A stretch of 64,000 bases of DNA from Salinimicrobium sp. TH3 (GTDB taxonomy: Bacteria; Bacteroidota; Bacteroidia; Flavobacteriales; Flavobacteriaceae): assembly GCF_026676115.1 (NCBI RefSeq), contig NZ_JAPONB010000007.1, positions 1 through 64,000 of the forward strand, given 5' to 3'. The notes beneath the pieces are model-generated. The model saw only the letters and a program-made list of their open reading frames with translations. It had not been told where the DNA came from and did not search any database. The translations under genes and the position numbers were made by a program. The stretch's first letter is position 1. Each line of letters starts with the position of its first letter. This document shows positions 1 through 64,000 of this stretch, piece after piece.

Positions 1-160
1 AGCTAATGGCCAAAAGCCAACAGCAAAAGCTTTTCCATGTCACTCCATTACTCGGTCACTCCGTCACAACATCACAGAAAGGAACGGACAACTCACAACC
101 GACAACTGATCCTTTGTCATTCCGAGCGCAGCTTTTGCGGAGCGAAGAATCTCTTTTATT
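1..160. repeat. Direct repeat A, copy 1
   Basis: Almost identical to 263-420, with only a few substitutions. It ends in a hairpin module (about 116-158) resembling the interspersed repeats seen across Bacteroidota intergenic DNA. The short open frames inside (for example 6-197) have no protein character and recur only because the DNA is repeated. The element may continue left of the window. Confidence 0.85.
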
Positions 161-192
161 TCCTGCTTACCAGTGGATTAAAACGAGAAGAC

Positions 193-209
193 CCTGAAAC
201 AAGTTCAGG
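193..209. repeat. Small hairpin repeat, first of four
   Basis: Six-base arms CCTGAA and TTCAGG enclose the loop ACAAG. The same hairpin with similar flanks recurs at 456-472, 697-713 and, with one arm mismatch, 881-897. It behaves as a short mobile or REP-like intergenic repeat; no function is visible. Confidence 0.8.
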
Positions 210-262
210 GTGACGTTAGCTTGTCCTTTGTCCACTGACCTTCGTGCATTAATTAAGCTATT

Positions 263-420
263 AGCTAATGGCCAAAAGCCAACAGCAAAAGCTTTTCCAT
301 GTCACTCCATTACTCGGTCACTCCGTCACAACATCACAGGAAGGAACGGACAACTCACAACCGACAACTGATTCTTTGTCATTCCGAGCGCAGCTTTTGC
401 GGAGCGTAGAATCTCTTTAT
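263..420. repeat. Direct repeat A, copy 2
   Basis: Second copy of the block at 1-160, in the same orientation about 100 bases downstream. Near identity indicates a recent duplication or ongoing gene conversion. It is followed by the small hairpin at 456-472. Confidence 0.85.
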
Positions 421-586
421 CTCCTTTTTTTACAAGTGGATTGCAACGTGAAGACCCTGAAACAAGTTCAGGGTGACGTTAGCACAAAAGTTTTAAATCA
501 TGGTTTTTTCTCTGTTTTTTGTCCACCTATCTCTATTCACTAATTAGAAGCTAACCAAAAGGCTTTTCTACCGACAGTCAGAACCG

Positions 587-724
587 ATTGATTATTTCTT
601 GCAGATCCCGAAGATTTTCCCAAATGCTTTTCCCGGCTCCCTTTAGGGAGGGGCAAAATGGGAAAAGAGAATGCTAATGGATTGCAACGAGAAGACCCTG
701 AAACAAGTTCAGGGTGACGTTAGC
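587..724. repeat. Direct repeat B, copy 1
   Basis: Pairs with 772-908. Each copy joins an AT-rich start, a CTCCCTTTAGGGAG-type palindrome (degraded in copy 2) and the small CCTGAA/TTCAGG hairpin. With repeat A, the first kilobase is made almost entirely of repeats and holds no convincing gene. Confidence 0.8.
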
Positions 725-771
725 AGAAAAGTCTTACATCCCCGATTTTTTTACGGATATTCAGAAACATT

Positions 772-908
772 AACTGATTATTTCTCGCAGATCCTGAAGA
801 TTTCGCCAATCCTTTTCCCGGCTCCTTATAGGGAGGGGCAAAATGGGAAAAGAGAATGCTAATGGATTAAAGAAGAAGACCCTGAAACAAGTTCAAGGTG
901 ACGTTCGC
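772..908. repeat. Direct repeat B, copy 2
   Basis: Second, slightly diverged copy of 587-724. The terminal hairpin (881-897) has a mismatch in its right arm, and the internal palindrome is partly degraded. Confidence 0.75.
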
Positions 909-1050
909 TATTTTTTCCGTCCTCTGCACCCCGACCACCGTCCACTAAATAACAGCCAACAGTTTCACAATATCCAGCATCACTTCTTCACAGCGTTAAA
1001 ACGTCATCCCATCACTCTGCCTAAATATCAAATAAATTTTAACTAACTGG

Positions 1051-1080
1051 TTGTAATTCAATAATTTATTTATAAATTTA
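1051..1080 (+). promoter_or_regulatory. Putative promoter of the 1146 gene
   Basis: TTG at 1051-1053, a 19-base spacer and TAAATTTA at 1073-1080 resemble the Bacteroidota primary-sigma consensus TTG/TAnnTTTG, with A instead of the final G. It sits 65 bases before the start codon at 1146. Motif match only. Confidence 0.45.
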
Positions 1081-1145
1081 ACATCCTTCCCCCTTTTTTT
1101 ACTATTCCCTCATCATTTGGATTATTAACCCTATAAATATGAATT

Positions 1146-1922
1146 ATGAAAAAGTTGGTGTATTGGTTATTCCTGATCCCATTGATGGTAATAGCCCAAA
1201 ATTCGGAGCAAAGCAGTCAGCCTTACGCTGTATTTGAAAATGCCATTCTAACCCCGCAACCTGACAAAGTTCAGCAGTTCGAGCAGGGATTGGCTGCGCA
1301 CAACAAAAACTTTCACGCTTCCGAACCTTATGGAGCGCGGGTTTACCATATCTCTAATGGACCCAATGTGGGTAAATATATGTGGACCATGGGACCACTG
1401 CCGTGGGGTGCTATGGATGAAAGACCTGATGATAAGGCACATGATGATGACTGGATCAATAACGTTGTAAAGTACATGACAGCAGATTCTGATCAGTCTT
1501 ACTGGAAGTTTAACAATCAGCTTTCCAATTTCCCAAAAGATTTTAAAGTGAATAAGTTACTGGTAGATATGTACGATGTTAAGCGTTTTAAGGATGAAGG
1601 AGTGATGACAGCGGTGGAAAAAGTGGCTAAGGTGATGAAGGAGAAATTTCCAGACATGACCTATGGAATATACACCAATGAAATGCCTTCCACTAAAGAT
1701 GGCCGGGATCTCTCCATGGTCTTCTTTTTTGACGATATGGCCTGGCTGGGAGAAGATCCCAAATTCGTTCAAGCCTATGAAGAGATGTATGGACAGGACA
1801 GCTGGAAGGATTTTATGAAAGAGTGGGGCGAGACAACAGATGGAAAACAATCTGAACTCTGGATCTTTGATCCCGAACTCAGCGGGCTGGGAGCTGATGT
1901 CAAGGCTATGGAAAGGCAGTAA
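1146..1922 (+). CDS. Exported protein of unknown function
   Basis: A 258-residue protein with a signal peptide (hydrophobic segment 4-16, likely cleavage after Ala17) and no lipobox cysteine, so it is probably periplasmic. I do not recognise the family. The mature part seems to have two similarly built halves (about 28-135 and 140-250), each a strand leading into a helix and ending in Trp/Asp-rich loops. That hints at a tandem alpha/beta-barrel (dimeric ferredoxin-like) fold, an inference from pattern only. It is monocistronic: a promoter-like site lies upstream and a strong intrinsic terminator follows 20 bases after the stop. Repeat-rich DNA on both sides separates it from the polysaccharide operon, so no functional link is claimed. 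Confidence 0.85.
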   Translation: MKKLVYWLFLIPLMVIAQNSEQSSQPYAVFENAILTPQPDKVQQFEQGLAAHNKNFHASEPYGARVYHISNGPNVGKYMWTMGPLPWGAMDERPDDKAHDDDWINNVVKYMTADSDQSYWKFNNQLSNFPKDFKVNKLLVDMYDVKRFKDEGVMTAVEKVAKVMKEKFPDMTYGIYTNEMPSTKDGRDLSMVFFFDDMAWLGEDPKFVQAYEEMYGQDSWKDFMKEWGETTDGKQSELWIFDPELSGLGADVKAMERQ

Positions 1923-1941
1923 AATGATGTAGATCAATAAA

Positions 1942-1969
1942 AAACCCACTTTTTTAAAAGTGGGTTTTT
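1942..1969 (+). terminator. Intrinsic terminator
   Basis: A near-perfect inverted repeat (AAACCCACTTTT against AAAAGTGGGTTT) followed by a T run, 20 bases after the stop codon at 1922. It should end the transcript of the 1146 gene. The symmetry would also allow termination from the other strand. Confidence 0.85.
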
Positions 1970-2458
1970 CTTTTGCAATTATGTCTAATTGATAACTGTC
2001 ATATCGAAGGAACTGCTTCGGCGACTGAGAAATCTGCCACAATGATATCAGTGAGGGGATTTTCTCTGTTAAGAATGCTGTTTGCTACTATTGGTGAGAT
2101 CTCTCGTCGTGTGTTTTTTTTGCCGTAAAAAAACACTCTGTCGAGATGACAAAGGTTTTTGACCTGCAACTTATTATCTCCCGCAGCCAAAATCTTAGTC
2201 ATTCGGATCGGAGCTTTTGCTGAGTGGAGAATCTCCATCTAGAAGAGATTCCTCCTTCGTCGGAATGAGACAGAAATAAAATTCTGGATCTTAAACATTC
2301 GAAATGTTTTGTAATTCAGAGCGCAGCTGTAGCGGAGCGGGGAATCTCTTTTAAACGAACCTCCATGCCTTTCTCTCGAAACATTTCCCCTACGCTCAGC
2401 TCAGGAAAATAGTAATGAAGGCAATAGATGCTAACCAGTGAACAGTGAACTTCACTGA
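1970..2458. repeat. Non-coding stretch with REP-like hairpins
   Basis: No gene seen. It holds several interspersed-repeat copies. At 2094-2152 conserved flanks (GAGATCTCTCGTCG and CTCTGTCGAGATGACA) surround an A/T-rich hairpin; 2198-2235 and 2309-2352 are diverged copies of the module also found at about 116-158. Related copies of the first type lie at 60546, 60802 and 62547 with different but still paired stems. Confidence 0.7.
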
Positions 2459-2760
2459 TTAGTGTTGACCGGTTTTAGATATTAATTTTTCATTATCAAA
2501 AATAGTAATTATTGGTCGTTCTGCTGGTTTGAGAATTGGCCAGTAACGAATAAACTCTTAATGATTCCTCTTCTCTAAATGATCATGTGATCTTCTGTTA
2601 TTGTAATTAGAGACGGCTTTTTTTCCTTTGCATCTTTAGTTGATCAAAATTTTGTGGCCTCTGGAGATCCAGATATTCTTCTTTTATTGTTCTGTTAATA
2701 CTTTCTCCCTAAGCATTATCGTGTACAGTTAAAACCATACTTATAGTAGTTGTATTAGCT
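2459..2760 (-). pseudogene. IS3-family transposase remnant (C-terminal end)
   Basis: Reading the minus strand from about 2725 gives a peptide with HDNA, an in-frame stop, then GESINRTIKEEYLDLQRP, the usual C-terminal part of IS3-type (rve) transposases. After a frame change the reading continues as KKAVSNYNNRRSHDHLEKR, the following conserved block of the same family. Another frame or stop interruption precedes the tail ending in PIITIF near 2490. At least one stop and two frame changes make it dead. The N-terminal part, the other orf and terminal inverted repeats were not found. It shows an old insertion just upstream of the system A promoter. Confidence 0.7.
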
Positions 2761-3103
2761 TTTAAAAGATTAACACAGACTTATAAGAGCACTGGCTTCC
2801 TCGATCTGAGTGATGGATCTTCGGTCTTTACATCATCTTGTGTCGAATGAAAGTGCTTTTGCGGGATGACAAGTAATTTTTTGCTAACAGCAAATGGATA
2901 AATCCGAACATCCTTTTCTATCACTGTACTTCTAAAATCCTATTTATTTTGTTAAAAACAACCATATGGGGTCATGCATAAATCTTGATCTCATTTAACT
3001 GTCTAAAAGTCACAATTCTCTGAGGGTCAACTTTAACCTCTTATGTGACTATTTTTACCGGTGTTAATCTTCTCTTAACGTTCACCAAACAAATTCTTAA
3101 AGA
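2761..3103. other. Non-coding stretch before the system A promoter
   Basis: AT-rich, with no open frame of note. It contains a short degraded hairpin repeat around 2800-2875. The end (about 3060-3103) is rich in TTAA and TTCTTAAAGAA-like inverted repeats next to the promoter and might hold operator sites; this is inference only. Confidence 0.4.
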
Positions 3104-3150
3104 ATTTAACATTTATAAGTTGTCTTAAAGGAATCTTAAAAAGATATTTG
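3104..3150 (+). promoter_or_regulatory. Promoter P1 of system A, with shared upstream box
   Basis: TTG at 3120-3122, a 20-base spacer and GATATTTG at 3143-3150 match the Bacteroidota promoter pattern at all but one key position. The 27 bases at 3104-3130 agree at 23 positions with the minus-strand promoters at 53991-54017 and 58684-58710. A leader of about 170 bases follows, with a small hairpin (CCTCT/AGAGG, about 3154-3170). This is most likely the start of the operon running to 17078. Confidence 0.7.
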
Positions 3151-3320
3151 TGCCCTCTTTCCTACAGAGGATGGTATAAGAAATTTCGCTTATTCTTTTG
3201 TCAACTGATTTCTTAATTAAATGGGAGTCAGAATGGCGGAGCAATGAAAAAAATCGCTTGCCAGGTTTACTGGAAGTTCAATAGGTTTTACATAAGCTCC
3301 GGGATATATTACAGGTAGTT

Positions 3321-5909
3321 ATGAAGAAAATTATTGTTGTCCTATTAATGGTCGTCGGTATTTCGGCAACAGGACAAAGTCTGCAGGATATTCAAAATGT
3401 CAAAGTTGATAATCTTTCTGATGCACAAATAGAACAGTTGATTCAGAGAGCAGAATCTTCCGGTTTGAGTGAAGATCAACTCGAAGTGATGGCAAGAGAA
3501 CGAGGTATGCCTGCAATTGAGGTGGCAAAGCTTCGGCAGAGGATCATGAAACTTAAATCGGGAAGAAAAGAAACTTCTATAAGGGAGGAAATCAAATCTG
3601 GAGCAGGTAGAGTTGTTGTGGGGGCTGAAGATGTTCAGTTAATGTTTGATTCGATCCGGAAATCTGATCCTTATTATGATCTTAGCCCAATTCAGAAAAA
3701 AATATTTGGATTCACTCTTTTCCATAACAAAGAACTCGATTTTAATCCCAGTCTAAATTTACCTACGCCAAAAAGTTACATTATTGGAGCCGGGGATGAA
3801 CTTCTAATCGATATTTATGGGGCTTCACAACAGAACTACGAATTAAAGGTGAGTCCTGACGGAAGCATCTTTATTCCAAATATTGGCCCTGTTCGTGTTG
3901 GAGGAATGAGCATTGAATCTGCGAGCTCTAAATTAAGAGCTTCCTTGACCAATATCTATTCGGGTATGGCTGGCAGCAATCCTAACACTTTTCTGGATAT
4001 ACGGCTGGGCGACATAAGGACAATTAACGTTTCCCTCGTGGGAGAGTTACGGAAGCCTGGAACATACACCTTGCCCTCATTTGCTTCTGTATTTAATGCA
4101 ATGTTTGCCGCAGGGGGACCTAATGAAAATGGAACATTTCGAAATATTCAGGTTTACAGAGATAACAAGCTTTTAGGTAAGGTTGATATATATGACTTTC
4201 TTCTCAATGGAGGACAGGATTCGAACCTCATGCTTAGGGATAATGATGTGGTTATTGTGCAACCAATTAATAGCCGGGTGGAAATTACTGGACCAGTACG
4301 ACGGCCGGGATTGTTCGAAATGGAAAATGGGGAAACCATTGACGATCTTATAAGATTTGCCGGTGGTTTTTCGGATAAAGCCTATAAGCAGCGTATCACT
4401 GTGCGGAGGTCTACAGCGACCGGGATGCGTGTTGACGACATTGGACAGGATTTCTATGATACCTTCAGTCCGCAGGACGGGGATGAATTCAAAGTAGGTG
4501 AAATTCTGGAAAGGTTTGAAAACAGAGTGCAAATCTCGGGTGCAGTAATGCGGCCGGGGGAATTTGCTTTATCTGATGAACTTACAGTATTGGATCTTAT
4601 TGCGAAGGCAGGTGGTTTACGGGGCGACTCCTTTACTAATCGTGCCACATTACACAGAACAGGCCCTAATCTAAGACAGGAAATCAAAACTATTGATCTT
4701 GAGGGTATCATGAATAATACGTCACCCAACGTGGTCTTACAGCGTGAGGATATCCTGAACATCTCAAGTATTTTTGACCTTAATGAGGAATATTATATAA
4801 AGATTTCGGGAGAAGTTAACCGCACCGGTGTTTTTCCCTTTTCAGAAGGAATGACTGTTGGAGATCTTGTAGTTGAAGCAAGGGGGCTTAAGAATTCTGC
4901 TACCAATTCTTTTATTGAAGTCGCACGACGAAAAAAAGGAGATAATGATGGTGAAATGGCCGAAATCTTTATGATCGAAATAGACCCTGAGCTAAATATT
5001 CGAACAGAAGATGAGGAGCTGATCTTAAAGCCTTTTGATCATGTTTTCGTAAGAAAGAGTCCGGGTTTTCTTGAAGAAAAACTTGTGCAGGTAGAAGGAG
5101 AAGTACTTTATCCGGGAGATTTTGTACTGGAAAAACGTGATGAGCGAATATCCGATCTGTTAAAGAGAGCAGGAGGCTTTAACCAGTTTGCCTATCCCCA
5201 GGGAGCGACCCTTGTTAGAAGAACCGAAAGCTTCAAGGAATTAAATGAAGAACAAAAAAAGATCAAAAGGCTCCAATCTTTATTAAATAACATGGATCGG
5301 GGTGAAGAGGTGGTGAACTCAGATACCGAAAAGCAGTTTATTGAGAGGATTGAGCAAAGAATTGAACTTTTGCAGGAAGAGATCACCAAAAAAGGTCAAA
5401 GAGTGGTCAGAACAGAAGATATTATTCTTGAGAGGACCCAAAACCTTGACTCGGCCATCGCACAGACCCCTTTAAAAGAAACCGAATTGATTGGCATTGA
5501 GCTTAAGGAAATTTTGGCGCATCCAGGTTCAAAGTATGACTTGATTCTTCAGGAGGGAGACGTGCTGAGAATTCCAAAAGAACTTCAAACAGTACGTATG
5601 AGGGGAGAGGTTTTATTTCCAACAACAGCAAGATTTGAAGAAGGAAGAGGCTTCAGGAATTATATTTCAAGGGCAGGTGGATTTTCGGAAGATTCAAGAA
5701 AAGGAAAATCTTATGTCATTTATGCCAACGGAGAAGTGAAGCAGACACAAACTTTCCTTGGCTTCAAATTTTATCCGCGCATTGCGCCCGGGGCCGAGAT
5801 CGTTGTGCCTAAGAAACCTGAGAAGAACGGGTTGTCCCCACAGGCATGGATCTCCATTAGTTCAGGTTTGGCGACCATAGCTTTACTTATTAGTCAGATC
5901 ATTCAGTAG
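3321..5909 (+). CDS. SLBB-domain polysaccharide export protein (Wza-like, long form)
   Basis: An 862-residue outer-membrane export protein, far longer than the usual 250-380 residue Wza. It has a signal peptide (1-18), then a helical linker. A polysaccharide-export domain lies at about 148-230 (starts SYIIGAGDELLIDIYG). Several SLBB repeats follow to about 600, each with a V.GEV..PG-type motif. A charged coiled-coil insertion at about 635-695 precedes a last SLBB unit (about 755-830), and a hydrophobic C-terminal segment (840-860) could be the outer-membrane helix. There is no lipobox cysteine. Long multi-SLBB exporters are common in Bacteroidota. As first gene of the operon, 11 bases before the Wzz gene, it should form the exit channel for polymer A. 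Confidence 0.9.
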   Translation: MKKIIVVLLMVVGISATGQSLQDIQNVKVDNLSDAQIEQLIQRAESSGLSEDQLEVMARERGMPAIEVAKLRQRIMKLKSGRKETSIREEIKSGAGRVVVGAEDVQLMFDSIRKSDPYYDLSPIQKKIFGFTLFHNKELDFNPSLNLPTPKSYIIGAGDELLIDIYGASQQNYELKVSPDGSIFIPNIGPVRVGGMSIESASSKLRASLTNIYSGMAGSNPNTFLDIRLGDIRTINVSLVGELRKPGTYTLPSFASVFNAMFAAGGPNENGTFRNIQVYRDNKLLGKVDIYDFLLNGGQDSNLMLRDNDVVIVQPINSRVEITGPVRRPGLFEMENGETIDDLIRFAGGFSDKAYKQRITVRRSTATGMRVDDIGQDFYDTFSPQDGDEFKVGEILERFENRVQISGAVMRPGEFALSDELTVLDLIAKAGGLRGDSFTNRATLHRTGPNLRQEIKTIDLEGIMNNTSPNVVLQREDILNISSIFDLNEEYYIKISGEVNRTGVFPFSEGMTVGDLVVEARGLKNSATNSFIEVARRKKGDNDGEMAEIFMIEIDPELNIRTEDEELILKPFDHVFVRKSPGFLEEKLVQVEGEVLYPGDFVLEKRDERISDLLKRAGGFNQFAYPQGATLVRRTESFKELNEEQKKIKRLQSLLNNMDRGEEVVNSDTEKQFIERIEQRIELLQEEITKKGQRVVRTEDIILERTQNLDSAIAQTPLKETELIGIELKEILAHPGSKYDLILQEGDVLRIPKELQTVRMRGEVLFPTTARFEEGRGFRNYISRAGGFSEDSRKGKSYVIYANGEVKQTQTFLGFKFYPRIAPGAEIVVPKKPEKNGLSPQAWISISSGLATIALLISQIIQ

Positions 5910-5920
5910 CATTCAATCAA

Positions 5921-7039
5921 ATGAAAAATATTCCGGTATCCAACCAGCCTGAAGCCGAGGAAGAAATTGATTTTCTTATTCTAACAAAACTTGCCTGGGT
6001 AAACCGACTGCTAATTCTGAAGATCACAGGGTTATTTGTAATTATTGGTTTATTAATAGCTATTTTCTCTTCAGAAAAATACACCGCATCTTCAAGTTTT
6101 ATTCCGCAAACAGAAGCGGCGGCCGGGGTGGGTAAGTTTGGCGGATTAGCTTCTTTGGCTGGCATTAACCTTTCGGCAATGGGAGCTTCTTCAGAAATTC
6201 CTCCCACGTTGTATCCCAAGATCGTAAAGGGAGTGAATTTTAAGCTTGCCCTTCTTGATACACCGGTTACTATAGGGAGAGACGGCACAAAAACCACCTA
6301 TAGAGAATACTATGAGAAGTATCATTCCCAAAACCTGTTTAGCAGCCTTCTAACAAAAATTATTAATGCACCCCGTGCTGTTTTTTGCACCTTAAAGGGC
6401 ACATCGGGAAAAGAAGTGGCGCAGTCATCGGGTGAACCTGGTATGGTGAGTTTATCGGAAGATGACGTTAAGCTATTTCAGTTAATTGAAGAACAATTAT
6501 GGATCGAGCCCGATCAAAAAGAAGGGGTTGTGGAATTGCGTTACACGATGCCTGAAGCATTAATGGCTGCCGAAATGGCAAAGGCTTCAGAGGAGTTGCT
6601 CCAAAAAGAGGTTATTGCCTATAAAATTCAAAATGCCAGGGAGCAGTTGATCTTTACCCAAAACCAGTTTGAAGAAAAAAGATCTGAATATAAAAAGGCG
6701 CAGCAGTCTTTAGGGAGATTCAGGGATAGGAATCAACATGTTTCTAGTGCTGTTGCTCTTAACCAGATGCAGAACTTAGAAGCCGAATACAACTTTGCCT
6801 TTGACGTTTATACCGAGCTTGCAAAGCAACTGGAGCAATCAAAATTACAGGTTTCCCGGGACACACCGGTATTTTCAATTATCAATCCTGTAAGTATACC
6901 TTTTGAAAAATCTGCTCCTAAAAGAGGAATAATAGTAGTGGCTTTTGGAATTCTTGGAGTAGCAGTGGCCTTCCTGTACGTTTTTTCCAAAAGCTATCGC
7001 AATAAAATTAAAAATGAATGGAGACAAGCCGAACTATAG
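5921..7039 (+). CDS. Wzz-like chain-length determinant / co-polymerase
   Basis: A 372-residue inner-membrane protein with the Wzz layout: transmembrane helix 1 at about 30-50, a long periplasmic part with a coiled coil at about 225-300, and transmembrane helix 2 at about 335-355 preceded by a Pro-rich stretch (NPVSIPFEKSAPKRG). It stops soon after the second helix, so the cytoplasmic tyrosine-kinase domain of Wzc is absent, unlike the Wzc at 28327. It should set chain length with the polymerase at 10610 and bridge to the exporter upstream. Its 3' end overlaps the next gene's start by 22 bases, suggesting translational coupling. Confidence 0.88.
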   Translation: MKNIPVSNQPEAEEEIDFLILTKLAWVNRLLILKITGLFVIIGLLIAIFSSEKYTASSSFIPQTEAAAGVGKFGGLASLAGINLSAMGASSEIPPTLYPKIVKGVNFKLALLDTPVTIGRDGTKTTYREYYEKYHSQNLFSSLLTKIINAPRAVFCTLKGTSGKEVAQSSGEPGMVSLSEDDVKLFQLIEEQLWIEPDQKEGVVELRYTMPEALMAAEMAKASEELLQKEVIAYKIQNAREQLIFTQNQFEEKRSEYKKAQQSLGRFRDRNQHVSSAVALNQMQNLEAEYNFAFDVYTELAKQLEQSKLQVSRDTPVFSIINPVSIPFEKSAPKRGIIVVAFGILGVAVAFLYVFSKSYRNKIKNEWRQAEL

Positions 7040-7521
7040 ATCATGTTGAGAAAAGGCAACGTGATGTTGATGCCAAAATGACCCATTCCGGGAAAGAAAA
7101 AGAGGATAAGATCGTTTATGTGATTGGGGTTTTTGATCTTTTCCACAGGGGACATCTCGAGCTTTTGAAGCGGGCAAAGGAGCTGGGGAGCAAGTTAATA
7201 GTTGCTGTGAATAGTGATTCTATGGTAGCATCTTATAAGCGAAAACCTTTTTTCTCTGAAGAAGACAGGCTGGAACTGGTCAAAGCCTTAAAGTATGTGG
7301 ATGAAGCCTTTGTTATTGATCAATACGACAACAGAGACTACATCAAAAATTATGGGATCGACCTCATTGTACATGGAGATGACTGGGAAGAGCAAAGTTA
7401 TATGGAGCAAATAAGGGTTGATAAAGAATTTCTCGCAGCTCATAAAGCCCAGCTGGTCCTGCTGCCTTATACAAAAGGGATAAGTACTTCAGAATTGATC
7501 GGGAACATTAGAAACACCTAA
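7018..7521 (+). CDS. Glycerol-phosphate cytidylyltransferase-like enzyme
   Basis: A small (167-residue) nucleotidyltransferase of the TagD/GCT type. It has GVFDLFHRGH (HxGH-type motif, about residues 37-46) and KGISTSELI near the C-terminus, matching the family's R/K-x-GIS-T/S signature. It should transfer CMP from CTP to a small phosphate such as glycerol phosphate, giving CDP-glycerol. The neighbours fit: a glycerol-1-phosphate dehydrogenase-like gene directly downstream and a CDP-glycerol transferase at 12602. The start may instead be the ATG at 7078, which removes a charged 20-residue extension and the overlap with wzz. Related adenylyltransferases for heptose or FAD are alternatives, but the context favours glycerol. 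Confidence 0.82.
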   Translation: METSRTIDHVEKRQRDVDAKMTHSGKEKEDKIVYVIGVFDLFHRGHLELLKRAKELGSKLIVAVNSDSMVASYKRKPFFSEEDRLELVKALKYVDEAFVIDQYDNRDYIKNYGIDLIVHGDDWEEQSYMEQIRVDKEFLAAHKAQLVLLPYTKGISTSELIGNIRNT

Positions 7522-7524
7522 GAT

Positions 7525-8613
7525 ATGGTATACAAGCAGCTGTCTTACCTGCCTATAATTTTCCAGGTGGATGAAGGTATAATTTTGAACATCGAAAAAT
7601 ACCTTCACAGGAATAAATTGCAGTTTCACAAGGTGCTTGTCGTATCGGGAAGTACCTACTCCTATTCACATGCCGTTGAGGTTGCCCAAATAGGAGGTTG
7701 GGATCTGTACATACTAGAAAGTAATACCCACACAGATGTTGAGCATTTAAGACGCATGGCAGAGACAGGAAGATTTGATCTTATCCTGGCTATTGGAGGT
7801 GGAAAAGTTCTGGATACCGTAAAACGTGTTTCTTACCTATCAAACATTAACCACATCTCTATTCCCACAATAATTTCCAATGATGGATTGATCTCTCCCA
7901 TTGCTGTTATACAGAATTCTTCGGGTAAGACAGAGAGTTTGCCTGGGATGATGCCTATGGGGGTTGTTATTGACCTGGATATAATAAGAAATTCGCCGGT
8001 TGATTACATAAGAGCAGCTTCCGGGGATATACTTTCAAATCTTTCTGCGACCAATGACTGGGTCATTGCACAGAAGGAAAATAAAGAAAATATAAATGAT
8101 ATAGCTTTTCACCTGTCAAAAGGTGCCGCTAATTCTCTCGTTCATTTTTCCGGCATCGATTTGCATAAGAAATCTTTTTTAAGGATGGTCGTTCAGGGGC
8201 AGGTGAATTCGGGTATTGCCATGTCTTTGGCCGGAACCAGCAGACCCTGTAGTGGGAGTGAACATTTGATAAGCCATGCCCTTAATTATCTCGAGCTAAC
8301 AGAAAATGTACTCCACGGGGTACAGGTAGCTTCTATTAGTCTTTTCACTCTGTTCCTGCAGAATAAACTTCATAGTATTCATGTGGAATATGCTGTTGCA
8401 ACTCATGTGCCGCTGATTTTTACTGACCTTATAAAAAGAGAATACTGTTTAAAAGAGATCTTTTTCAAGGCCCTGGAAATGCGCCCCGGTCGCTTTACTG
8501 TGCTTGATCATCTCACAGCAGAAGAATTCGTTGAAAAGGTTGATGATTACACGGAGTATATCGGCAGTCACAAAAAGAGTAATTATAAACACCTACTAAT
8601 GCAGTCGGAGTAA
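7525..8613 (+). CDS. sn-Glycerol-1-phosphate dehydrogenase-like protein (EgsA/AraM type)
   Basis: A 362-residue member of the iron-containing alcohol dehydrogenase / dehydroquinate synthase fold. It shows GGGKVLDTVK (NAD(P)-binding loop, about residues 91-100), IPTIISNDGLISP, which matches the signature of archaeal glycerol-1-phosphate dehydrogenase, and GSEHLISHAL plus LHGVQVA for metal-binding histidines, with the metal Asp in ASGDILSN. The family reduces dihydroxyacetone phosphate to sn-glycerol-1-phosphate, the mirror image of the usual bacterial form. It begins 3 bases after the cytidylyltransferase stop, so the two enzymes probably act in sequence to make CDP-glycerol. Substrate stereochemistry is inferred from family membership. 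Confidence 0.85.
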   Translation: MVYKQLSYLPIIFQVDEGIILNIEKYLHRNKLQFHKVLVVSGSTYSYSHAVEVAQIGGWDLYILESNTHTDVEHLRRMAETGRFDLILAIGGGKVLDTVKRVSYLSNINHISIPTIISNDGLISPIAVIQNSSGKTESLPGMMPMGVVIDLDIIRNSPVDYIRAASGDILSNLSATNDWVIAQKENKENINDIAFHLSKGAANSLVHFSGIDLHKKSFLRMVVQGQVNSGIAMSLAGTSRPCSGSEHLISHALNYLELTENVLHGVQVASISLFTLFLQNKLHSIHVEYAVATHVPLIFTDLIKREYCLKEIFFKALEMRPGRFTVLDHLTAEEFVEKVDDYTEYIGSHKKSNYKHLLMQSE

Positions 8614-8647
8614 AGACTTCTTTTTTCCTAAAACAATTTTTTCCTTT

Positions 8648-9910
8648 TTGAAGATTTCAGCAGACTATAAGAGCCTCATTAGCAACTTTTTTTCCCTTTC
8701 TGCCCTCCAGGTGGTGAATATGATCTTGCCGCTGTTGACCCTGCCTTACCTCGTGAGGATACTAGGGGTGGAAACTTTCGGCCTGCTCAACTTTTCTCTT
8801 GCTGTGGTCATGTTTCTGAACATTCTCGTAAGCTTTGGGTTTGAATTATCCGCGACCAGAGACATATCTGTTAACAGGGACCAAAAGGAGAAAGTGACAA
8901 GGATCTTTTCAGCAGTGATGCTTATAAAGCTTATCTTGTTGATCATTTCTTTTGTATTGCTTTGTGCCCTGCTCTTTACTTTTGAAAAGTTTGGGGAGCA
9001 CTATTTGCTTTACCTGGTGACCTATGGTGTCGTAGTGGGTAATTTCCTTTTTCCTGCTTGGTTCTTCCAGGGCATGGAGGATATGAAATATATAACCTTC
9101 ATCAATGTGGGCTCAAAAGTGATCTTTACAGGGTTCATTTTTCTTTTCGTGCAAGAGAGAAATGATTTTTTGCTGGTTCCTTTGTTTAACTCATTGGGGG
9201 CCATACTTGGCGGAGTTTATGCAGTTTACCTTATTCTGAAGAAATATTCTATAAGCTTTGCTATGCCTACCAGGCAGGAACTATCTTCCCAATTCCGGGG
9301 CAGTACCCATTTTTTCTTTTCCCGTATTGCCAATGATGGCAGCAAGCATTACGCCGTAAGCATGATTGGGATCTTCTTTGGGAACACCATGGTGGGGTAT
9401 TTCTCTATCGTGGCAAAGTTGTTCTATGCCTTTATGAGTCTGGGAGGGACTGTTTCCCAGACACTATACCCTTACATGAGCAGAACCAGAAATCTTAACT
9501 TTTACAAAAAGATCTTTTTCGGCATTCTTTCTGTTGCTTTGGTACTGTTAATACCTTTAATGGTGTTTAACGAACTTTTTCTGGATCTCCTCTTTGATGT
9601 TCAGAATGAAACTCTGTCGAAGATATTTATTATAATCTTTAGTGCGGCCTTGTTCGGTATTGCCAGTGCTCTGCTCGGTTATCCACTCCTCGCAGCTTTT
9701 GGATTTATTAAGGAGGCAAATAACAGTTTAATAGTTGCTTCGTTCGTTTTCGTAGGATTTATAACACTGGCCTGTATCTTCCAAAACATCTATTTTGTCT
9801 CTGCTTCTTTGTTGATCTTCAACCTTACAGCTTTTCTTCTTAGAACCAAGAGTATATATAAACAGGGACTTTGGAAAATTTCTTCCAAAGCAACTAAAGC
9901 CCTGACCTAA
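8648..9910 (+). CDS. Wzx-type polysaccharide flippase (system A)
   Basis: A 420-residue membrane protein of the MOP superfamily with about twelve hydrophobic segments across its length and the usual opening (LPLLTLPYLVRILGVETFGL, about 28-47). It should flip lipid-linked repeat units of polymer A to the periplasmic face. The start is TTG at 8648: the first ATG lies inside the first membrane segment, so it cannot be the true start. It follows the dehydrogenase by 34 bases in the same operon. Confidence 0.88.
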   Translation: MKISADYKSLISNFFSLSALQVVNMILPLLTLPYLVRILGVETFGLLNFSLAVVMFLNILVSFGFELSATRDISVNRDQKEKVTRIFSAVMLIKLILLIISFVLLCALLFTFEKFGEHYLLYLVTYGVVVGNFLFPAWFFQGMEDMKYITFINVGSKVIFTGFIFLFVQERNDFLLVPLFNSLGAILGGVYAVYLILKKYSISFAMPTRQELSSQFRGSTHFFFSRIANDGSKHYAVSMIGIFFGNTMVGYFSIVAKLFYAFMSLGGTVSQTLYPYMSRTRNLNFYKKIFFGILSVALVLLIPLMVFNELFLDLLFDVQNETLSKIFIIIFSAALFGIASALLGYPLLAAFGFIKEANNSLIVASFVFVGFITLACIFQNIYFVSASLLIFNLTAFLLRTKSIYKQGLWKISSKATKALT

Positions 9911-9929
9911 TCCCATTTCTAAACCAGTT

Positions 9930-10565
9930 ATGACTAAAGAAAAAATAGAAACGAGAAACGGAGTCTACGAGTTCGAACCCCAGCAATTTGCACATGGAAT
10001 GAAAAAGATAGATCGTCCCGTTGCCGAAAAGAATCTTCTGGATTTCAACAGGATTCTGAAGGAGCAGGGGCTTGTTGGCGGATTACTTTATGGAACTTTA
10101 CTGGGAGCTATTAGGGAAGGCCGGTTAATTGAACATGACGAAGATGTAGATATTTTCTTTACCGAGGAAAGCAGGGAAGATTTCCTGGCCACTCTGTTTC
10201 TCCTGAAGCAAGAAGGATTTATTGTTGAAAGATACCTGGGAGACCTTATCTCCCTTAGAAGGGACGGGGAATATATAGATGTCTACTTTTTTAGACGCGT
10301 GAAGTTTGGGATGAGGCAATGTGATCAAAATATCCTGAAGGCCAGGTATCTCGAAAATTTAATTGAATATGAATTCCTTGGGGATACATTTATGATCCCG
10401 GGGGCGTACGAGGAGGTTCTGGTAAAGCTATATGGGAAGGACTGGAGAATTCCAAGAGTTGATGCCCCGGCCGAAAATTATACGGTTTATGAAAAGATCA
10501 GGAGGTTTCTGATGAAAAAGTATCCCCGCGTCCACCAAATATTAGCAAAATTAAAATCTGCCTAA
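9930..10565 (+). CDS. LicD-family phosphotransferase-like protein
   Basis: A 211-residue soluble protein with the LicD signature: YGTLLGAIREGRLIEHDEDV (about residues 50-69), giving the nucleotidyltransferase-fold GxLLGxxR and acidic DEDVD metal motifs. LicD proteins attach phosphocholine or other phosphodiester-linked groups to surface glycans. In this operon, which makes CDP-glycerol, it could transfer glycerol phosphate or a similar unit onto the repeat. The exact donor cannot be read from sequence. It lies 19 bases after the flippase and 44 bases before the polymerase. Confidence 0.82.
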   Translation: MTKEKIETRNGVYEFEPQQFAHGMKKIDRPVAEKNLLDFNRILKEQGLVGGLLYGTLLGAIREGRLIEHDEDVDIFFTEESREDFLATLFLLKQEGFIVERYLGDLISLRRDGEYIDVYFFRRVKFGMRQCDQNILKARYLENLIEYEFLGDTFMIPGAYEEVLVKLYGKDWRIPRVDAPAENYTVYEKIRRFLMKKYPRVHQILAKLKSA

Positions 10566-10609
10566 AATAGAAGGAAATGCAGTTCGTGTAGAACGGCCTC
10601 CCGTTAACT

Positions 10610-11845
10610 ATGTTTAAAATTGATACTCCAGCAGCTCTCAAGTTTATTATTTTATTTTCCATAATAAACAGCTCTTTATTTCTGGCTTTCCATCCTTCGG
10701 GGGTTTTTAGACTGCTACTCGTATTTCTAATGATCTTCTCCGGGATCCTGCTTGTAGTTTTTTCCTACAAGTTGTCCAGGCGTGATTTTCCGGTAAACAA
10801 ATATTTCAAGATACTTTTACTTCTCACTCTTGGCTGGAGTGGTTTTACAATTTTCAGAAGCATAGACCCTTCCCTAAATCCCGATAATCTAAAGACTCTT
10901 TTTGGGCATTATCTTATGGGCTGGGCATGGGTTGTACCTCTTGCACTTTTCTTTGGGCTTAAAGTATGTTACTGGAAAAAACTTTTTGATTTCTTTGCGG
11001 GCTTACTGCTGCTAGGATCCGTTTTGGCCATAGCCGGAGCCTTTATGTCCATAGATGTTGCTGTGGGCTTACTAAAGTGGATGGTATTTATTCCGTTTCT
11101 GTTGCTTACCTATTTTTACCAGAACAGAAAAAAGAAAATTATTCTCATCCTGGGTATTTTATCTTATTTGCTGCTCACGGTGGTTGTTTCGCAAAGAGCA
11201 AATTTCTTGTTTCTGGGGATCCTTTTCCTGTTCTTGCTCAGGGAATTCTTCCGTACCAACCAGGTTAAAAAATTCACTAAGAAGATCACCCTAATAATGA
11301 TCGTGATCGTTGGGACCATCACGGTTTTCCAGATCAATTCTATTATTCAGCAGGCATCCCAAAAGGATGGTCTTACAACAGATACACGGTCTTTCCTTTT
11401 TACGGAGCTTTTTCTGGATATGTCGCCCAGGGAACTATTGATTGGAAGGGGTTCTATGGGAACTTATTACAGTCCTTATTTTGCTTATACCGAGAAGCAC
11501 GGGCTGCCGGGAGATTCCTCAACCCGGAGTGTAAATGAAGTAGGTTACCTTCATATGATCTTTAAAGGCGGCTTCGTAATGATGTTGCTTTACTTGCTCA
11601 TATTAGCTCCTGCCGCTTATCTTGGCATCTTCAGATCAAATAATATACTGGCAAGAATGTCGGGATATTACATTACTTCCTATCTGCTGCTATGGACGCT
11701 CACCTACTATCCGGTTTATTCGGCTGAACATATTCTGCTGTGGGTTTCAGCGGGCACGGCAATGTCAAGAAGCGCCAGATCGGTCTCTGATGAGGAGCTT
11801 TTTAATAACTTCAGAAGTTTACCTTCCAAAAAAGAGTTTTCCTGA
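10610..11845 (+). CDS. Wzy-type O-antigen/EPS polymerase (system A)
   Basis: A 411-residue membrane protein with about ten to twelve hydrophobic helices and a larger polar loop near residues 255-305 (contains TRSVNEVGYLHMIFKGG), matching O-antigen ligase/polymerase architecture. Polymerases diverge strongly, so the assignment rests on topology, the loop and position between flippase and glycosyltransferases. It should polymerise repeat units in the periplasm under Wzz control. The final base of its stop codon (11845) is the first base of the next gene's start codon, so the two are tightly coupled. Confidence 0.8.
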   Translation: MFKIDTPAALKFIILFSIINSSLFLAFHPSGVFRLLLVFLMIFSGILLVVFSYKLSRRDFPVNKYFKILLLLTLGWSGFTIFRSIDPSLNPDNLKTLFGHYLMGWAWVVPLALFFGLKVCYWKKLFDFFAGLLLLGSVLAIAGAFMSIDVAVGLLKWMVFIPFLLLTYFYQNRKKKIILILGILSYLLLTVVVSQRANFLFLGILFLFLLREFFRTNQVKKFTKKITLIMIVIVGTITVFQINSIIQQASQKDGLTTDTRSFLFTELFLDMSPRELLIGRGSMGTYYSPYFAYTEKHGLPGDSSTRSVNEVGYLHMIFKGGFVMMLLYLLILAPAAYLGIFRSNNILARMSGYYITSYLLLWTLTYYPVYSAEHILLWVSAGTAMSRSARSVSDEELFNNFRSLPSKKEFS

Positions 11846-12612
11846 TGCAGCCTTTGATAAGTATAATAACAGTGGTCTATAATGGCGAAAGATATCTTGA
11901 ACAAACGATTGCAAGTGTTCTAGGTCAAACCTATGACAATATAGAATACCTGATCATTGACGGCGGCTCCACTGATGGTACGATTGATATTATAAAAAAG
12001 TATGAGCAACATTTATCCGGGTGGGTAAGTGAAAAAGACCAGGGGCTTTATGATGCCATGAATAAAGGAATAGCACGGGCAAAGGGTGAGCTCATAGGAA
12101 TGATCAACAGCGATGACTGGTTTGAAGCAACTGCGGTAGAGACAGTAGTAAAGGAGTACAGGGCTTTTCCAGATAAAAAGATCTTTCATGGGGACAGGAA
12201 TGACATCCTTAACAATGGCAAGGCAAGATTAAAGAGATTCCACCCTTCCAATATAAAATTCAAATACCTCGGGATGACCTATAATCACCCTTCGATGTTT
12301 GTTCACAGGGAACTCTATGCCCGCGGCACTTACAATATTCACCTTCAGGCCCTATCAGATTATGAATTTGTGCTTGCCCATTACCTTAGAAACCCCGAGT
12401 TATTCCGGTACATTCCGGTAGCCTATGTGAACTATAGGTTAGACGGGATAAGTGCTAATATGAAACTCTTCAGAAGAATAAAGGAAGGTTACAGAGCCCG
12501 AAAAAATGCAGGATTAAACATTTTAGAAAACAGTTTTTCGGCCTTGTTCAGAATGACAGTTTTTTCTGCCCAGGGGCTTATGAGGAGAAAAGAGAGTAAG
12601 CATGAAGAGTAG
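11845..12612 (+). CDS. Glycosyltransferase family 2
   Basis: A 255-residue GT-A enzyme with the classic opening ISIITVVYNGERYLEQTIAS (residues 5-24), LIIDGGSTDGT for nucleotide binding, and NSDDWF as the DxD-type metal site (about 88-93). It resembles WcaA-like transferases in capsule operons and should add one sugar from a nucleotide donor to the lipid-linked repeat in the cytoplasm. It shares one base with the polymerase stop and overlaps the following gene by 11 bases. Confidence 0.88.
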   Translation: MQPLISIITVVYNGERYLEQTIASVLGQTYDNIEYLIIDGGSTDGTIDIIKKYEQHLSGWVSEKDQGLYDAMNKGIARAKGELIGMINSDDWFEATAVETVVKEYRAFPDKKIFHGDRNDILNNGKARLKRFHPSNIKFKYLGMTYNHPSMFVHRELYARGTYNIHLQALSDYEFVLAHYLRNPELFRYIPVAYVNYRLDGISANMKLFRRIKEGYRARKNAGLNILENSFSALFRMTVFSAQGLMRRKESKHEE

Positions 12613-13744
12613 GATCATAGGTCTGTTAGCGAACCTTATTTATCTCCTGGCCCGTATTCTTCCTAAAAATAACTGGGCTATAATCCAGACCTTCCCTATT
12701 TGGGAGGAGAACGGGGTTGTTCTTTACCGGCATCTGGTTCAAACCGGAATTGATAAAATTATTTGGCTGGTGCCGGAACTTCCGGAAAGGGAAGAAATTC
12801 CGTTTTCCATAAAAAAGGAGAAGACAATACTTGTAAAGAGAAGGAGCTTTAAAGGAATAGGTTATTACCTGCTGTCAAAGTATGTATTTATCACCCATGG
12901 CCTGTATGCGAGAAAGTTTCCTGCAAATCAAATTTCCGTTAATTTATGGCATGGATTGCCTATAAAAAAGATCGCTTTAGACAATAAAGGGGAGGCTTTG
13001 GTGACTACTTTTAATCTCTCCACATCCAGTTTTTTTAGTCCCATCCTGGCCAGGTCATTCGGGGTGCCTCGGGAGTCGGTGCTTAAGCTTGGGCTACCGC
13101 GTAATGAGAATCTTTTAAAACCAGAGCCAGATGTACTTAAAAATTTAAATATTCCTGAAGGGGCAAAAATTATTTTGTGGTTACCCACCTACAGGCAAAG
13201 TGCAGTTGGCGAAATAAGACTGGACGGCACAGATTACAACAACCCATACAATCTTCCCTCTTTTGATGAAGAGGAATTTGATGAGTTTCTAAAGAAAAAC
13301 AACATGGTGTGTTTTCTTAAGCCACATCCCATGGCGCCACGCACCCCGGCCAGATCATTTTCGAACTTCCGGTTTATAGATGATGATTTTCTCTACCAAA
13401 ACGATCTTCTGCTATACCAATTCCTGGGGCAAAGCGATGTTCTTATCAGCGATGTGTCGTCGACGATCGTGGATTTTTTACTGTTGAATAGACCTTTGAT
13501 ACTGTCGTTTTCAGATCATGAAAGCTACGTCAACAGCCGGGGGATCAACTGCCCCGAAATATATTCCCGTCCCCCCGGAGGCATATGTAAAGACCAGAAG
13601 AGCATTATGAAAGCCCTTTTTGAGATCCAAAGTGGAAAGGATGATCATGCAGAAAACAGAAGATATCTGCGGCAGCTATACCATGGGGAAACAGACGCTA
13701 AAAATTGTACAATAAATCTCCTTAAGGAGATCGACTTGAAATAG
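12602..13744 (+). CDS. CDP-glycerol glycerophosphotransferase-like (TagB/TagF family)
   Basis: A 380-residue GT-B-like transferase. It has INLWHGLPIKK (about 115-125) and, near the C-terminus, LISDVSSTIVDFLLLNRPLI followed by a Ser-x-Asp...Tyr-x-x-x-Arg-Gly segment; both are typical of teichoic-acid glycerophosphotransferases. The family moves glycerol phosphate from CDP-glycerol to a lipid-linked acceptor or growing chain. Its donor would come from the cytidylyltransferase at 7018. At 380 residues it is closer to TagB (adds the first unit) than to long TagF polymerases. In system A it would place glycerol phosphate in the repeat or backbone. Confidence 0.85.
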   Translation: MKSRIIGLLANLIYLLARILPKNNWAIIQTFPIWEENGVVLYRHLVQTGIDKIIWLVPELPEREEIPFSIKKEKTILVKRRSFKGIGYYLLSKYVFITHGLYARKFPANQISVNLWHGLPIKKIALDNKGEALVTTFNLSTSSFFSPILARSFGVPRESVLKLGLPRNENLLKPEPDVLKNLNIPEGAKIILWLPTYRQSAVGEIRLDGTDYNNPYNLPSFDEEEFDEFLKKNNMVCFLKPHPMAPRTPARSFSNFRFIDDDFLYQNDLLLYQFLGQSDVLISDVSSTIVDFLLLNRPLILSFSDHESYVNSRGINCPEIYSRPPGGICKDQKSIMKALFEIQSGKDDHAENRRYLRQLYHGETDAKNCTINLLKEIDLK

Positions 13745-13759
13745 ATCTTAATTAATATT

Positions 13760-14881
13760 TTGAATTCGCGCATTTTATTTCTCCTTCATCTTCCTCCCCC
13801 TGTACATGGTTCCTCAATGGTGGGAGAATATATAAAGAATAGTGGGAAAATTAAAAAAGAGTTTAGCTGCAGGTTCATAGACATGGGGACCTCGAGGACC
13901 ACAGGGGAAGTTGGAAAGGGAGGCATAATGAAGCCGTTGAGGTATATGGGAGTCCTGGTCCGGGTGATCTTTACACTCATGAGATTCAGGCCGCAGGTGT
14001 GCTATATGGCTATTGCGGCAACAGGTCCTGCTTTTTATAAAGATACTCTGGTGGCCCTGCTGTTGCGAGCCAGCGGAGCAAATATTATCTACCATTTCCA
14101 TAACAAAGGAGTGAGGACCAAACAAAAAAACAGGATCGATGATCTTCTTTATTCCAAAGTATTTAAAGATGCGAAGGCAATTCTCCTTTCTCCGTATCTG
14201 TACCATGACGTCGAGAAATACTTTGCAGAAAATAAAGTTTTCTATTGCCCCAATGGCGTGCCTGAAATAGCATCTAAAGCTTCAGTTGTCAAAAGAGGTA
14301 AGAGGGGGATAACCGAGATCCTTTTTCTTTCTAACCTCATAGCGTCGAAAGGAATATTAGATCTTTTAGAGGCGGTAAAAATACTAAAGGCCCGGGGGCT
14401 CGATTTTCACCTTACAGTAGTGGGAGGAGAAGGTGATGTTGACAGGAACATGTTGAGGGAAAGTCTTTTGAAGCTTGGAATAGAGGATCTGGTCACCTAT
14501 GTGGGAAAAAAGTTTGGTGCAGAAAAGAAAGAAATATTCCTAAATGCCGACATTTTTGCCTTTCCCACCTATTACCATTACGAATGTTTTCCCCTCGTTC
14601 TACTGGAGGCAATGCAGTATTCCCTACCGGTGGTTTCTACCTTTGAAGGCGGTATTCCCGAAATAGTTGATAATGGAGAGACAGGTCTTTTGGTAAACCA
14701 GAGAGACATAGAAGGAATAGCAGATAAATTGGAATACCTTATAAAAAACCCCGAAATAAGAAGAAGTATGGGTGAAAAAGGAAATGAGCGTTACGAAAAT
14801 AATTTTACCCTCTCAACTTTTGAAAACCGCATTACAGAAATTTTGAGGGAGGTCGCAGCTCCCGTTACACCTTCAGCATAG
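13760..14881 (+). CDS. Glycosyltransferase family 4
   Basis: A 373-residue GT-B retaining transferase. The C-terminal half has the E-x7-E motif (ECFPLVLLE, about 275-283) followed by GGIPEIVDNGETGLLV for nucleotide-sugar binding. The start is TTG at 13760, soon after the previous stop; the N-terminal HLPPPVHGSS motif supports this early start because it is the usual glycine-rich acceptor loop. It should add one sugar to polymer A. Confidence 0.87.
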   Translation: MNSRILFLLHLPPPVHGSSMVGEYIKNSGKIKKEFSCRFIDMGTSRTTGEVGKGGIMKPLRYMGVLVRVIFTLMRFRPQVCYMAIAATGPAFYKDTLVALLLRASGANIIYHFHNKGVRTKQKNRIDDLLYSKVFKDAKAILLSPYLYHDVEKYFAENKVFYCPNGVPEIASKASVVKRGKRGITEILFLSNLIASKGILDLLEAVKILKARGLDFHLTVVGGEGDVDRNMLRESLLKLGIEDLVTYVGKKFGAEKKEIFLNADIFAFPTYYHYECFPLVLLEAMQYSLPVVSTFEGGIPEIVDNGETGLLVNQRDIEGIADKLEYLIKNPEIRRSMGEKGNERYENNFTLSTFENRITEILREVAAPVTPSA

Positions 14882-14889
14882 ATGATATC

Positions 14890-15666
14890 ATGATAATTAC
14901 TACAGCCCCCCAGTTAAAAAAGAAGGACTTTATTGCTTTTGACATTTCTTTGGGAACTTATGCCGAATTTGTTTCAGAAGTGATTGAAATGGCAGAAAGC
15001 CGAACTTCAGCTTACACTTGTGTAGCTAATGTGCACATGTTGGTGGAAGCCTACAGAGATCCTTTATTTGCAAATATCGTGAAGCAGGCGCATTTAGTAT
15101 CCCCAGATGGGATGCCGCTTGCCAAAGGCCTTAAATTACTTTACGGCCTGGACCAGGAGAGGATAGCTGGCATGGATCTGCTGCCAGATCTTCTTGCGGC
15201 TTCAGAAGAGAAAAATATCCCGGTCTACTTCTATGGAGGAACAGAGGAGATGCTCCAGGAAACAGAAAAATTTTGCAGGGAAGAGTATCCCGGGCTTTCC
15301 ATAGCCGGATCTTACAGCCCTCCCTTTAGAGAGCTGGATGAGCGGGAAGATGCAGAAGTGGTTGAAAGAATTAATGGAAGTGGTGCCGCCCTTTTATTTG
15401 TTGCGCTTGGGTGTCCAAAACAGGAAAAATGGATGGCGGCCATGAAAGGCAGGATCGATGCGGCGATGATCGGGATAGGAGGAGCACTTCCGGTAATGAT
15501 TGGCCTGCAGAAGAGAGCTCCTCTATGGATGCAGAGATTTGCCCTCGAATGGTTCTTTAGGTTATGCCAGGAACCACGCAGGCTTTTTAAGAGATATGCT
15601 GTAACAAATAATTATTTTCTATACTTATTACTAAAGACCTGGCTTAAACGCAAAGAATTAAATTAA
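14890..15666 (+). CDS. WecG/TagA/CpsF family glycosyltransferase (GT26)
   Basis: A 258-residue enzyme with the GT26 marks: ANVHMLVEA (about 44-52), VSPDGMPLAKGL (about 72-83) with the catalytic-region Asp, GMDLLPDL, and GCPKQEKWMAA (about 176-186). The family adds N-acetylmannosamine(-uronate) or similar to a polyprenyl-linked first sugar, as TagA does in teichoic-acid linkage units. With the glycerophosphotransferase at 12602 and the initiating enzyme at 15735, this strengthens the teichoic-like reading of system A. Confidence 0.9.
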   Translation: MIITTAPQLKKKDFIAFDISLGTYAEFVSEVIEMAESRTSAYTCVANVHMLVEAYRDPLFANIVKQAHLVSPDGMPLAKGLKLLYGLDQERIAGMDLLPDLLAASEEKNIPVYFYGGTEEMLQETEKFCREEYPGLSIAGSYSPPFRELDEREDAEVVERINGSGAALLFVALGCPKQEKWMAAMKGRIDAAMIGIGGALPVMIGLQKRAPLWMQRFALEWFFRLCQEPRRLFKRYAVTNNYFLYLLLKTWLKRKELN

Positions 15667-15734
15667 ATTAACTAACCCCCGGTATTCCCTACTTTACCTA
15701 TTCTGGTTTATTACCTGATAGCTATGAAAGAAAC

Positions 15735-17078
15735 GTGAAAAACTCCTATCTTATCATTCCCATTTCGGTTGTAATACATCTGTTTATTATCAACCTCACG
15801 CTTTTTGTTTTCTTCAGGGAGCTGTTTTCTTTTCCTTATATCATTGCTTTAATAGACCTGGCGTGGCTGGTCGTAGCCTTTGCGCTGGATTTCTACCCCA
15901 CGGGCCGGAATGAGAAATTCATGGACCGGCTGGATCAATTGTTATACCAGTACCTTATCTTTTCGCTGTCCTATTTTACGATCTTCTTTTTTGCAGGATT
16001 TAATTTTTCCCCTAAAGGACAGTTGTATATTTTGACCCTGCTTTTTTTCAACCTCACGCTGTATCGCTGGTTCTTCTATATCCTGCGTAGTGTCTACAGG
16101 ATGGAAGGTGGTAACTCTGTTAATGTTGTGGTGATAGGCAGGGACAGAACCCTGGAAAAGCTACAGAGCTTTTTTGAACAACCCGAGCTGGGGTACAGGT
16201 ATAAAGGCTTCTTCTCAAACAAGAAATACAAAAGCAGCAAGTTCCTGGGAAGCCATAAAAATTGTTTCCAGTACATCCTCGACCACAGTATAGATGAAAT
16301 ATATTGTATGGCTTCGCAGTTGACAAACCTTGAACTTCAGGAACTAATTCGTTTTGCTGACAATAACTTTAAAAAGCTAAAGATCGTTCCCGATAATAAG
16401 GACATTTTCACAAGGGCCATGGATGTGGATCTTTTTGGGACCATCCCGGTACTTAATTTGAGAAAGTCTCCCCTCGAATCGGAGTATGCCCAGGTCATGA
16501 AAAGACTATTCGACATTGTTTTTTCCAGTCTTGTAATATTGTTGATCCTGTCATGGCTTACTCCTTTGCTCTACATTCTTATCAAACTGGAATCAAAGGG
16601 GCCGCTCTTTTTTAAACAGTCCAGGCACGGTTATAATAAGAAGACATTCTGGTGTTATAAGTTTCGGTCTATGACCGTTAATGGCGATGCAGATAGGGTC
16701 ATGAACACTAAAAACGACTTGCGGGTCACGAGAATCGGGAAATTTATGAGGAAGACCAGCCTTGATGAACTACCACAATTCTTTAATGTTTTTCTGGGTA
16801 ACATGAGCGTAGTGGGCCCCCGCCCGCATATGGAAGTACATACCAGTGAATACGGTGCTTCTGTCGACAAATACCTTGTAAGGCACTTTGCAAAGCCGGG
16901 GGTGACAGGCCTGGCCCAGATCAAAGGTTACAGGGGAGAGATCATTCAACCCTCAGATATGATAAATCGGGTAAGGATGGATATTTTTTATCTGGAGAAA
17001 TGGTCCCCTTTACTTGATTTTAAGATCGTATATGCGACTGTTGTCAATGCAGTTGTGGGAGAAGAGAAGGCATATTAA
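15735..17078 (+). CDS. Undecaprenyl-phosphate sugar phosphotransferase (initiating, WcaJ/WbaP type)
   Basis: A 447-residue polyprenyl-glycosylphosphotransferase. Four N-terminal membrane helices (about 5-120) and a cofactor-like domain precede the catalytic C-terminal domain. That domain starts at about 255 with KRLFDIVFSS plus a re-entrant helix, then KFRSMTVNGD, RKTSLDELPQFFNV and VGPRPHMEVH. It starts the repeat by moving sugar-1-phosphate to undecaprenyl phosphate. The start is GTG at 15735; the nearby ATG at 15724 runs into a stop after four codons. It is the last gene of the system A operon, and a convergent gene begins 28 bases later. Confidence 0.93.
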   Translation: MKNSYLIIPISVVIHLFIINLTLFVFFRELFSFPYIIALIDLAWLVVAFALDFYPTGRNEKFMDRLDQLLYQYLIFSLSYFTIFFFAGFNFSPKGQLYILTLLFFNLTLYRWFFYILRSVYRMEGGNSVNVVVIGRDRTLEKLQSFFEQPELGYRYKGFFSNKKYKSSKFLGSHKNCFQYILDHSIDEIYCMASQLTNLELQELIRFADNNFKKLKIVPDNKDIFTRAMDVDLFGTIPVLNLRKSPLESEYAQVMKRLFDIVFSSLVILLILSWLTPLLYILIKLESKGPLFFKQSRHGYNKKTFWCYKFRSMTVNGDADRVMNTKNDLRVTRIGKFMRKTSLDELPQFFNVFLGNMSVVGPRPHMEVHTSEYGASVDKYLVRHFAKPGVTGLAQIKGYRGEIIQPSDMINRVRMDIFYLEKWSPLLDFKIVYATVVNAVVGEEKAY

Positions 17079-17106
17079 GCAGCTTATTTTTTTCTATTAT
17101 GAAGCC

Positions 17107-18765
17107 TCATTGTTTGCATTCGCCGGGATCAAAAACAAAATTTGTGTTGCCAGAAGGTTTAAGCTCACTATAGACCCTGTCGAAATCGCCGGTTCCTTTG
17201 TTCGCATAAAGACAAAAATCTGAATTTTGTCTGTCAAAGCCCACAAGGCTTAGTTCGTGTCCATTCTTCCCGGCCTCTATCTCAAAATTATTGTCGGCAA
17301 TAATTCCTGAAGTGACGTCAGCAACAAAGAAGAGCTCACTGTTATTGGAAAGAGAAGAGCCTTTAAGGGAGATCGAATTATTTGCGATCCTGATATTTCT
17401 TACCGGTTTCGTTCTATTTCCCTGTACAAAAACAGCACGCGGATTATATCCATGAGCTGCTGTTGTCTCAATGCTGTTATTTTGTATTTCCAAATCAGAG
17501 AATTCAAAGGAATAGTCATACCCGTAGATAAGGACTCCAAAAGTGGCATTTTCTATTCTATTCTCCTTTATCTGTACGGCAGAATCATCTACTCTAATTC
17601 CATAGGTTCTGTGATCTTTCATTCTTCCCATCCATTCAAAACCAATGTCATTGTTGGTGATAATCACAGGATTTTTTTGTGCAGAGGATACAAACTCAGA
17701 GTTTGGTTGTAAAAAAATAGCCTCATATCCCATCTTTCTAATCTTGTTGTTTTGGACGATCACTCCGTTTCCCATTCCGTATAAAAATCCGTCAAATGGC
17801 TCCTGGGTAACGGTGGACATGATATCACCACCAGAATAACCTTCTGCATAACAATCCCTTATTGTTGTATTGACTGTTTTTCCATTGGTGTTGGAATGTA
17901 ACCAGATAAAAACTGCGGGATCACGGTTCTCAAGAGCACTGTCTCTACCATTGGGAGCAAAAAATTTATTGTTTGTAATTACAAGATCCTCGGTGCCATT
18001 GGGAAGAATGGCTGTGGTAAAACCAGAGAAAGAACAGTTGCTTATGGAAAGATTTCGCAAAGGTTCACCGCCTCCCTGAATAGTTTGAATTGCGGTTGTC
18101 CTATGCCGGGGGAAATTTTGAGTATTTTCAAAACTGATATTTTTGATGTTCAGGTTTTCTCCCCCGTATTTTAGATAAAAGATCTTAAATCCTCCTTTTT
18201 CGCCGAGGGGGGTACTCAAGGTGGTTCCTGTCTCTCCAGAGATGGAGAAATTTGAAGGTTGGTTCAATTCGAAACCAGTTGTTGAGCTTTGTCCTGAAAG
18301 GATCATGTATTTTCCTGCCGGAATAAAGACATCTACAGAATTCCTTTCTCCATAAAGGAAGGCAGAGTTAAGAGCAGGAAAGTCGTCAGATGTACCATTG
18401 CCTTTGGCTCCAAACCACTTTACGTTGATCCCGTCCTTAAAGATCCTGATCCATCTTCCCTTTTCTCTAAACCTTGATGCGATGCTGGTGCCTTTGTCCG
18501 GCGCCTTGACAGAAGCTTCTTTCCACATAAAAGTACCGCCCCCGCCGTCACCTGGTTGATGGTAACCCAGCACATTGACCAGGTTGTGCTCCTTTGAAGG
18601 GATCTTCATGTTTTTTAATTGGGCAATATTATCAACTTCAATAGCTAAGGAAGCTGTTGATTGGGGGTGCTGAGAATTCGAATCGGCAACAGGTGCAGCT
18701 ATTTCTTCAGGTTGGCAGCTTATCAAAAAAATAAAAACAATGATAAGGGTAGAAAATTTGCGCAT
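17107..18765 (-). CDS. Lipoprotein with right-handed beta-helix (pectate-lyase superfamily)
   Basis: A 552-residue predicted lipoprotein (lipobox LISC, Cys17). A short region with LGYHQPGDGGGGTFMW (about 67-82) leads into WFGAKGNGTSDDFPALNSAF (about 116-135), the N-terminal signature of the pectate_lyase_3 / phage-tailspike beta-helix fold. Repeating strand-turn coils with Asn/Ile ladders follow to about 520. Such proteins bind or cleave acidic polysaccharides. Placed tail-to-tail with the system A operon and beside three Wzi-like genes, it may be a lyase or hydrolase that trims one of the two polymers at the cell surface. No catalytic residues can be named by eye. Confidence 0.82.
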   Translation of the reverse strand: MRKFSTLIIVFIFLISCQPEEIAAPVADSNSQHPQSTASLAIEVDNIAQLKNMKIPSKEHNLVNVLGYHQPGDGGGGTFMWKEASVKAPDKGTSIASRFREKGRWIRIFKDGINVKWFGAKGNGTSDDFPALNSAFLYGERNSVDVFIPAGKYMILSGQSSTTGFELNQPSNFSISGETGTTLSTPLGEKGGFKIFYLKYGGENLNIKNISFENTQNFPRHRTTAIQTIQGGGEPLRNLSISNCSFSGFTTAILPNGTEDLVITNNKFFAPNGRDSALENRDPAVFIWLHSNTNGKTVNTTIRDCYAEGYSGGDIMSTVTQEPFDGFLYGMGNGVIVQNNKIRKMGYEAIFLQPNSEFVSSAQKNPVIITNNDIGFEWMGRMKDHRTYGIRVDDSAVQIKENRIENATFGVLIYGYDYSFEFSDLEIQNNSIETTAAHGYNPRAVFVQGNRTKPVRNIRIANNSISLKGSSLSNNSELFFVADVTSGIIADNNFEIEAGKNGHELSLVGFDRQNSDFCLYANKGTGDFDRVYSELKPSGNTNFVFDPGECKQ

Positions 18766-18984
18766 GCTCCAATCTTTATTTTTAGGATTAATAGCTTGAA
18801 AGTTTATTTTTTATTGAAGTTAGCGGTAATTAATTGTGGTTTTAGTTAAGGAATTATTTAATGTGTTTATTTTTAATTTATTATTAACTTAATTTCTGAT
18901 TATTTAATAATTGGGGGGCGTTCTTAATCTTTTTATAAACATCTTTAATTGCAGATGTCCTGATTCAGGCTGCTAAATGCTCCT

Positions 18985-18992
18985 TATATTTG
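18985..18992 (+). promoter_or_regulatory. Possible -7 element for the first Wzi gene
   Basis: TATATTTG matches the Bacteroidota -7 consensus TAnnTTTG, 22 bases before the ATG at 19015. No well-spaced TTG was found upstream, so this is a weak call. The surrounding 18766-19014 is AT-rich and separates divergently transcribed genes. Confidence 0.4.
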
Positions 18993-19014
18993 CTGCTGAA
19001 ATTCTTTGCTTACC

Positions 19015-20430
19015 ATGCACCCCAATAAGATATTTTTCCTTCTCTTTTTTTTCATGTTCTTTGGAAATACTGCTGTCACGGCACAAGTCTATTATTCGGG
19101 CGAGATTCAACTGAAGGCTTTAATCGCTCAGGATGGGGAGCTGCCTTTTTGGATGTACCACAACCAGCGGGGAAGGATCTTTCAAGAAACAGATTTGAGC
19201 GGCTACCTGGGAGGTTTGGCAGGTTACCGGGCGGGCATGATAGATATAACAGCGGGTGCAGGGGCATTCTTTGTTAATGGAAGCAAGTCAAATTCATATC
19301 TTGATGAATTTTATGTAGCTGCCGGTTATTCCTGGTTTGAAGTAGTTTTAGGTCAAAGACAGAGAGAAGAATTTTATAAAGGATTAAGTGCTGCGAATGA
19401 AAGTATTTTATGGTCTCTTAATAGCCGACCTTTACCTGGTTTGAAGCTCGGAACACGCAGACCTGTCTATCTGGATGAGGCAAAGCGGTTAGGATTTGAA
19501 ATGACCTGGGAAGAATACCTGCTGGGAGAAGATCGTTACGTACGCAATGCACACTTGCATCATAAAAGGATCAGCTTTATCTGGAACTTTGAACCGGGCT
19601 GGCAACTCAGGGCCGGGATAAGGCATTTCGCTATATGGGGAGGAGAATCGCCAGCTGCGGGCAAACTTCCTGAGAGTATTGAAGATTATCTGCGGGTGAT
19701 CACGGGACAGGGGGGAGGCGATACGGCTTTAGAAACCGACCAGCTGAATGTATTGGGAAGTCACTTGGGGAGTTACGAACTTAGCCTCACAAAACAATTT
19801 AACAGCGGGAGTCTGACCTTTCTGTTTAACAGTATTTTTGAAGACGGCTCAGGGAGTAGGGGAGCAAACTTTCCCGACGGGCGGTACGGTGTTTTCTTTT
19901 CTGGCAGTGAAGAGAATAAATTGATCAACGGGATGATCTATGAGTTCTATTATCTAAAAGATCAGAGTCAAACCCTGCCGCACCTTTATGATAATTACTT
20001 TAACAATGGAGTTTATGCCTCGGGCTGGACGAATAACGGCAGAGTCATGGGGCTCCCATTTGTCACTCCCAACTATTATGAAGATTATCCCCCGGGACCG
20101 TCGGTGGTGAGAATTGGAAATAATAATTTACTGGCTCACCACATAGGTGTCTCCGGAGTAATAATAAACAACCTCCCATATAAGCTGCTGCTTTCCTACA
20201 GGAGAAACTATGGGCACTACAAGAACATTACCGGGGTAGGGAAATTTATTTATTATGCACCTGATGATCCCCGGGGACTATATGTTATACCTTCGGAAGT
20301 GTTTTCGGCTTATACCAACTTTACTGTGCTGCAGTCTCCTGTGAATATTAATTTGGAGTTGGGTACAGATCTTTCTGCGGAAGAAAATAAATTAGGAGCA
20401 GGAGTTTCTGTGAGGTATACGATCCCGTAG
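19015..20430 (+). CDS. Capsule assembly Wzi-like outer-membrane protein 1
   Basis: A 471-residue predicted beta-barrel of the Wzi family, with a signal peptide ending near TVTAQ (about residue 24). Family blocks are visible: PFWMYHNQRGR, SAANESILWSLNSRPLPGL, RHFAIWGG, LGSYE and FPDGRYG. Wzi of Escherichia coli is an outer-membrane lectin that holds capsule on the cell. The ATG at 19015 is preferred over a TTG at 19006 because it places the signal peptide correctly. It points toward a second Wzi-like gene on the other strand, 40 bases beyond its stop. The three Wzi-like proteins in this window share motifs but are clearly diverged. Confidence 0.88.
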   Translation: MHPNKIFFLLFFFMFFGNTAVTAQVYYSGEIQLKALIAQDGELPFWMYHNQRGRIFQETDLSGYLGGLAGYRAGMIDITAGAGAFFVNGSKSNSYLDEFYVAAGYSWFEVVLGQRQREEFYKGLSAANESILWSLNSRPLPGLKLGTRRPVYLDEAKRLGFEMTWEEYLLGEDRYVRNAHLHHKRISFIWNFEPGWQLRAGIRHFAIWGGESPAAGKLPESIEDYLRVITGQGGGDTALETDQLNVLGSHLGSYELSLTKQFNSGSLTFLFNSIFEDGSGSRGANFPDGRYGVFFSGSEENKLINGMIYEFYYLKDQSQTLPHLYDNYFNNGVYASGWTNNGRVMGLPFVTPNYYEDYPPGPSVVRIGNNNLLAHHIGVSGVIINNLPYKLLLSYRRNYGHYKNITGVGKFIYYAPDDPRGLYVIPSEVFSAYTNFTVLQSPVNINLELGTDLSAEENKLGAGVSVRYTIP

Positions 20431-20470
20431 GGAATTTGAGGATTTGAAAAATGTGAAAATAGAGTCGCAT

Positions 20471-21877
20471 TTAGTTTCCCGAAAACTTGTACTTCAGGGA
20501 AACACCTGCTCCATAAACCGGTGCGGATTGAGAATTGAATTCTACACCCGTTTGCAGATGTATGTCAAAAAGATTCTGAAATAATTGCAGCTCGAGTAAC
20601 CCATAAAAAACATCCTGTTTCTCTTGAAATGGTTTGTTGTATCGTCCATGGTTCTCTGCATAGCTCAACAAAAGCTTATAGGGGAATGTTTGATAGTAGT
20701 CACCCAGGATTCCTTCAATACCCAGATGATGAGCGATAAATCTATTGCTGATAATTCCTGCAGAATTATCATCTAGAGTGAAGAAAGGAGTCCCTAAAAC
20801 TTTATTCCGGTAGGTCCAGCCAGATTGATAGGTGCCGTTGTTAAGATAGTTATCATGTTTGTGAAAACCCTGTGAGTTCTTACTCTGGTGCATGGTATAG
20901 TAAAATTCATAGAGTACTGAGTTTACAATATTGTCATTATCCCTGGCTGTAAAATAGAGGCCATAACGACCGTCGGGAAAATTTTCCATTCGCCTGCCTG
21001 AAAGATCATCAAATATGCTGTTATAGAAGAATTGGAGACTGAAATCGAAAAAGGATCGGGTGAAAATTAATTCATAGCTTCCTAAATGATTGGCAATGAT
21101 CTTCGGGCCGTTTTCGGTATCGGTTAATCCTTCCTTCCCGGCCAGGACTTTTAGGTAATTACCTAGATCATTGGGTTGTTGTCCTGTTTTAGGGGATTTC
21201 CCTCCCCACTGTGCAAAATGGCGAACCCCGGCGCTTAACTCCCAATTTTCCTTATTTAAGATTACCCTAAAGAATTTGTGGTGCAGGCGGGTTTCCTGTA
21301 CATAGCCGTCATTGCCAAACCAGTATTCCTCCCAGGCTCCCTGGAAGCCGAGAGAAAACCTTTCTACGGGGAAGAGCAGCTTTTTTGTGCCCAGCTGTAA
21401 TCCCGGAAGGGGTGGTGCGTTGGAAGACCACAGTATATTTTCATTGGAAGCGCTGAGACCATTGTAATAAAGCAGCCGATTCTTTTTTCCGAGGGTGAGG
21501 TATATCCAGGGATTATTGAAGTGCATGTATAATTCGGCAATATGAACTCCGGAACCGGTGCCGTCGTGGTAATTAATTCCGCCACCAAAAAATAGTTGAC
21601 TATCGTATGTTAAAAAGGTCGAAGTCCTTCCCGAGATATTGGTGCTTATCTGGGAATCCCCGGCTAATAATCCATAGGTATTGTGATGCATCCAGAATGG
21701 CAGCTTGGTCTGTGTAGATGACATGGCCCGCAGATCCCATTCCAGGGAATAGTTGAAATCATCAACATAACCCAGGGAAGGGGCAATAAGTTTTAATTCA
21801 GATGCAGAAAGCTGGCAGAAAACGACTTCTGCATTAAAAACTAAAAGAAGTAAAATTAAACTTGATCTCTGAATCAT
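20471..21877 (-). CDS. Capsule assembly Wzi-like outer-membrane protein 2
   Basis: A 468-residue Wzi-family protein with a signal peptide (about 1-21, FNAEVVFCQ). It carries the same family blocks as its neighbours: PFWMHHNTYG, SASNENILWSSNAPPLPGL, RHFAQWGG, LGSYE and FPDGRYG. About 25 residues between the signal peptide and the first barrel motif are absent from the other two copies. Transcription is convergent with the 19015 copy. A TATCTTTG -7-like site lies just upstream, suggesting its own promoter. It probably anchors or organises surface polysaccharide. Confidence 0.87.
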   Translation of the reverse strand: MIQRSSLILLLLVFNAEVVFCQLSASELKLIAPSLGYVDDFNYSLEWDLRAMSSTQTKLPFWMHHNTYGLLAGDSQISTNISGRTSTFLTYDSQLFFGGGINYHDGTGSGVHIAELYMHFNNPWIYLTLGKKNRLLYYNGLSASNENILWSSNAPPLPGLQLGTKKLLFPVERFSLGFQGAWEEYWFGNDGYVQETRLHHKFFRVILNKENWELSAGVRHFAQWGGKSPKTGQQPNDLGNYLKVLAGKEGLTDTENGPKIIANHLGSYELIFTRSFFDFSLQFFYNSIFDDLSGRRMENFPDGRYGLYFTARDNDNIVNSVLYEFYYTMHQSKNSQGFHKHDNYLNNGTYQSGWTYRNKVLGTPFFTLDDNSAGIISNRFIAHHLGIEGILGDYYQTFPYKLLLSYAENHGRYNKPFQEKQDVFYGLLELQLFQNLFDIHLQTGVEFNSQSAPVYGAGVSLKYKFSGN

Positions 21878-21914
21878 TTATGGATATCCTGCAGTATTTT
21901 CAGGATGAATGGCA

Positions 21915-21922
21915 CAAAGATA
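21915..21922 (-). promoter_or_regulatory. Possible -7 element of Wzi-like gene 2
   Basis: On the minus strand this reads TATCTTTG, matching TAnnTTTG, about 38 bases before the start at 21877. No good TTG box at the usual distance was seen. Confidence 0.4.
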
Positions 21923-21999
21923 ATAATTTTAACAAAGTTATTGTAGGAAGAAGTTCATGCTTTGGCGGGGAAGAGAAGCAAGAAGTGGGGAGAAAAAAA

Positions 22000-23340
22000 C
22001 TAAAAGTTTGAAAAGTGCCAGCTCAAAGAAACACCTGCAGCATAGTTGGGAGATTGGAGACTGCTTAATTCAGCTCCTAATTGGAGATCCAGGGTAAAAT
22101 CCTCATCGTAGAGACGGCTGGTATAGTAGGCGAAGAACTGTTGCTCCTTTTGGGGGAGATCAAAGCTTCCTTCCGAATTTAACCAGGTGAAGAGAACCCG
22201 GTAAGGATATGAGTTGTAATAATTTGAAACCTCACCACCTATTCCCAGATGATGGGCAGAAAAACGATTCCTGTCAATGATCCACTCTTTGGTATGAAAA
22301 TTAAAAAAGGGAGTTGACAGCACCTCTTGTTTATGGATCCAGCCGGTATATGCATGGTGGGTAAGATAATCTTCAAAGGGTGCCTGGGCCATAGTGCTAT
22401 AAAACTCATACATGACCGCTTGAAAAAGACCTTCCGGTTCTTCCCGCTGCCAATGGATTCCATAACGGCCATCGGGTAAATTTCCCAACTTTGCACCATG
22501 TCCACTCTCGAATGGCAGGTCCATGATCAATTCTATGGAAGAATTCCTATATTTCCTGGTGATCCTGCCTTCCCAGGAGCCAATGTGGTTGTTGGGCCCC
22601 GAGGGACTTTGTCTTCCGGTGATCACCCTTAGGTATTCTGAAAAGATACTGCCCTGTTTGTTACCGGGAGTAGTTGCTCCCCATTGTGCAAAATGCCGCA
22701 GGCCACCTTTTAAAAGCCATTTATCCTGCAGGTTCAGGAGGAAATGCAGGCTTTTGTGATGTACTTTAACATTTTTAACTTCTTGAATGGAACCGCTGTA
22801 ATAATCTCCCCAGGAGGCTTCCATCCCGAATATGTTGTTCCTGGAAAAATAGAAGGGACTCGTAGTTCCTACTTTAATTCCGGGAAGAGGACGGGCGTTA
22901 AGGGACCACAACATGTTCATGTTTGTAGCACTAAGGCCGTAATATAATTCTTTCTGCTGTTTCATACCCGCTGTAGCCTGTATCCGGGAATTCTCGAAGT
23001 GGAGATAAGCTTCATCGGCAATGAACTTTTTGGAAGAGCCATTGCGGAAAACTCCACCAGCCCCTACTTCAAACAGGCCTCCATAGTACAAATCATAGAC
23101 GGCCGTACCAGATGCCCTGCCGGAAAAATGAGTATCTTCTGTAAAGCGACCCCGGGAGTTGGCGTGCATCCAAAAAGGCAGTTGCTCTTCTGTGCCGCCC
23201 ATGGCCTGTACACTTAGTTCTCCAGAATAAGTAGTTTGTTGTGCCAGGGAGTCGAAGTTGCCGCAAAAAAGAACTGCAAGCAGGACCAGGAATTTATATG
23301 GAGTGGGGGAGATAATAAAAAATTTTAAAAATAAGGCCAT
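22000..23340 (-). CDS. Capsule assembly Wzi-like outer-membrane protein 3
   Basis: A 446-residue Wzi-family protein with a signal peptide ending near DSLAQQ (about residue 35). Family blocks: PFWMHANSRGRF, SATNMNMLWSLNARPLPGI, RHFAQWGA, IGSWE and LPDGRYG. It lies in tandem with Wzi-like gene 2, 122 bases upstream of it. It is the shortest and most diverged of the three: a Tyr in the usual LGSYE block is replaced by Trp. It may serve a different polymer (A or B) or a different surface region. Confidence 0.87.
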   Translation of the reverse strand: MALFLKFFIISPTPYKFLVLLAVLFCGNFDSLAQQTTYSGELSVQAMGGTEEQLPFWMHANSRGRFTEDTHFSGRASGTAVYDLYYGGLFEVGAGGVFRNGSSKKFIADEAYLHFENSRIQATAGMKQQKELYYGLSATNMNMLWSLNARPLPGIKVGTTSPFYFSRNNIFGMEASWGDYYSGSIQEVKNVKVHHKSLHFLLNLQDKWLLKGGLRHFAQWGATTPGNKQGSIFSEYLRVITGRQSPSGPNNHIGSWEGRITRKYRNSSIELIMDLPFESGHGAKLGNLPDGRYGIHWQREEPEGLFQAVMYEFYSTMAQAPFEDYLTHHAYTGWIHKQEVLSTPFFNFHTKEWIIDRNRFSAHHLGIGGEVSNYYNSYPYRVLFTWLNSEGSFDLPQKEQQFFAYYTSRLYDEDFTLDLQLGAELSSLQSPNYAAGVSLSWHFSNF

Positions 23341-23919
23341 TTAAAGCAGGCTCAGTATGAAACGGAGGAGAAGAGGGAATATTATATTCTTTGTCACGCA
23401 AATTTCATGTTTTCTAATAGTCAAAAAAATGTTGAAGATTTCTCTTCAATTATTTCTCCCTCCGGTCGGGCTTATTGTGACAAACGCAATGTCAGACTGA
23501 GCCGCCGAAGGCGATTAGTCGAAGTCCTTTTTCAAACGAATGTTTATTATTGGTTAAGAACAGAAGAAGGTAATTCGACTAATCCCCCGGCTATCGCCTT
23601 GGGGCTCACACTTCGACTAATCCTCCCTCCGGTCGGGCTCAGTGTGACAAACGCAATGTCAGACTGAGCCGCTGCAACGAGAGTTGCTGCGAAAAGTCGA
23701 AGTCCTTCTGGGAACGAATATTTACTGGTAACAATATATTCAATACTAACAAGCGCTTCGACTAATGCCTAGGCTACACACTTCGACTAATCCTCCCTCC
23801 GGTCGGGCTCAGTGTGACATTGATGTGAGTACGTCATTGGGCTTACAATTCTACTATTCCTCCTGCCTGTCCTGAGCATGGTGAAACCGGGATAGATGAA
23901 GGACAGTTGCGCTCCAAAT
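23341..23919. repeat. Repeat-filled spacer
   Basis: No gene. At least three copies of a repeat family sit at about 23458-23530, 23608-23708 and 23779-23820. They share the core CCTCCCTCCGGTCGGGCT followed by CAGTGTGACA or a close variant; the first two continue into the same AACGCAATGTCAGACTGAGC segment and end in a palindromic arm plus GTCGAAGTCCTT. A further short copy is at 28246-28285. They resemble intergenic REP-like sequences, not insertion sequences. Confidence 0.75.
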
Positions 23920-25050
23920 CTACCGTCCCCCGTCCAACCCCTTAACAAACTCTGCATTATACTGCCGTAATACATGGTCGAGGCGGGGGATGCCGAGGCG
24001 GTAACGACGGGCCACGGGCTCTTCGTTGTTATAACTGTATTCCCAACGGAATTCTTCAGATGTTCTTACCTCCAGTTTTTTAGTGCGTATTATCGTTCCC
24101 GGCCAGAGCGAAAACGCAAACTGGAATCCGCCGGTGACGCCGGCATCGGTGGCTGAGATGTGGAGTCCCAGGTCTACAGTTCCAAATTGCCTTATCAAAT
24201 CTACCCTGCCTCCCAGGTCTTCAAATAAGAATTTTCCGGCACTCAGTTTCACACTTAGATTCTCGAATGGCAGCCGGTATTCCACGTCGGCTATGGCGTG
24301 AAGGTTGTTGACATCTTCAGAGTAGATACTGCCCGAGGTCATCCAGTAGAAACCGGTTAAGCCAGACTCCAATCCGAAACTCCACGGAGAGCTGAGATCA
24401 TCATACCGGTATTGCAAGTCAATTCCATAGCGGTCATAGTAGAAGCTGCCAAGGCTGAGAGCGACGAAGTGGGAATTTGCCGGTTGCGCAAAATAGTGCA
24501 GCATACTGGGAGCCAGTCTTGGCTTTGTATCCTGGGCATCCAGATTATTCTGGATGGGAATTGCAATCCCTGTTTGTAAACTAAGCCCTGGAGCCAGGTA
24601 GATCCTGCTGTCCAGGATGAGGTTGAATTTGATCTGGAAAGGATCGCTGTAGTAACCGAATCTTGCAGAAAAATCGGGGTGTATCCTTAAATGAAAACGG
24701 TAAGCTTCCTGGAACGAGTTATACTGCCGGTAGAAACGCCGGTCCTCTTCTGACAGACTGCTGAACCGGTAGCTGTTGGCATGGTATTCACCAATAGGCG
24801 TATTGTGGTAGAGTGGGATCCACACAAGCGGTTTTTTTTCCATCTCCTGTAAAAGAAGATCGGCATAACGCATGGAATGGTATGGGCTACGGAATTCCCG
24901 GTGCTCAAAAAAGACTTTTAAGCTATCCTCTCCCTCCTTTACCTGAATATTTTCAAAACCGGCCTTGTAAAGCTTGTTTTGGATCTCCTGGGCCTGTATT
25001 CCTGCGACAAAAAACAGGAACAAAAAAAGATTATTCCAGTTCTTTCTCAT
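23920..25050 (-). CDS. YjbH-like exopolysaccharide protein, C-terminal barrel half
   Basis: A 376-residue exported protein with a clean signal peptide from the ATG at 25050 (MRKNWNNLFLFLFFVAGIQA). The reading frame opens 24 bases earlier, but that would put an extra segment before the signal. After a short alpha/beta region (about 25-110) it has alternating beta-strand patterns with FGYYSDPFQIKFNLILDSRI and many aromatic strand ends, as in the second barrel of YjbH/GfcD proteins. It overlaps the gene for the other half (25031-25837) by 20 bases. Full-length YjbH in Proteobacteria is about 700 residues; here two exported proteins seem to share the job. Family assignment is from pattern and context. 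Confidence 0.68.
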   Translation of the reverse strand: MRKNWNNLFLFLFFVAGIQAQEIQNKLYKAGFENIQVKEGEDSLKVFFEHREFRSPYHSMRYADLLLQEMEKKPLVWIPLYHNTPIGEYHANSYRFSSLSEEDRRFYRQYNSFQEAYRFHLRIHPDFSARFGYYSDPFQIKFNLILDSRIYLAPGLSLQTGIAIPIQNNLDAQDTKPRLAPSMLHYFAQPANSHFVALSLGSFYYDRYGIDLQYRYDDLSSPWSFGLESGLTGFYWMTSGSIYSEDVNNLHAIADVEYRLPFENLSVKLSAGKFLFEDLGGRVDLIRQFGTVDLGLHISATDAGVTGGFQFAFSLWPGTIIRTKKLEVRTSEEFRWEYSYNNEEPVARRYRLGIPRLDHVLRQYNAEFVKGLDGGR

Positions 25051-25837
25051 AACGACGTAAGGTACGGGGAGCAAAGTTTAAAGGAAATTGAGCGCTTGCT
25101 GTGAAGCCTACTTCTTTGCCTTCAAAGGTATGAGCTTGCAGCAGTAGCCACGGCAAAGGCTGCAGGTAGGCTCCTGCATTAATTGTTTGAGAGTCATATT
25201 CCAGCATTATCCCTCCAAAGGAAAATGGATGGTAAGACATGCCGCCAAAGAATCCGGTGAGATATTTACTTCCTTTAAAATCTATTTTTTTTACAATTTC
25301 CAGATCAAGGGCAGAGTCTCCTTTGTTCTTCCTTTTTATAATGTAGGGAGAACCATACCCTCCGGAGAGAGTAAACCTTCCGAAGCTGGTATTGAAATTC
25401 TTGGTGGCCACAAGGTAATCATGAGCCAAAACAGGGGCGACTGAACCGGGCGGAGTCCATCCCAGCACAATGGCAGGAAGATATTTCTGCTCCTTTAAAA
25501 GCCGAAACCTTAGATCCAGTTGCCTGTCACCTACTCCTATATTTTCAGACATTAAAGGCCTGTGGGCGATACTCAGGCTTACTTCCATAAAAGAGGTTAA
25601 GCCTGCACGTACATTGTAGAAGTGGACTATGTTCCTGTCTCCGTCAGTATTAAAGATAGAATACTCATCGGGCAGATAAGAAAAAGATAATCCCAAAGGT
25701 CTGTCGACATTCCATTCCGCAGAGGGAGTAGCAATATATCCGGGTTTTCCTAAAAAATTAACCTGCCCCATGCAAAGCGAACTATAGAGAACGCAAAGCA
25801 GAGGCAGGTTAAGAAATTTAAAATGGCTTTTACTCAT
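25031..25837 (-). CDS. YjbH-like exopolysaccharide protein, N-terminal barrel half
   Basis: A 268-residue exported beta-rich protein. The ATG at 25837 gives a proper signal peptide (ends near CMGQ); a frame extending to 25891 would add 18 residues and lie inside the upstream gene. The mature start GKPGYIATPSAEW and the segment YNVRAGLTSFMEVSLSI are typical of the first domain of YjbH/GfcD outer-membrane proteins. Its start codon overlaps the upstream barrel gene's stop (shared bases 25830-25837) and its end overlaps the downstream half by 20 bases, so the three are translationally coupled. Likely role: outer-membrane step of polysaccharide secretion or modification. Confidence 0.72.
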   Translation of the reverse strand: MSKSHFKFLNLPLLCVLYSSLCMGQVNFLGKPGYIATPSAEWNVDRPLGLSFSYLPDEYSIFNTDGDRNIVHFYNVRAGLTSFMEVSLSIAHRPLMSENIGVGDRQLDLRFRLLKEQKYLPAIVLGWTPPGSVAPVLAHDYLVATKNFNTSFGRFTLSGGYGSPYIIKRKNKGDSALDLEIVKKIDFKGSKYLTGFFGGMSYHPFSFGGIMLEYDSQTINAGAYLQPLPWLLLQAHTFEGKEVGFTASAQFPLNFAPRTLRRYEKELE

Positions 25838-26540
25838 TGGCAGTTGCCTCGGCAGAGCTTCCGGAGAAACGGTAACGCAGGCTAAGACCAACTTCCAGAC
25901 CCCGCACAGAAACTCTTTCCCTTACAGGCTCTTCAGTAGTTACAGCCTGGAAGGTTTGATTGTAATACCCGGCGTTATAACGGGTTTCCAGAGCCAGCCC
26001 TAATGCGTCTGTAAAATAGTACTCCAGTCCCGCTTTGGCATTAACCCCATAGCTGTTCCCGCTAAAGGTATCTTCTTCATTTGTACCTGTACCTCCCGTT
26101 ATTGTACGGCTTACTTTATTCTGAATAAAGTACCTGTTCATTCCCGCACCTACAAAAAGATTTAGATCTTCTCTTACCAGGTTGGGAAAACGATAGACCA
26201 ATCCTGCAGAAACAGGTATGATGGTTTGCTCGATCTTCTCATCCAGTCTTAGTTCTCCAAATTTTCCCTGGGCTTCATAGTCGGCTGTCCAGTAACCCAC
26301 TCTTGCATCCAGGGCCAGGTTTTGAAAAAGGTTAAGTTCTGCCCCCAGGTGTGGCATGACCCCACCCTGGGTGAAATCCTCATTGGCATCATAGCTTATG
26401 AGGAAGAATTTTTCATTTTGTTCAGAGTAGGTGCGGTGCCAGTAGGATGCGCCTGCGCTTATATTATTCAATTTGACCTGGGCAATAGAAGAAAAGCTAA
26501 AGAAGCCTAGACAAATTACTAATAGTATATTTTTATTCAT
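25830..26540 (-). CDS. Outer-membrane beta-barrel protein (OmpW/porin-like fold)
   Basis: A 236-residue exported protein starting at the ATG at 26540 (MNKNILLVICLGFFSFSSIA signal peptide, cleavage near residue 21). Upstream codons in the same frame do not look like a signal peptide and are not used. It has about eight amphipathic strands (for example AGLVYRFPNLVREDLNLFVG) and ends in VGLSLRYRFSGSS, a beta-signal-like strand followed by a short tail. This matches small eight-stranded outer-membrane barrels of Bacteroidota. It is the second gene of the four-gene operon with the coiled-coil lipoprotein and the YjbH pair; a structural role in that export complex is inferred. Confidence 0.75.
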   Translation of the reverse strand: MNKNILLVICLGFFSFSSIAQVKLNNISAGASYWHRTYSEQNEKFFLISYDANEDFTQGGVMPHLGAELNLFQNLALDARVGYWTADYEAQGKFGELRLDEKIEQTIIPVSAGLVYRFPNLVREDLNLFVGAGMNRYFIQNKVSRTITGGTGTNEEDTFSGNSYGVNAKAGLEYYFTDALGLALETRYNAGYYNQTFQAVTTEEPVRERVSVRGLEVGLSLRYRFSGSSAEATANE

Positions 26541-26565
26541 TGGTTTGGTTTTCTTGATTGTATAA

Positions 26566-27651
26566 TTAGTTTCCAGAGCCCTGGTTGTGACAGTCTTCAA
26601 GGGATTGCTGTAGTATCGCATCGGCCTGTGTTTTTGCTGCTAAAAATTCGGTGGTAACTTCAGCAGTTTTTGCCTCACGTATTGCCAGGGCCTGTGCTTT
26701 TTCCTGGGTCATGCGTACTTCCAATAATTCAAGCACAAGACCGTTCCACTCAGCCAGTGCGGTGCGAGCATCCACGGCGTATAAAAGCGCCAGTTGTCTT
26801 AGTTGCGCAGCAGTCTCTGTTTCTCCAAGACTTTCTGCTTCTTCGGCTGCTGCAAGAATGTCTCCTGTGGCATCGATCATTTCGGTCCTTATCGTCTCCA
26901 GTCTGTCGGCTTGTGCATTTTGTCGCTCTACAAGACGATCATCGGCTTCGTCAAGACGACGGGCATAGTTACTTTCAATGATAAAGAAGTTAGCATCCCT
27001 TTGCTCTGTTAGTAATAATATTTTAGCGTCATAAGCAGCATAAGCAGCATCGGCACATGGCCCACTAACAGTTTGCATAAATGCATCAAAAGGGGTATAT
27101 GAGGGCTGGGCTTGTGCATTGGCTTGAGCTGCAGTACCAGGCAGATCTTCAAAATCCACCGTTAGCTGGATCTTTGGCAATAATGCTCTAACAGAGGCAG
27201 GAGCAGACTTAAGGCTTTCTCTTAATTGTTCAAGATCGGCGTTCAATTCCTGCGCCGGGTCAAGGATATTTGCGATGTCTGCAGTAGTAAGGTTTTGAGC
27301 CTGCTCATTCACAGCAGCAGAAAGTTGCTGAGTGTAGGTCTCCACACTTTGCAGTTTCTCCTTTGATTCCTGGCTTATCTCTCCGGTGGCCCCTGCATTA
27401 AGAATATCACTGATCAAAGCCTGGGTCTCTGCCGACTTCTCTACAGTTCCTACTTCGGGCTCAACGATCTCAGGATCTTCATCAATAACTTCAGACAGGT
27501 CGGGGATCCCGTCGAAATCATCATTTACAAATTCATAAGGATCGATAAATTCCAGGTCCTGTGTATCACAGTTCCAAAGCAGAACCGACATAAACAGCAT
27601 GCCGGTAAAAATAACAACCCTACGTGAATAGCGGGTAATTTTAGTTTTCAT
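26566..27651 (-). CDS. Coiled-coil lipoprotein of unknown function
   Basis: A 361-residue protein with an N-terminal hydrophobic segment ending at a probable lipid-attachment Cys (WNC, about residue 28) followed by acidic residues, which in Bacteroidota often favours outer-membrane or surface export. Residues 35-70 are Asp/Glu/Pro-rich. About 70-150 and 205-345 are Ala/Gln/Glu-rich heptad-like helices, predicted as a long coiled coil. I do not recognise the family. It heads the operon with the small barrel and the split YjbH genes and has a promoter-like site upstream, so it may be a periplasmic or surface scaffold for that apparatus. Confidence 0.72.
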   Translation of the reverse strand: MKTKITRYSRRVVIFTGMLFMSVLLWNCDTQDLEFIDPYEFVNDDFDGIPDLSEVIDEDPEIVEPEVGTVEKSAETQALISDILNAGATGEISQESKEKLQSVETYTQQLSAAVNEQAQNLTTADIANILDPAQELNADLEQLRESLKSAPASVRALLPKIQLTVDFEDLPGTAAQANAQAQPSYTPFDAFMQTVSGPCADAAYAAYDAKILLLTEQRDANFFIIESNYARRLDEADDRLVERQNAQADRLETIRTEMIDATGDILAAAEEAESLGETETAAQLRQLALLYAVDARTALAEWNGLVLELLEVRMTQEKAQALAIREAKTAEVTTEFLAAKTQADAILQQSLEDCHNQGSGN

Positions 27652-27716
27652 AGATTGGTTTTAAGATTAGCATTTAAAGTTTAAAAATGTAAATGATGGT
27701 TATTCCAGTAGGGAGC

Positions 27717-27724
27717 CAAATGTA
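27717..27724 (-). promoter_or_regulatory. Possible -7 element of the lipoprotein/YjbH operon
   Basis: Minus-strand TACATTTG matches TAnnTTTG, 66 bases before the start at 27651. At the expected -33 distance there is TTC rather than TTG. Moderate motif support only. Confidence 0.45.
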
Positions 27725-27769
27725 AAATAAATCTCCCGACGTAAGAAAAGTCTATTTAAAAAAATCATA

Positions 27770-28326
27770 AAATAATGGGAAGCACCAAATTCCAAGCACC
27801 AAGTAACAAATTCCAAGCACCAAGCACCAAATTCCTAGTGGAGTATAAGAATTAGTTTTTCAAGGATATTTTTAAGCTTGTTTCCCTTTTTCTGCTTTGC
27901 CCCTCCCGATAGCTATCGGGACTATCCCGAAGGATCGGGAGGAGGCGGAAACCTTTTTCCGTTTTGCCCCTCCCGATAGCTATCGGGACTAAAGGGAGCC
28001 GGAAAAAAGTTTTTTTATTTCTTTGTCCGGTTTGTTCCTCCCAATAGCAGTCGGACTATTGGGAGGCGGAAAAATGTTTCAAGACTTTTAGTTACGGTTT
28101 TTGGTTGTTGAAAGAAAAACTAATTCTCAGCCTTTAGAGCGGGGCAAAAGAATTAGTTTTTCTACGAAGTTTTTGAATTAGCCACCTTCTTCCGGTGTGC
28201 CCCTCCAGATAGTTATCCGGACTACAGGGAGCCAAAAAACTTACATACTTCGACTAATCCTCCCTACGGTCTGGGTCAGTGCGACAACCTACTTCTAACT
28301 TCGTACTTCTAAAATCTAACTTCGTT
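27770..28326. repeat. Repeat-filled spacer with GATAGCTATC palindromes
   Basis: No gene. 27781-27835 carries short tandem CCAAGCACCAAATT-type units. The 18-base palindrome TCCCGATAGCTATCGGGA occurs at 27904-27921 and 27971-27988, embedded in a CCCCTCCC...GGGAGCCGGAAAA-like frame. At about 28039-28062 the arms have changed together (CCCAATAG/CTATTGGG), preserving pairing. Other copies are at 31783-31800 and 51570-51587. A CCTCCC...GGGTCAGTG repeat at 28246-28285 belongs to the 23.4-23.8 kb family. Confidence 0.8.
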
Positions 28327-30717
28327 CTACCAGAACGCAGCCCTGTTCTTTAATTTCTTCCAGAAGCTGTCCTGCTCTTCGCCATAAGCATAGTAATAAC
28401 CGTATTTATTCCCGTAGCCAAAATGAGCGGCTTCCACATCATTGAGGATATAACCTACATCTCCAAGTTTGCCCTGTTGTTTTGCTTCTACCGCGAAGTT
28501 TAAAAGTTTCTTTTCGGTATAGCCTGCTCTTACGAGGTACAGGGTTAGGTCTGCATATTTGTTGATAAGAAAGGTGTCTGTTACCAGCATGGCGGGGGCT
28601 GTATCCACTATTATATAGTCGTACATCTCCTCCAGTTTAGAAAATAGTGTAGCTGTTTTCTCCTGACGCCAAAGTTCGGACGGATTGGGAGGGATGCTAC
28701 CCGAAACCAGCAGGTCAAGATTATTATGCAGCTTTGAAGACTGAATAAGTTCTTTTAGTTCAAGACCCGTATTCACCAGGTAATCGCTCACCCCACGGTG
28801 ATCCTTTGCGCCAGACTCAAAACGCTGTAACTGTGGGTTGCGCAGGTCACCTCCAACGATCAGGACTTTCTTTTCTGCTTGTGCCAGGGTAATGGCAAGG
28901 TTAAAGGCGACAAAGGTCTTTCCTTCTCCCTTTACGGTAGAGGTGATAAAGATGGTGTTCCCACCGGGTTTCGCGCCGGCATTTACTAATAAGTACTGTA
29001 GGTTTGTATGCAGGATCCTGAAGGATTCAGCAAGTACCGAGCGGTCCTGGTTTTCAATGATCTCCTTTTGTCCGCGGGACAATTTAGGGATCTCACCCAC
29101 CAACGGGATCTGTTTTACCTCATTCTCCATATCGGCACGGCTCTGTACCTTATTGTTCATAAGGTTCTTGATGTAGATCACCAGGAAAGGGATCAACACT
29201 CCCAAAATAAGGGCAGCCAGTAGAATGATCTTTGACTTTGGAGAGACAGGTTGTTTTGAGCTGTAGGCAGCATCAACGATCTTGGCTTTAGGTGCGGTCG
29301 CGGCTAAAGACAGGTTGGTTTCTTCCCTTTTTTGAAGCAGGAACAGGTAAAGGGCTTCTTTAATGTTTTGCTGACGCAGAATGCCCCGGAATTGTTTTTC
29401 CTTTGATGGCACTCCCGCGATCTGGGAATTGATACTCGCTTCCCTTGCAGAAAGGTCTTTGCGGGAGATCTGTAAAGAATTGCGCAGGTTGACCAGGCTT
29501 TGCATTACATTCGCTTTCATATCGGCGATCTGGTCGTTCAGATTGACCACTACAGGGTTGAGTTCGGTTGAACCTGAAAGTACCCGGTTGCGTTCCAGCA
29601 CCATCTGGTTGTAGGCCTGAATAGCAGATACCAGGCTGGCTTCACTAAATCCAAGATTTGCAGGCAATAAACCGTCCTTATCATTACGCAGGTAGTCTAT
29701 CATGGTATTCGCCAGCTCCAGCTGGGTCTCCACTTCCAGCTGTTCTTTCCTGAATTCGCTCGCATTCTCAATGTACAATTGCGATTCGGCTTCTATGTTG
29801 GTAAGGCGGTTTTCTGTCTTGAATTCCTGTTTTCCTGTTTCTACCGAATCCAGTTCAGAAGAAATAATGGCAAGGCGTTCTTCAATAAATTCCGCAGTAT
29901 TTAGCGAAACCTGGTTTTTGTCTTCAATGGCCTCGCGGTTATATTCATAGATCAACCTGTCCAGGATATCCTGTGCCTTTCTACGTACAGCATCCTGCAG
30001 CGCAAGCTCAATAAGAGTAGAATTCTTGTCGGTAAGATTTACCTGCAGGCGACTTCGGTAGGAATCCACGGCCCCTTCCAGACTTCCGAAGGAAACAAGG
30101 ATGGTCTTATCAATTTTTTCTTTCCCTGCTTCAAATTTTGGGGTAAGGATAATGCCCCCAAAAGGTAGCTCCACGGGATTGCCAAAAGCAGCTTTTTTTG
30201 TAAAGCCCAGCTCTGGATTGGAAATCTCAAAAGAAGTAGCGTCCAGGATATTTACCTCAAAGAAGCCCAGGTCTTCCAGTTTTTCCTCATTGTACTCCAG
30301 TACCTGGATATTGAAGGGGCGATCCTGGTAGAGCTCGTTGGTGCGCACTGTTCCTTTTTCGAAATACCTTACCTGTAGTTGCAGATTTTGCCCCACACTA
30401 TTTAACAACCGCCGGGATTTAAGGATCCCTATTTCATTTTCTATGGAATTGGTTCCCAATCCATTGAACATTCCAAGATCGGCAAAGGCTTCAAGGCCGG
30501 CGCTGCCACCGTTCTTGTCCTCATCCTTAATTATTATTGTAGCGACAGTATTGTAGACCGGAGTGGTATAACGCAGGTACAGGAAAGCTCCCAGTAAACA
30601 TACTAGTACCCCGGCAACAAACCATGGCCAGTGTCTAAGGTATTTTGTAAGCTCTTCACGCAGGTCGATCTCCTCTTCCTGCGGCGGACGGTAATTGGGA
30701 GGGGTGTTTTGGGACAT
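28327..30717 (-). CDS. wzc: Wzc-type tyrosine autokinase / co-polymerase
   Basis: A 796-residue BY-kinase. Transmembrane helix 1 (about 32-50), a periplasmic Wzz domain with long coiled coils (about 250-450), and helix 2 (about 498-516) precede the kinase. The kinase shows Walker A STVKGEGKT (593-601), Walker A' VLIVGGDLRNP (618-628), Walker B YIIVDTAP (701-708) and a Tyr-rich tail with six tyrosines (768-778), the autophosphorylation cluster. The Walker A' has GGD where many members have an Asp pair. It controls chain length and export of polymer B. It follows wza by 3 bases and ends the system B operon. A Wzb-type phosphatase is not in the window. Confidence 0.94.
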   Translation of the reverse strand: MSQNTPPNYRPPQEEEIDLREELTKYLRHWPWFVAGVLVCLLGAFLYLRYTTPVYNTVATIIIKDEDKNGGSAGLEAFADLGMFNGLGTNSIENEIGILKSRRLLNSVGQNLQLQVRYFEKGTVRTNELYQDRPFNIQVLEYNEEKLEDLGFFEVNILDATSFEISNPELGFTKKAAFGNPVELPFGGIILTPKFEAGKEKIDKTILVSFGSLEGAVDSYRSRLQVNLTDKNSTLIELALQDAVRRKAQDILDRLIYEYNREAIEDKNQVSLNTAEFIEERLAIISSELDSVETGKQEFKTENRLTNIEAESQLYIENASEFRKEQLEVETQLELANTMIDYLRNDKDGLLPANLGFSEASLVSAIQAYNQMVLERNRVLSGSTELNPVVVNLNDQIADMKANVMQSLVNLRNSLQISRKDLSAREASINSQIAGVPSKEKQFRGILRQQNIKEALYLFLLQKREETNLSLAATAPKAKIVDAAYSSKQPVSPKSKIILLAALILGVLIPFLVIYIKNLMNNKVQSRADMENEVKQIPLVGEIPKLSRGQKEIIENQDRSVLAESFRILHTNLQYLLVNAGAKPGGNTIFITSTVKGEGKTFVAFNLAITLAQAEKKVLIVGGDLRNPQLQRFESGAKDHRGVSDYLVNTGLELKELIQSSKLHNNLDLLVSGSIPPNPSELWRQEKTATLFSKLEEMYDYIIVDTAPAMLVTDTFLINKYADLTLYLVRAGYTEKKLLNFAVEAKQQGKLGDVGYILNDVEAAHFGYGNKYGYYYAYGEEQDSFWKKLKNRAAFW

Positions 30718-30720
30718 GAT

Positions 30721-31497
30721 TTAATTCGTTAACAGGATCGCGAGCGAGATCAATACCGAAGCGATCGAGATATATACTGTAGCGTTGCGGTTATAGGCCG
30801 CGCCTTGTTTTTGAGCATTGTTGGGTTCTACGTACACTACATCATTCTGCTGCAGGTAGTAAAAAGGGGAATTCAGCAGGTTGGCATCTGTAAGATCCAC
30901 ATAGTTATATGTTTTGCCTTCCAGGGTTTCCCTTATGATGAGGACGTTGTCACGTTTACCGTAGATGCTAAGATCCCCGGCAAAACCTAAAGCCTTGTTC
31001 AGGGACAGGTATTCGTCGGGAATACTAAAGGTACCCGGATTGTTAACCTCGCCCAGTACGGTCACCTGGAAATTCACGATACGAATATTAATAATGGGTT
31101 CCTGCACATAAGCAGAGATCTTTTCTTCCAGCATTTGGGAGAGCTCCTGCCGGGTCATACCAGAAACTTTGAGCGTACCTAAAACAGGAAATTCGATGTG
31201 CCCTTCACTATCGACTAAATAAGTTTGTAATTGGGGTTGTCCACTTACTCTTGTTGCATCACCAGTGCTGGGCATTCCAACTACCGGCAAATTAAAAGGT
31301 TGTACCGATTCAAGATTTTTGGCAGCCACATTTATCACCAGCAGATCATTGGGCATTATTTCCAGTCCTTTTTTAGCTGCAGCTGCTTCTTTTTCCACCG
31401 CTTCCATGTTTTGGTAGTAGGTGATCTTCTTTCTTGAAACGCAGGAGCTTGCCAGCAGCAGAGCCAGTAATCCAAGTAGGGGTAATCTGAATTTCAT
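30721..31497 (-). CDS. wza: Wza-type polysaccharide export lipoprotein
   Basis: A 258-residue lipoprotein (lipobox ASSC, Cys19) with a polysaccharide-export domain (about 40-130, including LVDSEGHIEFPVLGTLKVSG), one SLBB domain (about 145-225, VTVLGEVNNPGTFSIP) and a C-terminal hydrophobic helix (about 238-256) that would cross the outer membrane. This is the usual short Bacteroidota form. Directly upstream of wzc, it should form the exit channel for polymer B. A repeat-rich spacer (31498-31979) separates it from the WecA-like gene, so the pair may have its own promoter; none could be assigned firmly. Confidence 0.92.
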   Translation of the reverse strand: MKFRLPLLGLLALLLASSCVSRKKITYYQNMEAVEKEAAAAKKGLEIMPNDLLVINVAAKNLESVQPFNLPVVGMPSTGDATRVSGQPQLQTYLVDSEGHIEFPVLGTLKVSGMTRQELSQMLEEKISAYVQEPIINIRIVNFQVTVLGEVNNPGTFSIPDEYLSLNKALGFAGDLSIYGKRDNVLIIRETLEGKTYNYVDLTDANLLNSPFYYLQQNDVVYVEPNNAQKQGAAYNRNATVYISIASVLISLAILLTN

Positions 31498-31979
31498 GTT
31501 TTTATTTAGAGGTCGCGAAGATAGTTGAATAGTTAAGATTTTCTTAATGATAATTTGTTAAGTTTTTGTCGGTTGTCAGTTGTCAGTTGTCGGTTGTCTG
31601 CCTTTATAACCCTTTCCGCGGCTCAAAGCCCGGAAAGCGGTTGTTCTGTGGTTGCCAGTTGCCTGTTGCCAGTTGCCTGTTGCCAGTTGCCTGTTGCCAG
31701 TTGCCTGTTGCCAGTTGCCTGTTGCCTGTTGCCTGTTGCCTGTTGCCTGTTGCCTGTTTGTGGAGCTTTTTTGTTTTGCCCCTCCCGATAGCTATCGGGA
31801 CTAAAGGGAGCCAAAAAAGCCGTTCCGTAATGAATTTGGAGCTGCGGTAGCAGAAACAAATTAGTATCGAGAACAAGGGGATTTGAGTAATAAGCTTTTT
31901 GTTTTACCCCTCCCCTAAAGGGAGTCAAAAAGCTTACCTGTAGAGTAATTTTCGTACCTCGTATTTCGTAGATCTAACT
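31498..31979. repeat. Repeat-filled spacer upstream of wza
   Basis: No gene. After an AT-rich part (31498-31560, where a wza promoter could lie) come GTTGTCAGTTGTC-like units, the GTTGCCT minisatellite (31651-31755), the GATAGCTATC palindrome (31783-31800) and a hairpin repeat at 31833-31874 (CTGC GGTA GCAG core, ending in TATCGAGAAC). Open frames of Leu/Pro/Val/Ala/Cys repeats here are products of the minisatellite. Confidence 0.8.
31651..31755. repeat. GTTGCCT/GTTGCCA minisatellite
   Basis: Five perfect 14-base units GTTGCCAGTTGCCT (31651-31720) are followed by five perfect 7-base units GTTGCCT (31721-31755). The half-unit structure shows that the 14-mer arose from the 7-mer by one substitution. 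Copy number is likely to vary between strains through slippage. It lies 154-258 bases before the wza start, outside any gene. Confidence 0.9.
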
Positions 31980-33119
31980 TCATCTACTTCCTACCACAGA
32001 TCCCTTCGCCATTCTCGCACCCACTATTTTTAGCCATGCAAAAAGAACAAAAGCGGTAGAATAGAGGAGGACTACCAGGAAAAGCAGCCAGGGCTGACTA
32101 AGGATATTTGCCAGGGATAAATAGATCGAGATCACGATGAGATTTAAAAAGCCAAGGCTGAGGCTGGCTTTGAAATGGGATAATCCCAGGTCCAGTAAGA
32201 CGTGATGGGCATGATTACGATCGGGAGAAAAAGGACTTTCTCCATTTATCTTTCTTATAATGATCACCCTTAGCGTATCAAAAGCAGGAATGAACAATAC
32301 ACAGGCCAGGAACAATAAGCGGTTGCCGGGATGATAGCCTTCAGCCAAAATAGGCGCGTAAGGCTCCAAAGCGAGGTGTTTTAAGGTAAGAAAAGCCAGA
32401 ATAAGACCAACAAGCAGACTGCCGGAATCCCCCATAAAGATCTTGTTCCTGCTCCTTGAAAAGTTGAATCGCAGAAATGCCGCCAAAATTCCGGCGAGAC
32501 TGATGCTCACCAGTACAAAAAAAGGCTCCCCTGTTAAGTAGAACACCAGGGCATAAACACTAGTGATCACAATGCCTACAATTGCAGCCAGGCCATCTAT
32601 ACCATCAATAAGGTTATATGAGTTAATAATGGCAAGGACCAGGAATCCCTTTAATAGAAAACCAAGAGCTTCCGGGATCTGGTGCAGCCCCAAAAAGCCG
32701 TGCAGGTTAGTTAGCTGCAGTTCGGGAGAGAAGACCAGGAAACAGGCGGCGGCGATCTGTCCAATAAATTTTACTTTGGCAGTCGAAATTACCAGATCAT
32801 CCTTTAGGCCTACCATGAATAAAATGGTCATTGCCGCAATAAGATGGTTCCCTACATAGGTAAGGCGTAAGCTTTGAAGAATGGTAAGCACCATTATCAT
32901 ACTGATAAAAAAAGCTACTCCACCAAAAGTAGGTACCGCTAAAGAGTGGGAACTCCGCTCATTGACTGTTGCCATCAGGTTCTTTTCCTTACTTACCCAT
33001 AGGACCTTAGGAATAATATAAAAAGTCAAACCAAAGGTCAGCAGGAAAACAAGCAGGATAAACAGCTCGTAATTTGCACGAAAAAGTTCCAGGATCACTT
33101 CCTGATCAAGAATGTTCAT
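31980..33119 (-). CDS. WecA/MraY-family polyprenyl-phosphate sugar-1-phosphate transferase
   Basis: A 379-residue membrane enzyme with about eleven helices. It shows the family's catalytic blocks: GLKDDL (about 104-109), NSYNLIDGIDGLA (about 166-178), FMGDSGSLLVG (about 229-239) and RNHAHHVLLD (about 297-306, the HxHH motif). It moves a HexNAc-1-phosphate to undecaprenyl phosphate and so should start the repeat unit of polymer B. System A instead has a WcaJ-type enzyme, so the two systems start differently. The gene follows the DUF1972 glycosyltransferase after 76 bases. Confidence 0.92.
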   Translation of the reverse strand: MNILDQEVILELFRANYELFILLVFLLTFGLTFYIIPKVLWVSKEKNLMATVNERSSHSLAVPTFGGVAFFISMIMVLTILQSLRLTYVGNHLIAAMTILFMVGLKDDLVISTAKVKFIGQIAAACFLVFSPELQLTNLHGFLGLHQIPEALGFLLKGFLVLAIINSYNLIDGIDGLAAIVGIVITSVYALVFYLTGEPFFVLVSISLAGILAAFLRFNFSRSRNKIFMGDSGSLLVGLILAFLTLKHLALEPYAPILAEGYHPGNRLLFLACVLFIPAFDTLRVIIIRKINGESPFSPDRNHAHHVLLDLGLSHFKASLSLGFLNLIVISIYLSLANILSQPWLLFLVVLLYSTAFVLFAWLKIVGARMAKGSVVGSR

Positions 33120-33195
33120 AATTGGAAGATTTTAATAGTTAGTTCCAATCGGGTAGGGGACGAAAGGGGAATAAAATTTTATTTTTCTAGGTGAT

Positions 33196-34278
33196 TTAGC
33201 TACTAAGGATTCTGGCGTAGGATTCTGAAACCTTTTTCCATGTGTAATGTTCAACTGCAATAGCATTCATTTTCTTTCCAATTTTCTTTAACTGTATTTC
33301 ATTGCTGCTTCTTAACAAACTAATTAATGAATCTTTATCATTGAAGTATTCTGCGCTCGATCCTGTAGTCTCTCTATTATAATTAACGCCAAAGGCAAGA
33401 ATAGGTAAACCTAGATACATAGCTTCTACCAGAGAAGGATTAGTTCCCCCAGCACTATGGCCATGCACGTATAAATAACAATTGCTTCTAAGTTGGTTTA
33501 ACTTGCCTTGATCATAAATAGGATCCAGAAGGAACAGATTTGGACGGGATTTAAACCTCAACCTCAATTTGCGAGCATAATCACTAACCTCCCAGTTACC
33601 GACAAGCACCAGATTTAGTTTTTTAAATTCTGAAAAAGCTTCGAGAATAAGTTCTATATTGTTTTCAGGCTCTATTCGACAAACTTTAAACCCATAAGCA
33701 TCATTGAGAAATGGAAAATTCTTCAGAGTTTCAGAAGAAAAATTTTGAGCTTTGGTGTGGTCAGCCCCATAGGCTATTAGTTCCGCATTTTTCCCATAAC
33801 TGTTCTTAATATGGTCTTGGATGACTTTATTGTCAGCAACCACGACATCCGCAAATTTTACAGCAATTTTTTCGGAAAAACGCAGATATCTTTTTGCTAA
33901 TTTGCCCCACTTTTCTCTTTTCCATTCAAGACCATCGATATTAACCGTGATCTTCTTTTTGGAAATAAGTTTTACAAATGGGAGAATGATACATCCGGAG
34001 ACACCCAGAACAAGTAAACTATCACTTTTTCGCAATCCATGTAGAATACCCCAAATATCGTAAGGAATACTTTGAATCCCATTAGCATTCAAAGGCAGGT
34101 ATTTTAACGTGGCTTTGTTATAGGTCAAGGGTCCATCAGGGTAGGCCGCTTTACTGCAGTAAATTAGAAAATCGAATTCATTTCCTTTTTTATTTACCAG
34201 ATGTTCAGTTAGAGTTTCAAAACCACCATATTTTGCGGGTAATCCAACAGTACCAACTACAGCTATTTTCTTAGTCAT
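33196..34278 (-). CDS. DUF1972-type glycosyltransferase (rhamnosyltransferase-like)
   Basis: A 360-residue GT-B enzyme. The N-terminus VGTVGLPAKYGGFETLTEHL (about 8-27) and VLGVSGC match the DUF1972 domain found in Cps2T-like rhamnosyltransferases. The C-terminal half has GGTNPSLVEAMYLGLPILAF (about 285-304) for nucleotide-sugar binding. Family precedent plus the complete dTDP-rhamnose pathway at 45.9-49.4 kb make a rhamnosyl transfer plausible; this is inference. Its start overlaps the upstream GT4 stop by 8 bases. Confidence 0.82.
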   Translation of the reverse strand: MTKKIAVVGTVGLPAKYGGFETLTEHLVNKKGNEFDFLIYCSKAAYPDGPLTYNKATLKYLPLNANGIQSIPYDIWGILHGLRKSDSLLVLGVSGCIILPFVKLISKKKITVNIDGLEWKREKWGKLAKRYLRFSEKIAVKFADVVVADNKVIQDHIKNSYGKNAELIAYGADHTKAQNFSSETLKNFPFLNDAYGFKVCRIEPENNIELILEAFSEFKKLNLVLVGNWEVSDYARKLRLRFKSRPNLFLLDPIYDQGKLNQLRSNCYLYVHGHSAGGTNPSLVEAMYLGLPILAFGVNYNRETTGSSAEYFNDKDSLISLLRSSNEIQLKKIGKKMNAIAVEHYTWKKVSESYARILSS

Positions 34279-35359
34279 TTATAACTTCTAAAATTTCCTT
34301 ATGGAAAGTGTCTTCATTAAATCTTAGTGATCTTTGAAGAGCATTTTCTGAGAGCTTTTTATACAACTCATAGTCTTCTGATAACTCAATAATTCGATTG
34401 GATATTTTTGAAACATTATAGGAGGATATTAAATATCCCTCTACTCCATCTCTTACAATCTCTGCTGGTCCGCCTACAGGGGGAACTATTACAGGAATAC
34501 CGTAAGTCATAGCTTCTATGATCGTAAGACCGAACGTTTCAACCCATTCATCCGGTCTGGAAAGGTTTAACACAAGATCTGCCTTTGCATAAAAAGGGTG
34601 TACATCCGATTGTTTGCTTTTTAGAATAATATTTGAAGGTAATTCCCGACCCGAAAAATAATTCCTTATCTCATTCATTTCTGCATTCAGGACCAGTGTA
34701 AAAGAGATGCTATGACTATCACATTTTTTCGCGACATCGACGAACTCTTCAACTCCTTTATAGACTTTAAGTGAACATAGCATCAAAACATTGAATTGAT
34801 CCTTTAATCTATCTGCTCGAATAGATTTATTCGATTTTAGTTTAAAATCTTCTTCTAGGGCGTTGTAAACAACTTGTTGTTTGATCCCGGAAAAATTTTC
34901 TTCTTTCAGCAGGGATTCTGATACATAGATCAATCTGGAAGCGGAGATCTGAATTACTTTTCTTAAAAATACCTTCAAAGCCTTTGGTTTGATGGATGTT
35001 TCGTGGATATGGTATATTACTTCTTTCCCGGTAAGTTTTCCCGCCAGGGCAGCCCCAAATGGTAGCATGGTATTTATGTAAACAACATCAATTGACTTTC
35101 TAATTGCTATGATCTTAAAAAAAAGGCTAGCCTGGGAGATCAGAAAACTTATGAGAGTCAAAATTTTATTTTCGTACCTCTTGTAAAAGTAGGTTTGATG
35201 GTAATCTGCAACATTATTCAAAAATCCGCTTTCGCTTTTTGCTGTAAAAAGCCCCGTTTCATGTTTTGAATGCACCCCCCGGATAACCTGAGATAAAACC
35301 TTAGGACTACCACTAAAATCATTCAACAAGTGAACAAAAACTATCCTTTTTTTGTTCAT
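34271..35359 (-). CDS. Glycosyltransferase family 4
   Basis: A 362-residue GT-B retaining transferase with FVHLLNDFSGSPKVLSQVI near the N-terminus (glycine/serine acceptor loop) and EWVETFGLTIIEAMTYGIP (E-x7-E region, about 268-286) followed by GGPAEIVRDGVEGYL. It should add a sugar to the polymer B repeat. It lies in the AT-rich block of the operon, overlaps the DUF1972 gene by 8 bases and starts 3 bases after the GT8 stop. Confidence 0.86.
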   Translation of the reverse strand: MNKKRIVFVHLLNDFSGSPKVLSQVIRGVHSKHETGLFTAKSESGFLNNVADYHQTYFYKRYENKILTLISFLISQASLFFKIIAIRKSIDVVYINTMLPFGAALAGKLTGKEVIYHIHETSIKPKALKVFLRKVIQISASRLIYVSESLLKEENFSGIKQQVVYNALEEDFKLKSNKSIRADRLKDQFNVLMLCSLKVYKGVEEFVDVAKKCDSHSISFTLVLNAEMNEIRNYFSGRELPSNIILKSKQSDVHPFYAKADLVLNLSRPDEWVETFGLTIIEAMTYGIPVIVPPVGGPAEIVRDGVEGYLISSYNVSKISNRIIELSEDYELYKKLSENALQRSLRFNEDTFHKEILEVIND

Positions 35360-35362
35360 TCT

Positions 35363-36331
35363 TTAGTTTGTAATAAAGCGATGTTTGATCTCAATATAGC
35401 GTATCATCAACTTATAAATTTTTAAGGGACAGTTATCATAAATCCAATTCTGAATCCTACAATTTTTTGAGAGCTTATTTTTCTCTAGTTTCAGGTTCCA
35501 AGGAGAACTTTTCATGTAGCCAAGGAAAATATTCTTAAGTGGATGAGTACAATTGTGAAACCATGGACGATCAAAAAATTCAGTTGTAAAATGAATTACA
35601 ACAGGATTATTCACAGCCTCTTTTAATTGTATTTGCGAATAATATTCTTGTATTTTAAATAGATCTTTTATTTGTTTGGCATTGAACAATAGCATAGGAT
35701 TCATTAAATTAAACTTTGGGTGAAGTATTTTAATATAGCCTTTACAGATATTATTTATTGTTCCCTGATCGTTATGAGGTGGATTCCCATTGAATTTTTT
35801 TAAAAAGTCCAAACATTTTTGCTCTATTCCCATTTTCCTCCAAAGGGCGAGATTTAATATTAGAACTCCACCAGAGTTAATATATTTCTCACTAGTTTCC
35901 AGCCCTATTTCATGTAAATAATAAGGATTAACTGAATCTTGAATCCCTGCTACTAAGGCCTCTCCAAGATCAATATTAATAATTTCATGGATCGAATCGT
36001 TAATAATAGTGTCGCTATCGAAATAATAAACTTTATCGATGTCCAGGTAATTTGAGAGGAATAATCTCCCATAAGCACTTATTCCAAAAGAAGGAATCAC
36101 ATCCATTTTTGGAATAATATCAAAAATGTCAATAAATGTAATTTCCCTATTGAATTTAATAGCAACTTCCTTCAATTTTTCGATATTTTCCAGGCTAATG
36201 TTTTCACCAATAATGAAAATTTTCAACCGTTCAATTTTCTGGTTGTTAACTAAGAGTGAAAAAAGGGAGATTCCTGCGTATTTTGCATAATTATCATCAA
36301 AAGAGTAGGCTATATTAACTGCTTTCACCAT
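35363..36331 (-). CDS. Glycosyltransferase family 8
   Basis: A 322-residue GT-A retaining enzyme. It opens with NIAYSFDDNYAKYAGISLFS (6-25), has VYYFDSDTIIND with the DxD metal motif (about 99-110), a GGVLILNLALW block (about 154-164), and NDQGTINNI. This is the LgtC/glycogenin-like family, which usually adds galactose, glucose or galacturonate. It is directly adjacent to the kinase-like gene upstream (no intergenic base) and is part of the AT-rich polymer B block. Confidence 0.88.
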   Translation of the reverse strand: MVKAVNIAYSFDDNYAKYAGISLFSLLVNNQKIERLKIFIIGENISLENIEKLKEVAIKFNREITFIDIFDIIPKMDVIPSFGISAYGRLFLSNYLDIDKVYYFDSDTIINDSIHEIINIDLGEALVAGIQDSVNPYYLHEIGLETSEKYINSGGVLILNLALWRKMGIEQKCLDFLKKFNGNPPHNDQGTINNICKGYIKILHPKFNLMNPMLLFNAKQIKDLFKIQEYYSQIQLKEAVNNPVVIHFTTEFFDRPWFHNCTHPLKNIFLGYMKSSPWNLKLEKNKLSKNCRIQNWIYDNCPLKIYKLMIRYIEIKHRFITN

Positions 36332-37435
36332 TTATAACTTTTTGTTTACTATTAATCGTATTAGTGGTAACCAACGCTTATAGCATTTATCATCTTTGCC
36401 TAATGCCTTCTTATTGATTTTAAAATAAAAGGCTACAACAGCTAATAAATAGGATAAGTATTGAATAGAAAAGTTTTGTTTCAAATAAGGTATTCTGTGG
36501 GAGAAAATTTCGCAGCTATTATAAATATTAACGTGCGACGATTTTTTTTCAATAATCTCAATTTGAGTTATAAAGTGAAAGAAATCTAAATATGGTGGAA
36601 ACGTAAATTTTGCATATTCGAAATCAAAAACAAATAACTCATCCTTTTCCACAAACATGTTCCAAGGAGTGAAATCAGCATGAAAGACAGAAAATTCTAC
36701 AGTACCTTCACCAAAAAAATTTCTTACCGCTAAAAGTGCTTTTTTGATTAAATCCGAATCTACTGTTGGCATAGATGCTAAGAATCCCTCTAATACATTT
36801 AAGGAATGAGCGAAATCAGTTTCCTCAAATGGAATCTTAACTTGCGTCTTTTGGTGCAAGTCATTTAAAAAGGTAGTATGCAAATCACTCCATTTATTCG
36901 TGATTTTTGAAGAATTCGTTTTGATAGTATTCTGAATAAATACTTCAGTATTTTTATTAAGTGCTCCGGAATATAAGCATTCAGGGATGGAAGAGATTCC
37001 CCTTCTATTCAAAAACTCCAATACTTGATTCTCGTGGAAAAAAATCTTTTTTATTTCTTCATTCCTAGTAACTTTGCAGTAGCCCAGAATTTCGTTTCCT
37101 AAACTGATTTGAATTGTACTCTTCTGAAAAACAGAAGGAGTGCCGCAGAAAACCGAAAACTCAATATTTTTCTTTTTGAACAAGTTGCATAGTAAATGCT
37201 TTATTTCATCTTCTAATTCATAATTGTGCATTTCTGCTCCAATTACATTGCGAACAAAATTAATCTGATTTACATATGGAAATAAAGATTTTGCTAATTT
37301 TCCTTTCCAATGACTGGGTTGATAGAGATTCATTGCCGTAGACATCCTTCGTTTTGGCATTATCCATCGTTTACCATCATCATTAGAAAATGAATAAAAT
37401 AGATTATCACCTCCTTTCTTTAGAACTCCCTTCAT
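36332..37435 (-). CDS. APH/choline-kinase-like phosphotransferase in a polysaccharide operon
   Basis: A 367-residue protein. The first 95 residues are unrecognised. The rest looks like a small-molecule kinase of the aminoglycoside/choline kinase group: possible ATP-binding Lys121 and Glu135, the catalytic loop HADFTPWN (252-259, fitting HxDxxxxN), and VFDFEYA (269-275) with the metal-binding Asp. Substrate is unknown. Within this operon a sugar, a sugar alcohol or an amino-alcohol headgroup on polymer B would be reasonable. Two genes upstream is another P-loop kinase-like protein (38736), suggesting a shared phosphorylation step. Resistance to an aminoglycoside is an unlikely reading given the operon. 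Confidence 0.75.
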   Translation of the reverse strand: MKGVLKKGGDNLFYSFSNDDGKRWIMPKRRMSTAMNLYQPSHWKGKLAKSLFPYVNQINFVRNVIGAEMHNYELEDEIKHLLCNLFKKKNIEFSVFCGTPSVFQKSTIQISLGNEILGYCKVTRNEEIKKIFFHENQVLEFLNRRGISSIPECLYSGALNKNTEVFIQNTIKTNSSKITNKWSDLHTTFLNDLHQKTQVKIPFEETDFAHSLNVLEGFLASMPTVDSDLIKKALLAVRNFFGEGTVEFSVFHADFTPWNMFVEKDELFVFDFEYAKFTFPPYLDFFHFITQIEIIEKKSSHVNIYNSCEIFSHRIPYLKQNFSIQYLSYLLAVVAFYFKINKKALGKDDKCYKRWLPLIRLIVNKKL

Positions 37436-37452
37436 TACCCTTTCAAATAAGT

Positions 37453-38706
37453 CTAACTTAAATTTCTTTGAAACTCAGAATATTTTCTTGTGATTTCTTT
37501 GAAGATAAGCTCCCCCTTTTTTTGCCAATCAAAATGTCCACCAATTTCGTTTGCTTTCTCCCCTTTTACCTTCCTCATCATAGGATCTGATAGTTCCAAA
37601 ATTCCGATTGATAAATTTTGTATTACCTCAGAACGTGTTGTACGAGGAATAACTACTGCGTATTCTTCATTGAAATAACGAGTATAGCCACCTGTATTGA
37701 CACATATAAGAGGCTTACTAAATGACATTGAGTCAAAAGCTGTCGTAACCGCTCCCTCTTTTAAACTAGGATTAACTACGACGTCACAATAAGCCATTTT
37801 CTCATAATAGACTTCTTGGCTTACCTGACCACTCAATGTAACGAATCTTTCTAGTTTAAACTTATTCACAAGCTTATCAAGACGTTGCTTATCAGAGCCC
37901 TTTCCTAAAATTTCTAAATGAATGTTTTGATTATTCTTAACAGCTTGGGCAAAGGCTTCTATAAGTAGGTCGAACCCTCTCCAGGCATCCAGCCGTCCAA
38001 CTGCCAAGTATTGAATTATTTTGCCTGTTCTTATTTTTTGTTCATTTTGTGCTCCTTCAATTCTTTCTACTGCTACATCTGTAAAAACTAAAGCTTTATT
38101 ACGGTATTGAATAGGAATACTTTTGGATGCCGTTTCGGTTTTGCAAAAAATAAGGTTTGCATTCGCACATCTATTTTTAAAACCAGAGTTTAAGGGTAGG
38201 GTTTTAACTGAAAACCTACGTACCGACTCGATAATTTTACTTTTTACTTCATAATGTTTAGAAAATTCTTTTGGAATGGTATCTCCAACTCCGGTAGGTC
38301 CCCAAATGAAAAACTTCTTTTTCCCATATGAGCTTACAGGCCACAAGGCATTTCCATAAGTTAATAAATGGTAAATTTCAATATCATTTTCTTCCATTGT
38401 TCTTTTTACAAGAGAATTAGTTAGTTTCTGCCATAATAAATAGTACGTGCGAACTCCGCGTAAACCTTTCTTCCAGAAACGGAGATAATATGGCAAATCA
38501 AAATATAAAAATTTAATTGAGTTATACTCCGGATTATTTTTTATCCACGACTCAATATTCGCTTGGTTACTTTTCCTGGTTAACACCCAGAGGTCAAAGT
38601 ATTTTGACATTTCTAATACCCAATGCCATCCCACTCCAATTTCGGAGCCGAGATTGGGTTCACAAGCATAGGCGGAAACAAAAATTTTTAATCGTTTTCT
38701 AGTCAT
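37453..38706 (-). CDS. Glycosyltransferase family 4
   Basis: A 417-residue GT-B enzyme. The N-terminus VSAYACEPNLGSEIGVGWHW (about 10-29) is the typical acceptor-binding loop of this group. The C-terminal region has AVGRLDAWRGFDLLIEAF and PSLKEGAVTTAFDSMSFSKP (E...D/E motif) then NTGGYTRYF. It should add one sugar to the polymer B repeat. It lies between the two kinase-like genes with short spacers of 17 and 29 bases. Confidence 0.86.
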   Translation of the reverse strand: MTRKRLKIFVSAYACEPNLGSEIGVGWHWVLEMSKYFDLWVLTRKSNQANIESWIKNNPEYNSIKFLYFDLPYYLRFWKKGLRGVRTYYLLWQKLTNSLVKRTMEENDIEIYHLLTYGNALWPVSSYGKKKFFIWGPTGVGDTIPKEFSKHYEVKSKIIESVRRFSVKTLPLNSGFKNRCANANLIFCKTETASKSIPIQYRNKALVFTDVAVERIEGAQNEQKIRTGKIIQYLAVGRLDAWRGFDLLIEAFAQAVKNNQNIHLEILGKGSDKQRLDKLVNKFKLERFVTLSGQVSQEVYYEKMAYCDVVVNPSLKEGAVTTAFDSMSFSKPLICVNTGGYTRYFNEEYAVVIPRTTRSEVIQNLSIGILELSDPMMRKVKGEKANEIGGHFDWQKKGELIFKEITRKYSEFQRNLS

Positions 38707-38735
38707 TTTATGGAATCAAAAAAAGGGGGCTATTC

Positions 38736-40031
38736 TTAGCAGGCACGTTTGAGATTCTTTCTATGTTGATTCTCTACAACCACCATTAATATTTTTTGCA
38801 AAGCTTCATCAGCAGTTCCTTCATTTTTAATTAAATAATAGCCCTTATGTTGAGCTAAAAAATGAAGTTTTTCATTGATATCTTCAATACCTTTCTTATC
38901 TAATTCTTGCTTACGACTAAGTATAATATCTGATCCAGCTGTAACCAAGAAATTATAATCTATTTTGGGAATAAATAACTTACCCCAGGCGTAAAGAATT
39001 TTTGAATTGATATAAATACTGCTTCTTCTACTATCTGCTATAATGTCAGAATAGTAACGATCAAATATGATAAAACCTCTTCTATATAATGTCCTTTTTA
39101 TTCTTAACCAGTAACCAATTATATAATCAAAACTGTAATAACTCAATCGTAAAAAAGAACTAAACAAATTATTTTTTTTACCTCGGTGCGGATCAGTATA
39201 ATTATCATTTATGCTCTCCGTAACTCCAATATTTTTTGCTACAGCACCAATATTACCAATTACAGTGGGCCTGTGATGAAAAAGCTTTACTTCTGCATGG
39301 TTCCCCGAAACCCTTTCGATAAGTTTATCAATAACCGTCGTTTTGCCCACACCATCTGGCCCGGTAAAGGACATTGATATACCTTGTGATCTGAATATAT
39401 TCGAAAACTCAAAAAATAAATTCCTCACTATAGAAATGAAATTGCTTCTTAAATTTTTAATTACAAATTTATATCTCAATTCCTGAGAAGATAAATTATC
39501 TAATTCATGAAAGTTTTTCAATCCAACAACAGATTGAATTGTCTCATCAAGTACTTTAGGGTTCTTTAATACGGAATGAAGAGTATCAGAATATTTTGAA
39601 GGGTAACTTTGATTTACAGCCTTGAGATATAGGTACTTGTCTAAAAATTCAAATTCCTTGGAGACGTGAAAAACCTTTCCATTGAATAATCTTTTTTCCA
39701 ATACATCCTTAGATTTTAGAAAAATAATTCCATGCAATGAAGTATTAAAAAAGAAATCGAATTGTAAAAAAGAAAATTCTTTGTCTGATAAAATAAAAGT
39801 ATACATTCTCTCACTTTTATAATATGTGACAATCTTATAATCAAAGGATAGGAACAATTCAATAATGCTTTTTTTGATCTTTTTGAAGTCCCTTCTATCA
39901 ATAATTATATCTATATCCTTACTTAAATTTTTTTCTGGTAGCCCTTCAAAATTTCTTAATAAAGCATATAGAGCATTTTTATTAAGAAATTCAATGACTT
40001 GTGTTGTTAATAATTCTTCTTGAGTTTTCAT
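38736..40031 (-). CDS. Thymidylate-kinase-like P-loop protein with N-terminal nucleotidyltransferase-like region
   Basis: A 431-residue two-part protein. Residues 1-170 resemble a nucleotidyltransferase-fold domain, with LLRNFEG and the acidic pair in KDIDIII (38-44). From about 215 there is a kinase of the thymidylate-kinase group: P-loop GPDGVGKT (224-231), a DRYYSDIIADSRR segment (324-336) like the DR motif, and a C-terminal KGYYLIKNEGTADE stretch typical of the nucleotide-binding end. It is much longer than true thymidylate kinase (about 210 residues). It sits in a glycosyltransferase operon, so a role in phosphorylating or activating a glycan component is inferred. No substrate can be named. 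Confidence 0.75.
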   Translation of the reverse strand: MKTQEELLTTQVIEFLNKNALYALLRNFEGLPEKNLSKDIDIIIDRRDFKKIKKSIIELFLSFDYKIVTYYKSERMYTFILSDKEFSFLQFDFFFNTSLHGIIFLKSKDVLEKRLFNGKVFHVSKEFEFLDKYLYLKAVNQSYPSKYSDTLHSVLKNPKVLDETIQSVVGLKNFHELDNLSSQELRYKFVIKNLRSNFISIVRNLFFEFSNIFRSQGISMSFTGPDGVGKTTVIDKLIERVSGNHAEVKLFHHRPTVIGNIGAVAKNIGVTESINDNYTDPHRGKKNNLFSSFLRLSYYSFDYIIGYWLRIKRTLYRRGFIIFDRYYSDIIADSRRSSIYINSKILYAWGKLFIPKIDYNFLVTAGSDIILSRKQELDKKGIEDINEKLHFLAQHKGYYLIKNEGTADEALQKILMVVVENQHRKNLKRAC

Positions 40032-40034
40032 ATT

Positions 40035-41009
40035 CTATTTTAATAGACCTGAATTTGCTTTTAATTTTTGCATGAATTGTTCCGGATTCATAAAAATAGA
40101 TTTCGATAAATAATATGTCCCTTTTATAAATTTTTTATCCTTTAAAAGGAAAAAGCCATTCCGTAAAAAATAACCAGCTCTAGCATTTTTATGTAACTGA
40201 TCAATTTCAGCTGCTGTTACAGTTTCAATAAAATCGTTGAAATAAATTTCGTTAAAACCTGCCCTACGTAATTTTAAATTCTTTTTGATAAATTTCATTT
40301 TTAAAGACATCGCTACAGCATTTGAGGATACTCCTTCATTTCCTTTTCGATAGTAATAAAGTACTTCAGGAATAGTGATAATATATTTACCATCCTTATA
40401 AAGATCGCTCATCCTTGTCCATAAATCCAGGTCCTCACAAAAATCTCTATATCTTGGCTTTCCGATTGGAAAATTATCTAATCTAAAGCCTCCAACCTGC
40501 AATGCAATTTCTCTATTAAACAATGTTTGAATTGGTAGAAATATCAATTTTTCCCGGCGAGCCAAAGAATCAAATTCTTCCTTTGTTCTTGAACCGATAA
40601 AAAAGCCACCTTTGAGCTTATCACCTTTCTCATCTATATACCTTAACCAACTACTAACTGCTATAATGTTTTTGTCGGAGATTATCATTTCGTATTGCTT
40701 CTTAACTAAGGAAGGATGGGGCAAATCATCTGAGTCAATAAAAAGTAAATATTTAGTTTTTGCTTCAATTAAAGCTAACTGGCGGGCATTGGCAATTCCT
40801 TTATTTTCCTCAAGATTGATTAATTTGAATTGCCTTTTATTCTTTTTCAAAAAATCTTGAACAACATTGAAAGTATTGTCGGAAGAGCAATCATTAATAA
40901 TTAATAGATCAAACTCTTGAAAGGTTTGTTTGAGAACACAAGCTAATGTCTCTTCTATAACATTTGCACTATTGTAAGCGCAAATCGCAATTGTTAAATT
41001 GTTCTGCAT
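40035..41009 (-). CDS. Glycosyltransferase family 2
   Basis: A 324-residue GT-A enzyme opening with LTIAICAYNSANVIEETLAC (5-24), then LLIINDCSSDNT and LFIDSDDLPHPS (DxD-type site, about 94-105). The C-terminal 100 residues are basic and aromatic, perhaps for membrane association. The first 41 coding bases overlap the end of the upstream polymerase gene; no later start fits because the catalytic N-terminal strand begins at once. It should add a sugar to polymer B. Confidence 0.87.
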   Translation of the reverse strand: MQNNLTIAICAYNSANVIEETLACVLKQTFQEFDLLIINDCSSDNTFNVVQDFLKKNKRQFKLINLEENKGIANARQLALIEAKTKYLLFIDSDDLPHPSLVKKQYEMIISDKNIIAVSSWLRYIDEKGDKLKGGFFIGSRTKEEFDSLARREKLIFLPIQTLFNREIALQVGGFRLDNFPIGKPRYRDFCEDLDLWTRMSDLYKDGKYIITIPEVLYYYRKGNEGVSSNAVAMSLKMKFIKKNLKLRRAGFNEIYFNDFIETVTAAEIDQLHKNARAGYFLRNGFFLLKDKKFIKGTYYLSKSIFMNPEQFMQKLKANSGLLK

Positions 41010-42168
41010 TTTTTAAAAAGTAATTTGATGTTGCAAATAACATTAGAATCCCCCAGACATATGCAATGTTATTTATTCCGGCTCCTAATAACAGAATAAA
41101 AATAAGTGCCTCTAAAGACAAAATTTTTCTGATACAACAAGTGAAAACAAAACTGATTGATACTATATAGCTTATTAGACCGTAATCGCTTATGCCTCCA
41201 ACTTTTTGCTCCTCACTAAGATAATCTGCGGTTGCATTAGTATCTATTCCCTTTCCGAACCATGTGTCTTGCTCTGTGAGCTCAATTTCTGTCAAGGTAT
41301 TTATTAGTGGCACTATCCTCGATGCAGCACTGTAATCTGTTTTTTTAATTACTTCCTGGTCGAATGTTTGCACTGCTTCAAAACTTGCTCTGGCTCTGTT
41401 TAAGGGTTCATAATTAATTGAAGGAATGAGAAAATAAAAAATAATAGAGCCGCTAAGTAATACAAAAACGAATTGTCTTTGCATAAAATATAAAGATAAG
41501 ATTCCTAATCCCACAAATGCAGTCCCGCTCCCCATACTGATCATTGCCCATAAAAAACCTATGAATAACCATTTATTATTTCTAAACAGTTTGGATAAAA
41601 GCATATTTTCTTTTCCCCATACCACTTCGCTCATGCGAAAGAAAATCAGCATTAATACCGTCATTATTCTCGCGGCATGTGACGGTTCAATAGCCAGTGA
41701 ATTTGCTCCAAGGCCCCTGTCTAAAAAATGAGTAAGATTAATTATAGGGAGTGAACGAATACCCGACAGAATAGCAACTTGTTGTACGAGCAAAACAATA
41801 ATGTAGGCATAGAGCAATCCCTTGATAACACTTAAAAAGTGTTTTGGTGAAAAAATTTTTTCCTTGAAAATAAAATTGTAATACATGATAAACATGAAAA
41901 CGAAGAAAAATTTATATAAAATTGTGGTTATGCGAAAACTTTCACTATTATATAGGATCGAAATTGTGATTGTAAATAAATAGATAGCGCCCCATATAAC
42001 TGCTTTTGATATTTTTGGTGTAAAACTTAACCAAAAAAAAGGAGTAAATAGCAGTGCAATGATTTTAACATCACTAGCCTTATACCCCTCAATTGGTATA
42101 TATTGAACACACATGAGTACCAAAAAAAAAGTAGCTATACCTTTTAGGGATATTGAAGAATTATTCAT
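40969..42168 (-). CDS. Wzy-type polysaccharide polymerase (system B)
   Basis: A 399-residue integral membrane protein with about ten to twelve hydrophobic segments and a long polar loop at about 265-330 (contains GKGIDTNATADYLSEEQKVG), the usual Wzy architecture. It is the only protein in system B with this topology apart from the flippase. Assignment rests on topology and place, because the family has little sequence conservation. It overlaps the downstream GT2 by 41 bases and follows the other GT2 by 2 bases. Confidence 0.78.
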   Translation of the reverse strand: MNNSSISLKGIATFFLVLMCVQYIPIEGYKASDVKIIALLFTPFFWLSFTPKISKAVIWGAIYLFTITISILYNSESFRITTILYKFFFVFMFIMYYNFIFKEKIFSPKHFLSVIKGLLYAYIIVLLVQQVAILSGIRSLPIINLTHFLDRGLGANSLAIEPSHAARIMTVLMLIFFRMSEVVWGKENMLLSKLFRNNKWLFIGFLWAMISMGSGTAFVGLGILSLYFMQRQFVFVLLSGSIIFYFLIPSINYEPLNRARASFEAVQTFDQEVIKKTDYSAASRIVPLINTLTEIELTEQDTWFGKGIDTNATADYLSEEQKVGGISDYGLISYIVSISFVFTCCIRKILSLEALIFILLLGAGINNIAYVWGILMLFATSNYFLKNAEQFNNCDLRLQ

Positions 42169-42170
42169 TA

Positions 42171-43058
42171 TTAATTAAAAGCACCTTTTATTCGGTGAAC
42201 AGTTTTAATTTCTAACAGAGATAAAGTCATTAAAATTCTCAATAACCCTGCTTTTAAACGCCCATACTTGCGACAGACAAGCGTATACTCAATAAGGCCG
42301 TTATGCCACAATTTATATTTACTATAAGTGTTGTGAAAGCTATTGATAGTTGCTGAATGATCATGAATATAAGATTCTTCAAGCAATACATAATTATTAA
42401 AACCCTGTTGCTTCACGGCATGCGCTACGAACCGTTCCTCAACATAGAGAAATGTTTTAGGATAGAAGTATCCTAATTGTTTGAATCGTTTGAAATCAGA
42501 AAACATAAAACTTCCTCCTATCACTTCTACTTTCATGGCTTGGTTATTTGTGTTATCTACAATAACCGGTTTCTTTTTATTTAATACTCTATGCAGCATT
42601 GATAAAGAAAGTATATCCTCCCAAAAAGATCTTAATGGCCCCAATATGGCCGCATTGCCATTTGGAGATCTTTCCATGGGAGCAATAATAGCAGGATTCT
42701 CTAGTGTTGAATATTTATCAATTAATTTTTCGAAACAATTATTAGGAAGAATTATATCATTATTCAGTATGGCTACATAATCCGGATGAATATTCTTTTC
42801 CAAATATTTTAAGCCAAAATTATTTCCTTTTGCGTACCCCAAATTTGCTCCCGTTTGTAGAACTTCTACATTGGAATATTTTAGTTTATACTTGAATAGC
42901 TCTTCGAAAGAACCATTTGGAGAATTATTATCAACTATAATTATATAGATATTCTGAGCTACAGTCTGGAGTTGTATATTTTCCACTAAACTTATAGTGT
43001 CCTGATAAGAATTATAGTTCAAAATTACAACTCCAATTTTACTCATTCTTTCTTTCAT
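42171..43058 (-). CDS. Glycosyltransferase family 2 (rhamnosyltransferase-like)
   Basis: A 295-residue GT-A enzyme with IGVVILNYNSYQDTISLVEN (7-26), IIIVDNNSPNGSFE, LGYAKGNNFGL and VAILNNDIILP (metal site), then GGSFMFSDFKRFKQLGYF and a LYVEERF segment. The GYAxGNN and NNDxxL pattern is common in WbbL-like rhamnosyltransferases, which suits the dTDP-rhamnose genes in this operon. A second ATG at 43046 may be the true start. A 95-base AT-rich gap separates it from the sulfotransferase gene. Confidence 0.86.
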   Translation of the reverse strand: MKERMSKIGVVILNYNSYQDTISLVENIQLQTVAQNIYIIIVDNNSPNGSFEELFKYKLKYSNVEVLQTGANLGYAKGNNFGLKYLEKNIHPDYVAILNNDIILPNNCFEKLIDKYSTLENPAIIAPMERSPNGNAAILGPLRSFWEDILSLSMLHRVLNKKKPVIVDNTNNQAMKVEVIGGSFMFSDFKRFKQLGYFYPKTFLYVEERFVAHAVKQQGFNNYVLLEESYIHDHSATINSFHNTYSKYKLWHNGLIEYTLVCRKYGRLKAGLLRILMTLSLLEIKTVHRIKGAFN

Positions 43059-43153
43059 TCTGATAGCTTAATATTAAATTCCACATAGCAAGTTCAAGAG
43101 AACATTAAAGAGTAAACGTTACAAAGTTTATCTTTACAATTATTTTTGTAGAA

Positions 43154-44074
43154 TTAAGAATATCTCCAGTGACTTAAATCTCTTTTTGTGAGTTTTTCGA
43201 GCTTATCAATTTCTTCTTTAAAGAAATTCTCGTAAGCGTATATCGCATCTGTATTAGACAATATTTTTGATTTTGGGTCTAATTCTTTTCTATTTATTTG
43301 TCTCAATTTCGACAAGATCGGCCTTGAAATCTTACTTAAAACTTCACTTCTTTTAAGATAATGTTTTACTCTGCCTGGCTTGGACAATATCTCTTCGAGT
43401 TTCCTATTTTTTATACCCGTGGCAGAATTACTTAAAGTCCCAAAATCAAGGTTTTCTGTATGAGAAACATTAAGAAATTGAAAAATATTTTCTATTTCAG
43501 TTTCTGTATTCTTTATAAGATCTTCAAAAAAAATTAATTTTATATTGTTATTCGGAACTTTATTGTCCAGATGTTTTAAAGTTTTTGAATATATGCTTCG
43601 GGATATATAACCAAAATTGTTTTTTTCGAAATGCCCCGGTTCATTACTTTCGTAATCAAAATGCCTTTTAGGATTAGCTATTCTAAACTCCTCAATTTCC
43701 AATGCTTCAATAAATGATTTATTCTCTAAGCAACGTCTGTGCGACATTAAATAATGAGAATAAGCTCGTTTAACCGGATCTCTTAGAATAAAAATGAATT
43801 TAAGATCCTTTCCAAAAGATTGGATCAGTCTGTCTATAGAGCGCGTTTCTACTTGTAAGTTAGGATTAATGTTCCCCACTATTTTTTCACCCACATAATC
43901 CTTATAATAATTTTTAAAAAAAAAGTCTAAACCTTTCTGGAATTTTTCATTTACATCAAAAAAATGAGCTTCCTTAGTTTCTGGAAGATATATATCAGGA
44001 TGATCTTTTATAATATCATGGAGAGTTGTGGTTCCTGCTTTTTGAGCCCCAATACAAACAAAATCTAACCTCAT
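43154..44074 (-). CDS. Carbohydrate sulfotransferase
   Basis: A 306-residue PAPS-dependent sulfotransferase. The 5'-phosphosulfate-binding loop is CIGAQKAGTTTLHDII (7-22), followed by LPETKEAHFFD, and the 3'-phosphate-binding segment is FILRDPVKRAYSHYLMSHRR (about 94-113). It should move sulfate from PAPS to a sugar hydroxyl of polymer B. PAPS supply (cysC, cysD, cysN) and PAP removal (cysQ) are encoded in the same strand and cluster 5-10 kb upstream. There is no signal peptide, so it acts in the cytoplasm on lipid-linked repeats. It shares base 44074 with the acyltransferase stop. Confidence 0.9.
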   Translation of the reverse strand: MRLDFVCIGAQKAGTTTLHDIIKDHPDIYLPETKEAHFFDVNEKFQKGLDFFFKNYYKDYVGEKIVGNINPNLQVETRSIDRLIQSFGKDLKFIFILRDPVKRAYSHYLMSHRRCLENKSFIEALEIEEFRIANPKRHFDYESNEPGHFEKNNFGYISRSIYSKTLKHLDNKVPNNNIKLIFFEDLIKNTETEIENIFQFLNVSHTENLDFGTLSNSATGIKNRKLEEILSKPGRVKHYLKRSEVLSKISRPILSKLRQINRKELDPKSKILSNTDAIYAYENFFKEEIDKLEKLTKRDLSHWRYS

Positions 44075-44622
44075 TAACTTCTAAATTTTATAATTTTTGC
44101 TGGAACACCTCCCATAATTGCATTTTCAGGAACATCCTTTGTAACTACCGCATTTGCACCTATTATAGAGCCACTTTTAATAACCACGCCTTTTGTTATT
44201 ACAGCGCCGTGGCCAATCCATACATTGTCTTGGATTATAACTGGTGCTGTTGTTATTCCCTGACTATTCATTGGTCTATTTAAATCAGCGAAGGCATGAT
44301 CTGTATCTCTTATTGAAACGGCCTGAGCAATCATGACATCTTCTCCTATTATTACTTTATCATTAGAACCTATTACGGAATATGAACCTATAAAAGATTT
44401 AGATCCAATTTCAATGTAGCCAGATCCCTGAAGAATTACACCTTCATTTATTGTTGAATTATCCTTCATTTTTATCATGAGCTTATTCTCCTTACCCCTA
44501 AAGGGATAAATTTTCACGCCATGTTTTATAGTTGTTTTCTTTCCGAGAATCAGATAAGATCTGTAATAAATTCTGAAAAATAGCGTACTTAACTTACGTA
44601 ATATTTTATCAATTAGAACCAT
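44074..44622 (-). CDS. Hexapeptide-repeat acyltransferase
   Basis: A 182-residue left-handed beta-helix transferase. Hexapeptide turns run from about 60 to 170. The C-terminal block holds [20 protein letters not shown] and ends in [20 protein letters not shown], the standard signature of maltose/galactoside-type O-acetyltransferases such as WcaF; the catalytic His is likely in the DTDHAF segment (about 106-111). It probably O-acetylates a polymer B sugar using acetyl-CoA. It overlaps the upstream flippase by 10 bases. Confidence 0.88.
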
Positions 44623-45932
44623 TTATAAAGTTTTAGCCCAATTCTTATTCTAACAAAGTAATAGCATAGAATCATATTTAAAATGGTAGTTATGGAAGTC
44701 GCATAAGCAGCTCCAGTTGCACCATAACGAGTAATAAAATAAAAATTAAGGAGTAAGTTTAATAGGACAGTTGTTGCAGTTATATTTCTTAAAATTTTTT
44801 CATGACTGGTCATTACTAACAGGTTGCCCACAGGTCCTGAGGCAATATTGAAAAATTGACCTATAGCTAATATTACTAATACAGAATAAGCCGGAGTGAA
44901 ATCTTCTCCCCAAAATCCCAATACTGTTTTTCCAAAAATCACCAAAATTATCAAAGACAAAAAACCTAGGATAAATAGGGCCTTAGAAACTGATTGAAGT
45001 AACTTTTCTAGTTCTGGAGTTTTCTTATCGTTATACAGCACAGCAATTTTCGGTCCCAATACGGAAATAGTAATTTGTAGAAGAAAACTGGTAAGTAGGG
45101 CAAGTTTCGCTGCGACAGAATAATATCCTACCTCTTTAGTTGTACTTAACCAACCAAGCATTATAGTATCAGCACTTGTGGAAATCAATAGAGAAGCATT
45201 GACTATAAGTAATGATCCTCCGGTTTTCAACATTTCCTTACCTTTAAAAGTTGTAGGCCTGAAAAAATTATAAGATCCATAAATATTTTTCCAATAAACA
45301 ATTCCAAAGACCATTACTACAAGTCGGGATAATCCAAATAATAATGCTATGCCCACAAGATTGAATGGAAAATTACTTAACCAATAAACTATTAAAAAAA
45401 TACCCCAAATTATACCGCTTGAGGTTTGATCTAACACATTGCTCTGCCAAATCTTATCAAAGCCTATTAGGGAAGAAGATAAAATTCTTGTTATTATTTG
45501 AGGAATTAAGAAAGCTGAGAAAATAATTAGTGGAAAAGTTAGTGCGAATGAATCGAACACCTTTGTGGCAATAAATGACGAACAAAGAATCAAAATAATT
45601 GTACACACTATTCCAATTACTCCATTTATAATATATGCGGTACCAAGCATGTTTCTGATATGCTCTTTATCTCTGGAACCAAAACCAATTGCCACTTCCT
45701 TAATGAGTACCTGGGGTAAGCCCCACATTGAAATTACTAGTATAAATGAGGTGATTTGAATAGCAAGATTCATAACACCAAAATCTGACGGACCTAAGAG
45801 TCTTCCAAGAAACATACTCACAAGAAAACTTACTATTAGGCCTACTACTCTTACGATTAGTGAGCTAGAAAATTTAGAAAAAATGTCTTTTAAAGAAGAA
45901 TTCTCGGAAAAGAACTTGTTAATTGATTCCAA
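44613..45932 (-). CDS. Wzx-type flippase (system B)
   Basis: A 439-residue MOP-superfamily transporter with about twelve to fourteen hydrophobic segments. The opening region [20 protein letters not shown] (about 36-55) is typical of O-antigen and teichuronic-acid flippases. It should flip the finished lipid-linked repeat of polymer B. It is only distantly like the flippase of system A at 8648. It follows rmlB by 21 bases and starts the AT-rich variable block. Confidence 0.9.
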
Positions 45933-45953
45933 TGGGATTTCTCTGTTGGTATT

Positions 45954-46973
45954 TTAATTTGAATATTTTTCCTGATACCATGCAATAGTCTTTTTAATAC
46001 CAGATTCGAAATTTTCATCAGCCTTCCAACCTAATTGAGATTCGATCTTAGTGGCATCTATGGCATATCTTCTATCGTGACCTGCACGATCCTCTACATT
46101 AGTGATCTGGTCCTTATAGCTTCCTTCAGCTTTTGGGTTCATTTCATCAAGAAGCTCACAAATAGTATGAGCTATATAATTGTTATTACGTTCATTTCTA
46201 CCGCCAATATTATAGACTTCCCCGGCATTTCCAGTTCTAAATGCCAGGTCTATTCCCTTTGCATGATCCAAAACATATAACCAGTCCCTTACATTTTTCC
46301 CATCTCCGTAGATAGGAATATTTTCACCACTAATAGCTTTCCGAATCACTGTTGGGATCAGTTTTTCATCATGCTGTTTAGGTCCGTAGTTATTGGAACA
46401 ATTTGTAATTACCGTATTCATTCCGTAAGTATGATGATAAGAACGCACGATCATATCAGATCCTGCTTTACTTGCTGAATATGGAGAGTTTGGGGCATAA
46501 GGGGTTTCCTCGGTAAACAAACCGGTTTCTCCTAAAGTACCATAAACTTCGTCTGTTGAGATATGCAAAAAACGGCTGTTTTTATATTCTTCTTTATGAG
46601 TGAAAGGTTTATCCATCCAGTATTTATAAGCTACATCTACAAGGGTAAAGGTTCCCCTTACATTTGTTTCTACAAAAACTCCCGGATTTTTGATGGAGTT
46701 ATCTACGTGAGACTCTGCTGCAAAATGGATAACGCCATTAATATTATATTTTTCAAAAAGTTCTTCAACAAGACTCCTATCACAAATATCTCCTTTTACA
46801 AAAGTATATCTATCATTATCCTCCACTTCTTTAATGTTTTCCATATCTCCTGCATAGGTAAGCAGATCCAGGTTAATGATAGAGATGTCCGGGTTATTCT
46901 CTAAAAAAAATGGTATAAAATTGGAACCTATAAAACCAGCTCCACCGGTTACCAAAATTGTTTTTATTGACAT
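45954..46973 (-). CDS. rmlB: dTDP-glucose 4,6-dehydratase
   Basis: A 339-residue short-chain dehydrogenase with TGGAGFIGSNF (9-19) for NAD binding, ISTDEVYG (about 138-145) with the catalytic Asp-Glu pair, YSASK (about 164-168), and DWLYVLDHAKGI. This is the usual length. It converts dTDP-glucose to the 4-keto-6-deoxy intermediate in dTDP-L-rhamnose synthesis. It is the last of four rml genes in the order A-C-D-B, separated from rmlD by a 49-base gap filled by a hairpin repeat. Confidence 0.95.
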   Translation of the reverse strand: MSIKTILVTGGAGFIGSNFIPFFLENNPDISIINLDLLTYAGDMENIKEVEDNDRYTFVKGDICDRSLVEELFEKYNINGVIHFAAESHVDNSIKNPGVFVETNVRGTFTLVDVAYKYWMDKPFTHKEEYKNSRFLHISTDEVYGTLGETGLFTEETPYAPNSPYSASKAGSDMIVRSYHHTYGMNTVITNCSNNYGPKQHDEKLIPTVIRKAISGENIPIYGDGKNVRDWLYVLDHAKGIDLAFRTGNAGEVYNIGGRNERNNNYIAHTICELLDEMNPKAEGSYKDQITNVEDRAGHDRRYAIDATKIESQLGWKADENFESGIKKTIAWYQEKYSN

Positions 46974-46990
46974 AATTATCTTGAATTTAG

Positions 46991-47044
46991 TTCTCGATAC
47001 AAATTCATTCCTGCTACCGCAGTTATGAATTCACTCGAACTGAC
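46991..47044. repeat. Structured hairpin repeat overlapping the rmlD end
   Basis: On the minus strand: outer arms GTTCGAG and TATCGAGAAC, inner hairpin ATTCAT-CTGC-GGTA-GCAG-ATGAAT. It belongs to the same family as the seven copies in the 54.3-54.7 and 59.1-59.6 kb repeats and the copy at 31833-31874, but with different, still paired stem bases. The stop codon and last few codons of rmlD (47023 onward) lie inside it. Confidence 0.8.
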
Positions 47045-47904
47045 GTAGGTTTTACTTTTTGAATACAGTCTCTTAAACTATCTTTCCAGTATGGAATTGT
47101 ATAACTAAATGTATTTTTTAGTTTATTAAGATCCATAAGCGAATAATGAGGGCGTGCTGCCGGAGTTGGATAAGCAGAGGTCGGTATCGGGCTTAACTTA
47201 CAATTCAGCTTTGCCGATTCAATAATTTCATTCGCAAAATCATACCAGGAACAAACTCCCTCATTTGAAAAATGATAAACCTCTAAATTTTCATTTTCCG
47301 CTTTAACTGCTTTCTTTAGAATAAACTCTGCCAGGTCACGGGCATAAGTAGGAGCTCCAACCTGGTCACTAATCACATTTAGCTCTTCCCTTTGTTCCCC
47401 CAATCGCAGCATGGTCTTCACAAAGTTATTTCCGAAAGAGGAATACACCCAGGAAGTACGTATGATCATTGAGTTTACTGGATCTATTTCCAGCATTGCT
47501 TTCTCCCCTTCCAGTTTTGTCTTCCCATACATGTTCAGCGGTGAGGTAGGATTATCAACAAGGTATGGCTTATAGCCTTTCCCGTTGAAAACATAATCGG
47601 TAGAGATATGTATCATTTTCAACCGGTTTTCTCTGGCTATTTCAGCAAGATTTCTAACCGAAAGATGATTTGTTTTGTTTGCCAGTTCAGGTTCAGATTC
47701 CGCTTTATCTACGGCTGTGTAAGCTGCGCAATTGATAATGACATCTATACTGTTTTTTTCGATAAAAACCTTTGCAGATTCTTTGTCAGAAATATCCAGA
47801 TCCTCCCTCGAAGTAAAAATGAAATCATATTTAGGAAAATCAACTGAAAGATCCCTTATTTCTGAACCCAGTTGTCCTTTAGACCCTGTTATGAGCAGCT
47901 TCAT
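47023..47904 (-). CDS. rmlD: dTDP-4-dehydrorhamnose reductase
   Basis: A 293-residue NAD(P)-dependent reductase with [12 protein letters not shown] (4-15), INCAAYTAVDKAE (about 66-78), ISTDYVFNG and YGKTKLEGE (Tyr-x-x-x-Lys active site, about 130-138). It makes the last step to dTDP-L-rhamnose. The ATG at 47904 is chosen because the nucleotide-binding strand begins there; the 14 in-frame codons before it lie inside rmlC and look unrelated. The gene overlaps rmlC by 26 bases. Its C-terminal residues (SVRVNS) are encoded by the hairpin repeat at 46991-47044. Confidence 0.94.
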   Translation of the reverse strand: MKLLITGSKGQLGSEIRDLSVDFPKYDFIFTSREDLDISDKESAKVFIEKNSIDVIINCAAYTAVDKAESEPELANKTNHLSVRNLAEIARENRLKMIHISTDYVFNGKGYKPYLVDNPTSPLNMYGKTKLEGEKAMLEIDPVNSMIIRTSWVYSSFGNNFVKTMLRLGEQREELNVISDQVGAPTYARDLAEFILKKAVKAENENLEVYHFSNEGVCSWYDFANEIIESAKLNCKLSPIPTSAYPTPAARPHYSLMDLNKLKNTFSYTIPYWKDSLRDCIQKVKPTSVRVNS

Positions 47905-48475
47905 TCTCGTATAGGTTTTCGAAAAAATCAAATTTGTCAGCTTCATTAAAAAGAGGCTGATTTTTATCCTTATCAGATAACATCAATTTATCTGCAGGTA
48001 ATTCCCAATCGATATTAATAGCAGGATCATTGAAGAGGAAACCACGGTCGAATTCAGGAGCGTAGAAGTTATCACACTTATAAGCAAAGACGGCTTCATC
48101 TGAAGTAACAACAAAACCATGAGCAAATCCTCTTGGCACAAAAAGTTGCCTTTTATTCTCAGCACTTAACTCAACTATCACAGATTTACCAAAATATGGA
48201 GATCCTTTTCTAATATCCACTGCTACATCTAATACCGTACCCTGAAGAACCCGAACAAGTTTAGATTGGGTAAATGGAGGTAATTGGTAATGCATCCCTC
48301 TTAAAACACCATAAGAAGATTTTGATTCATTATCCTGACAGAAATTCACTTCATAACCAAGAAATTCCTCAAGTGTATCCTTTCTAAAGGTTTCGCTAAA
48401 GTATCCCCTGTGATCACCGAATATTTTAGGCTCACAAATAACAACGTCCGGGATTTCCGTTCTAATAAACTTCAT
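47879..48475 (-). CDS. rmlC: dTDP-4-dehydrorhamnose 3,5-epimerase
   Basis: A 198-residue cupin epimerase with [12 protein letters not shown] (about 21-32), [19 protein letters not shown] (about 49-67), [18 protein letters not shown] (about 73-90) and [10 protein letters not shown] (about 112-121), including the catalytic His of RGMHYQ. It turns the 4-keto intermediate into dTDP-4-keto-L-rhamnose. It overlaps rmlA by 14 bases and rmlD by 26 bases. Confidence 0.95.
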
Positions 48476-49358
48476 AAGCTATCTTTTTTTCAGCTCTTTT
48501 TAACAAATATTGACCATAACCATTCTTTTTTAAAGGATCTGCCAATGCTATTAATTGCTCTCGGCTGATATAACCTTTTTCAAAAGCTATTTCCTCCAGA
48601 CAGGCTACCTTTAGGCCCTGCCTTTTCTCGATGGTATGGATAAAATTAGAGGCTTCCAGCATAGACTCATGAGTTCCGGTATCCAACCAGGCGTATCCTC
48701 TTCCCATAAGCTCGACCTTAAGTCCTCCTTTTTCTAAATAAGCTTCATTTACAGAAGTAATTTCCAATTCACCTCTGTGACTTGGCATTACATTTTTGGC
48801 CACCTCAACGACAGTGTTGGGATAAAAGTAAAGCCCAACGACCGCATAGTTGCTTTTAGGTTGCTTTGGTTTTTCCTCGATGCTGGTGACGTTTCCTTCA
48901 TTATCGAATTCAGCTACACCATAACGTTCCGGATCATTTACATAATATCCAAAAACTGTAGCCTTACCTTCTTCTTCTACATTTTTCACTGATTGCCTAA
49001 GGAGTTCAGAAAACCCGTGACCATAAAAAATATTATCCCCTAATACCAGGCAAACATCATCATCTCCAATAAACTCTTCTCCAATGAGAAATGCCTGGGC
49101 TAAGCCATCAGGGCTCGGCTGCACTTTATATTCGAATCTCATCCCCAATTCTGCACCATCCCCAAGCAATTTCTCAAAATTTGGAAGATCTTCAGGAGTA
49201 GAAATTATAAGTACTTCCCTAATACCTGCGAGCATCAGCACCGATAAAGGATAATAAATCATTGGCTTATCATAGATACAAAGCAGTTGTTTTGAGACTC
49301 CTTTTGTAATGGGGTAAAGTCTGGTGCCGGATCCACCGGCTAAAATTATTCCTTTCAT
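48462..49358 (-). CDS. rmlA: Glucose-1-phosphate thymidylyltransferase
   Basis: A 298-residue nucleotidyltransferase with [14 protein letters not shown] (5-18), [16 protein letters not shown] (about 23-38), ALGD-type VLGDNIFYG (about 106-114) and [19 protein letters not shown] (about 160-178). It makes dTDP-glucose, the first step to dTDP-rhamnose. It is the first of the four rml genes and lies 57 bases after cysQ. Confidence 0.96.
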
Positions 49359-49415
49359 TTAAATGCGAATTTGCGCGAATTAAGATCGAATTTCACGGGT
49401 CGTTTTATGTTACTT

Positions 49416-50204
49416 TTAGTTTACAAGGAACCAGTTATTCAAAAGGTTTTCCCGGTTGTAAAGCATTGGCTCTTTTGTGGTGTGGTCTGTTACTGTTTTG
49501 CCGGCATACATGCAGATCGCCTGGCCTGCAGCCGTGTCCCATTCCATAGTAGGGGCGAAGCGGGGATAGCAATCGGCCTGTCCTTCGGCTACCATACAAA
49601 GTTTTAAGGAACTACCTTTGGAAATGCTGGTTACTTTCCCGTGTTCTTTTTCCAGAGTGAGGATATATTCTTCAGTCTCCGGGGAGAGATGAGATTTGCT
49701 TGCTACTACACAGTAGCTGTCATCTTTTCTGGGAAGTGGAAGCCGCTGTGCTAATTGATCCAGGCGATCCAGCTTAGAATCAGCAGTTATTCCGGCAGCT
49801 TTAAAGGAGCCTGTTTCTTTTTCAGCATAGTACAGTTCTTCAAGAGCGGGAACATAAATAACACCCAATACCGGTATCTGATCTTCAACCAAGGCTATAT
49901 TCACGGTGAATTCACCATTCTTTTTAATGAATTCCTTGGTGCCATCAATAGGATCAACGATCCATAATTGGTCCCAGCCTTTCCTTTCCTTATACGGAAG
50001 ATCCTTTCCTTCTTCCGAAAGTATTGGAATGTTCGTCTCCTTTAGGTACTCTATGATGATCTCATGGGAAGCCAGGTCTGCTTTTGTCAGCGGGGAATCA
50101 TCACCTTTAGCTTCCACTTCAAAATCCTCATTGTCGTAGATCTCCATGATTCGCTTTCCGGCGGCCAGGGAGGCTTTTATTGCAGTTTCGAGTAGGTTAT
50201 TCAT
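49416..50204 (-). CDS. cysQ: 3'(2'),5'-bisphosphate nucleotidase
   Basis: A 262-residue inositol-monophosphatase-fold enzyme with LSEEGKDLPY (about 60-69), WIVDPIDGTKEFIKKNGEFT (about 80-99, the metal site DPIDGT) and the C-terminal MEWDTAAGQAI (about 219-229). It removes phosphate from PAP, the inhibitory by-product of sulfotransferases. Placed with cysC, cysD and cysN and a sulfotransferase, it supports a sulfation cycle for polymer B. A 75-base spacer with a hairpin repeat (CTTCTCGACTCCGCTCGAAG, about 50235-50254) separates it from cysN. Confidence 0.93.
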   Translation of the reverse strand: MNNLLETAIKASLAAGKRIMEIYDNEDFEVEAKGDDSPLTKADLASHEIIIEYLKETNIPILSEEGKDLPYKERKGWDQLWIVDPIDGTKEFIKKNGEFTVNIALVEDQIPVLGVIYVPALEELYYAEKETGSFKAAGITADSKLDRLDQLAQRLPLPRKDDSYCVVASKSHLSPETEEYILTLEKEHGKVTSISKGSSLKLCMVAEGQADCYPRFAPTMEWDTAAGQAICMYAGKTVTDHTTKEPMLYNRENLLNNWFLVN

Positions 50205-50223
50205 TTGTAATCTTTGCTAGTTA

Positions 50224-50270
50224 GAGACCCCTCGCTTCTCGACTCCGCTCGAAGTGACAGCTCGAGGCGA
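50224..50270. repeat. Hairpin repeat between cysN and cysQ
   Basis: Contains CTTCTCGACTCCGCTCGAAG followed by TGACAG: arms CTTC.CGA and TCG.GAAG around ACTCCGC. This resembles a widespread flavobacterial intergenic repeat and could form a small RNA hairpin inside the operon. Confidence 0.55.
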
Positions 50271-50279
50271 CATTGGTAA

Positions 50280-51536
50280 TTAGACAATCATTCCGGCAGC
50301 CACAGTTTCATTTGTAGCCTGGTCTATTAAGATTATGCTTCCGGTATTTCGATTGTCCCTGTAAGAATCGATCATCAGCGGTCTTGTACTGCGAATTTTG
50401 ACGCGGGAAATGTCATTCATGTTCAAATCCTTGTCTTCTGTATTACGCTCAAAGGAATTGATGTCCATTTTGTAGACGACTTCTTTAATCATTGCCTGCT
50501 CCTCATTGGAAGTGTGGCGAACAATGTATTTAGCTCTTGGTTTGGCAGACTCATTGGCCAACCAACAAAGCATTACATCAAATTCCTGTGATGGCTCCGG
50601 TTGATTGTTTTTCTTTACGATCATATCGCCTCTGCTGATATCAATGTCATCCTCTAGTGTAATTGAAATTGACATAGGAGCATAAGCTTCTTCAAGCTCC
50701 TGCTCTCCTGCATTAATGGACTTTATTTTTGAGGTAAATCCCGAAGGTAAAACGGCCACCTCATCTCCAACCCTGTAGATCCCACTGGCCACTCTGCCCG
50801 CGTAACCGCGATAATCAATAAAACCTTCCCGCTGCGGGCGAAGAACTGTTTGAACTGCAAACCGGGAATCAATCTTATTAATATCACTGCTAATGTGAAG
50901 AGTTTCCAAAGTATTAAGAAGCGTGCCACCCTGATACCATTTCATATTTTCTGATGAATTCACCACGTTATCTCCTAGTAAAGCACTTATTGGAATAAAC
51001 CGTACATCTTTAACAATCAGTTTGGATGAAAACTCTTCAAACTGGGTTACAATTTCATTGAACCGATCTTCAGAAAAATCGACCAGGTCCATTTTGTTTA
51101 CACAAACGATAAGATGCGGTATATTCAGTAGAGAAGCAATAAACGAATGTCTCTTTGTCTGTTCAATTACTCCGTGACGGGCATCAATAAGAATTATTGC
51201 TGCATTTGCGGTAGAGGCTCCCGTTACCATATTTCGGGTGTATTGGATATGCCCTGGAGTATCTGCGATAATAAACTTTCGTTTTGGAGTGGTAAAGTAG
51301 CGGTAAGCCACATCTATAGTAATTCCCTGTTCTCTTTCATCCCTCAGCCCATCTGTAAAGAGAGCCATATCCACTCCGTCATGTCCTTTCTTTGCACTCG
51401 TAGCAGTTATCGACGCCAATTGATCCTCAAAAATTGATTTGGAATCGTATAGTAGTCTCCCAATCAAAGTGCTTTTTCCATCGTCCACACTTCCGGCGGT
51501 AGTGAATCTTAGTAGTTGGTTGTTATCTATTTGCAT
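50280..51536 (-). CDS. cysN: Sulfate adenylyltransferase subunit 1 (GTPase)
   Basis: A 418-residue GTPase of the EF-Tu-like family with TAGSVDDGKSTLIGRL (12-27), DTPGHIQYTRNM (about 92-103) and CVNKMDLVDF (about 145-154). It lacks a C-terminal kinase domain, consistent with a separate cysC here. With CysD it activates sulfate to APS. It belongs to the PAPS-forming set upstream of the rml genes and follows cysD after 137 bases that hold a GATAGCTATC palindromic repeat. Confidence 0.95.
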   Translation of the reverse strand: MQIDNNQLLRFTTAGSVDDGKSTLIGRLLYDSKSIFEDQLASITATSAKKGHDGVDMALFTDGLRDEREQGITIDVAYRYFTTPKRKFIIADTPGHIQYTRNMVTGASTANAAIILIDARHGVIEQTKRHSFIASLLNIPHLIVCVNKMDLVDFSEDRFNEIVTQFEEFSSKLIVKDVRFIPISALLGDNVVNSSENMKWYQGGTLLNTLETLHISSDINKIDSRFAVQTVLRPQREGFIDYRGYAGRVASGIYRVGDEVAVLPSGFTSKIKSINAGEQELEEAYAPMSISITLEDDIDISRGDMIVKKNNQPEPSQEFDVMLCWLANESAKPRAKYIVRHTSNEEQAMIKEVVYKMDINSFERNTEDKDLNMNDISRVKIRSTRPLMIDSYRDNRNTGSIILIDQATNETVAAGMIV

Positions 51537-51569
51537 AATATTGTTCTTCTCGATTTTCCGTTTTGCCCT

Positions 51570-51587
51570 TCCCGATAGCTATCGGGA
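51570..51587. repeat. GATAGCTATC palindrome between cysD and cysN
   Basis: TCCCGATAGCTATCGGGA is a perfect 18-base palindrome inside a TTTTGCCC...AAGGGAACCGGAAAA frame. Further copies are at 27904-27921, 27971-27988 and 31783-31800. In RNA it would form a stable hairpin in the cysD-cysN spacer and might affect processing or relative expression; untested. Confidence 0.85.
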
Positions 51588-51673
51588 CTAAGGGAACCGG
51601 AAAATTTTATAGTATATAAGTGATTGTAAATTAATTTCCCTCCCTTTAGGGCCGGGGTAAAGGAAATTAATTT

Positions 51674-52579
51674 CTAAAAGTAACCCTGTTTTTTTCTGTC
51701 CTCCATTGCCGTTTCAGATCTTTTATCATCTGATCTGTCTCCACGTTCTGTCTTTCTCATGGCAGAAACTTCCAGAGCTATTTTCTCTAAAGTATCGGCG
51801 TCAGATTCTATGCCACCGGTGATAGTAATATCTCCCAAAGTCCTGAAACGGATCTTCTTTTTTACCACCTGCTCATTTTCTTCCAACTTCAGGAATTCTG
51901 ACATAGGGATCCAGGAATTGCTTCTGAAAACAACATCTCTTTCATGAGCATAGTATAAGGATGGAATGCTGATGTTTTCTCTTTTGATATAGTTCCAAAC
52001 GTCCATTTCTGTCCAGTTGCTTATAGGAAAGGCGCGGAAATGTTCTCCTTCGAAATGTTTTCCATTCAGATGATTCCATAGTTCAGGCCGTTGATTTTTT
52101 GGATCCCATTCCCCGAAGTCATTTCGGTGAGAGAAGAAGCGTTCTTTTGCACGGGCTTTTTCCTCATCCCGTCTTCCTCCGCCAATTGCACAATCTACTT
52201 TGTTATTATCAATAGCATCAAGTAGGGTTGTAATTTGCAAAGCATTTCTGGTGGCATTTTTTCCCTTCTCTTCGGCTACTCTTCCCTGGTCAATAGAATC
52301 CTGGACAGAGCCAACTATAAGCTTTACGCCCAACTCCTTTATGAGATCATCGCGAAACTGGATGGTCTCCGGGAAATTGTGTCCGGTATCTACATGCATT
52401 AGGGCAAATGGAATTTTGGCCGGGTAAAATGCTTTTTTAGCCAGATGAGTTACCAGGATTGAATCCTTACCCCCGGAGAACAAAATAACCGGATTCTCAA
52501 ATTGCGCCCATACCTCCCGCAAGATGTATATAGCTTCCGATTCCAGTTCGTCTAAATAATTCAGGTAATATTTATTCAT
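51674..52579 (-). CDS. cysD: Sulfate adenylyltransferase subunit 2
   Basis: A 301-residue PP-loop ATPase with FSGGKDSILVTHL (34-46), MHVDTGHNFPE (about 61-71), GGGRRDEEKARAKERFFSHR (about 132-151) and FPISNWTEMDVWNYI (about 186-200), the standard CysD signatures. It forms APS together with CysN. It overlaps cysC by 8 bases. cysH and sulfite reductase genes are not next to it, which argues that the APS is meant for PAPS and sulfation rather than for cysteine. Confidence 0.95.
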   Translation of the reverse strand: MNKYYLNYLDELESEAIYILREVWAQFENPVILFSGGKDSILVTHLAKKAFYPAKIPFALMHVDTGHNFPETIQFRDDLIKELGVKLIVGSVQDSIDQGRVAEEKGKNATRNALQITTLLDAIDNNKVDCAIGGGRRDEEKARAKERFFSHRNDFGEWDPKNQRPELWNHLNGKHFEGEHFRAFPISNWTEMDVWNYIKRENISIPSLYYAHERDVVFRSNSWIPMSEFLKLEENEQVVKKKIRFRTLGDITITGGIESDADTLEKIALEVSAMRKTERGDRSDDKRSETAMEDRKKQGYF

Positions 52580-53174
52580 TGTGCTTAAACTGTATTATAG
52601 GTAAAATATGAGCAAGTACTCTTTGAGCTGATCTTTCTATTGTTTCTTCTTCTGTTCTTATTTCCACAGCGGGATTATTGGGTTTTTCAAAAGGGGCGGA
52701 TATTCCGGTGAAATTTTCAATTTCTCCCGCTCTTGCCTTCTTGTATAGGCCCTTTACATCTCTTCGCTCACATTCCTCAACCGAAGTGTTTACAAATACC
52801 TCTACGAAATTGTCCTCTCCAACGATTGTTTTGATTATTTCTCTGTCAGATTCCATAGGGGTGATAAATGCCGAAAGAATAACCTCGCCGGCATCCATAA
52901 ACAATTTCGCTACTTCGGCAATACGTCTTAGATTTTCAGTTCTGTCCTCCTCAGAAAATCCGAGGTTTTGATTCAATCCGCCGCGAATATTATCCCCGTC
53001 TAATGAATAAGTATGTATTCCTTGTTCAAATAGTTTTTTTTCTACCACATTCGCGATAGTAGATTTTCCCGAGCCGGAAAGACCGGTAAACCAAACGACG
53101 AGAGGCTGATGTCCTTTTAAATCACTTCGGTGATTTTGGGTAACATTGTAATCCTGAGGAATTATATTATTCAT
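52572..53174 (-). CDS. cysC: Adenylylsulfate kinase
   Basis: A 200-residue APS kinase with P-loop GLSGSGKST (31-39), LDGDNIRGGLNQNLGFSEED (about 58-77) and VFVNTSVEECERRDVKGLYK (about 125-144). It phosphorylates APS to PAPS, the sulfate donor for the sulfotransferase at 43154. It overlaps cysD by 8 bases and the DUF2061 gene by 8 bases, so all three are translated as a coupled unit. Confidence 0.95.
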   Translation of the reverse strand: MNNIIPQDYNVTQNHRSDLKGHQPLVVWFTGLSGSGKSTIANVVEKKLFEQGIHTYSLDGDNIRGGLNQNLGFSEEDRTENLRRIAEVAKLFMDAGEVILSAFITPMESDREIIKTIVGEDNFVEVFVNTSVEECERRDVKGLYKKARAGEIENFTGISAPFEKPNNPAVEIRTEEETIERSAQRVLAHILPIIQFKHNE

Positions 53175-53604
53175 CAGCTACTGAATTAGAAGGGGTTTTT
53201 CTGTGACTAAGTCCGTAATTAGATCTGTACCAGACTTTTTCGTGTAAATAGTATAGCAGCATTTTAGTTATAATCTCTACCATTCCCACTTTTAGTCCTA
53301 TTAAAGGATCTCCTGAAATCCACCAGGCAAGGATCATAGTGTCGACAGTTCCCACAACACGCCAGCTGATAGTTTTCGCAATATGCCGCCAATTGGTTGT
53401 TTCTTTATCCAAATTGAGCCTAAACCATAAGCGCTCGTGAAGGTAGTAAAGCACCATTTTAGTGACTACTTCGGCTAAACCAATTTGAACTCCAATTAAA
53501 GCATCCCCCGTGATGATCCAGGAAATTAACATGGTATCCAAAGTGCCGATGCATCTCCAGGTAATGGCTTTTGCTATATGGCGTTTGTGGGATGAGTCTT
53601 TCAT
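53167..53604 (-). CDS. Membrane protein with two DUF2061 repeats
   Basis: A 145-residue protein made of two near-identical halves (about 8-65 and 73-128). Each has the pattern HIAKA/T-I-S/T-WR-x-x-GT-x-DT-M, a hydrophobic segment, SGD/TGD-x-LIG and a second hydrophobic segment ending in LYYLHE. The DUF2061 family has no known biochemical role. The gene overlaps cysC and heads the sulfate-activation set, so a role in sulfate uptake, retention or membrane placement of PAPS synthesis is possible. It is first after the duplicated promoter and leader at 53876-54017. Confidence 0.85.
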   Translation of the reverse strand: MKDSSHKRHIAKAITWRCIGTLDTMLISWIITGDALIGVQIGLAEVVTKMVLYYLHERLWFRLNLDKETTNWRHIAKTISWRVVGTVDTMILAWWISGDPLIGLKVGMVEIITKMLLYYLHEKVWYRSNYGLSHRKTPSNSVADE

Positions 53605-53875
53605 TAAGTTATAAATTCCTGAGGTTATATCTTAGATCTCACTCCCCTAAGCGGCTTCCAACTCCGCCGGTTAGTAAGACGTATTTAATGAAGAGCAATT
53701 ATTTCAGTTATGAGTTAGGAGTGATGAGTTATGTCTTTACAGTTGCCTGTAGCCAGTTACGAATTACCTGTTGCGGGTTGCGCGTCATTTCGTTTTCTGT
53801 TTACCTTTTTTACTGAATAACCGCATTCTGAATCTTGAATTTTAAATCTTGAATTCGAAATGCCGCCTGCGGCGG
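53605..53875. other. Leader and hairpins upstream of the DUF2061-cys genes
   Basis: Untranslated leader expected from promoter P2. It has a perfect GC hairpin GCCGCC-TGC-GGCGGC (53862-53876) and TTGAATTTTAAATCTTGAAT-type repeats. It also contains TTGCCTG/TTGCGGGTTGCG units related to the minisatellite at 31651. No gene. Confidence 0.55.
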
Positions 53876-54740
53876 CACGGCTTCGCCGCTCTGAGTCCCA
53901 CAATGAGTGCGGTCAGATCGATGAAAGGTTCAGAAAATCAGATAAATGACATCCGAACCCGCGAGCCGGCAAATATATTCGTTAACTTTACTTTAAGACA
54001 AACAATGAATGTTAAATAATAGAAGTTTTTTATTAACAATAGGCAAAAGCTTCAATCTTTACGGAAAACCGTAATGGCATTGGGGTTTATAGTGGGAAAG
54101 AAAGTGGAAAATGAGAAAAAGGAGGAGAAGGGAATGTTAAATTTTTTGTAAGAATACAGAAAGAATTTCTGATAGAATTTAAGAAAACGTTTGCGGTGTC
54201 GGTTGTCAGTTGTCTGTTTTGAGTGGTGGGTTAATTCGGTAAATGTTTAAGTGGTTAAATGGGGATTGGTTAATTGGGGAATGGTGAATTGGGGAATGGT
54301 TATTAGTTAATCGGGGAATGGTTTAATGGGGATTGGTTGTTCTCGATACTAATTTCCCCCTTCTCTCGCAGGTTTAAATTCACTCGAACTGATGGGGAAT
54401 GGATAAATGGGGATTGGTGTTCTCGATACTAATTTCCCCCTGCTCTCGCAGGTTTAAATTCACTCGAACTGACGGGGATTGGTTAACTGGGGAATAGTTG
54501 TTCTCGATACTAATTTCTCCCTGCTCTCGCAGGTTTAAATTCACTCGAACTGATGGGAAATGGATAAATGGGGAATGGTTAATTGGGGGAATGGTTGTTC
54601 TCGATACTAATTTCTCCCTGCTCTCGCAGGTTTAAATTCACTCGAACTGACGGGGAATGGATAAATGGGGAATGGTTAATTGAATTTTTTTTACTGGTTA
54701 CTGATTACTGATCACTGAATACTAGCCCCTAATCTCTAAT
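53876..54740. repeat. Long direct repeat block, left copy (promoter-bearing)
   Basis: Homologous over its whole length, with gaps, to 58570-59640. Order from low coordinate: CACGGCTTCGCC leader segment, promoter P2, a purine-rich stretch, a GTTGTCAGTTGTCTGTTTTG segment, then AATGGTTAATTGGGG-rich DNA with four hairpin units (54340-54400, 54420-54480, 54501-54560, 54598-54660), and a tail reading GGTTACTGATTACTGATCAC. Together with the right copy it brackets manC, gmd, the GxxExxY gene and fcl. Confidence 0.88.
53970..54017 (-). promoter_or_regulatory. Promoter P2 of the cys/rml part of system B
   Basis: On the minus strand: TTTG (53999-54002), 21 bases, then TATATTTG (53970-53977), a full match to the Bacteroidota pattern. 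The box 53991-54017 is shared with P3 and P1 (23 of 27 positions with P1). A leader of about 360 bases leads to the DUF2061 gene. Confidence 0.75.
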
Positions 54741-54751
54741 CCGCAGATTTT

Positions 54752-55702
54752 TTATAGCTTGACTTCTTTAAAACTGTATTTGTTCTTCAGGAACCACTGG
54801 TAAGTCTTTTTTATCCCATCTTCCAATGAAGTTGAAGCTTGCCAACCTTCTTTTTTGATTTTTGATACCTCCATTAATTTACGTGGGGTGCCGTCAGGTT
54901 TTGAGCTGTCCCAGATAATATCGCCTTTGTGACCGGTGATCTCCTGGATAAGTTCTGCCAATGCTTTAATGGTAAGATCTTCTCCTGTACCTATGTTGTA
55001 TAGATTTTCTTCCAGCTTATTGTCCAGGGCAAAGAATACAGCAGCGGCAAGGTCGTCCACGTGTAAAAATTCACGCATGGGTTTCCCCGAGCCCCATAAA
55101 GTTACCGGCACATGCCCGTTCTCCTTTGCGTCATGGAATTTCCTGATCATAGCAGGAAGTACGTGGGAGGTTTCCAGGTCAAAATTGTCATGGCTCCCAT
55201 AGAGGTTAGTAGGCATTAGAGACACAAAGTCTTTCCCATATTGTTTTCTAATAGCTTCACAAGCTTTTACTCCGGCTATCTTTGCGATGGCATACCACTG
55301 GTTAGTGGGCTCGAGGCTATCCGTCAACAGGTATTCCTCCTTTAATGGCTGTGGCGCATTTTTAGGATAAATACAGGAGCTACCCAAAAAGATGAATTTT
55401 TCTACATCATTTTTATGGGCTGCATCGATCAGGTTGTTTTGGATCTGTAGATTTTCCATCAGGAACTGGTATGGGTAATCATTGTTCGCAAGTATGCCTC
55501 CAACTCTTGCAGCTGCATCAATAACCACTTCGGGGTTTTCTGTTTCAAAGAAGTCGGTTACTTCCTGCTGATTGCGAAGGTCCAGTTCTTTGGAGGTTTT
55601 ACCTATCAGGTTGGAGTAGCCTTCAGCTTTAAGTTTTCTCCAAATTGCGGAGCCAACCATGCCTTTATGACCCGCTATGTAAATTTTAGTGTTCTTGTCC
55701 AT
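54752..55702 (-). CDS. fcl: GDP-L-fucose synthase
   Basis: A 316-residue NADPH-dependent epimerase/reductase with YIAGHKGMVGSAIW (8-21), AARVGGILAN (about 64-73), LGSSCIYPKNAPQPLKEEYL (about 105-124) and WYAIAKIAG (Tyr-x-x-x-Lys). It makes GDP-L-fucose from the Gmd product. It is the last gene of the manC-gmd-GxxExxY-fcl cassette; just beyond its stop begins the left long repeat. It starts 72 bases after the GxxExxY gene. Confidence 0.95.
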   Translation of the reverse strand: MDKNTKIYIAGHKGMVGSAIWRKLKAEGYSNLIGKTSKELDLRNQQEVTDFFETENPEVVIDAAARVGGILANNDYPYQFLMENLQIQNNLIDAAHKNDVEKFIFLGSSCIYPKNAPQPLKEEYLLTDSLEPTNQWYAIAKIAGVKACEAIRKQYGKDFVSLMPTNLYGSHDNFDLETSHVLPAMIRKFHDAKENGHVPVTLWGSGKPMREFLHVDDLAAAVFFALDNKLEENLYNIGTGEDLTIKALAELIQEITGHKGDIIWDSSKPDGTPRKLMEVSKIKKEGWQASTSLEDGIKKTYQWFLKNKYSFKEVKL

Positions 55703-55774
55703 TTGATATTTTAGTCTTCCGGGGTGTTCTTACCGCTGATCTAATTTTGTTTTGATTCCGCGGATTATTGCGGA

Positions 55775-56164
55775 TTACACCGAAGGTTTTGAGTTGATAA
55801 AGCGTTTCCACTTTAAACTTTTCTCTCCAAAGTTGATGAGGAGTCCGATTTCTTTATTGGTGGCTTTTAAGTAATTGATTACCTGGCTCTCCAGATTCTT
55901 ATTTAAAAAGGAAACAGATTTTATTTCCAGGATTATCTTATCGTAACAAACAAAGTCAGCAATGAAATATTTATTCAGCTTTTCGCCTTCATAATGTAAA
56001 TTCAGCTTTTTCTGATCTTCAAAAGGTATTTCTTCCTTCCTGAATTCTTTGGCCAATACTTCCTGATACACTGACTCTAAAAATCCACTACCCATTTTTT
56101 TGTGCACCTCCATACAAGCTCCGATGATCTTATAGGTTTCTTGTTCAAATAGGAGAGGAGACAT
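55775..56164 (-). CDS. GxxExxY protein (PD-(D/E)XK nuclease-like)
   Basis: A 129-residue protein with the family-naming motif GSGFLESVYQEVL (about 26-38) and FIADFVCYDKIILEIKSV (about 68-85). The latter fits the D...E-x-K metal site of the PD-(D/E)XK nuclease fold. GxxExxY genes are common, short and often solitary in Bacteroidota; no activity is established. Here it stands between gmd and fcl in an operon for GDP-fucose. Either it hitchhikes as a selfish or DNA-processing element, or it helps maintain the surrounding repeat-rich DNA. No link to sugar chemistry is apparent. Confidence 0.87.
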   Translation of the reverse strand: MSPLLFEQETYKIIGACMEVHKKMGSGFLESVYQEVLAKEFRKEEIPFEDQKKLNLHYEGEKLNKYFIADFVCYDKIILEIKSVSFLNKNLESQVINYLKATNKEIGLLINFGEKSLKWKRFINSKPSV

Positions 56165-56236
56165 AATCCGTGCAATCAGTTTAAATCAATGGAATGTGTT
56201 TTCCGTGTAATCAGCTAAAATCCGTGTAATCCTATT

Positions 56237-57355
56237 CTATTCGTAATAATTCAAAGTGGGATATCCACCCTCCTTTAAATGGCAATCCTTCTTCATGAGC
56301 TCCACATCAGAACGCATCATGTCTTTCACAAGATCCTTCAGATCATACTCAGGTACCCAGCCAAGTTTGTTCTTTGCTTTACTTGCATCTCCAATTAGAA
56401 GATCGACTTCGGTAGGACGGAAATATTTTGGATCTACGGCAAGTACTTCTTTTCCTTCTTCTAATTGAAAGTCGGGATTGCTGCAGGATCTTACGTATGC
56501 TTTTTCATCTACACCGTTCCCAATGAACTTAAGTTCGATTCCAACTTCAGCGAAAGCCATACGCACAAAATCTCTAACAGGGGTGGTTTTACCGGTTGCG
56601 ATTACCCAGTCTTCAGCTTCTTCAGCCTGCAGGATCATCCACATCATGCGCACATAATCTTTTGCATGCCCCCAGTCTCTTTGTGCATCCAGGTTTCCTA
56701 AGTAGAACTTGTCCTGTAGACCAAGAGCAATACGAGCTGCGGCACGAGTGATCTTTCGGGTTACAAAGGTTTCCCCTCTTAAAGGTGATTCGTGATTGAA
56801 AAGGATACCATTACAAGCGTACATTCCATAAGCTTCACGATAATTTACCGTGATCCAGTAGGCATACATTTTGGCTACTGCATAAGGAGAACGAGGGTAG
56901 AAAGGAGTGGTTTCTGTTTGGGGTACCTCCTGTACTTTTCCGTACAATTCTGAAGTTGAAGCCTGATAGATCCGGGTCTTTTTTTCGAGTCCGAGAAGGC
57001 GAACAGCATCAAGAATTCGAAGTGTTCCCAGTCCATCTGCATTACCTGTGTATTCGGGTAGTTCGAAAGAAACATGTACGTGAGACATTGCTGCCAGGTT
57101 GTAGATCTCATCGGGCTGTATTTCCTGGATAAGACGAATTAAATTGGTGCTGTCGGTAAGATCCCCATAGTGCAGAATGAAATTCCTGTTATCCTGGTGC
57201 GGGTCCTGGTACAAATGATCTATCCTGTCTGTATTGAACTGAGAAGATCTTCTTTTGATCCCATGGACAATATAATCTTTCTTTAAAAGGAATTCACTCA
57301 GGTAAGCTCCATCCTGCCCGGTCACTCCGGTAATTAATGCTATTTTCTTACTCAT
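56237..57355 (-). CDS. gmd: GDP-mannose 4,6-dehydratase
   Basis: A 372-residue dehydratase starting at the ATG at 57355 ([20 protein letters not shown]); six extra in-frame codons upstream are unlikely to be used. It has the dinucleotide motif GVTGQDG, STSELYG (about 130-136), [12 protein letters not shown] (active-site Tyr and Lys), [14 protein letters not shown] and DWGHAKDYV, all diagnostic. It converts GDP-mannose to GDP-4-keto-6-deoxymannose for fucose synthesis. It follows manC by 68 bases. Confidence 0.96.
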
Positions 57356-57423
57356 GCTGTTAATGGATTTCACGGATTTTTAAAAGATTCTGCTGATTAG
57401 TGCGGGTACCGCGGATTGTATAC

Positions 57424-58425
57424 TTAATTAAGTAGAAGAGAATTTTGCTCCTCCAATTGTTGATATATTTTCTTTACGTCCTGGGAGACTTCTTTTTGTA
57501 GTACAAGGTTGGCATCTTCGGTACAAACTAAAATGCTGTTTTTCATGCCAACAAAGGCAGTGAATTTGTCGCAACCAATCACCATGTTGCCTTCCAGGTC
57601 TACAGGATGTCCTTTTTGGTGTAGATAATCATATATCGCCTCGAAACTTCCCATATCGCTCCAGTCAAAAGACGAGAGAACAACTTTGATTTTTTTGCTC
57701 TTTTCCATTATGGCATAGTCAACGCTGATGGCCGGGATATTCAAAGAAGTTTTAAGTTCCAGCTGTCCATCTTTGCTGTTTTTCCATGCGGTAAGGGATC
57801 TTTCGTAGATTTCGGGTTGGAACTGCTTTAGCTCCTCAAGGAAAACTCCGGCTCTAAAGCAGAACATGCCGCTATTCCAAAGAAAATTTCCTTTCTTTAA
57901 AAAATCCTCTGCTGTTAAAGCATCAGGTTTTTCTCTAAAGGAGAGGACATCTGCCTCTTTATGTTCGATATAACCGTAGCCTGCCTCGGGCCTTGTAGGC
58001 TGTATTCCGAAGGTTACAATATTATCCTGTTCAGCCAGAGCAATGGCATTTTGAACAGCAATTGAATATTCCGGGCCCTCCTCAATAACATGATCGGCAG
58101 GGGTTACTAATAAAATATCATCAGGATTGGCAGCAAAGGCTGCAAAGGCAATGGCGGGAGCGGTGTTACGCGGAGTGGCTTCGACAATGTGCACAAACTC
58201 AGAGGTCCCAAGTTTTTGAAGGCTGTTTTCTGAAAGTTGCCTGTTTCCCTGGTTTCCCACCACAATTAGCCCATCTGAAAAAGCAATGTTTCGTTGCACT
58301 GCCAGTTCAAATAATGAATTGTTTGCGAAAATACTGAGATATTGTTTTGGTCTGGACTGCCTGCTAAGAGGCCATAATCGGCTCCCTACCCCTCCCGTAA
58401 GGAGGACGTGAAGAATTTTTGACAT
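57424..58425 (-). CDS. manC: Mannose-1-phosphate guanylyltransferase
   Basis: A 333-residue nucleotidyltransferase with LLTGGVGSRLWPLSRQSRPK (8-27), VTPADHVI (about 107-114), FREKPDALTAEDFL (about 152-165) and WNSGMFCF (about 170-177). It is the GDP-mannose-forming domain only, without the C-terminal isomerase of the long ManC/AlgA form. It supplies GDP-mannose for gmd. It is the first gene behind promoter P3, with a leader of about 240 bases. Phosphomannomutase is not in the window. Confidence 0.94.
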   Translation of the reverse strand: MSKILHVLLTGGVGSRLWPLSRQSRPKQYLSIFANNSLFELAVQRNIAFSDGLIVVGNQGNRQLSENSLQKLGTSEFVHIVEATPRNTAPAIAFAAFAANPDDILLVTPADHVIEEGPEYSIAVQNAIALAEQDNIVTFGIQPTRPEAGYGYIEHKEADVLSFREKPDALTAEDFLKKGNFLWNSGMFCFRAGVFLEELKQFQPEIYERSLTAWKNSKDGQLELKTSLNIPAISVDYAIMEKSKKIKVVLSSFDWSDMGSFEAIYDYLHQKGHPVDLEGNMVIGCDKFTAFVGMKNSILVCTEDANLVLQKEVSQDVKKIYQQLEEQNSLLLN

Positions 58426-58662
58426 GAATCTCTTGATTATTTTGCCTTTTCAGAAGGTAGGGGCTTCTTCGTGGCGAGTATTACTTTGCTGTTAACGATT
58501 CCCGCTGTGAGATTTAAGAAGATGTTATTCAAACTTCGCAATTCTAAATTCGTATCTCTAACTTCCTGTCACGGCTTCGCCCCTCTGAGCCCCATCTAAA
58601 GTAGGTCAGGTCGATGAAAAGCTCCGAAAATCAGATGACTGACATTCGAACCTTAGAGCCGG

Positions 58663-58710
58663 TAAATATATTCGTTAACTTTACTTTAAGACAAACATTG
58701 AATGTTAAAT
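58663..58710 (-). promoter_or_regulatory. Promoter P3 of the manC-gmd-fcl cassette
   Basis: On the minus strand: TTTG (58692-58695), 21 bases, TATATTTA (58663-58670), one base off the consensus -7. The upstream box 58684-58710 differs from that of P2 at only one or two positions. Weaker -7 than P2, so possibly lower activity. Confidence 0.65.
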
Positions 58711-59195
58711 AATGGAAGTTTTGTATCAAAATCCGGTAAAAACGCCACTTTTTAAGGAAAACCGTAATGACAGAAAGGTTTTTGGCCAAGAAAAAGATAA
58801 GGGAGGAAAGAAAAGAGGAGTAGGAATGTTAAATTTTTCTTAGGAGTCGGGAGAAATTCTTTGGTTAATTTTAAGAAAACGTTTTGGTAATCGGTTGTCA
58901 GTTGTCTGTTTTGAGTTGTGGGTTAATTCGGTAAATGCTTAAGTGGTTAAAAGGGGATTGGTTAATTAGTTAATTGGGGAGTGGTTAATTTGGTTTTAAT
59001 TTTCCTAATTCCTAATTCCTAATTCCTAATTCCTAATCCCTAATCCCTGAAATTTAATTAATTGGTTAATTGGGGATTGGTTAACTGGGGAATGGTTGTT
59101 CTCGATACTAATTTCCCCCTGCTCTCGCAGGTTTAAATTCACTCGAACTGACGGGGAATGGATAATTGGGGAATGGTTAATTTGGTTTTTAATTT

Positions 59196-59251
59196 CCCTA
59201 ATCCCTAATCCCTAATCCCTAATCCCTAATCCCTAATCCCTAATCCCTAAT
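59196..59251. repeat. CCCTAAT heptamer tract
   Basis: Eight consecutive CCCTAAT units. A second tract of six lies at 59424-59465 and a variant TTCCTAA/TCCCTAA tract at 59002-59048. They resemble plant-type telomere repeats only by chance and are bacterial microsatellites prone to slippage. All are in the spacer upstream of P3, outside genes. Confidence 0.88.
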
Positions 59252-59784
59252 CTCTGAAATAGTTAATTGGTTAATTGGGGATTGGTTAACTGGGGATTGG
59301 TTTTTCTCGATACTAATTTTCCCCTTCTCTCGCAGGTTTAAATTCACTCGAACTGACGGGGAGTGGATAAATGGTGAATGGTTAATTGGTTAATTGGGGA
59401 ATGGTTAAATTGGTTTTTAATTTCCCTAATCCCTAATCCCTAATCCCTAATCCCTAATCCCTAATCTCTGAAATAGTTAATTGGTTAATTGGGTATTGGG
59501 TATTGGTTAATTGGGAAATGGTTGTTCTCGATACTAATTTCCCCCTGCTCTCCAACTGACGGGGAATGGTTAATTGGATTAAATTTTTTTTACTGGTTAC
59601 TGATTACTGATCACTGAATACTAGCCCCTAATCCCTAAAATAGTTAATTAGTTAATTGGGGACTGGTTAATTGGGGATCGGTTAATTTAATTAAATAAGC
59701 CAACAGCTAAAAGCTAACTGCCAACAGCTCTTTAACTTTGATCTTTAATCACTTGATCCTGAATTTTGAACACGGAATATTGAA

Positions 59785-60261
59785 TTACGAAAGAACATCC
59801 GACACCCTGACATTCACAACCACCCCAAGATCTTTTAAGACAAGTCTGAGGCGCTTTTTTCCGATCTGCTCTACAACCCCTTCTTTACCTTTAAAGCTGC
59901 CCTCTGCAATAGTGAGTCGGTCGCCGGGGGAGAGGTGGGATACTTCTACCGCTTCCACGCGGTCATCCTCCAGCCAGTTTTTGATTGTGTTGATCTCTTC
60001 CTGGCGGATAATGGCAGGTTTTCCCAACCAGAATACATATTGAACTGCCCCGGGAACATCGAAAACCTGTGACCGGTTTTTTTCCTCCAGGTACACGAAA
60101 ACATAAGATTTAAAAAGGGGAGAAGTGACTTTCTTTTTGCGGTCGCTCCACTGTTTTACTTCCGTAATAGTGGGGCAGTAGACCTCAATCTCTCTTTTCT
60201 CCAGTTCATTCGCAACTTTTTGCTCCCACCGCGGTTTAGTATACAGGGCGTACCAATTCAT
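59785..60261 (-). CDS. UpxY-like NusG-family transcription antiterminator
   Basis: A 158-residue NusG paralogue starting at the ATG at 60261 (MNWYALYTKPRWEQKVANEL, the NGN domain). Upstream in-frame codons run through the leader and are rejected. The NGN domain covers about 1-100 (with VFVYLEEKNRSQVF) and a KOW-like motif LSPGDRLTIAEGSFKGKEGV lies at about 106-125. UpxY proteins in Bacteroides prevent early termination in the leader of their own capsule operon. Here it precedes system B, but 1.36 kb of repeats and promoter P3 separate it from manC, so it may act in trans on P2/P3 leaders. Confidence 0.88.
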   Translation of the reverse strand: MNWYALYTKPRWEQKVANELEKREIEVYCPTITEVKQWSDRKKKVTSPLFKSYVFVYLEEKNRSQVFDVPGAVQYVFWLGKPAIIRQEEINTIKNWLEDDRVEAVEVSHLSPGDRLTIAEGSFKGKEGVVEQIGKKRLRLVLKDLGVVVNVRVSDVLS

Positions 60262-60344
60262 ATAATCTTTGTTGTCTGTCTTTGATAAAATTCTTTTCTG
60301 CGGTAGGGAAGCAGAAATTTTAAGGGGGCAACCCCGTTGTTGAA

Positions 60345-60352
60345 CAAATGTA
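60345..60352 (-). promoter_or_regulatory. Possible -7 element of the UpxY-like gene
   Basis: Minus-strand TACATTTG matches TAnnTTTG, 83 bases before the start at 60261. The leader between holds two hairpins: GGGG-TTG-CCCC (about 60326-60337) and TTCTGC-TTCCCTACC-GCAGAA (about 60295-60315). No clear TTG at -33. Confidence 0.5.
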
Positions 60353-60399
60353 AGCATAAGTTGGAAGAATGAAAAGGCGGAAATGATTTGAAAATTTGA

Positions 60400-61368
60400 A
60401 GATGTTGGGACATGAAGATTGGGAGGGAAGTTTTTCTGGCCACGAACCCGCCTGCCGGACGGGCTGGTGCACGAATGGCTTAAAAGGCGTTAGTCGGTAG
60501 TCCGTAGTCTGTAGAGCCAACAACCAACAGCTAATAGTTTAAAAATGAGATCCCTCGTCGCATTCTCTTTCTACCGAAAGCAAATGCTCTGTCGGGATGA
60601 CAGCAGGAATTCAGTCGGCAGTACGGCTGTACTAAGTCGGCAGTAAGTGCTTTCTGTGTCCGTTTGAAGATTTATAAATGAAGAAGATAAACATCAGGTG
60701 TAAATCAGATAAACCGACAACCGAGAACAGACAACTGATAACTGAAAAAGCCAACCCTCCTACGCCAAAGCTTCGGCGGCCAGGCAGCCGCTAGCTCAAA
60801 TGATGAGATCCCTCGTCGCATTCTCTTTCTACCGAAAGCAAATGCTCTCTCGGGATGACAGAAGAGATTCAGTCGACAGTGCGCAGTACTAAGTCGGCAG
60901 TAAGTGCTTCGTGTTTGTTTGAAGAATAAAATAAAGAAGAAAAACATCAGGTGTAAATCAGATAAACCGACAAACGAGAACAGACAACTGATAACCGAAA
61001 AAACCAAAATCTTTCAGGACCGACAACAGAAACTTGTTCCTGCAAGGTGTAACCCTACAATAAATACTGGCAACAGGCAACCCGAAATTCAGTAAAGCAG
61101 TACGGAGTACTAAGTCGGCAGTAAGTGCTTTGTGTGTGTTTGAAGATAATAAATAATAAAGATAAACATCGGGTGTAAATCAGATAAACCGACAACTGAG
61201 AACTGACAACTGATAACCGAAAAAGCCAAAACCTTCAGAACCGACAACAGAATCTTTTTCCTGCAAGATGTAACCCTGCAACAAATACTGGCAACAGGAA
61301 ACAGGCAACAGTAAAAACTCGCAAATTGCAACCCACAACAATTTTCACTCCGTCACTCCATCACTCCG
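60400..61368. repeat. Repeat-filled spacer right of the UpxY gene
   Basis: No gene. Three copies of a unit with the core AAATCAGATAAACCGACAA occur at 60610-60753, 60868-61086 and 61088-61310; the last two continue into a shared CTGCAAGRTGTAACCCT segment and form a tandem of about 220 bases. Two copies of the CTCGTCG/GTCGGGATGACA hairpin repeat precede copies one and two (60546-60602 and 60802-60860). The end carries GGCAACAGG and CACTCCGTCACTCCGT short tandem units. Confidence 0.8.
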
Positions 61369-62016
61369 TCACTCCGTTACAACTTCCACATCCGTAAAAA
61401 ACAACTCGAAACTCCCATCCTCACTTCGGTGCATTTTAGCAATGGCTATTCCCTCAAAAACATCATAATCTTCCCAGGTAGTAGCCAATGGATTTTCTCT
61501 ACTTCCCCCGGATAGGTATACCCATTCCTGTATCATATAGTCATTTCCAAAGTAGACTTCGTACATGTCACCCGGGGTATAACCGGCGCCGTCGGGATAT
61601 TTTACTGTTACCCGCTGCATTTCTTCGCCGCTTATAGGTGCAGTTGCCTGCTCTGTATGTTCCCATTCCATCTCATCCCAAACCAGGTGGAAAGGGAAAA
61701 GCAGCCAGTATTGATCATTAATGAACCGCTGATCTACCGCTTCATGTTGAGAAGCCTCTGTTTCGTAATTGTAGCTTGCAGTACTGTCGGGCGTTGTGAG
61801 GGTAGCTGTCTTCACCTGTGGCCGCCACGTCCAGGCTCTGCTGGTTCTGAGAGTGTCATCAACTCTCACGTTGAAGGTGTAGCGGAGTTCCTTCACATCT
61901 TCGAAATTCTGTATTCCGTTAGCTTCAGCTATTTTTTGCACAATAGTTTGATCTTCATTTTCATGGCAGGAGGTGATGATAAGGAGAAGGAGGACGAGGA
62001 GAGTGACTTTTTTCAT
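61369..62016 (-). CDS. Small lipoprotein of unknown function
   Basis: A 215-residue predicted lipoprotein (lipobox ITSC, Cys17). The mature part is beta-rich with many Trp/Tyr pairs (SRAWTWRPQ, NDQYWLLFPFHLVWDEM, YEVYFGNDYMIQEWVY), recalling single-domain LolA-like half-barrels and DUF6503-type proteins of Bacteroidota; this similarity is a visual impression. It stands alone among repeats, with no operon partner, and has no evident connection to polysaccharide synthesis. Confidence 0.75.
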   Translation of the reverse strand: MKKVTLLVLLLLIITSCHENEDQTIVQKIAEANGIQNFEDVKELRYTFNVRVDDTLRTSRAWTWRPQVKTATLTTPDSTASYNYETEASQHEAVDQRFINDQYWLLFPFHLVWDEMEWEHTEQATAPISGEEMQRVTVKYPDGAGYTPGDMYEVYFGNDYMIQEWVYLSGGSRENPLATTWEDYDVFEGIAIAKMHRSEDGSFELFFTDVEVVTE

Positions 62017-62729
62017 ATTATTATAGTTGGTATTGGATAAAGATATGAAAATGGGGGATTAGTTAATTGGTGAATTGGGGATTGGATAATCGATATCCAA
62101 AAAGCACGATTTCCAGGCCAAAATTCACAATCTACCAATAGAACAAAGCCTAAAGGCTAAGCTCATAGCAAACAGGCATAGCTCCTAATAAAAAATTGCT
62201 AACTAATTACTGCGCACTGCGAACTACTTTTCCCGGCTCCCTTTAGGGTAAGGGGTAAACCATCAAAAGACACCAGCTGTTGGCACGGACCTGTGATCCG
62301 GGACGATTATCAAAATTAGGAAAGATGGAGATGTTCTACATCCAGGGGGGAGATTGCTTCAGTTGCCTTTTCGGCTCCTTCGTAAAGACGTAAAGATGCT
62401 AAACAGTTGAAAAAAAACTGCCAACTAATCACTGCGCACTGCGAACTACTTTTCCCGATTCCCTTAAGGGCCAGGGCAAAACGGGAAAGGCGCAGCCACT
62501 ACAAAACGCCAACAGCTAAAAGCCAACAGCCAATAGTTTAAAAATTGATGAGATCTCTCGTCGCTCCCTCTTTCTCACGAAAGAAAAAGCTCTGTCGAGA
62601 TGACAACAAAAGTGGCAACCGGCAACAGATAAAACTCGCAACCGGCAACCGGCAACAATTAAACACCTGCAACCTGCAACTAAGAACAACCTTGAACTTT
62701 AAACCTTAAACCCACAACGGCCGCAGGCC
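62017..62729. repeat. Repeat-filled spacer
   Basis: No gene. Two copies of a unit beginning AACTAATTACTGCGCACTGC or close variant lie at 62200-62252 and 62423-62485, both ending in the CTCCCTTTAGGG-type palindrome. A CTCGTCG...GTCGAGATGACA hairpin repeat is at 62547-62605, followed by GCAACCGGCAAC short tandem units. About 62263-62400 shows nothing recognisable. Confidence 0.7.
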
Positions 62730-63485
62730 CTAAAGCGCTTTCACACTCATACCTCCATCAGCCACTATATTCTGTCCGGTAATGAAGGATGATCTGTCCA
62801 TGGCCAAAAATGCTATTATCGAAGCAATTTCTTCGGGTTCTGCAATGCGGTGGAGAGGTGTGCGACGCAGGATCATCTCCTTACGTTCGCCTTGAAGAAC
62901 TGAATCTGTAAGCGGAGTTCTTGTATACCAGGGTGAAACAGCGTTTACTCTAATGTGATCTCTGGCCCATTCAACAGCTAAACTTCTGGTTTGCTGCAGG
63001 AGTCCGGCTTTAGCCATGGCGTAAGGAGTACCTGTACCCACATCCTGGGTCGCAGCAGCCGATGCTATGTTGATGATCTTCCCATTTTTGGATTTCACTA
63101 GTTGTGGGTAAAGTTCCCGGGCCAGCAGAAACGGCGAGATTAGATTGGTCTCCAATACCTGCCGGTGTTCATCTTCTGAAATTTCAGTAGCTTTCTTCCG
63201 AATGTTGATCCCGGCGTTATTTACCAGAATGGTCACCGCTTTCCAGTTGTTATCTACCCAGGTCGAGATCTTTTGGCGGCCTTCAGCTTTTGTGACATCG
63301 GCAACTATTCCTTTTACTTTGTATCCGTCCGAAGTGAATTTATCTTCTACCTTAAGAATATCATCTGCATTCCTGGCGGTAAACAGAACTTCTGCACCCA
63401 ATTTTAAAAATTCCAGTACAGTCGCACGCCCAATTCCTTTGGAGCCGCCGGTAATGACAGCCGTTTGTCCTTTTAAGTTCCACAT
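62730..63485 (-). CDS. SDR-family oxidoreductase (tropinone-reductase-like)
   Basis: A 251-residue classical short-chain dehydrogenase: TGGSKGIGRA (12-21) for NAD(P) binding, NNAG (about 88-91), a Ser in IASAAA (about 137-142) and YAMAK (about 152-156) as catalytic residues, then VNAVSPWYTRTPLT and GQNIVADGG at the C-terminus. Basic residues near the first motif suggest NADPH. The substrate is unknown. It is monocistronic between repeats and shows no operon link to the polysaccharide genes. Confidence 0.9.
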   Translation of the reverse strand: MWNLKGQTAVITGGSKGIGRATVLEFLKLGAEVLFTARNADDILKVEDKFTSDGYKVKGIVADVTKAEGRQKISTWVDNNWKAVTILVNNAGINIRKKATEISEDEHRQVLETNLISPFLLARELYPQLVKSKNGKIINIASAAATQDVGTGTPYAMAKAGLLQQTRSLAVEWARDHIRVNAVSPWYTRTPLTDSVLQGERKEMILRRTPLHRIAEPEEIASIIAFLAMDRSSFITGQNIVADGGMSVKAL

Positions 63486-63568
63486 GTTTTTGTTATTAGT
63501 TAATTAGTGATTGGTTAATTGGGAAATGTTTATTTTTTCATTTCTAATTCGTTAATTCTAATATTAAA

Positions 63569-63946
63569 TTACTGCTTTTCCTCGGCTTGTCTCCTAAGAT
63601 ATTTAATGTATCCATTGATTAATTTTATACAAGACTCAGTTTGGAGACGGACGTATTGTAGTTTTTCATCTGAGATATAATCCCATGCCTTTGCTTCAAG
63701 AGAGTGGTCCAGGATTTCTGCTATTGAGCCCCGGGCATTAAAAAGAAATTTTATGTTTTCTTTGTAATGATATCTACCCCATCCTTCTGCTATGTTAGCT
63801 GTTGCTGATCTAGAAGCTCGCAATAGTTGAGAATATAATTCAAATCGCTCCGTTTTTGGTAAAGAAGGGAGAATTTTTTCTTTAATGTAAATTTTAAGTT
63901 CATTACAAACCTGCCAACATTGAAGGTTTTCAAAATTCTCTGCCAT
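63569..63946 (-). CDS. Four-helix-bundle protein (23S rRNA intervening-sequence family)
   Basis: A 125-residue all-helical protein with the family pattern: LQCWQVCNELKIYIKEKI at the start, LPKTERFELYSQLLRASRSA (about 32-51), NIAEGWGR (about 55-62) and a long last helix. Such genes are frequent orphans in Bacteroidota polysaccharide regions and inside some 23S rRNA insertions; no activity is proven. It lies 83 bases upstream of the SDR gene (same strand) with AT-rich repeats on both sides. Confidence 0.88.
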   Translation of the reverse strand: MAENFENLQCWQVCNELKIYIKEKILPSLPKTERFELYSQLLRASRSATANIAEGWGRYHYKENIKFLFNARGSIAEILDHSLEAKAWDYISDEKLQYVRLQTESCIKLINGYIKYLRRQAEEKQ

Positions 63947-64000
63947 CTTCTTTTTAGTTAATTGATTAATTAGAGTTAGAGAGTGGAGAGGTTTTTTATT

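Follow-up and report, generated by a model that had tools for sequence, protein, structure and literature searches.

A probable UpxY-dependent promoter-leader module occurs twice in a polysaccharide gene cluster of Salinimicrobium sp. TH3

Results

Organisation of the GDP-fucose locus

The window, a stretch of 64,000 nucleotides from Salinimicrobium sp. TH3, carries the genes manC, gmd, GxxExxY and fcl, all on the minus strand, between two homologous blocks (A and B) that lie in direct orientation to each other:

59785 to 60357, minus strand: UpxY family antiterminator gene, adjoining block B (NF033644, E 6.2e-43, 146.6 bits, cut-off 100)
58570 to 59640, minus strand: block B, promoter-leader module and repeat half, 5' of manC-gmd-GxxExxY-fcl
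57424 to 58425, minus strand: manC
56237 to 57373, minus strand: gmd
55775 to 56164, minus strand: GxxExxY gene
54752 to 55702, minus strand: fcl (best model NF047922, 476 bits, just under the cut-off of 500)
53876 to 54740, minus strand: block A, promoter-leader module and REP-like repeat half, 5' of DUF2061-cysC-cysD-cysN-cysQ
49416 to 53604, minus strand: DUF2061, cysC, cysD, cysN and cysQ, behind leader A

The initial annotation had described the four fucose genes as flanked by two direct homologous blocks, each carrying a promoter and leader directed at the genes that follow. This arrangement holds, approximately at the positions first given, with the label of promoter based on consensus alone in both blocks (TATATTTG in A, TATATTTA in B). 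The best BLAST alignment, of 58570-59388 with 53876-54682, has 74.8% identity and 64 gaps (E 5e-150), so that the blocks are homologous overall without being near-identical repeats. Two parts make up the homology. The first is a promoter-leader core, with 79% identity across 391 bases of the query; the second is the upstream half, which consists of REP-like units together with simple repeats and aligns in many registers. At the gene side the homology ends sharply (53876 and 58570), on the last base of a 12-mer described below; past this edge no relation between A and B is left, and B continues to match the sister species as far as manC.

From promoter to 12-mer, A and B are identical at 124 of 146 positions (85%), whereas the single block of the sister species G005 shares 135/146 with A and 127/146 with B, which indicates that A and B do not stem from a recent duplication. 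Among the 146 aligned columns of the three leaders, 121 are the same in all, 14 differ in B only, 6 in A only and 3 in G005 only, and 2 are different in all three. A mosaic inside the leader was rejected as a reading of these counts, since the excess of B-unique columns is accounted for by a faster-changing B copy.

BLAST recovered two copies of the core in the whole genome and no third one at E <= 1e-3. A third, diverged leader upstream of a Wza-like gene was found by profile (E 1.2e-19), the sequence itself having been in the training set.

The gene upstream of block B is, by model match, UpxY, an antiterminator of the RfaH/NusG type: it scores above the curated cut-off of NCBIfam NF033644, and below those of the RfaH model (84.6 bits, cut-off 144.5) and the LoaP model (56.2 bits, cut-off 125). 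The protein also resembles RfaH structures (PDB 2oug, E 5.8e-12).

Elements of the leader

The following elements were located in the three leaders:

58752 to 58767: the same palindrome as TTACGGTTTTCCGTAA below, degenerate, upstream of promoter B
58663 to 58713, minus strand: promoter-like region B by consensus, with the -7 box TATATTTA at 58663-58670
58585 to 58609, minus strand: leader hairpin H1 of B, weak
58570 to 58581, minus strand: ops-like 12-mer GGCGAAGCCGTG of B
54059 to 54074: palindrome TTACGGTTTTCCGTAA upstream of promoter A, a possible operator
53970 to 54021, minus strand: promoter-like region A by consensus, TTTAACATT...TTTGTCTTAAAG...TATATTTG, with the -7 box at 53970-53977
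53890 to 53917, minus strand: leader hairpin H1 of A (folding; family-wide pairing test)
53876 to 53887, minus strand: ops-like 12-mer GGCGAAGCCGTG of A
3101 to 3246, plus strand: third, diverged promoter-leader (profile match), 5' of the Wza-like gene at 3321-5909
3235 to 3246, plus strand: 12-mer GGCGGAGCAATG of the third leader

Leader A folds better than its shuffles over 93 nt (z -2.64) and less clearly so over 50 nt (z -1.38), and leader B no better than its own (z +0.10 for 92 nt, z +1.25 for 49 nt). Across species, the pairing of the two H1 arms was assessed by permutation with all 57 elements collected: each arm scored -8.65 with its own partner against -5.78 (sd 0.30) with permuted partners, a difference reached in 0 of 20,000 permutations, with relatedness between elements ignored. 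On this evidence the arms of H1 covary across the 57 elements. A promoter-like TAnnTTTG stands 20-130 nt upstream of the element in 31 of 56 cases, compared with a mean of 5.95 and a maximum of 12 for random positions. The exact 51-base promoter pattern had no match across the genome contigs.

Rfam covariance models, JUMPstart among them, gave 0 matches at E <= 1 within 46000-64000; a search of 6 of the 80 UpxY loci at the gathering threshold yielded one tRNA and nothing else.

Association of the element with UpxY genes

UpxY exceeds its cut-off in 8 of the 12 genomes of the genus, and strong leader matches fall in the same 8 (13 matches, 12 of which are training sequences originally found by similarity or pattern, not via UpxY). 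Besides G005, six other species in the genus conserve promoter and 12-mer. Outside the genus we used an element model built on 50 of the 57 elements, seven being omitted by choice (L173, L177, L198, L201, G010b, Wwza and G001c), and genome collections with one genome per species.

Among 296 unselected genomes of the window's GTDB class, the element is present in 51, and 50 of these carry UpxY against 18.3 expected (UpxY in 106/296; Fisher 1.4e-25). The 149 unselected genomes of the family give a similar picture, with the element in 21, UpxY in 19 of them and in 30/149 overall (Fisher 2.0e-14). Many related bacteria thus have the core signal and UpxY genes together. At the thresholds used, no element was recovered from 56 of the 106 class genomes that have UpxY, nor from 11 of the 30 such genomes in the family.

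Matches within 2.5 kb of UpxY (31/60 in the class, 16/29 in the family) are, every one, on the UpxY strand; in the class scan 12 of the 31 lie upstream of upxY, and both arrangements occur. A relaxed element pattern, itself derived from some of the 80 UpxY loci on which it was run, matched 56 times on the UpxY strand and once on the opposite one, compared with 2 matches for the reversed pattern and 2, 2 and 3 for three shuffles. None of the 56 matches is in the UpxY reading frame, 38 are located 0-400 bases beyond the UpxY match, and 24 of the 80 loci have no match to the pattern. The strict Salinimicrobium pattern gave 10 matches in 7 of the 149 family genomes (reversed control, 2), so the strict form is nearly bound to the genus.

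These data also bear on a more general reading, in which the module is a promoter-leader of polysaccharide genes at large (a pause, an attenuator or a site for another regulator, for example at the TTACGG-N4-CCGTAA palindrome) that lies near UpxY only because both belong to polysaccharide clusters. Polysaccharide genes do follow the leaders; 9 of the 13 TACGK-N4-MCGTA sites in 1.44 Mb sit 82-84 nt upstream of an element; and some elements are far from UpxY, with 29/60 matches in the class and 13/29 in the family beyond 2.5 kb. Downstream of 11 of the 29 remote elements in the class scan, genes named by eye had no obvious polysaccharide function in 2 cases. However, clusters of polysaccharide genes are generally widespread in these bacteria, and the element is rare where UpxY is missing at the cut-off (1/190 genomes in the class and 2/119 in the family; G438, G014 and G151), which counts against this reading and leads us to consider it unlikely.

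The fucose cassette across species

The initial annotation had further proposed a modular plug-in design, with the blocks acting as recombination arms. The first part stands between species. The GDP-fucose cassette of G003 and G009 has the leader on one side and a UDP-sugar dehydrogenase gene on the other, whereas in G002, G010 and G011 orthologous dehydrogenases (80-90% identical pairwise) directly follow the leader. The cassette is therefore present or absent right behind the leader within the genus, and the plug-in description is true on an evolutionary time scale. In S. terrae the leader is placed ahead of manC.

The second part, that direct blocks are kept to excise or duplicate the cassette and so switch the sugar content of the capsule, appears improbable. 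In its favour are the direct orientation and the exact runs of 61, 52 and 49 bp shared by the repeat halves. These halves also hint at exchange between the blocks: identity is 94.7% over 114 bp for A with B, compared with 88.7% over 115 bp for A with G005, and an exact 46-mer unit is, among the 12 genus genomes, confined to the two blocks. The leaders themselves have diverged to the 85% identity given above, and G003 and G009 have the cassette with a single leader and no second one behind it. Comparison with the sister species goes the same way: G005 does have one block, yet it keeps manC, gmd and fcl, and its sulfate genes come after manC, a gene order unlike the excision product that rules it out as the outcome of recombination between A and B. 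The conserved core is accounted for by its linkage to UpxY. Occasional recombination would still be compatible with the long exact runs and the greater likeness of the repeat halves.

It is very improbable that the homology reflects only repeats, REP-like and simple ones, that have spread alongside a promoter arisen by chance: the upstream halves are indeed such repeats, but the core lies outside them, is kept at the matching place in G005 and recurs as promoter and 12-mer in the further species of the genus, so that an accidental origin of the core is largely refuted by these comparisons.

Discussion

Taken together, blocks A and B are probably a UpxY-dependent promoter-leader module that is present twice in one cluster. 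Support from the sequences extends to the elements, their association with UpxY, the covariation of the hairpin arms and the finding that the cassette follows the leader in some species and is missing there in others. Counting against this reading are the folding of leader B, which does not exceed that of its shuffles, the UpxY genomes and loci that gave no element, the elements far from UpxY or in genomes that lack it at the cut-off, and the 2 remote elements ahead of genes with no obvious polysaccharide function.

Mechanistically, RNA polymerase would start at the TATATTTG-type promoter and transcribe roughly 90 nt, allowing the nascent hairpin H1 to form, and would then pause at the ops-type 12-mer GGCGAAGCCGTG. 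UpxY, from the gene just upstream, would recognise and bind the paused complex and keep the polymerase going through the long polysaccharide genes behind. With the module present twice, UpxY would load at two points, one for the GDP-fucose genes and one for the sulfate/rhamnose genes; the third, diverged copy would serve the window's other export cluster, and one UpxY would serve all copies. Sugar cassettes would be gained and lost behind such leaders over evolution.

On a wider scale, we lean slightly towards a class-wide scheme in which UpxY is recruited by a single common signal made of two parts, a nascent hairpin whose arms covary and, after it, an ops-type 12-mer. In many genomes the factor would, like RfaH, control several operons in trans, and clusters would evolve by cassette swaps behind copies of the loading site, this Salinimicrobium loading the factor twice along one cluster. 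If true, this would provide a searchable signature for operons under a UpxY factor and turn a locus-level idea into base-resolved predictions; capsule sugar genes could be exchanged without loss of control, each module carrying or joining a loading site. In a limited literature collection, no published UpxY signal in flavobacteria appeared among the matches listed, and among those listed for Salinimicrobium exopolysaccharide no title was on this subject.

Comparison with known systems

In Bacteroides, leaders of capsule operons at which UpxY acts in antitermination were reportedly described by Chatzidaki-Livanis (2009) and Saba (2024); in the latter work the paused polymerase is reportedly recognised via the non-template strand and the upstream DNA, with the help of nascent hairpins. 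As in those leaders, a UpxY-family factor is encoded here at the polysaccharide locus and the leader precedes the target genes. In Bacteroides, however, the leader stands before upxY, with which the target operon begins, whereas leaders A and B are downstream of upxY; several transcription units here have a copy of the module, and the leader of G003 and that of G010 are directed away from upxY. Two published accounts state that UpxY prevents premature termination in the leader (PMC7819879, PMC12118408).

LoaP is a NusG paralogue that acts in antitermination with the leader hairpin dfn (PMC12691694). The present module likewise combines a NusG paralogue with a leader hairpin and is proposed to work by antitermination. 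In contrast to dfn, which is reported to cause no discernible pause (PMC12691694), our module would pause the polymerase, and its factor scores below the LoaP cut-off.

The E. coli ops element is given as the 12-nt GGCGGTAGCGTG (PMC5995543). GGCGAAGCCGTG is also 12 nt long, and its first four (GGCG) and last four (CGTG) bases are identical to those of ops; the central four differ (GTAG in ops, AAGC here), so that it departs from the ops sequence proper. Both RfaH/ops-JUMPstart and this module are found in leaders of surface-polysaccharide operons, but here, unlike with RfaH, the factor gene is inside the cluster and a covarying hairpin lies 5' of the 12-mer. The ops-like flanks suggest that RfaH and UpxY may be loaded according to one common logic, based on pausing, in which the centre of the element is specific to each factor.

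Two homologous blocks bracket the fucose cassette

The initial annotation placed the genes manC, gmd, GxxExxY and fcl between two homologous blocks, and this was borne out, with all four genes lying between the following elements:

53876..54740, minus strand: block A, before DUF2061-cysC
58570..59640, minus strand: block B, before manC
54342-54645 and 59101-59351: REP-like 46-mer units, CTCGATACTAATTT...TTTAAATTCACTCGA, 4 exact copies and 6 near ones

The alignment of A with B that it called for, run as a self-comparison of the window, gave 74.8% identity with 64 gaps over 58570-59388 and 53876-54682. Each block has two parts: the half near the gene, with promoter and leader, is single-copy sequence, and the far half is built of REP-like units and short repeats, for which many alignment registers exist. 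The genome holds two copies of the core at E <= 1e-3. On the gene side, both blocks lose their homology at the last base of a 22-nt motif, GACTCAGAGCGGCGAAGCCGTG, which is matched without mismatch in A and with two in B; its final 12 bases, the ops-like 12-mer, are identical in A and B. A second pair of long direct repeats lies at 60545-61315, just upstream of the UpxY gene (78% over about 560 bp).

The sister species G005, of the same genus, has one block only, with UpxY on one side and manC on the other. From the promoter through the 12-mer, identity is 124/146 for A and B, 135/146 for A and G005 and 127/146 for B and G005, with 14 private changes in B, 6 in A and 3 in G005. Judged from these identities and counts, the A and B leaders are about as distant as the species, or the B copy is evolving faster. 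Past the 12-mer, B and G005 are similar up to manC, and A is unrelated there.

In the repeat halves, the best A/B unit match reaches 94.7% over 114 bp, and its A/G005 counterpart 88.7% over 115 bp. Among the 12 genus genomes the exact 46-mer is confined to blocks A and B (four copies), and six copies are found in the window when mismatches are allowed. Some exchange between the repeats of A and B, or their joint spread, is likely from these comparisons. A diverged relative of the 46-mer stands at 46990-47045.

Genes behind the leaders

The genes downstream of the 13 genus leaders (promoter-like sequence, putative hairpin H1 and 12-mer) were read, with a Pfam or NCBIfam basis only where stated.

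Genes found behind leaders of the genus
Leader B and leaders of G005, G009 and G001: manC (tblastn for relatives)
G003:C11, about 23863-25136 (L020/L021): manC, preceded by an insertion of two ORFs that by eye resemble an IS3-type transposase pair; Pfam shows nothing at 1e-10 for the first of them
G010: UDP-glucose/GDP-mannose dehydrogenase family gene, with orthologues in G002 and G011
G001: Glycos_transf_4 gene
G001, another gene behind a leader: homologue of the 796-aa window protein (28327-30717), Wzc-like by eye, which has no Pfam match at 1e-10
G002: Polysacc_synt flippase-type gene
Leader A: DUF2061-cysC
Window 3101-3246, plus strand, a diverged promoter-leader ahead of the Wza-like gene in a second export cluster: gene at 3321 for polysaccharide export, with SLBB domains

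In G003 and G009 the dehydrogenase immediately follows fcl with no intervening leader, and it is 80-90% identical to the leader-adjacent ones of G002, G010 and G011; the next three genes of G003 also match those of G011 (90, 85 and 69%). Because the orthologous dehydrogenase directly follows either fcl or the leader, these gene orders indicate that genomes of the genus either have or lack the fucose cassette immediately behind the leader. The order in G005 is leader, manC, DUF2061, cysC, cysD, GxxExxY, cysN, cysQ, gmd, fcl. The GxxExxY genes at window 55775-56164 and G005:C13:248297-248665 occupy different operon positions and share only 56% identity.

Leaders occur with UpxY

In the genus, whose genomes we take to be Salinimicrobium (Flavobacteriaceae), UpxY, an antiterminator family protein of RfaH/NusG type, scored above the curated cut-off in 8 of 12 genomes (10 genes). 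The genus leader model R1 gave 13 strong matches (E <= 2e-7; next best 5.5e-4) in the very same eight genomes, 12 of the 13 being its own training sequences, gathered via similarity or pattern and not via UpxY. Neither the nearly complete G004 and G006 nor G007 and G008, about 75% complete, showed UpxY above the cut-off or a strong leader match; G008 carries a UpxY fragment at a contig edge, slightly below the cut-off (96.9 bits). In G003 and G010, UpxY and leader diverge on opposite strands, so UpxY would act on these leaders only in trans, if at all. The leader at 3101-3246 suggests action in trans, as that side of the window lacks a UpxY gene less than 50 kb away.

An UpxY-alignment scan of genome contigs supplied a wider set, the best 80 loci of a longer list. 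On these, R1 matched weakly, mostly with its last third, a short way downstream of UpxY; the matches came from Flavobacterium, Christiangramia/Gramella and others and shared a core on reading. A relaxed pattern taken from some of these loci matched 56 times on the UpxY strand vs once on the opposite one, in 56 of the 80 loci. As controls, the reversed pattern matched twice and three dinucleotide shuffles gave 2, 2 and 3 matches. Thirty-eight of the 56 lie 0-400 bases beyond the end of the UpxY match; none is in the UpxY frame and five overlap an ORF at least 100 aa long. H1 arms pair far better with their own partner than when permuted (-8.65 vs -5.78 kcal/mol, sd 0.30), with 0 of 20,000 permutations as good in a test (n = 57) that does not model relatedness. 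In the 12-mer, G2, C3, A6, G7, C8 and T11 are present in 57/57, partly since the pattern requires them, and G12 in 37/57.

Upstream, TAnnTTTG occurs 20-130 nt away in 31 of 56 cases (random positions, 20 sets: mean 5.95, maximum 12), with a spacing of 44-47 nt in 13 of the 31. The palindrome TACGK-N4-MCGTA has 13 sites in these 1.44 Mb; nine of them, all from Flavobacterium, precede an element by 82-84 nt (L140, L145, L149, L153, L156, L168, L172, L173, L184). Blocks A and B carry the same type further upstream (A: window 54059-54074), degenerate in B. This palindrome is likely a regulator site.

Genomes not chosen for UpxY

The later element model R2 (49 positions, sequence only) was run with the UpxY model on 149 family and 296 GTDB-class genomes, G000 and G157 being counted in both samples (R2 E <= 0.01 for the family and 0.001 for the class; UpxY E <= 1e-25). 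We take the class to be Bacteroidia in GTDB naming, Flavobacteriia in NCBI. The family sample gave the element in 21 genomes, UpxY in 30 and both in 19 (Fisher 2.0e-14), and the class sample 51, 106 and 50 (Fisher 1.4e-25). Of the element-bearing class genomes, 47/51 belong to other families than the window's, and UpxY is present in 46 of these 47. Within 2.5 kb of UpxY we found 16 of 29 family matches (11 downstream, 5 upstream) and 31 of 60 class matches (19 downstream, 12 upstream), all on the UpxY strand, a count in which matches near UpxY in related species are favoured because the training loci of R2 were mostly flavobacterial ones picked beside UpxY. At the threshold used, with stricter scan filters that lose weak matches, the element was not found in 56 of the 106 class genomes with UpxY; some UpxY may work with other signals.

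Of the 29 class matches away from UpxY, the next gene was inspected for 11, and in nine it resembled by eye a sugar, export or cluster-associated gene, including a GDP-fucose synthase-like one in L205. The other two precede genes of no obvious polysaccharide role, integrase-like in L232 and MORN-like in L228. In the one-contig genome G032, elements stand at C1 523838, 946260 and 1519749, none within 350 kb of its single UpxY; by position, these three make a candidate trans regulon. The second UpxY gene of G000 (L119, G000:C20:35159-35611) has an element at 35910-35944, 299 bp upstream on its strand, and this arrangement is the one reported for Bacteroides.

Comparison with ops/RfaH and Bacteroides UpxY

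Folding energies differ between the two leaders (A, z -2.64 over 93 nt; B, z +0.10 over 92 nt), so the hairpin of leader B may be marginal. E. coli ops, GGCGGTAGCGTG, has conserved flanks that cause pausing, with a pause-inducing TG at 11-12, and a centre that RfaH reads as a small hairpin (PMC5995543). Compared with this ops, the 12-mer retains the flanks GGCG and CGTG, and its centre is AAGC. In the 12-mer the base pairs G2:C8 and C3:G7 could form, with GAA as their loop. By analogy with that account, the 12-mer is what a pause site with the recognition centre of another factor would look like. In Bacteroides, UpxY reportedly recognises the paused polymerase by way of the non-template and upstream DNA, and nascent hairpins assist in this (Saba 2024). 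The leader layout here, a putative hairpin followed by a putative pause, would fit that picture.
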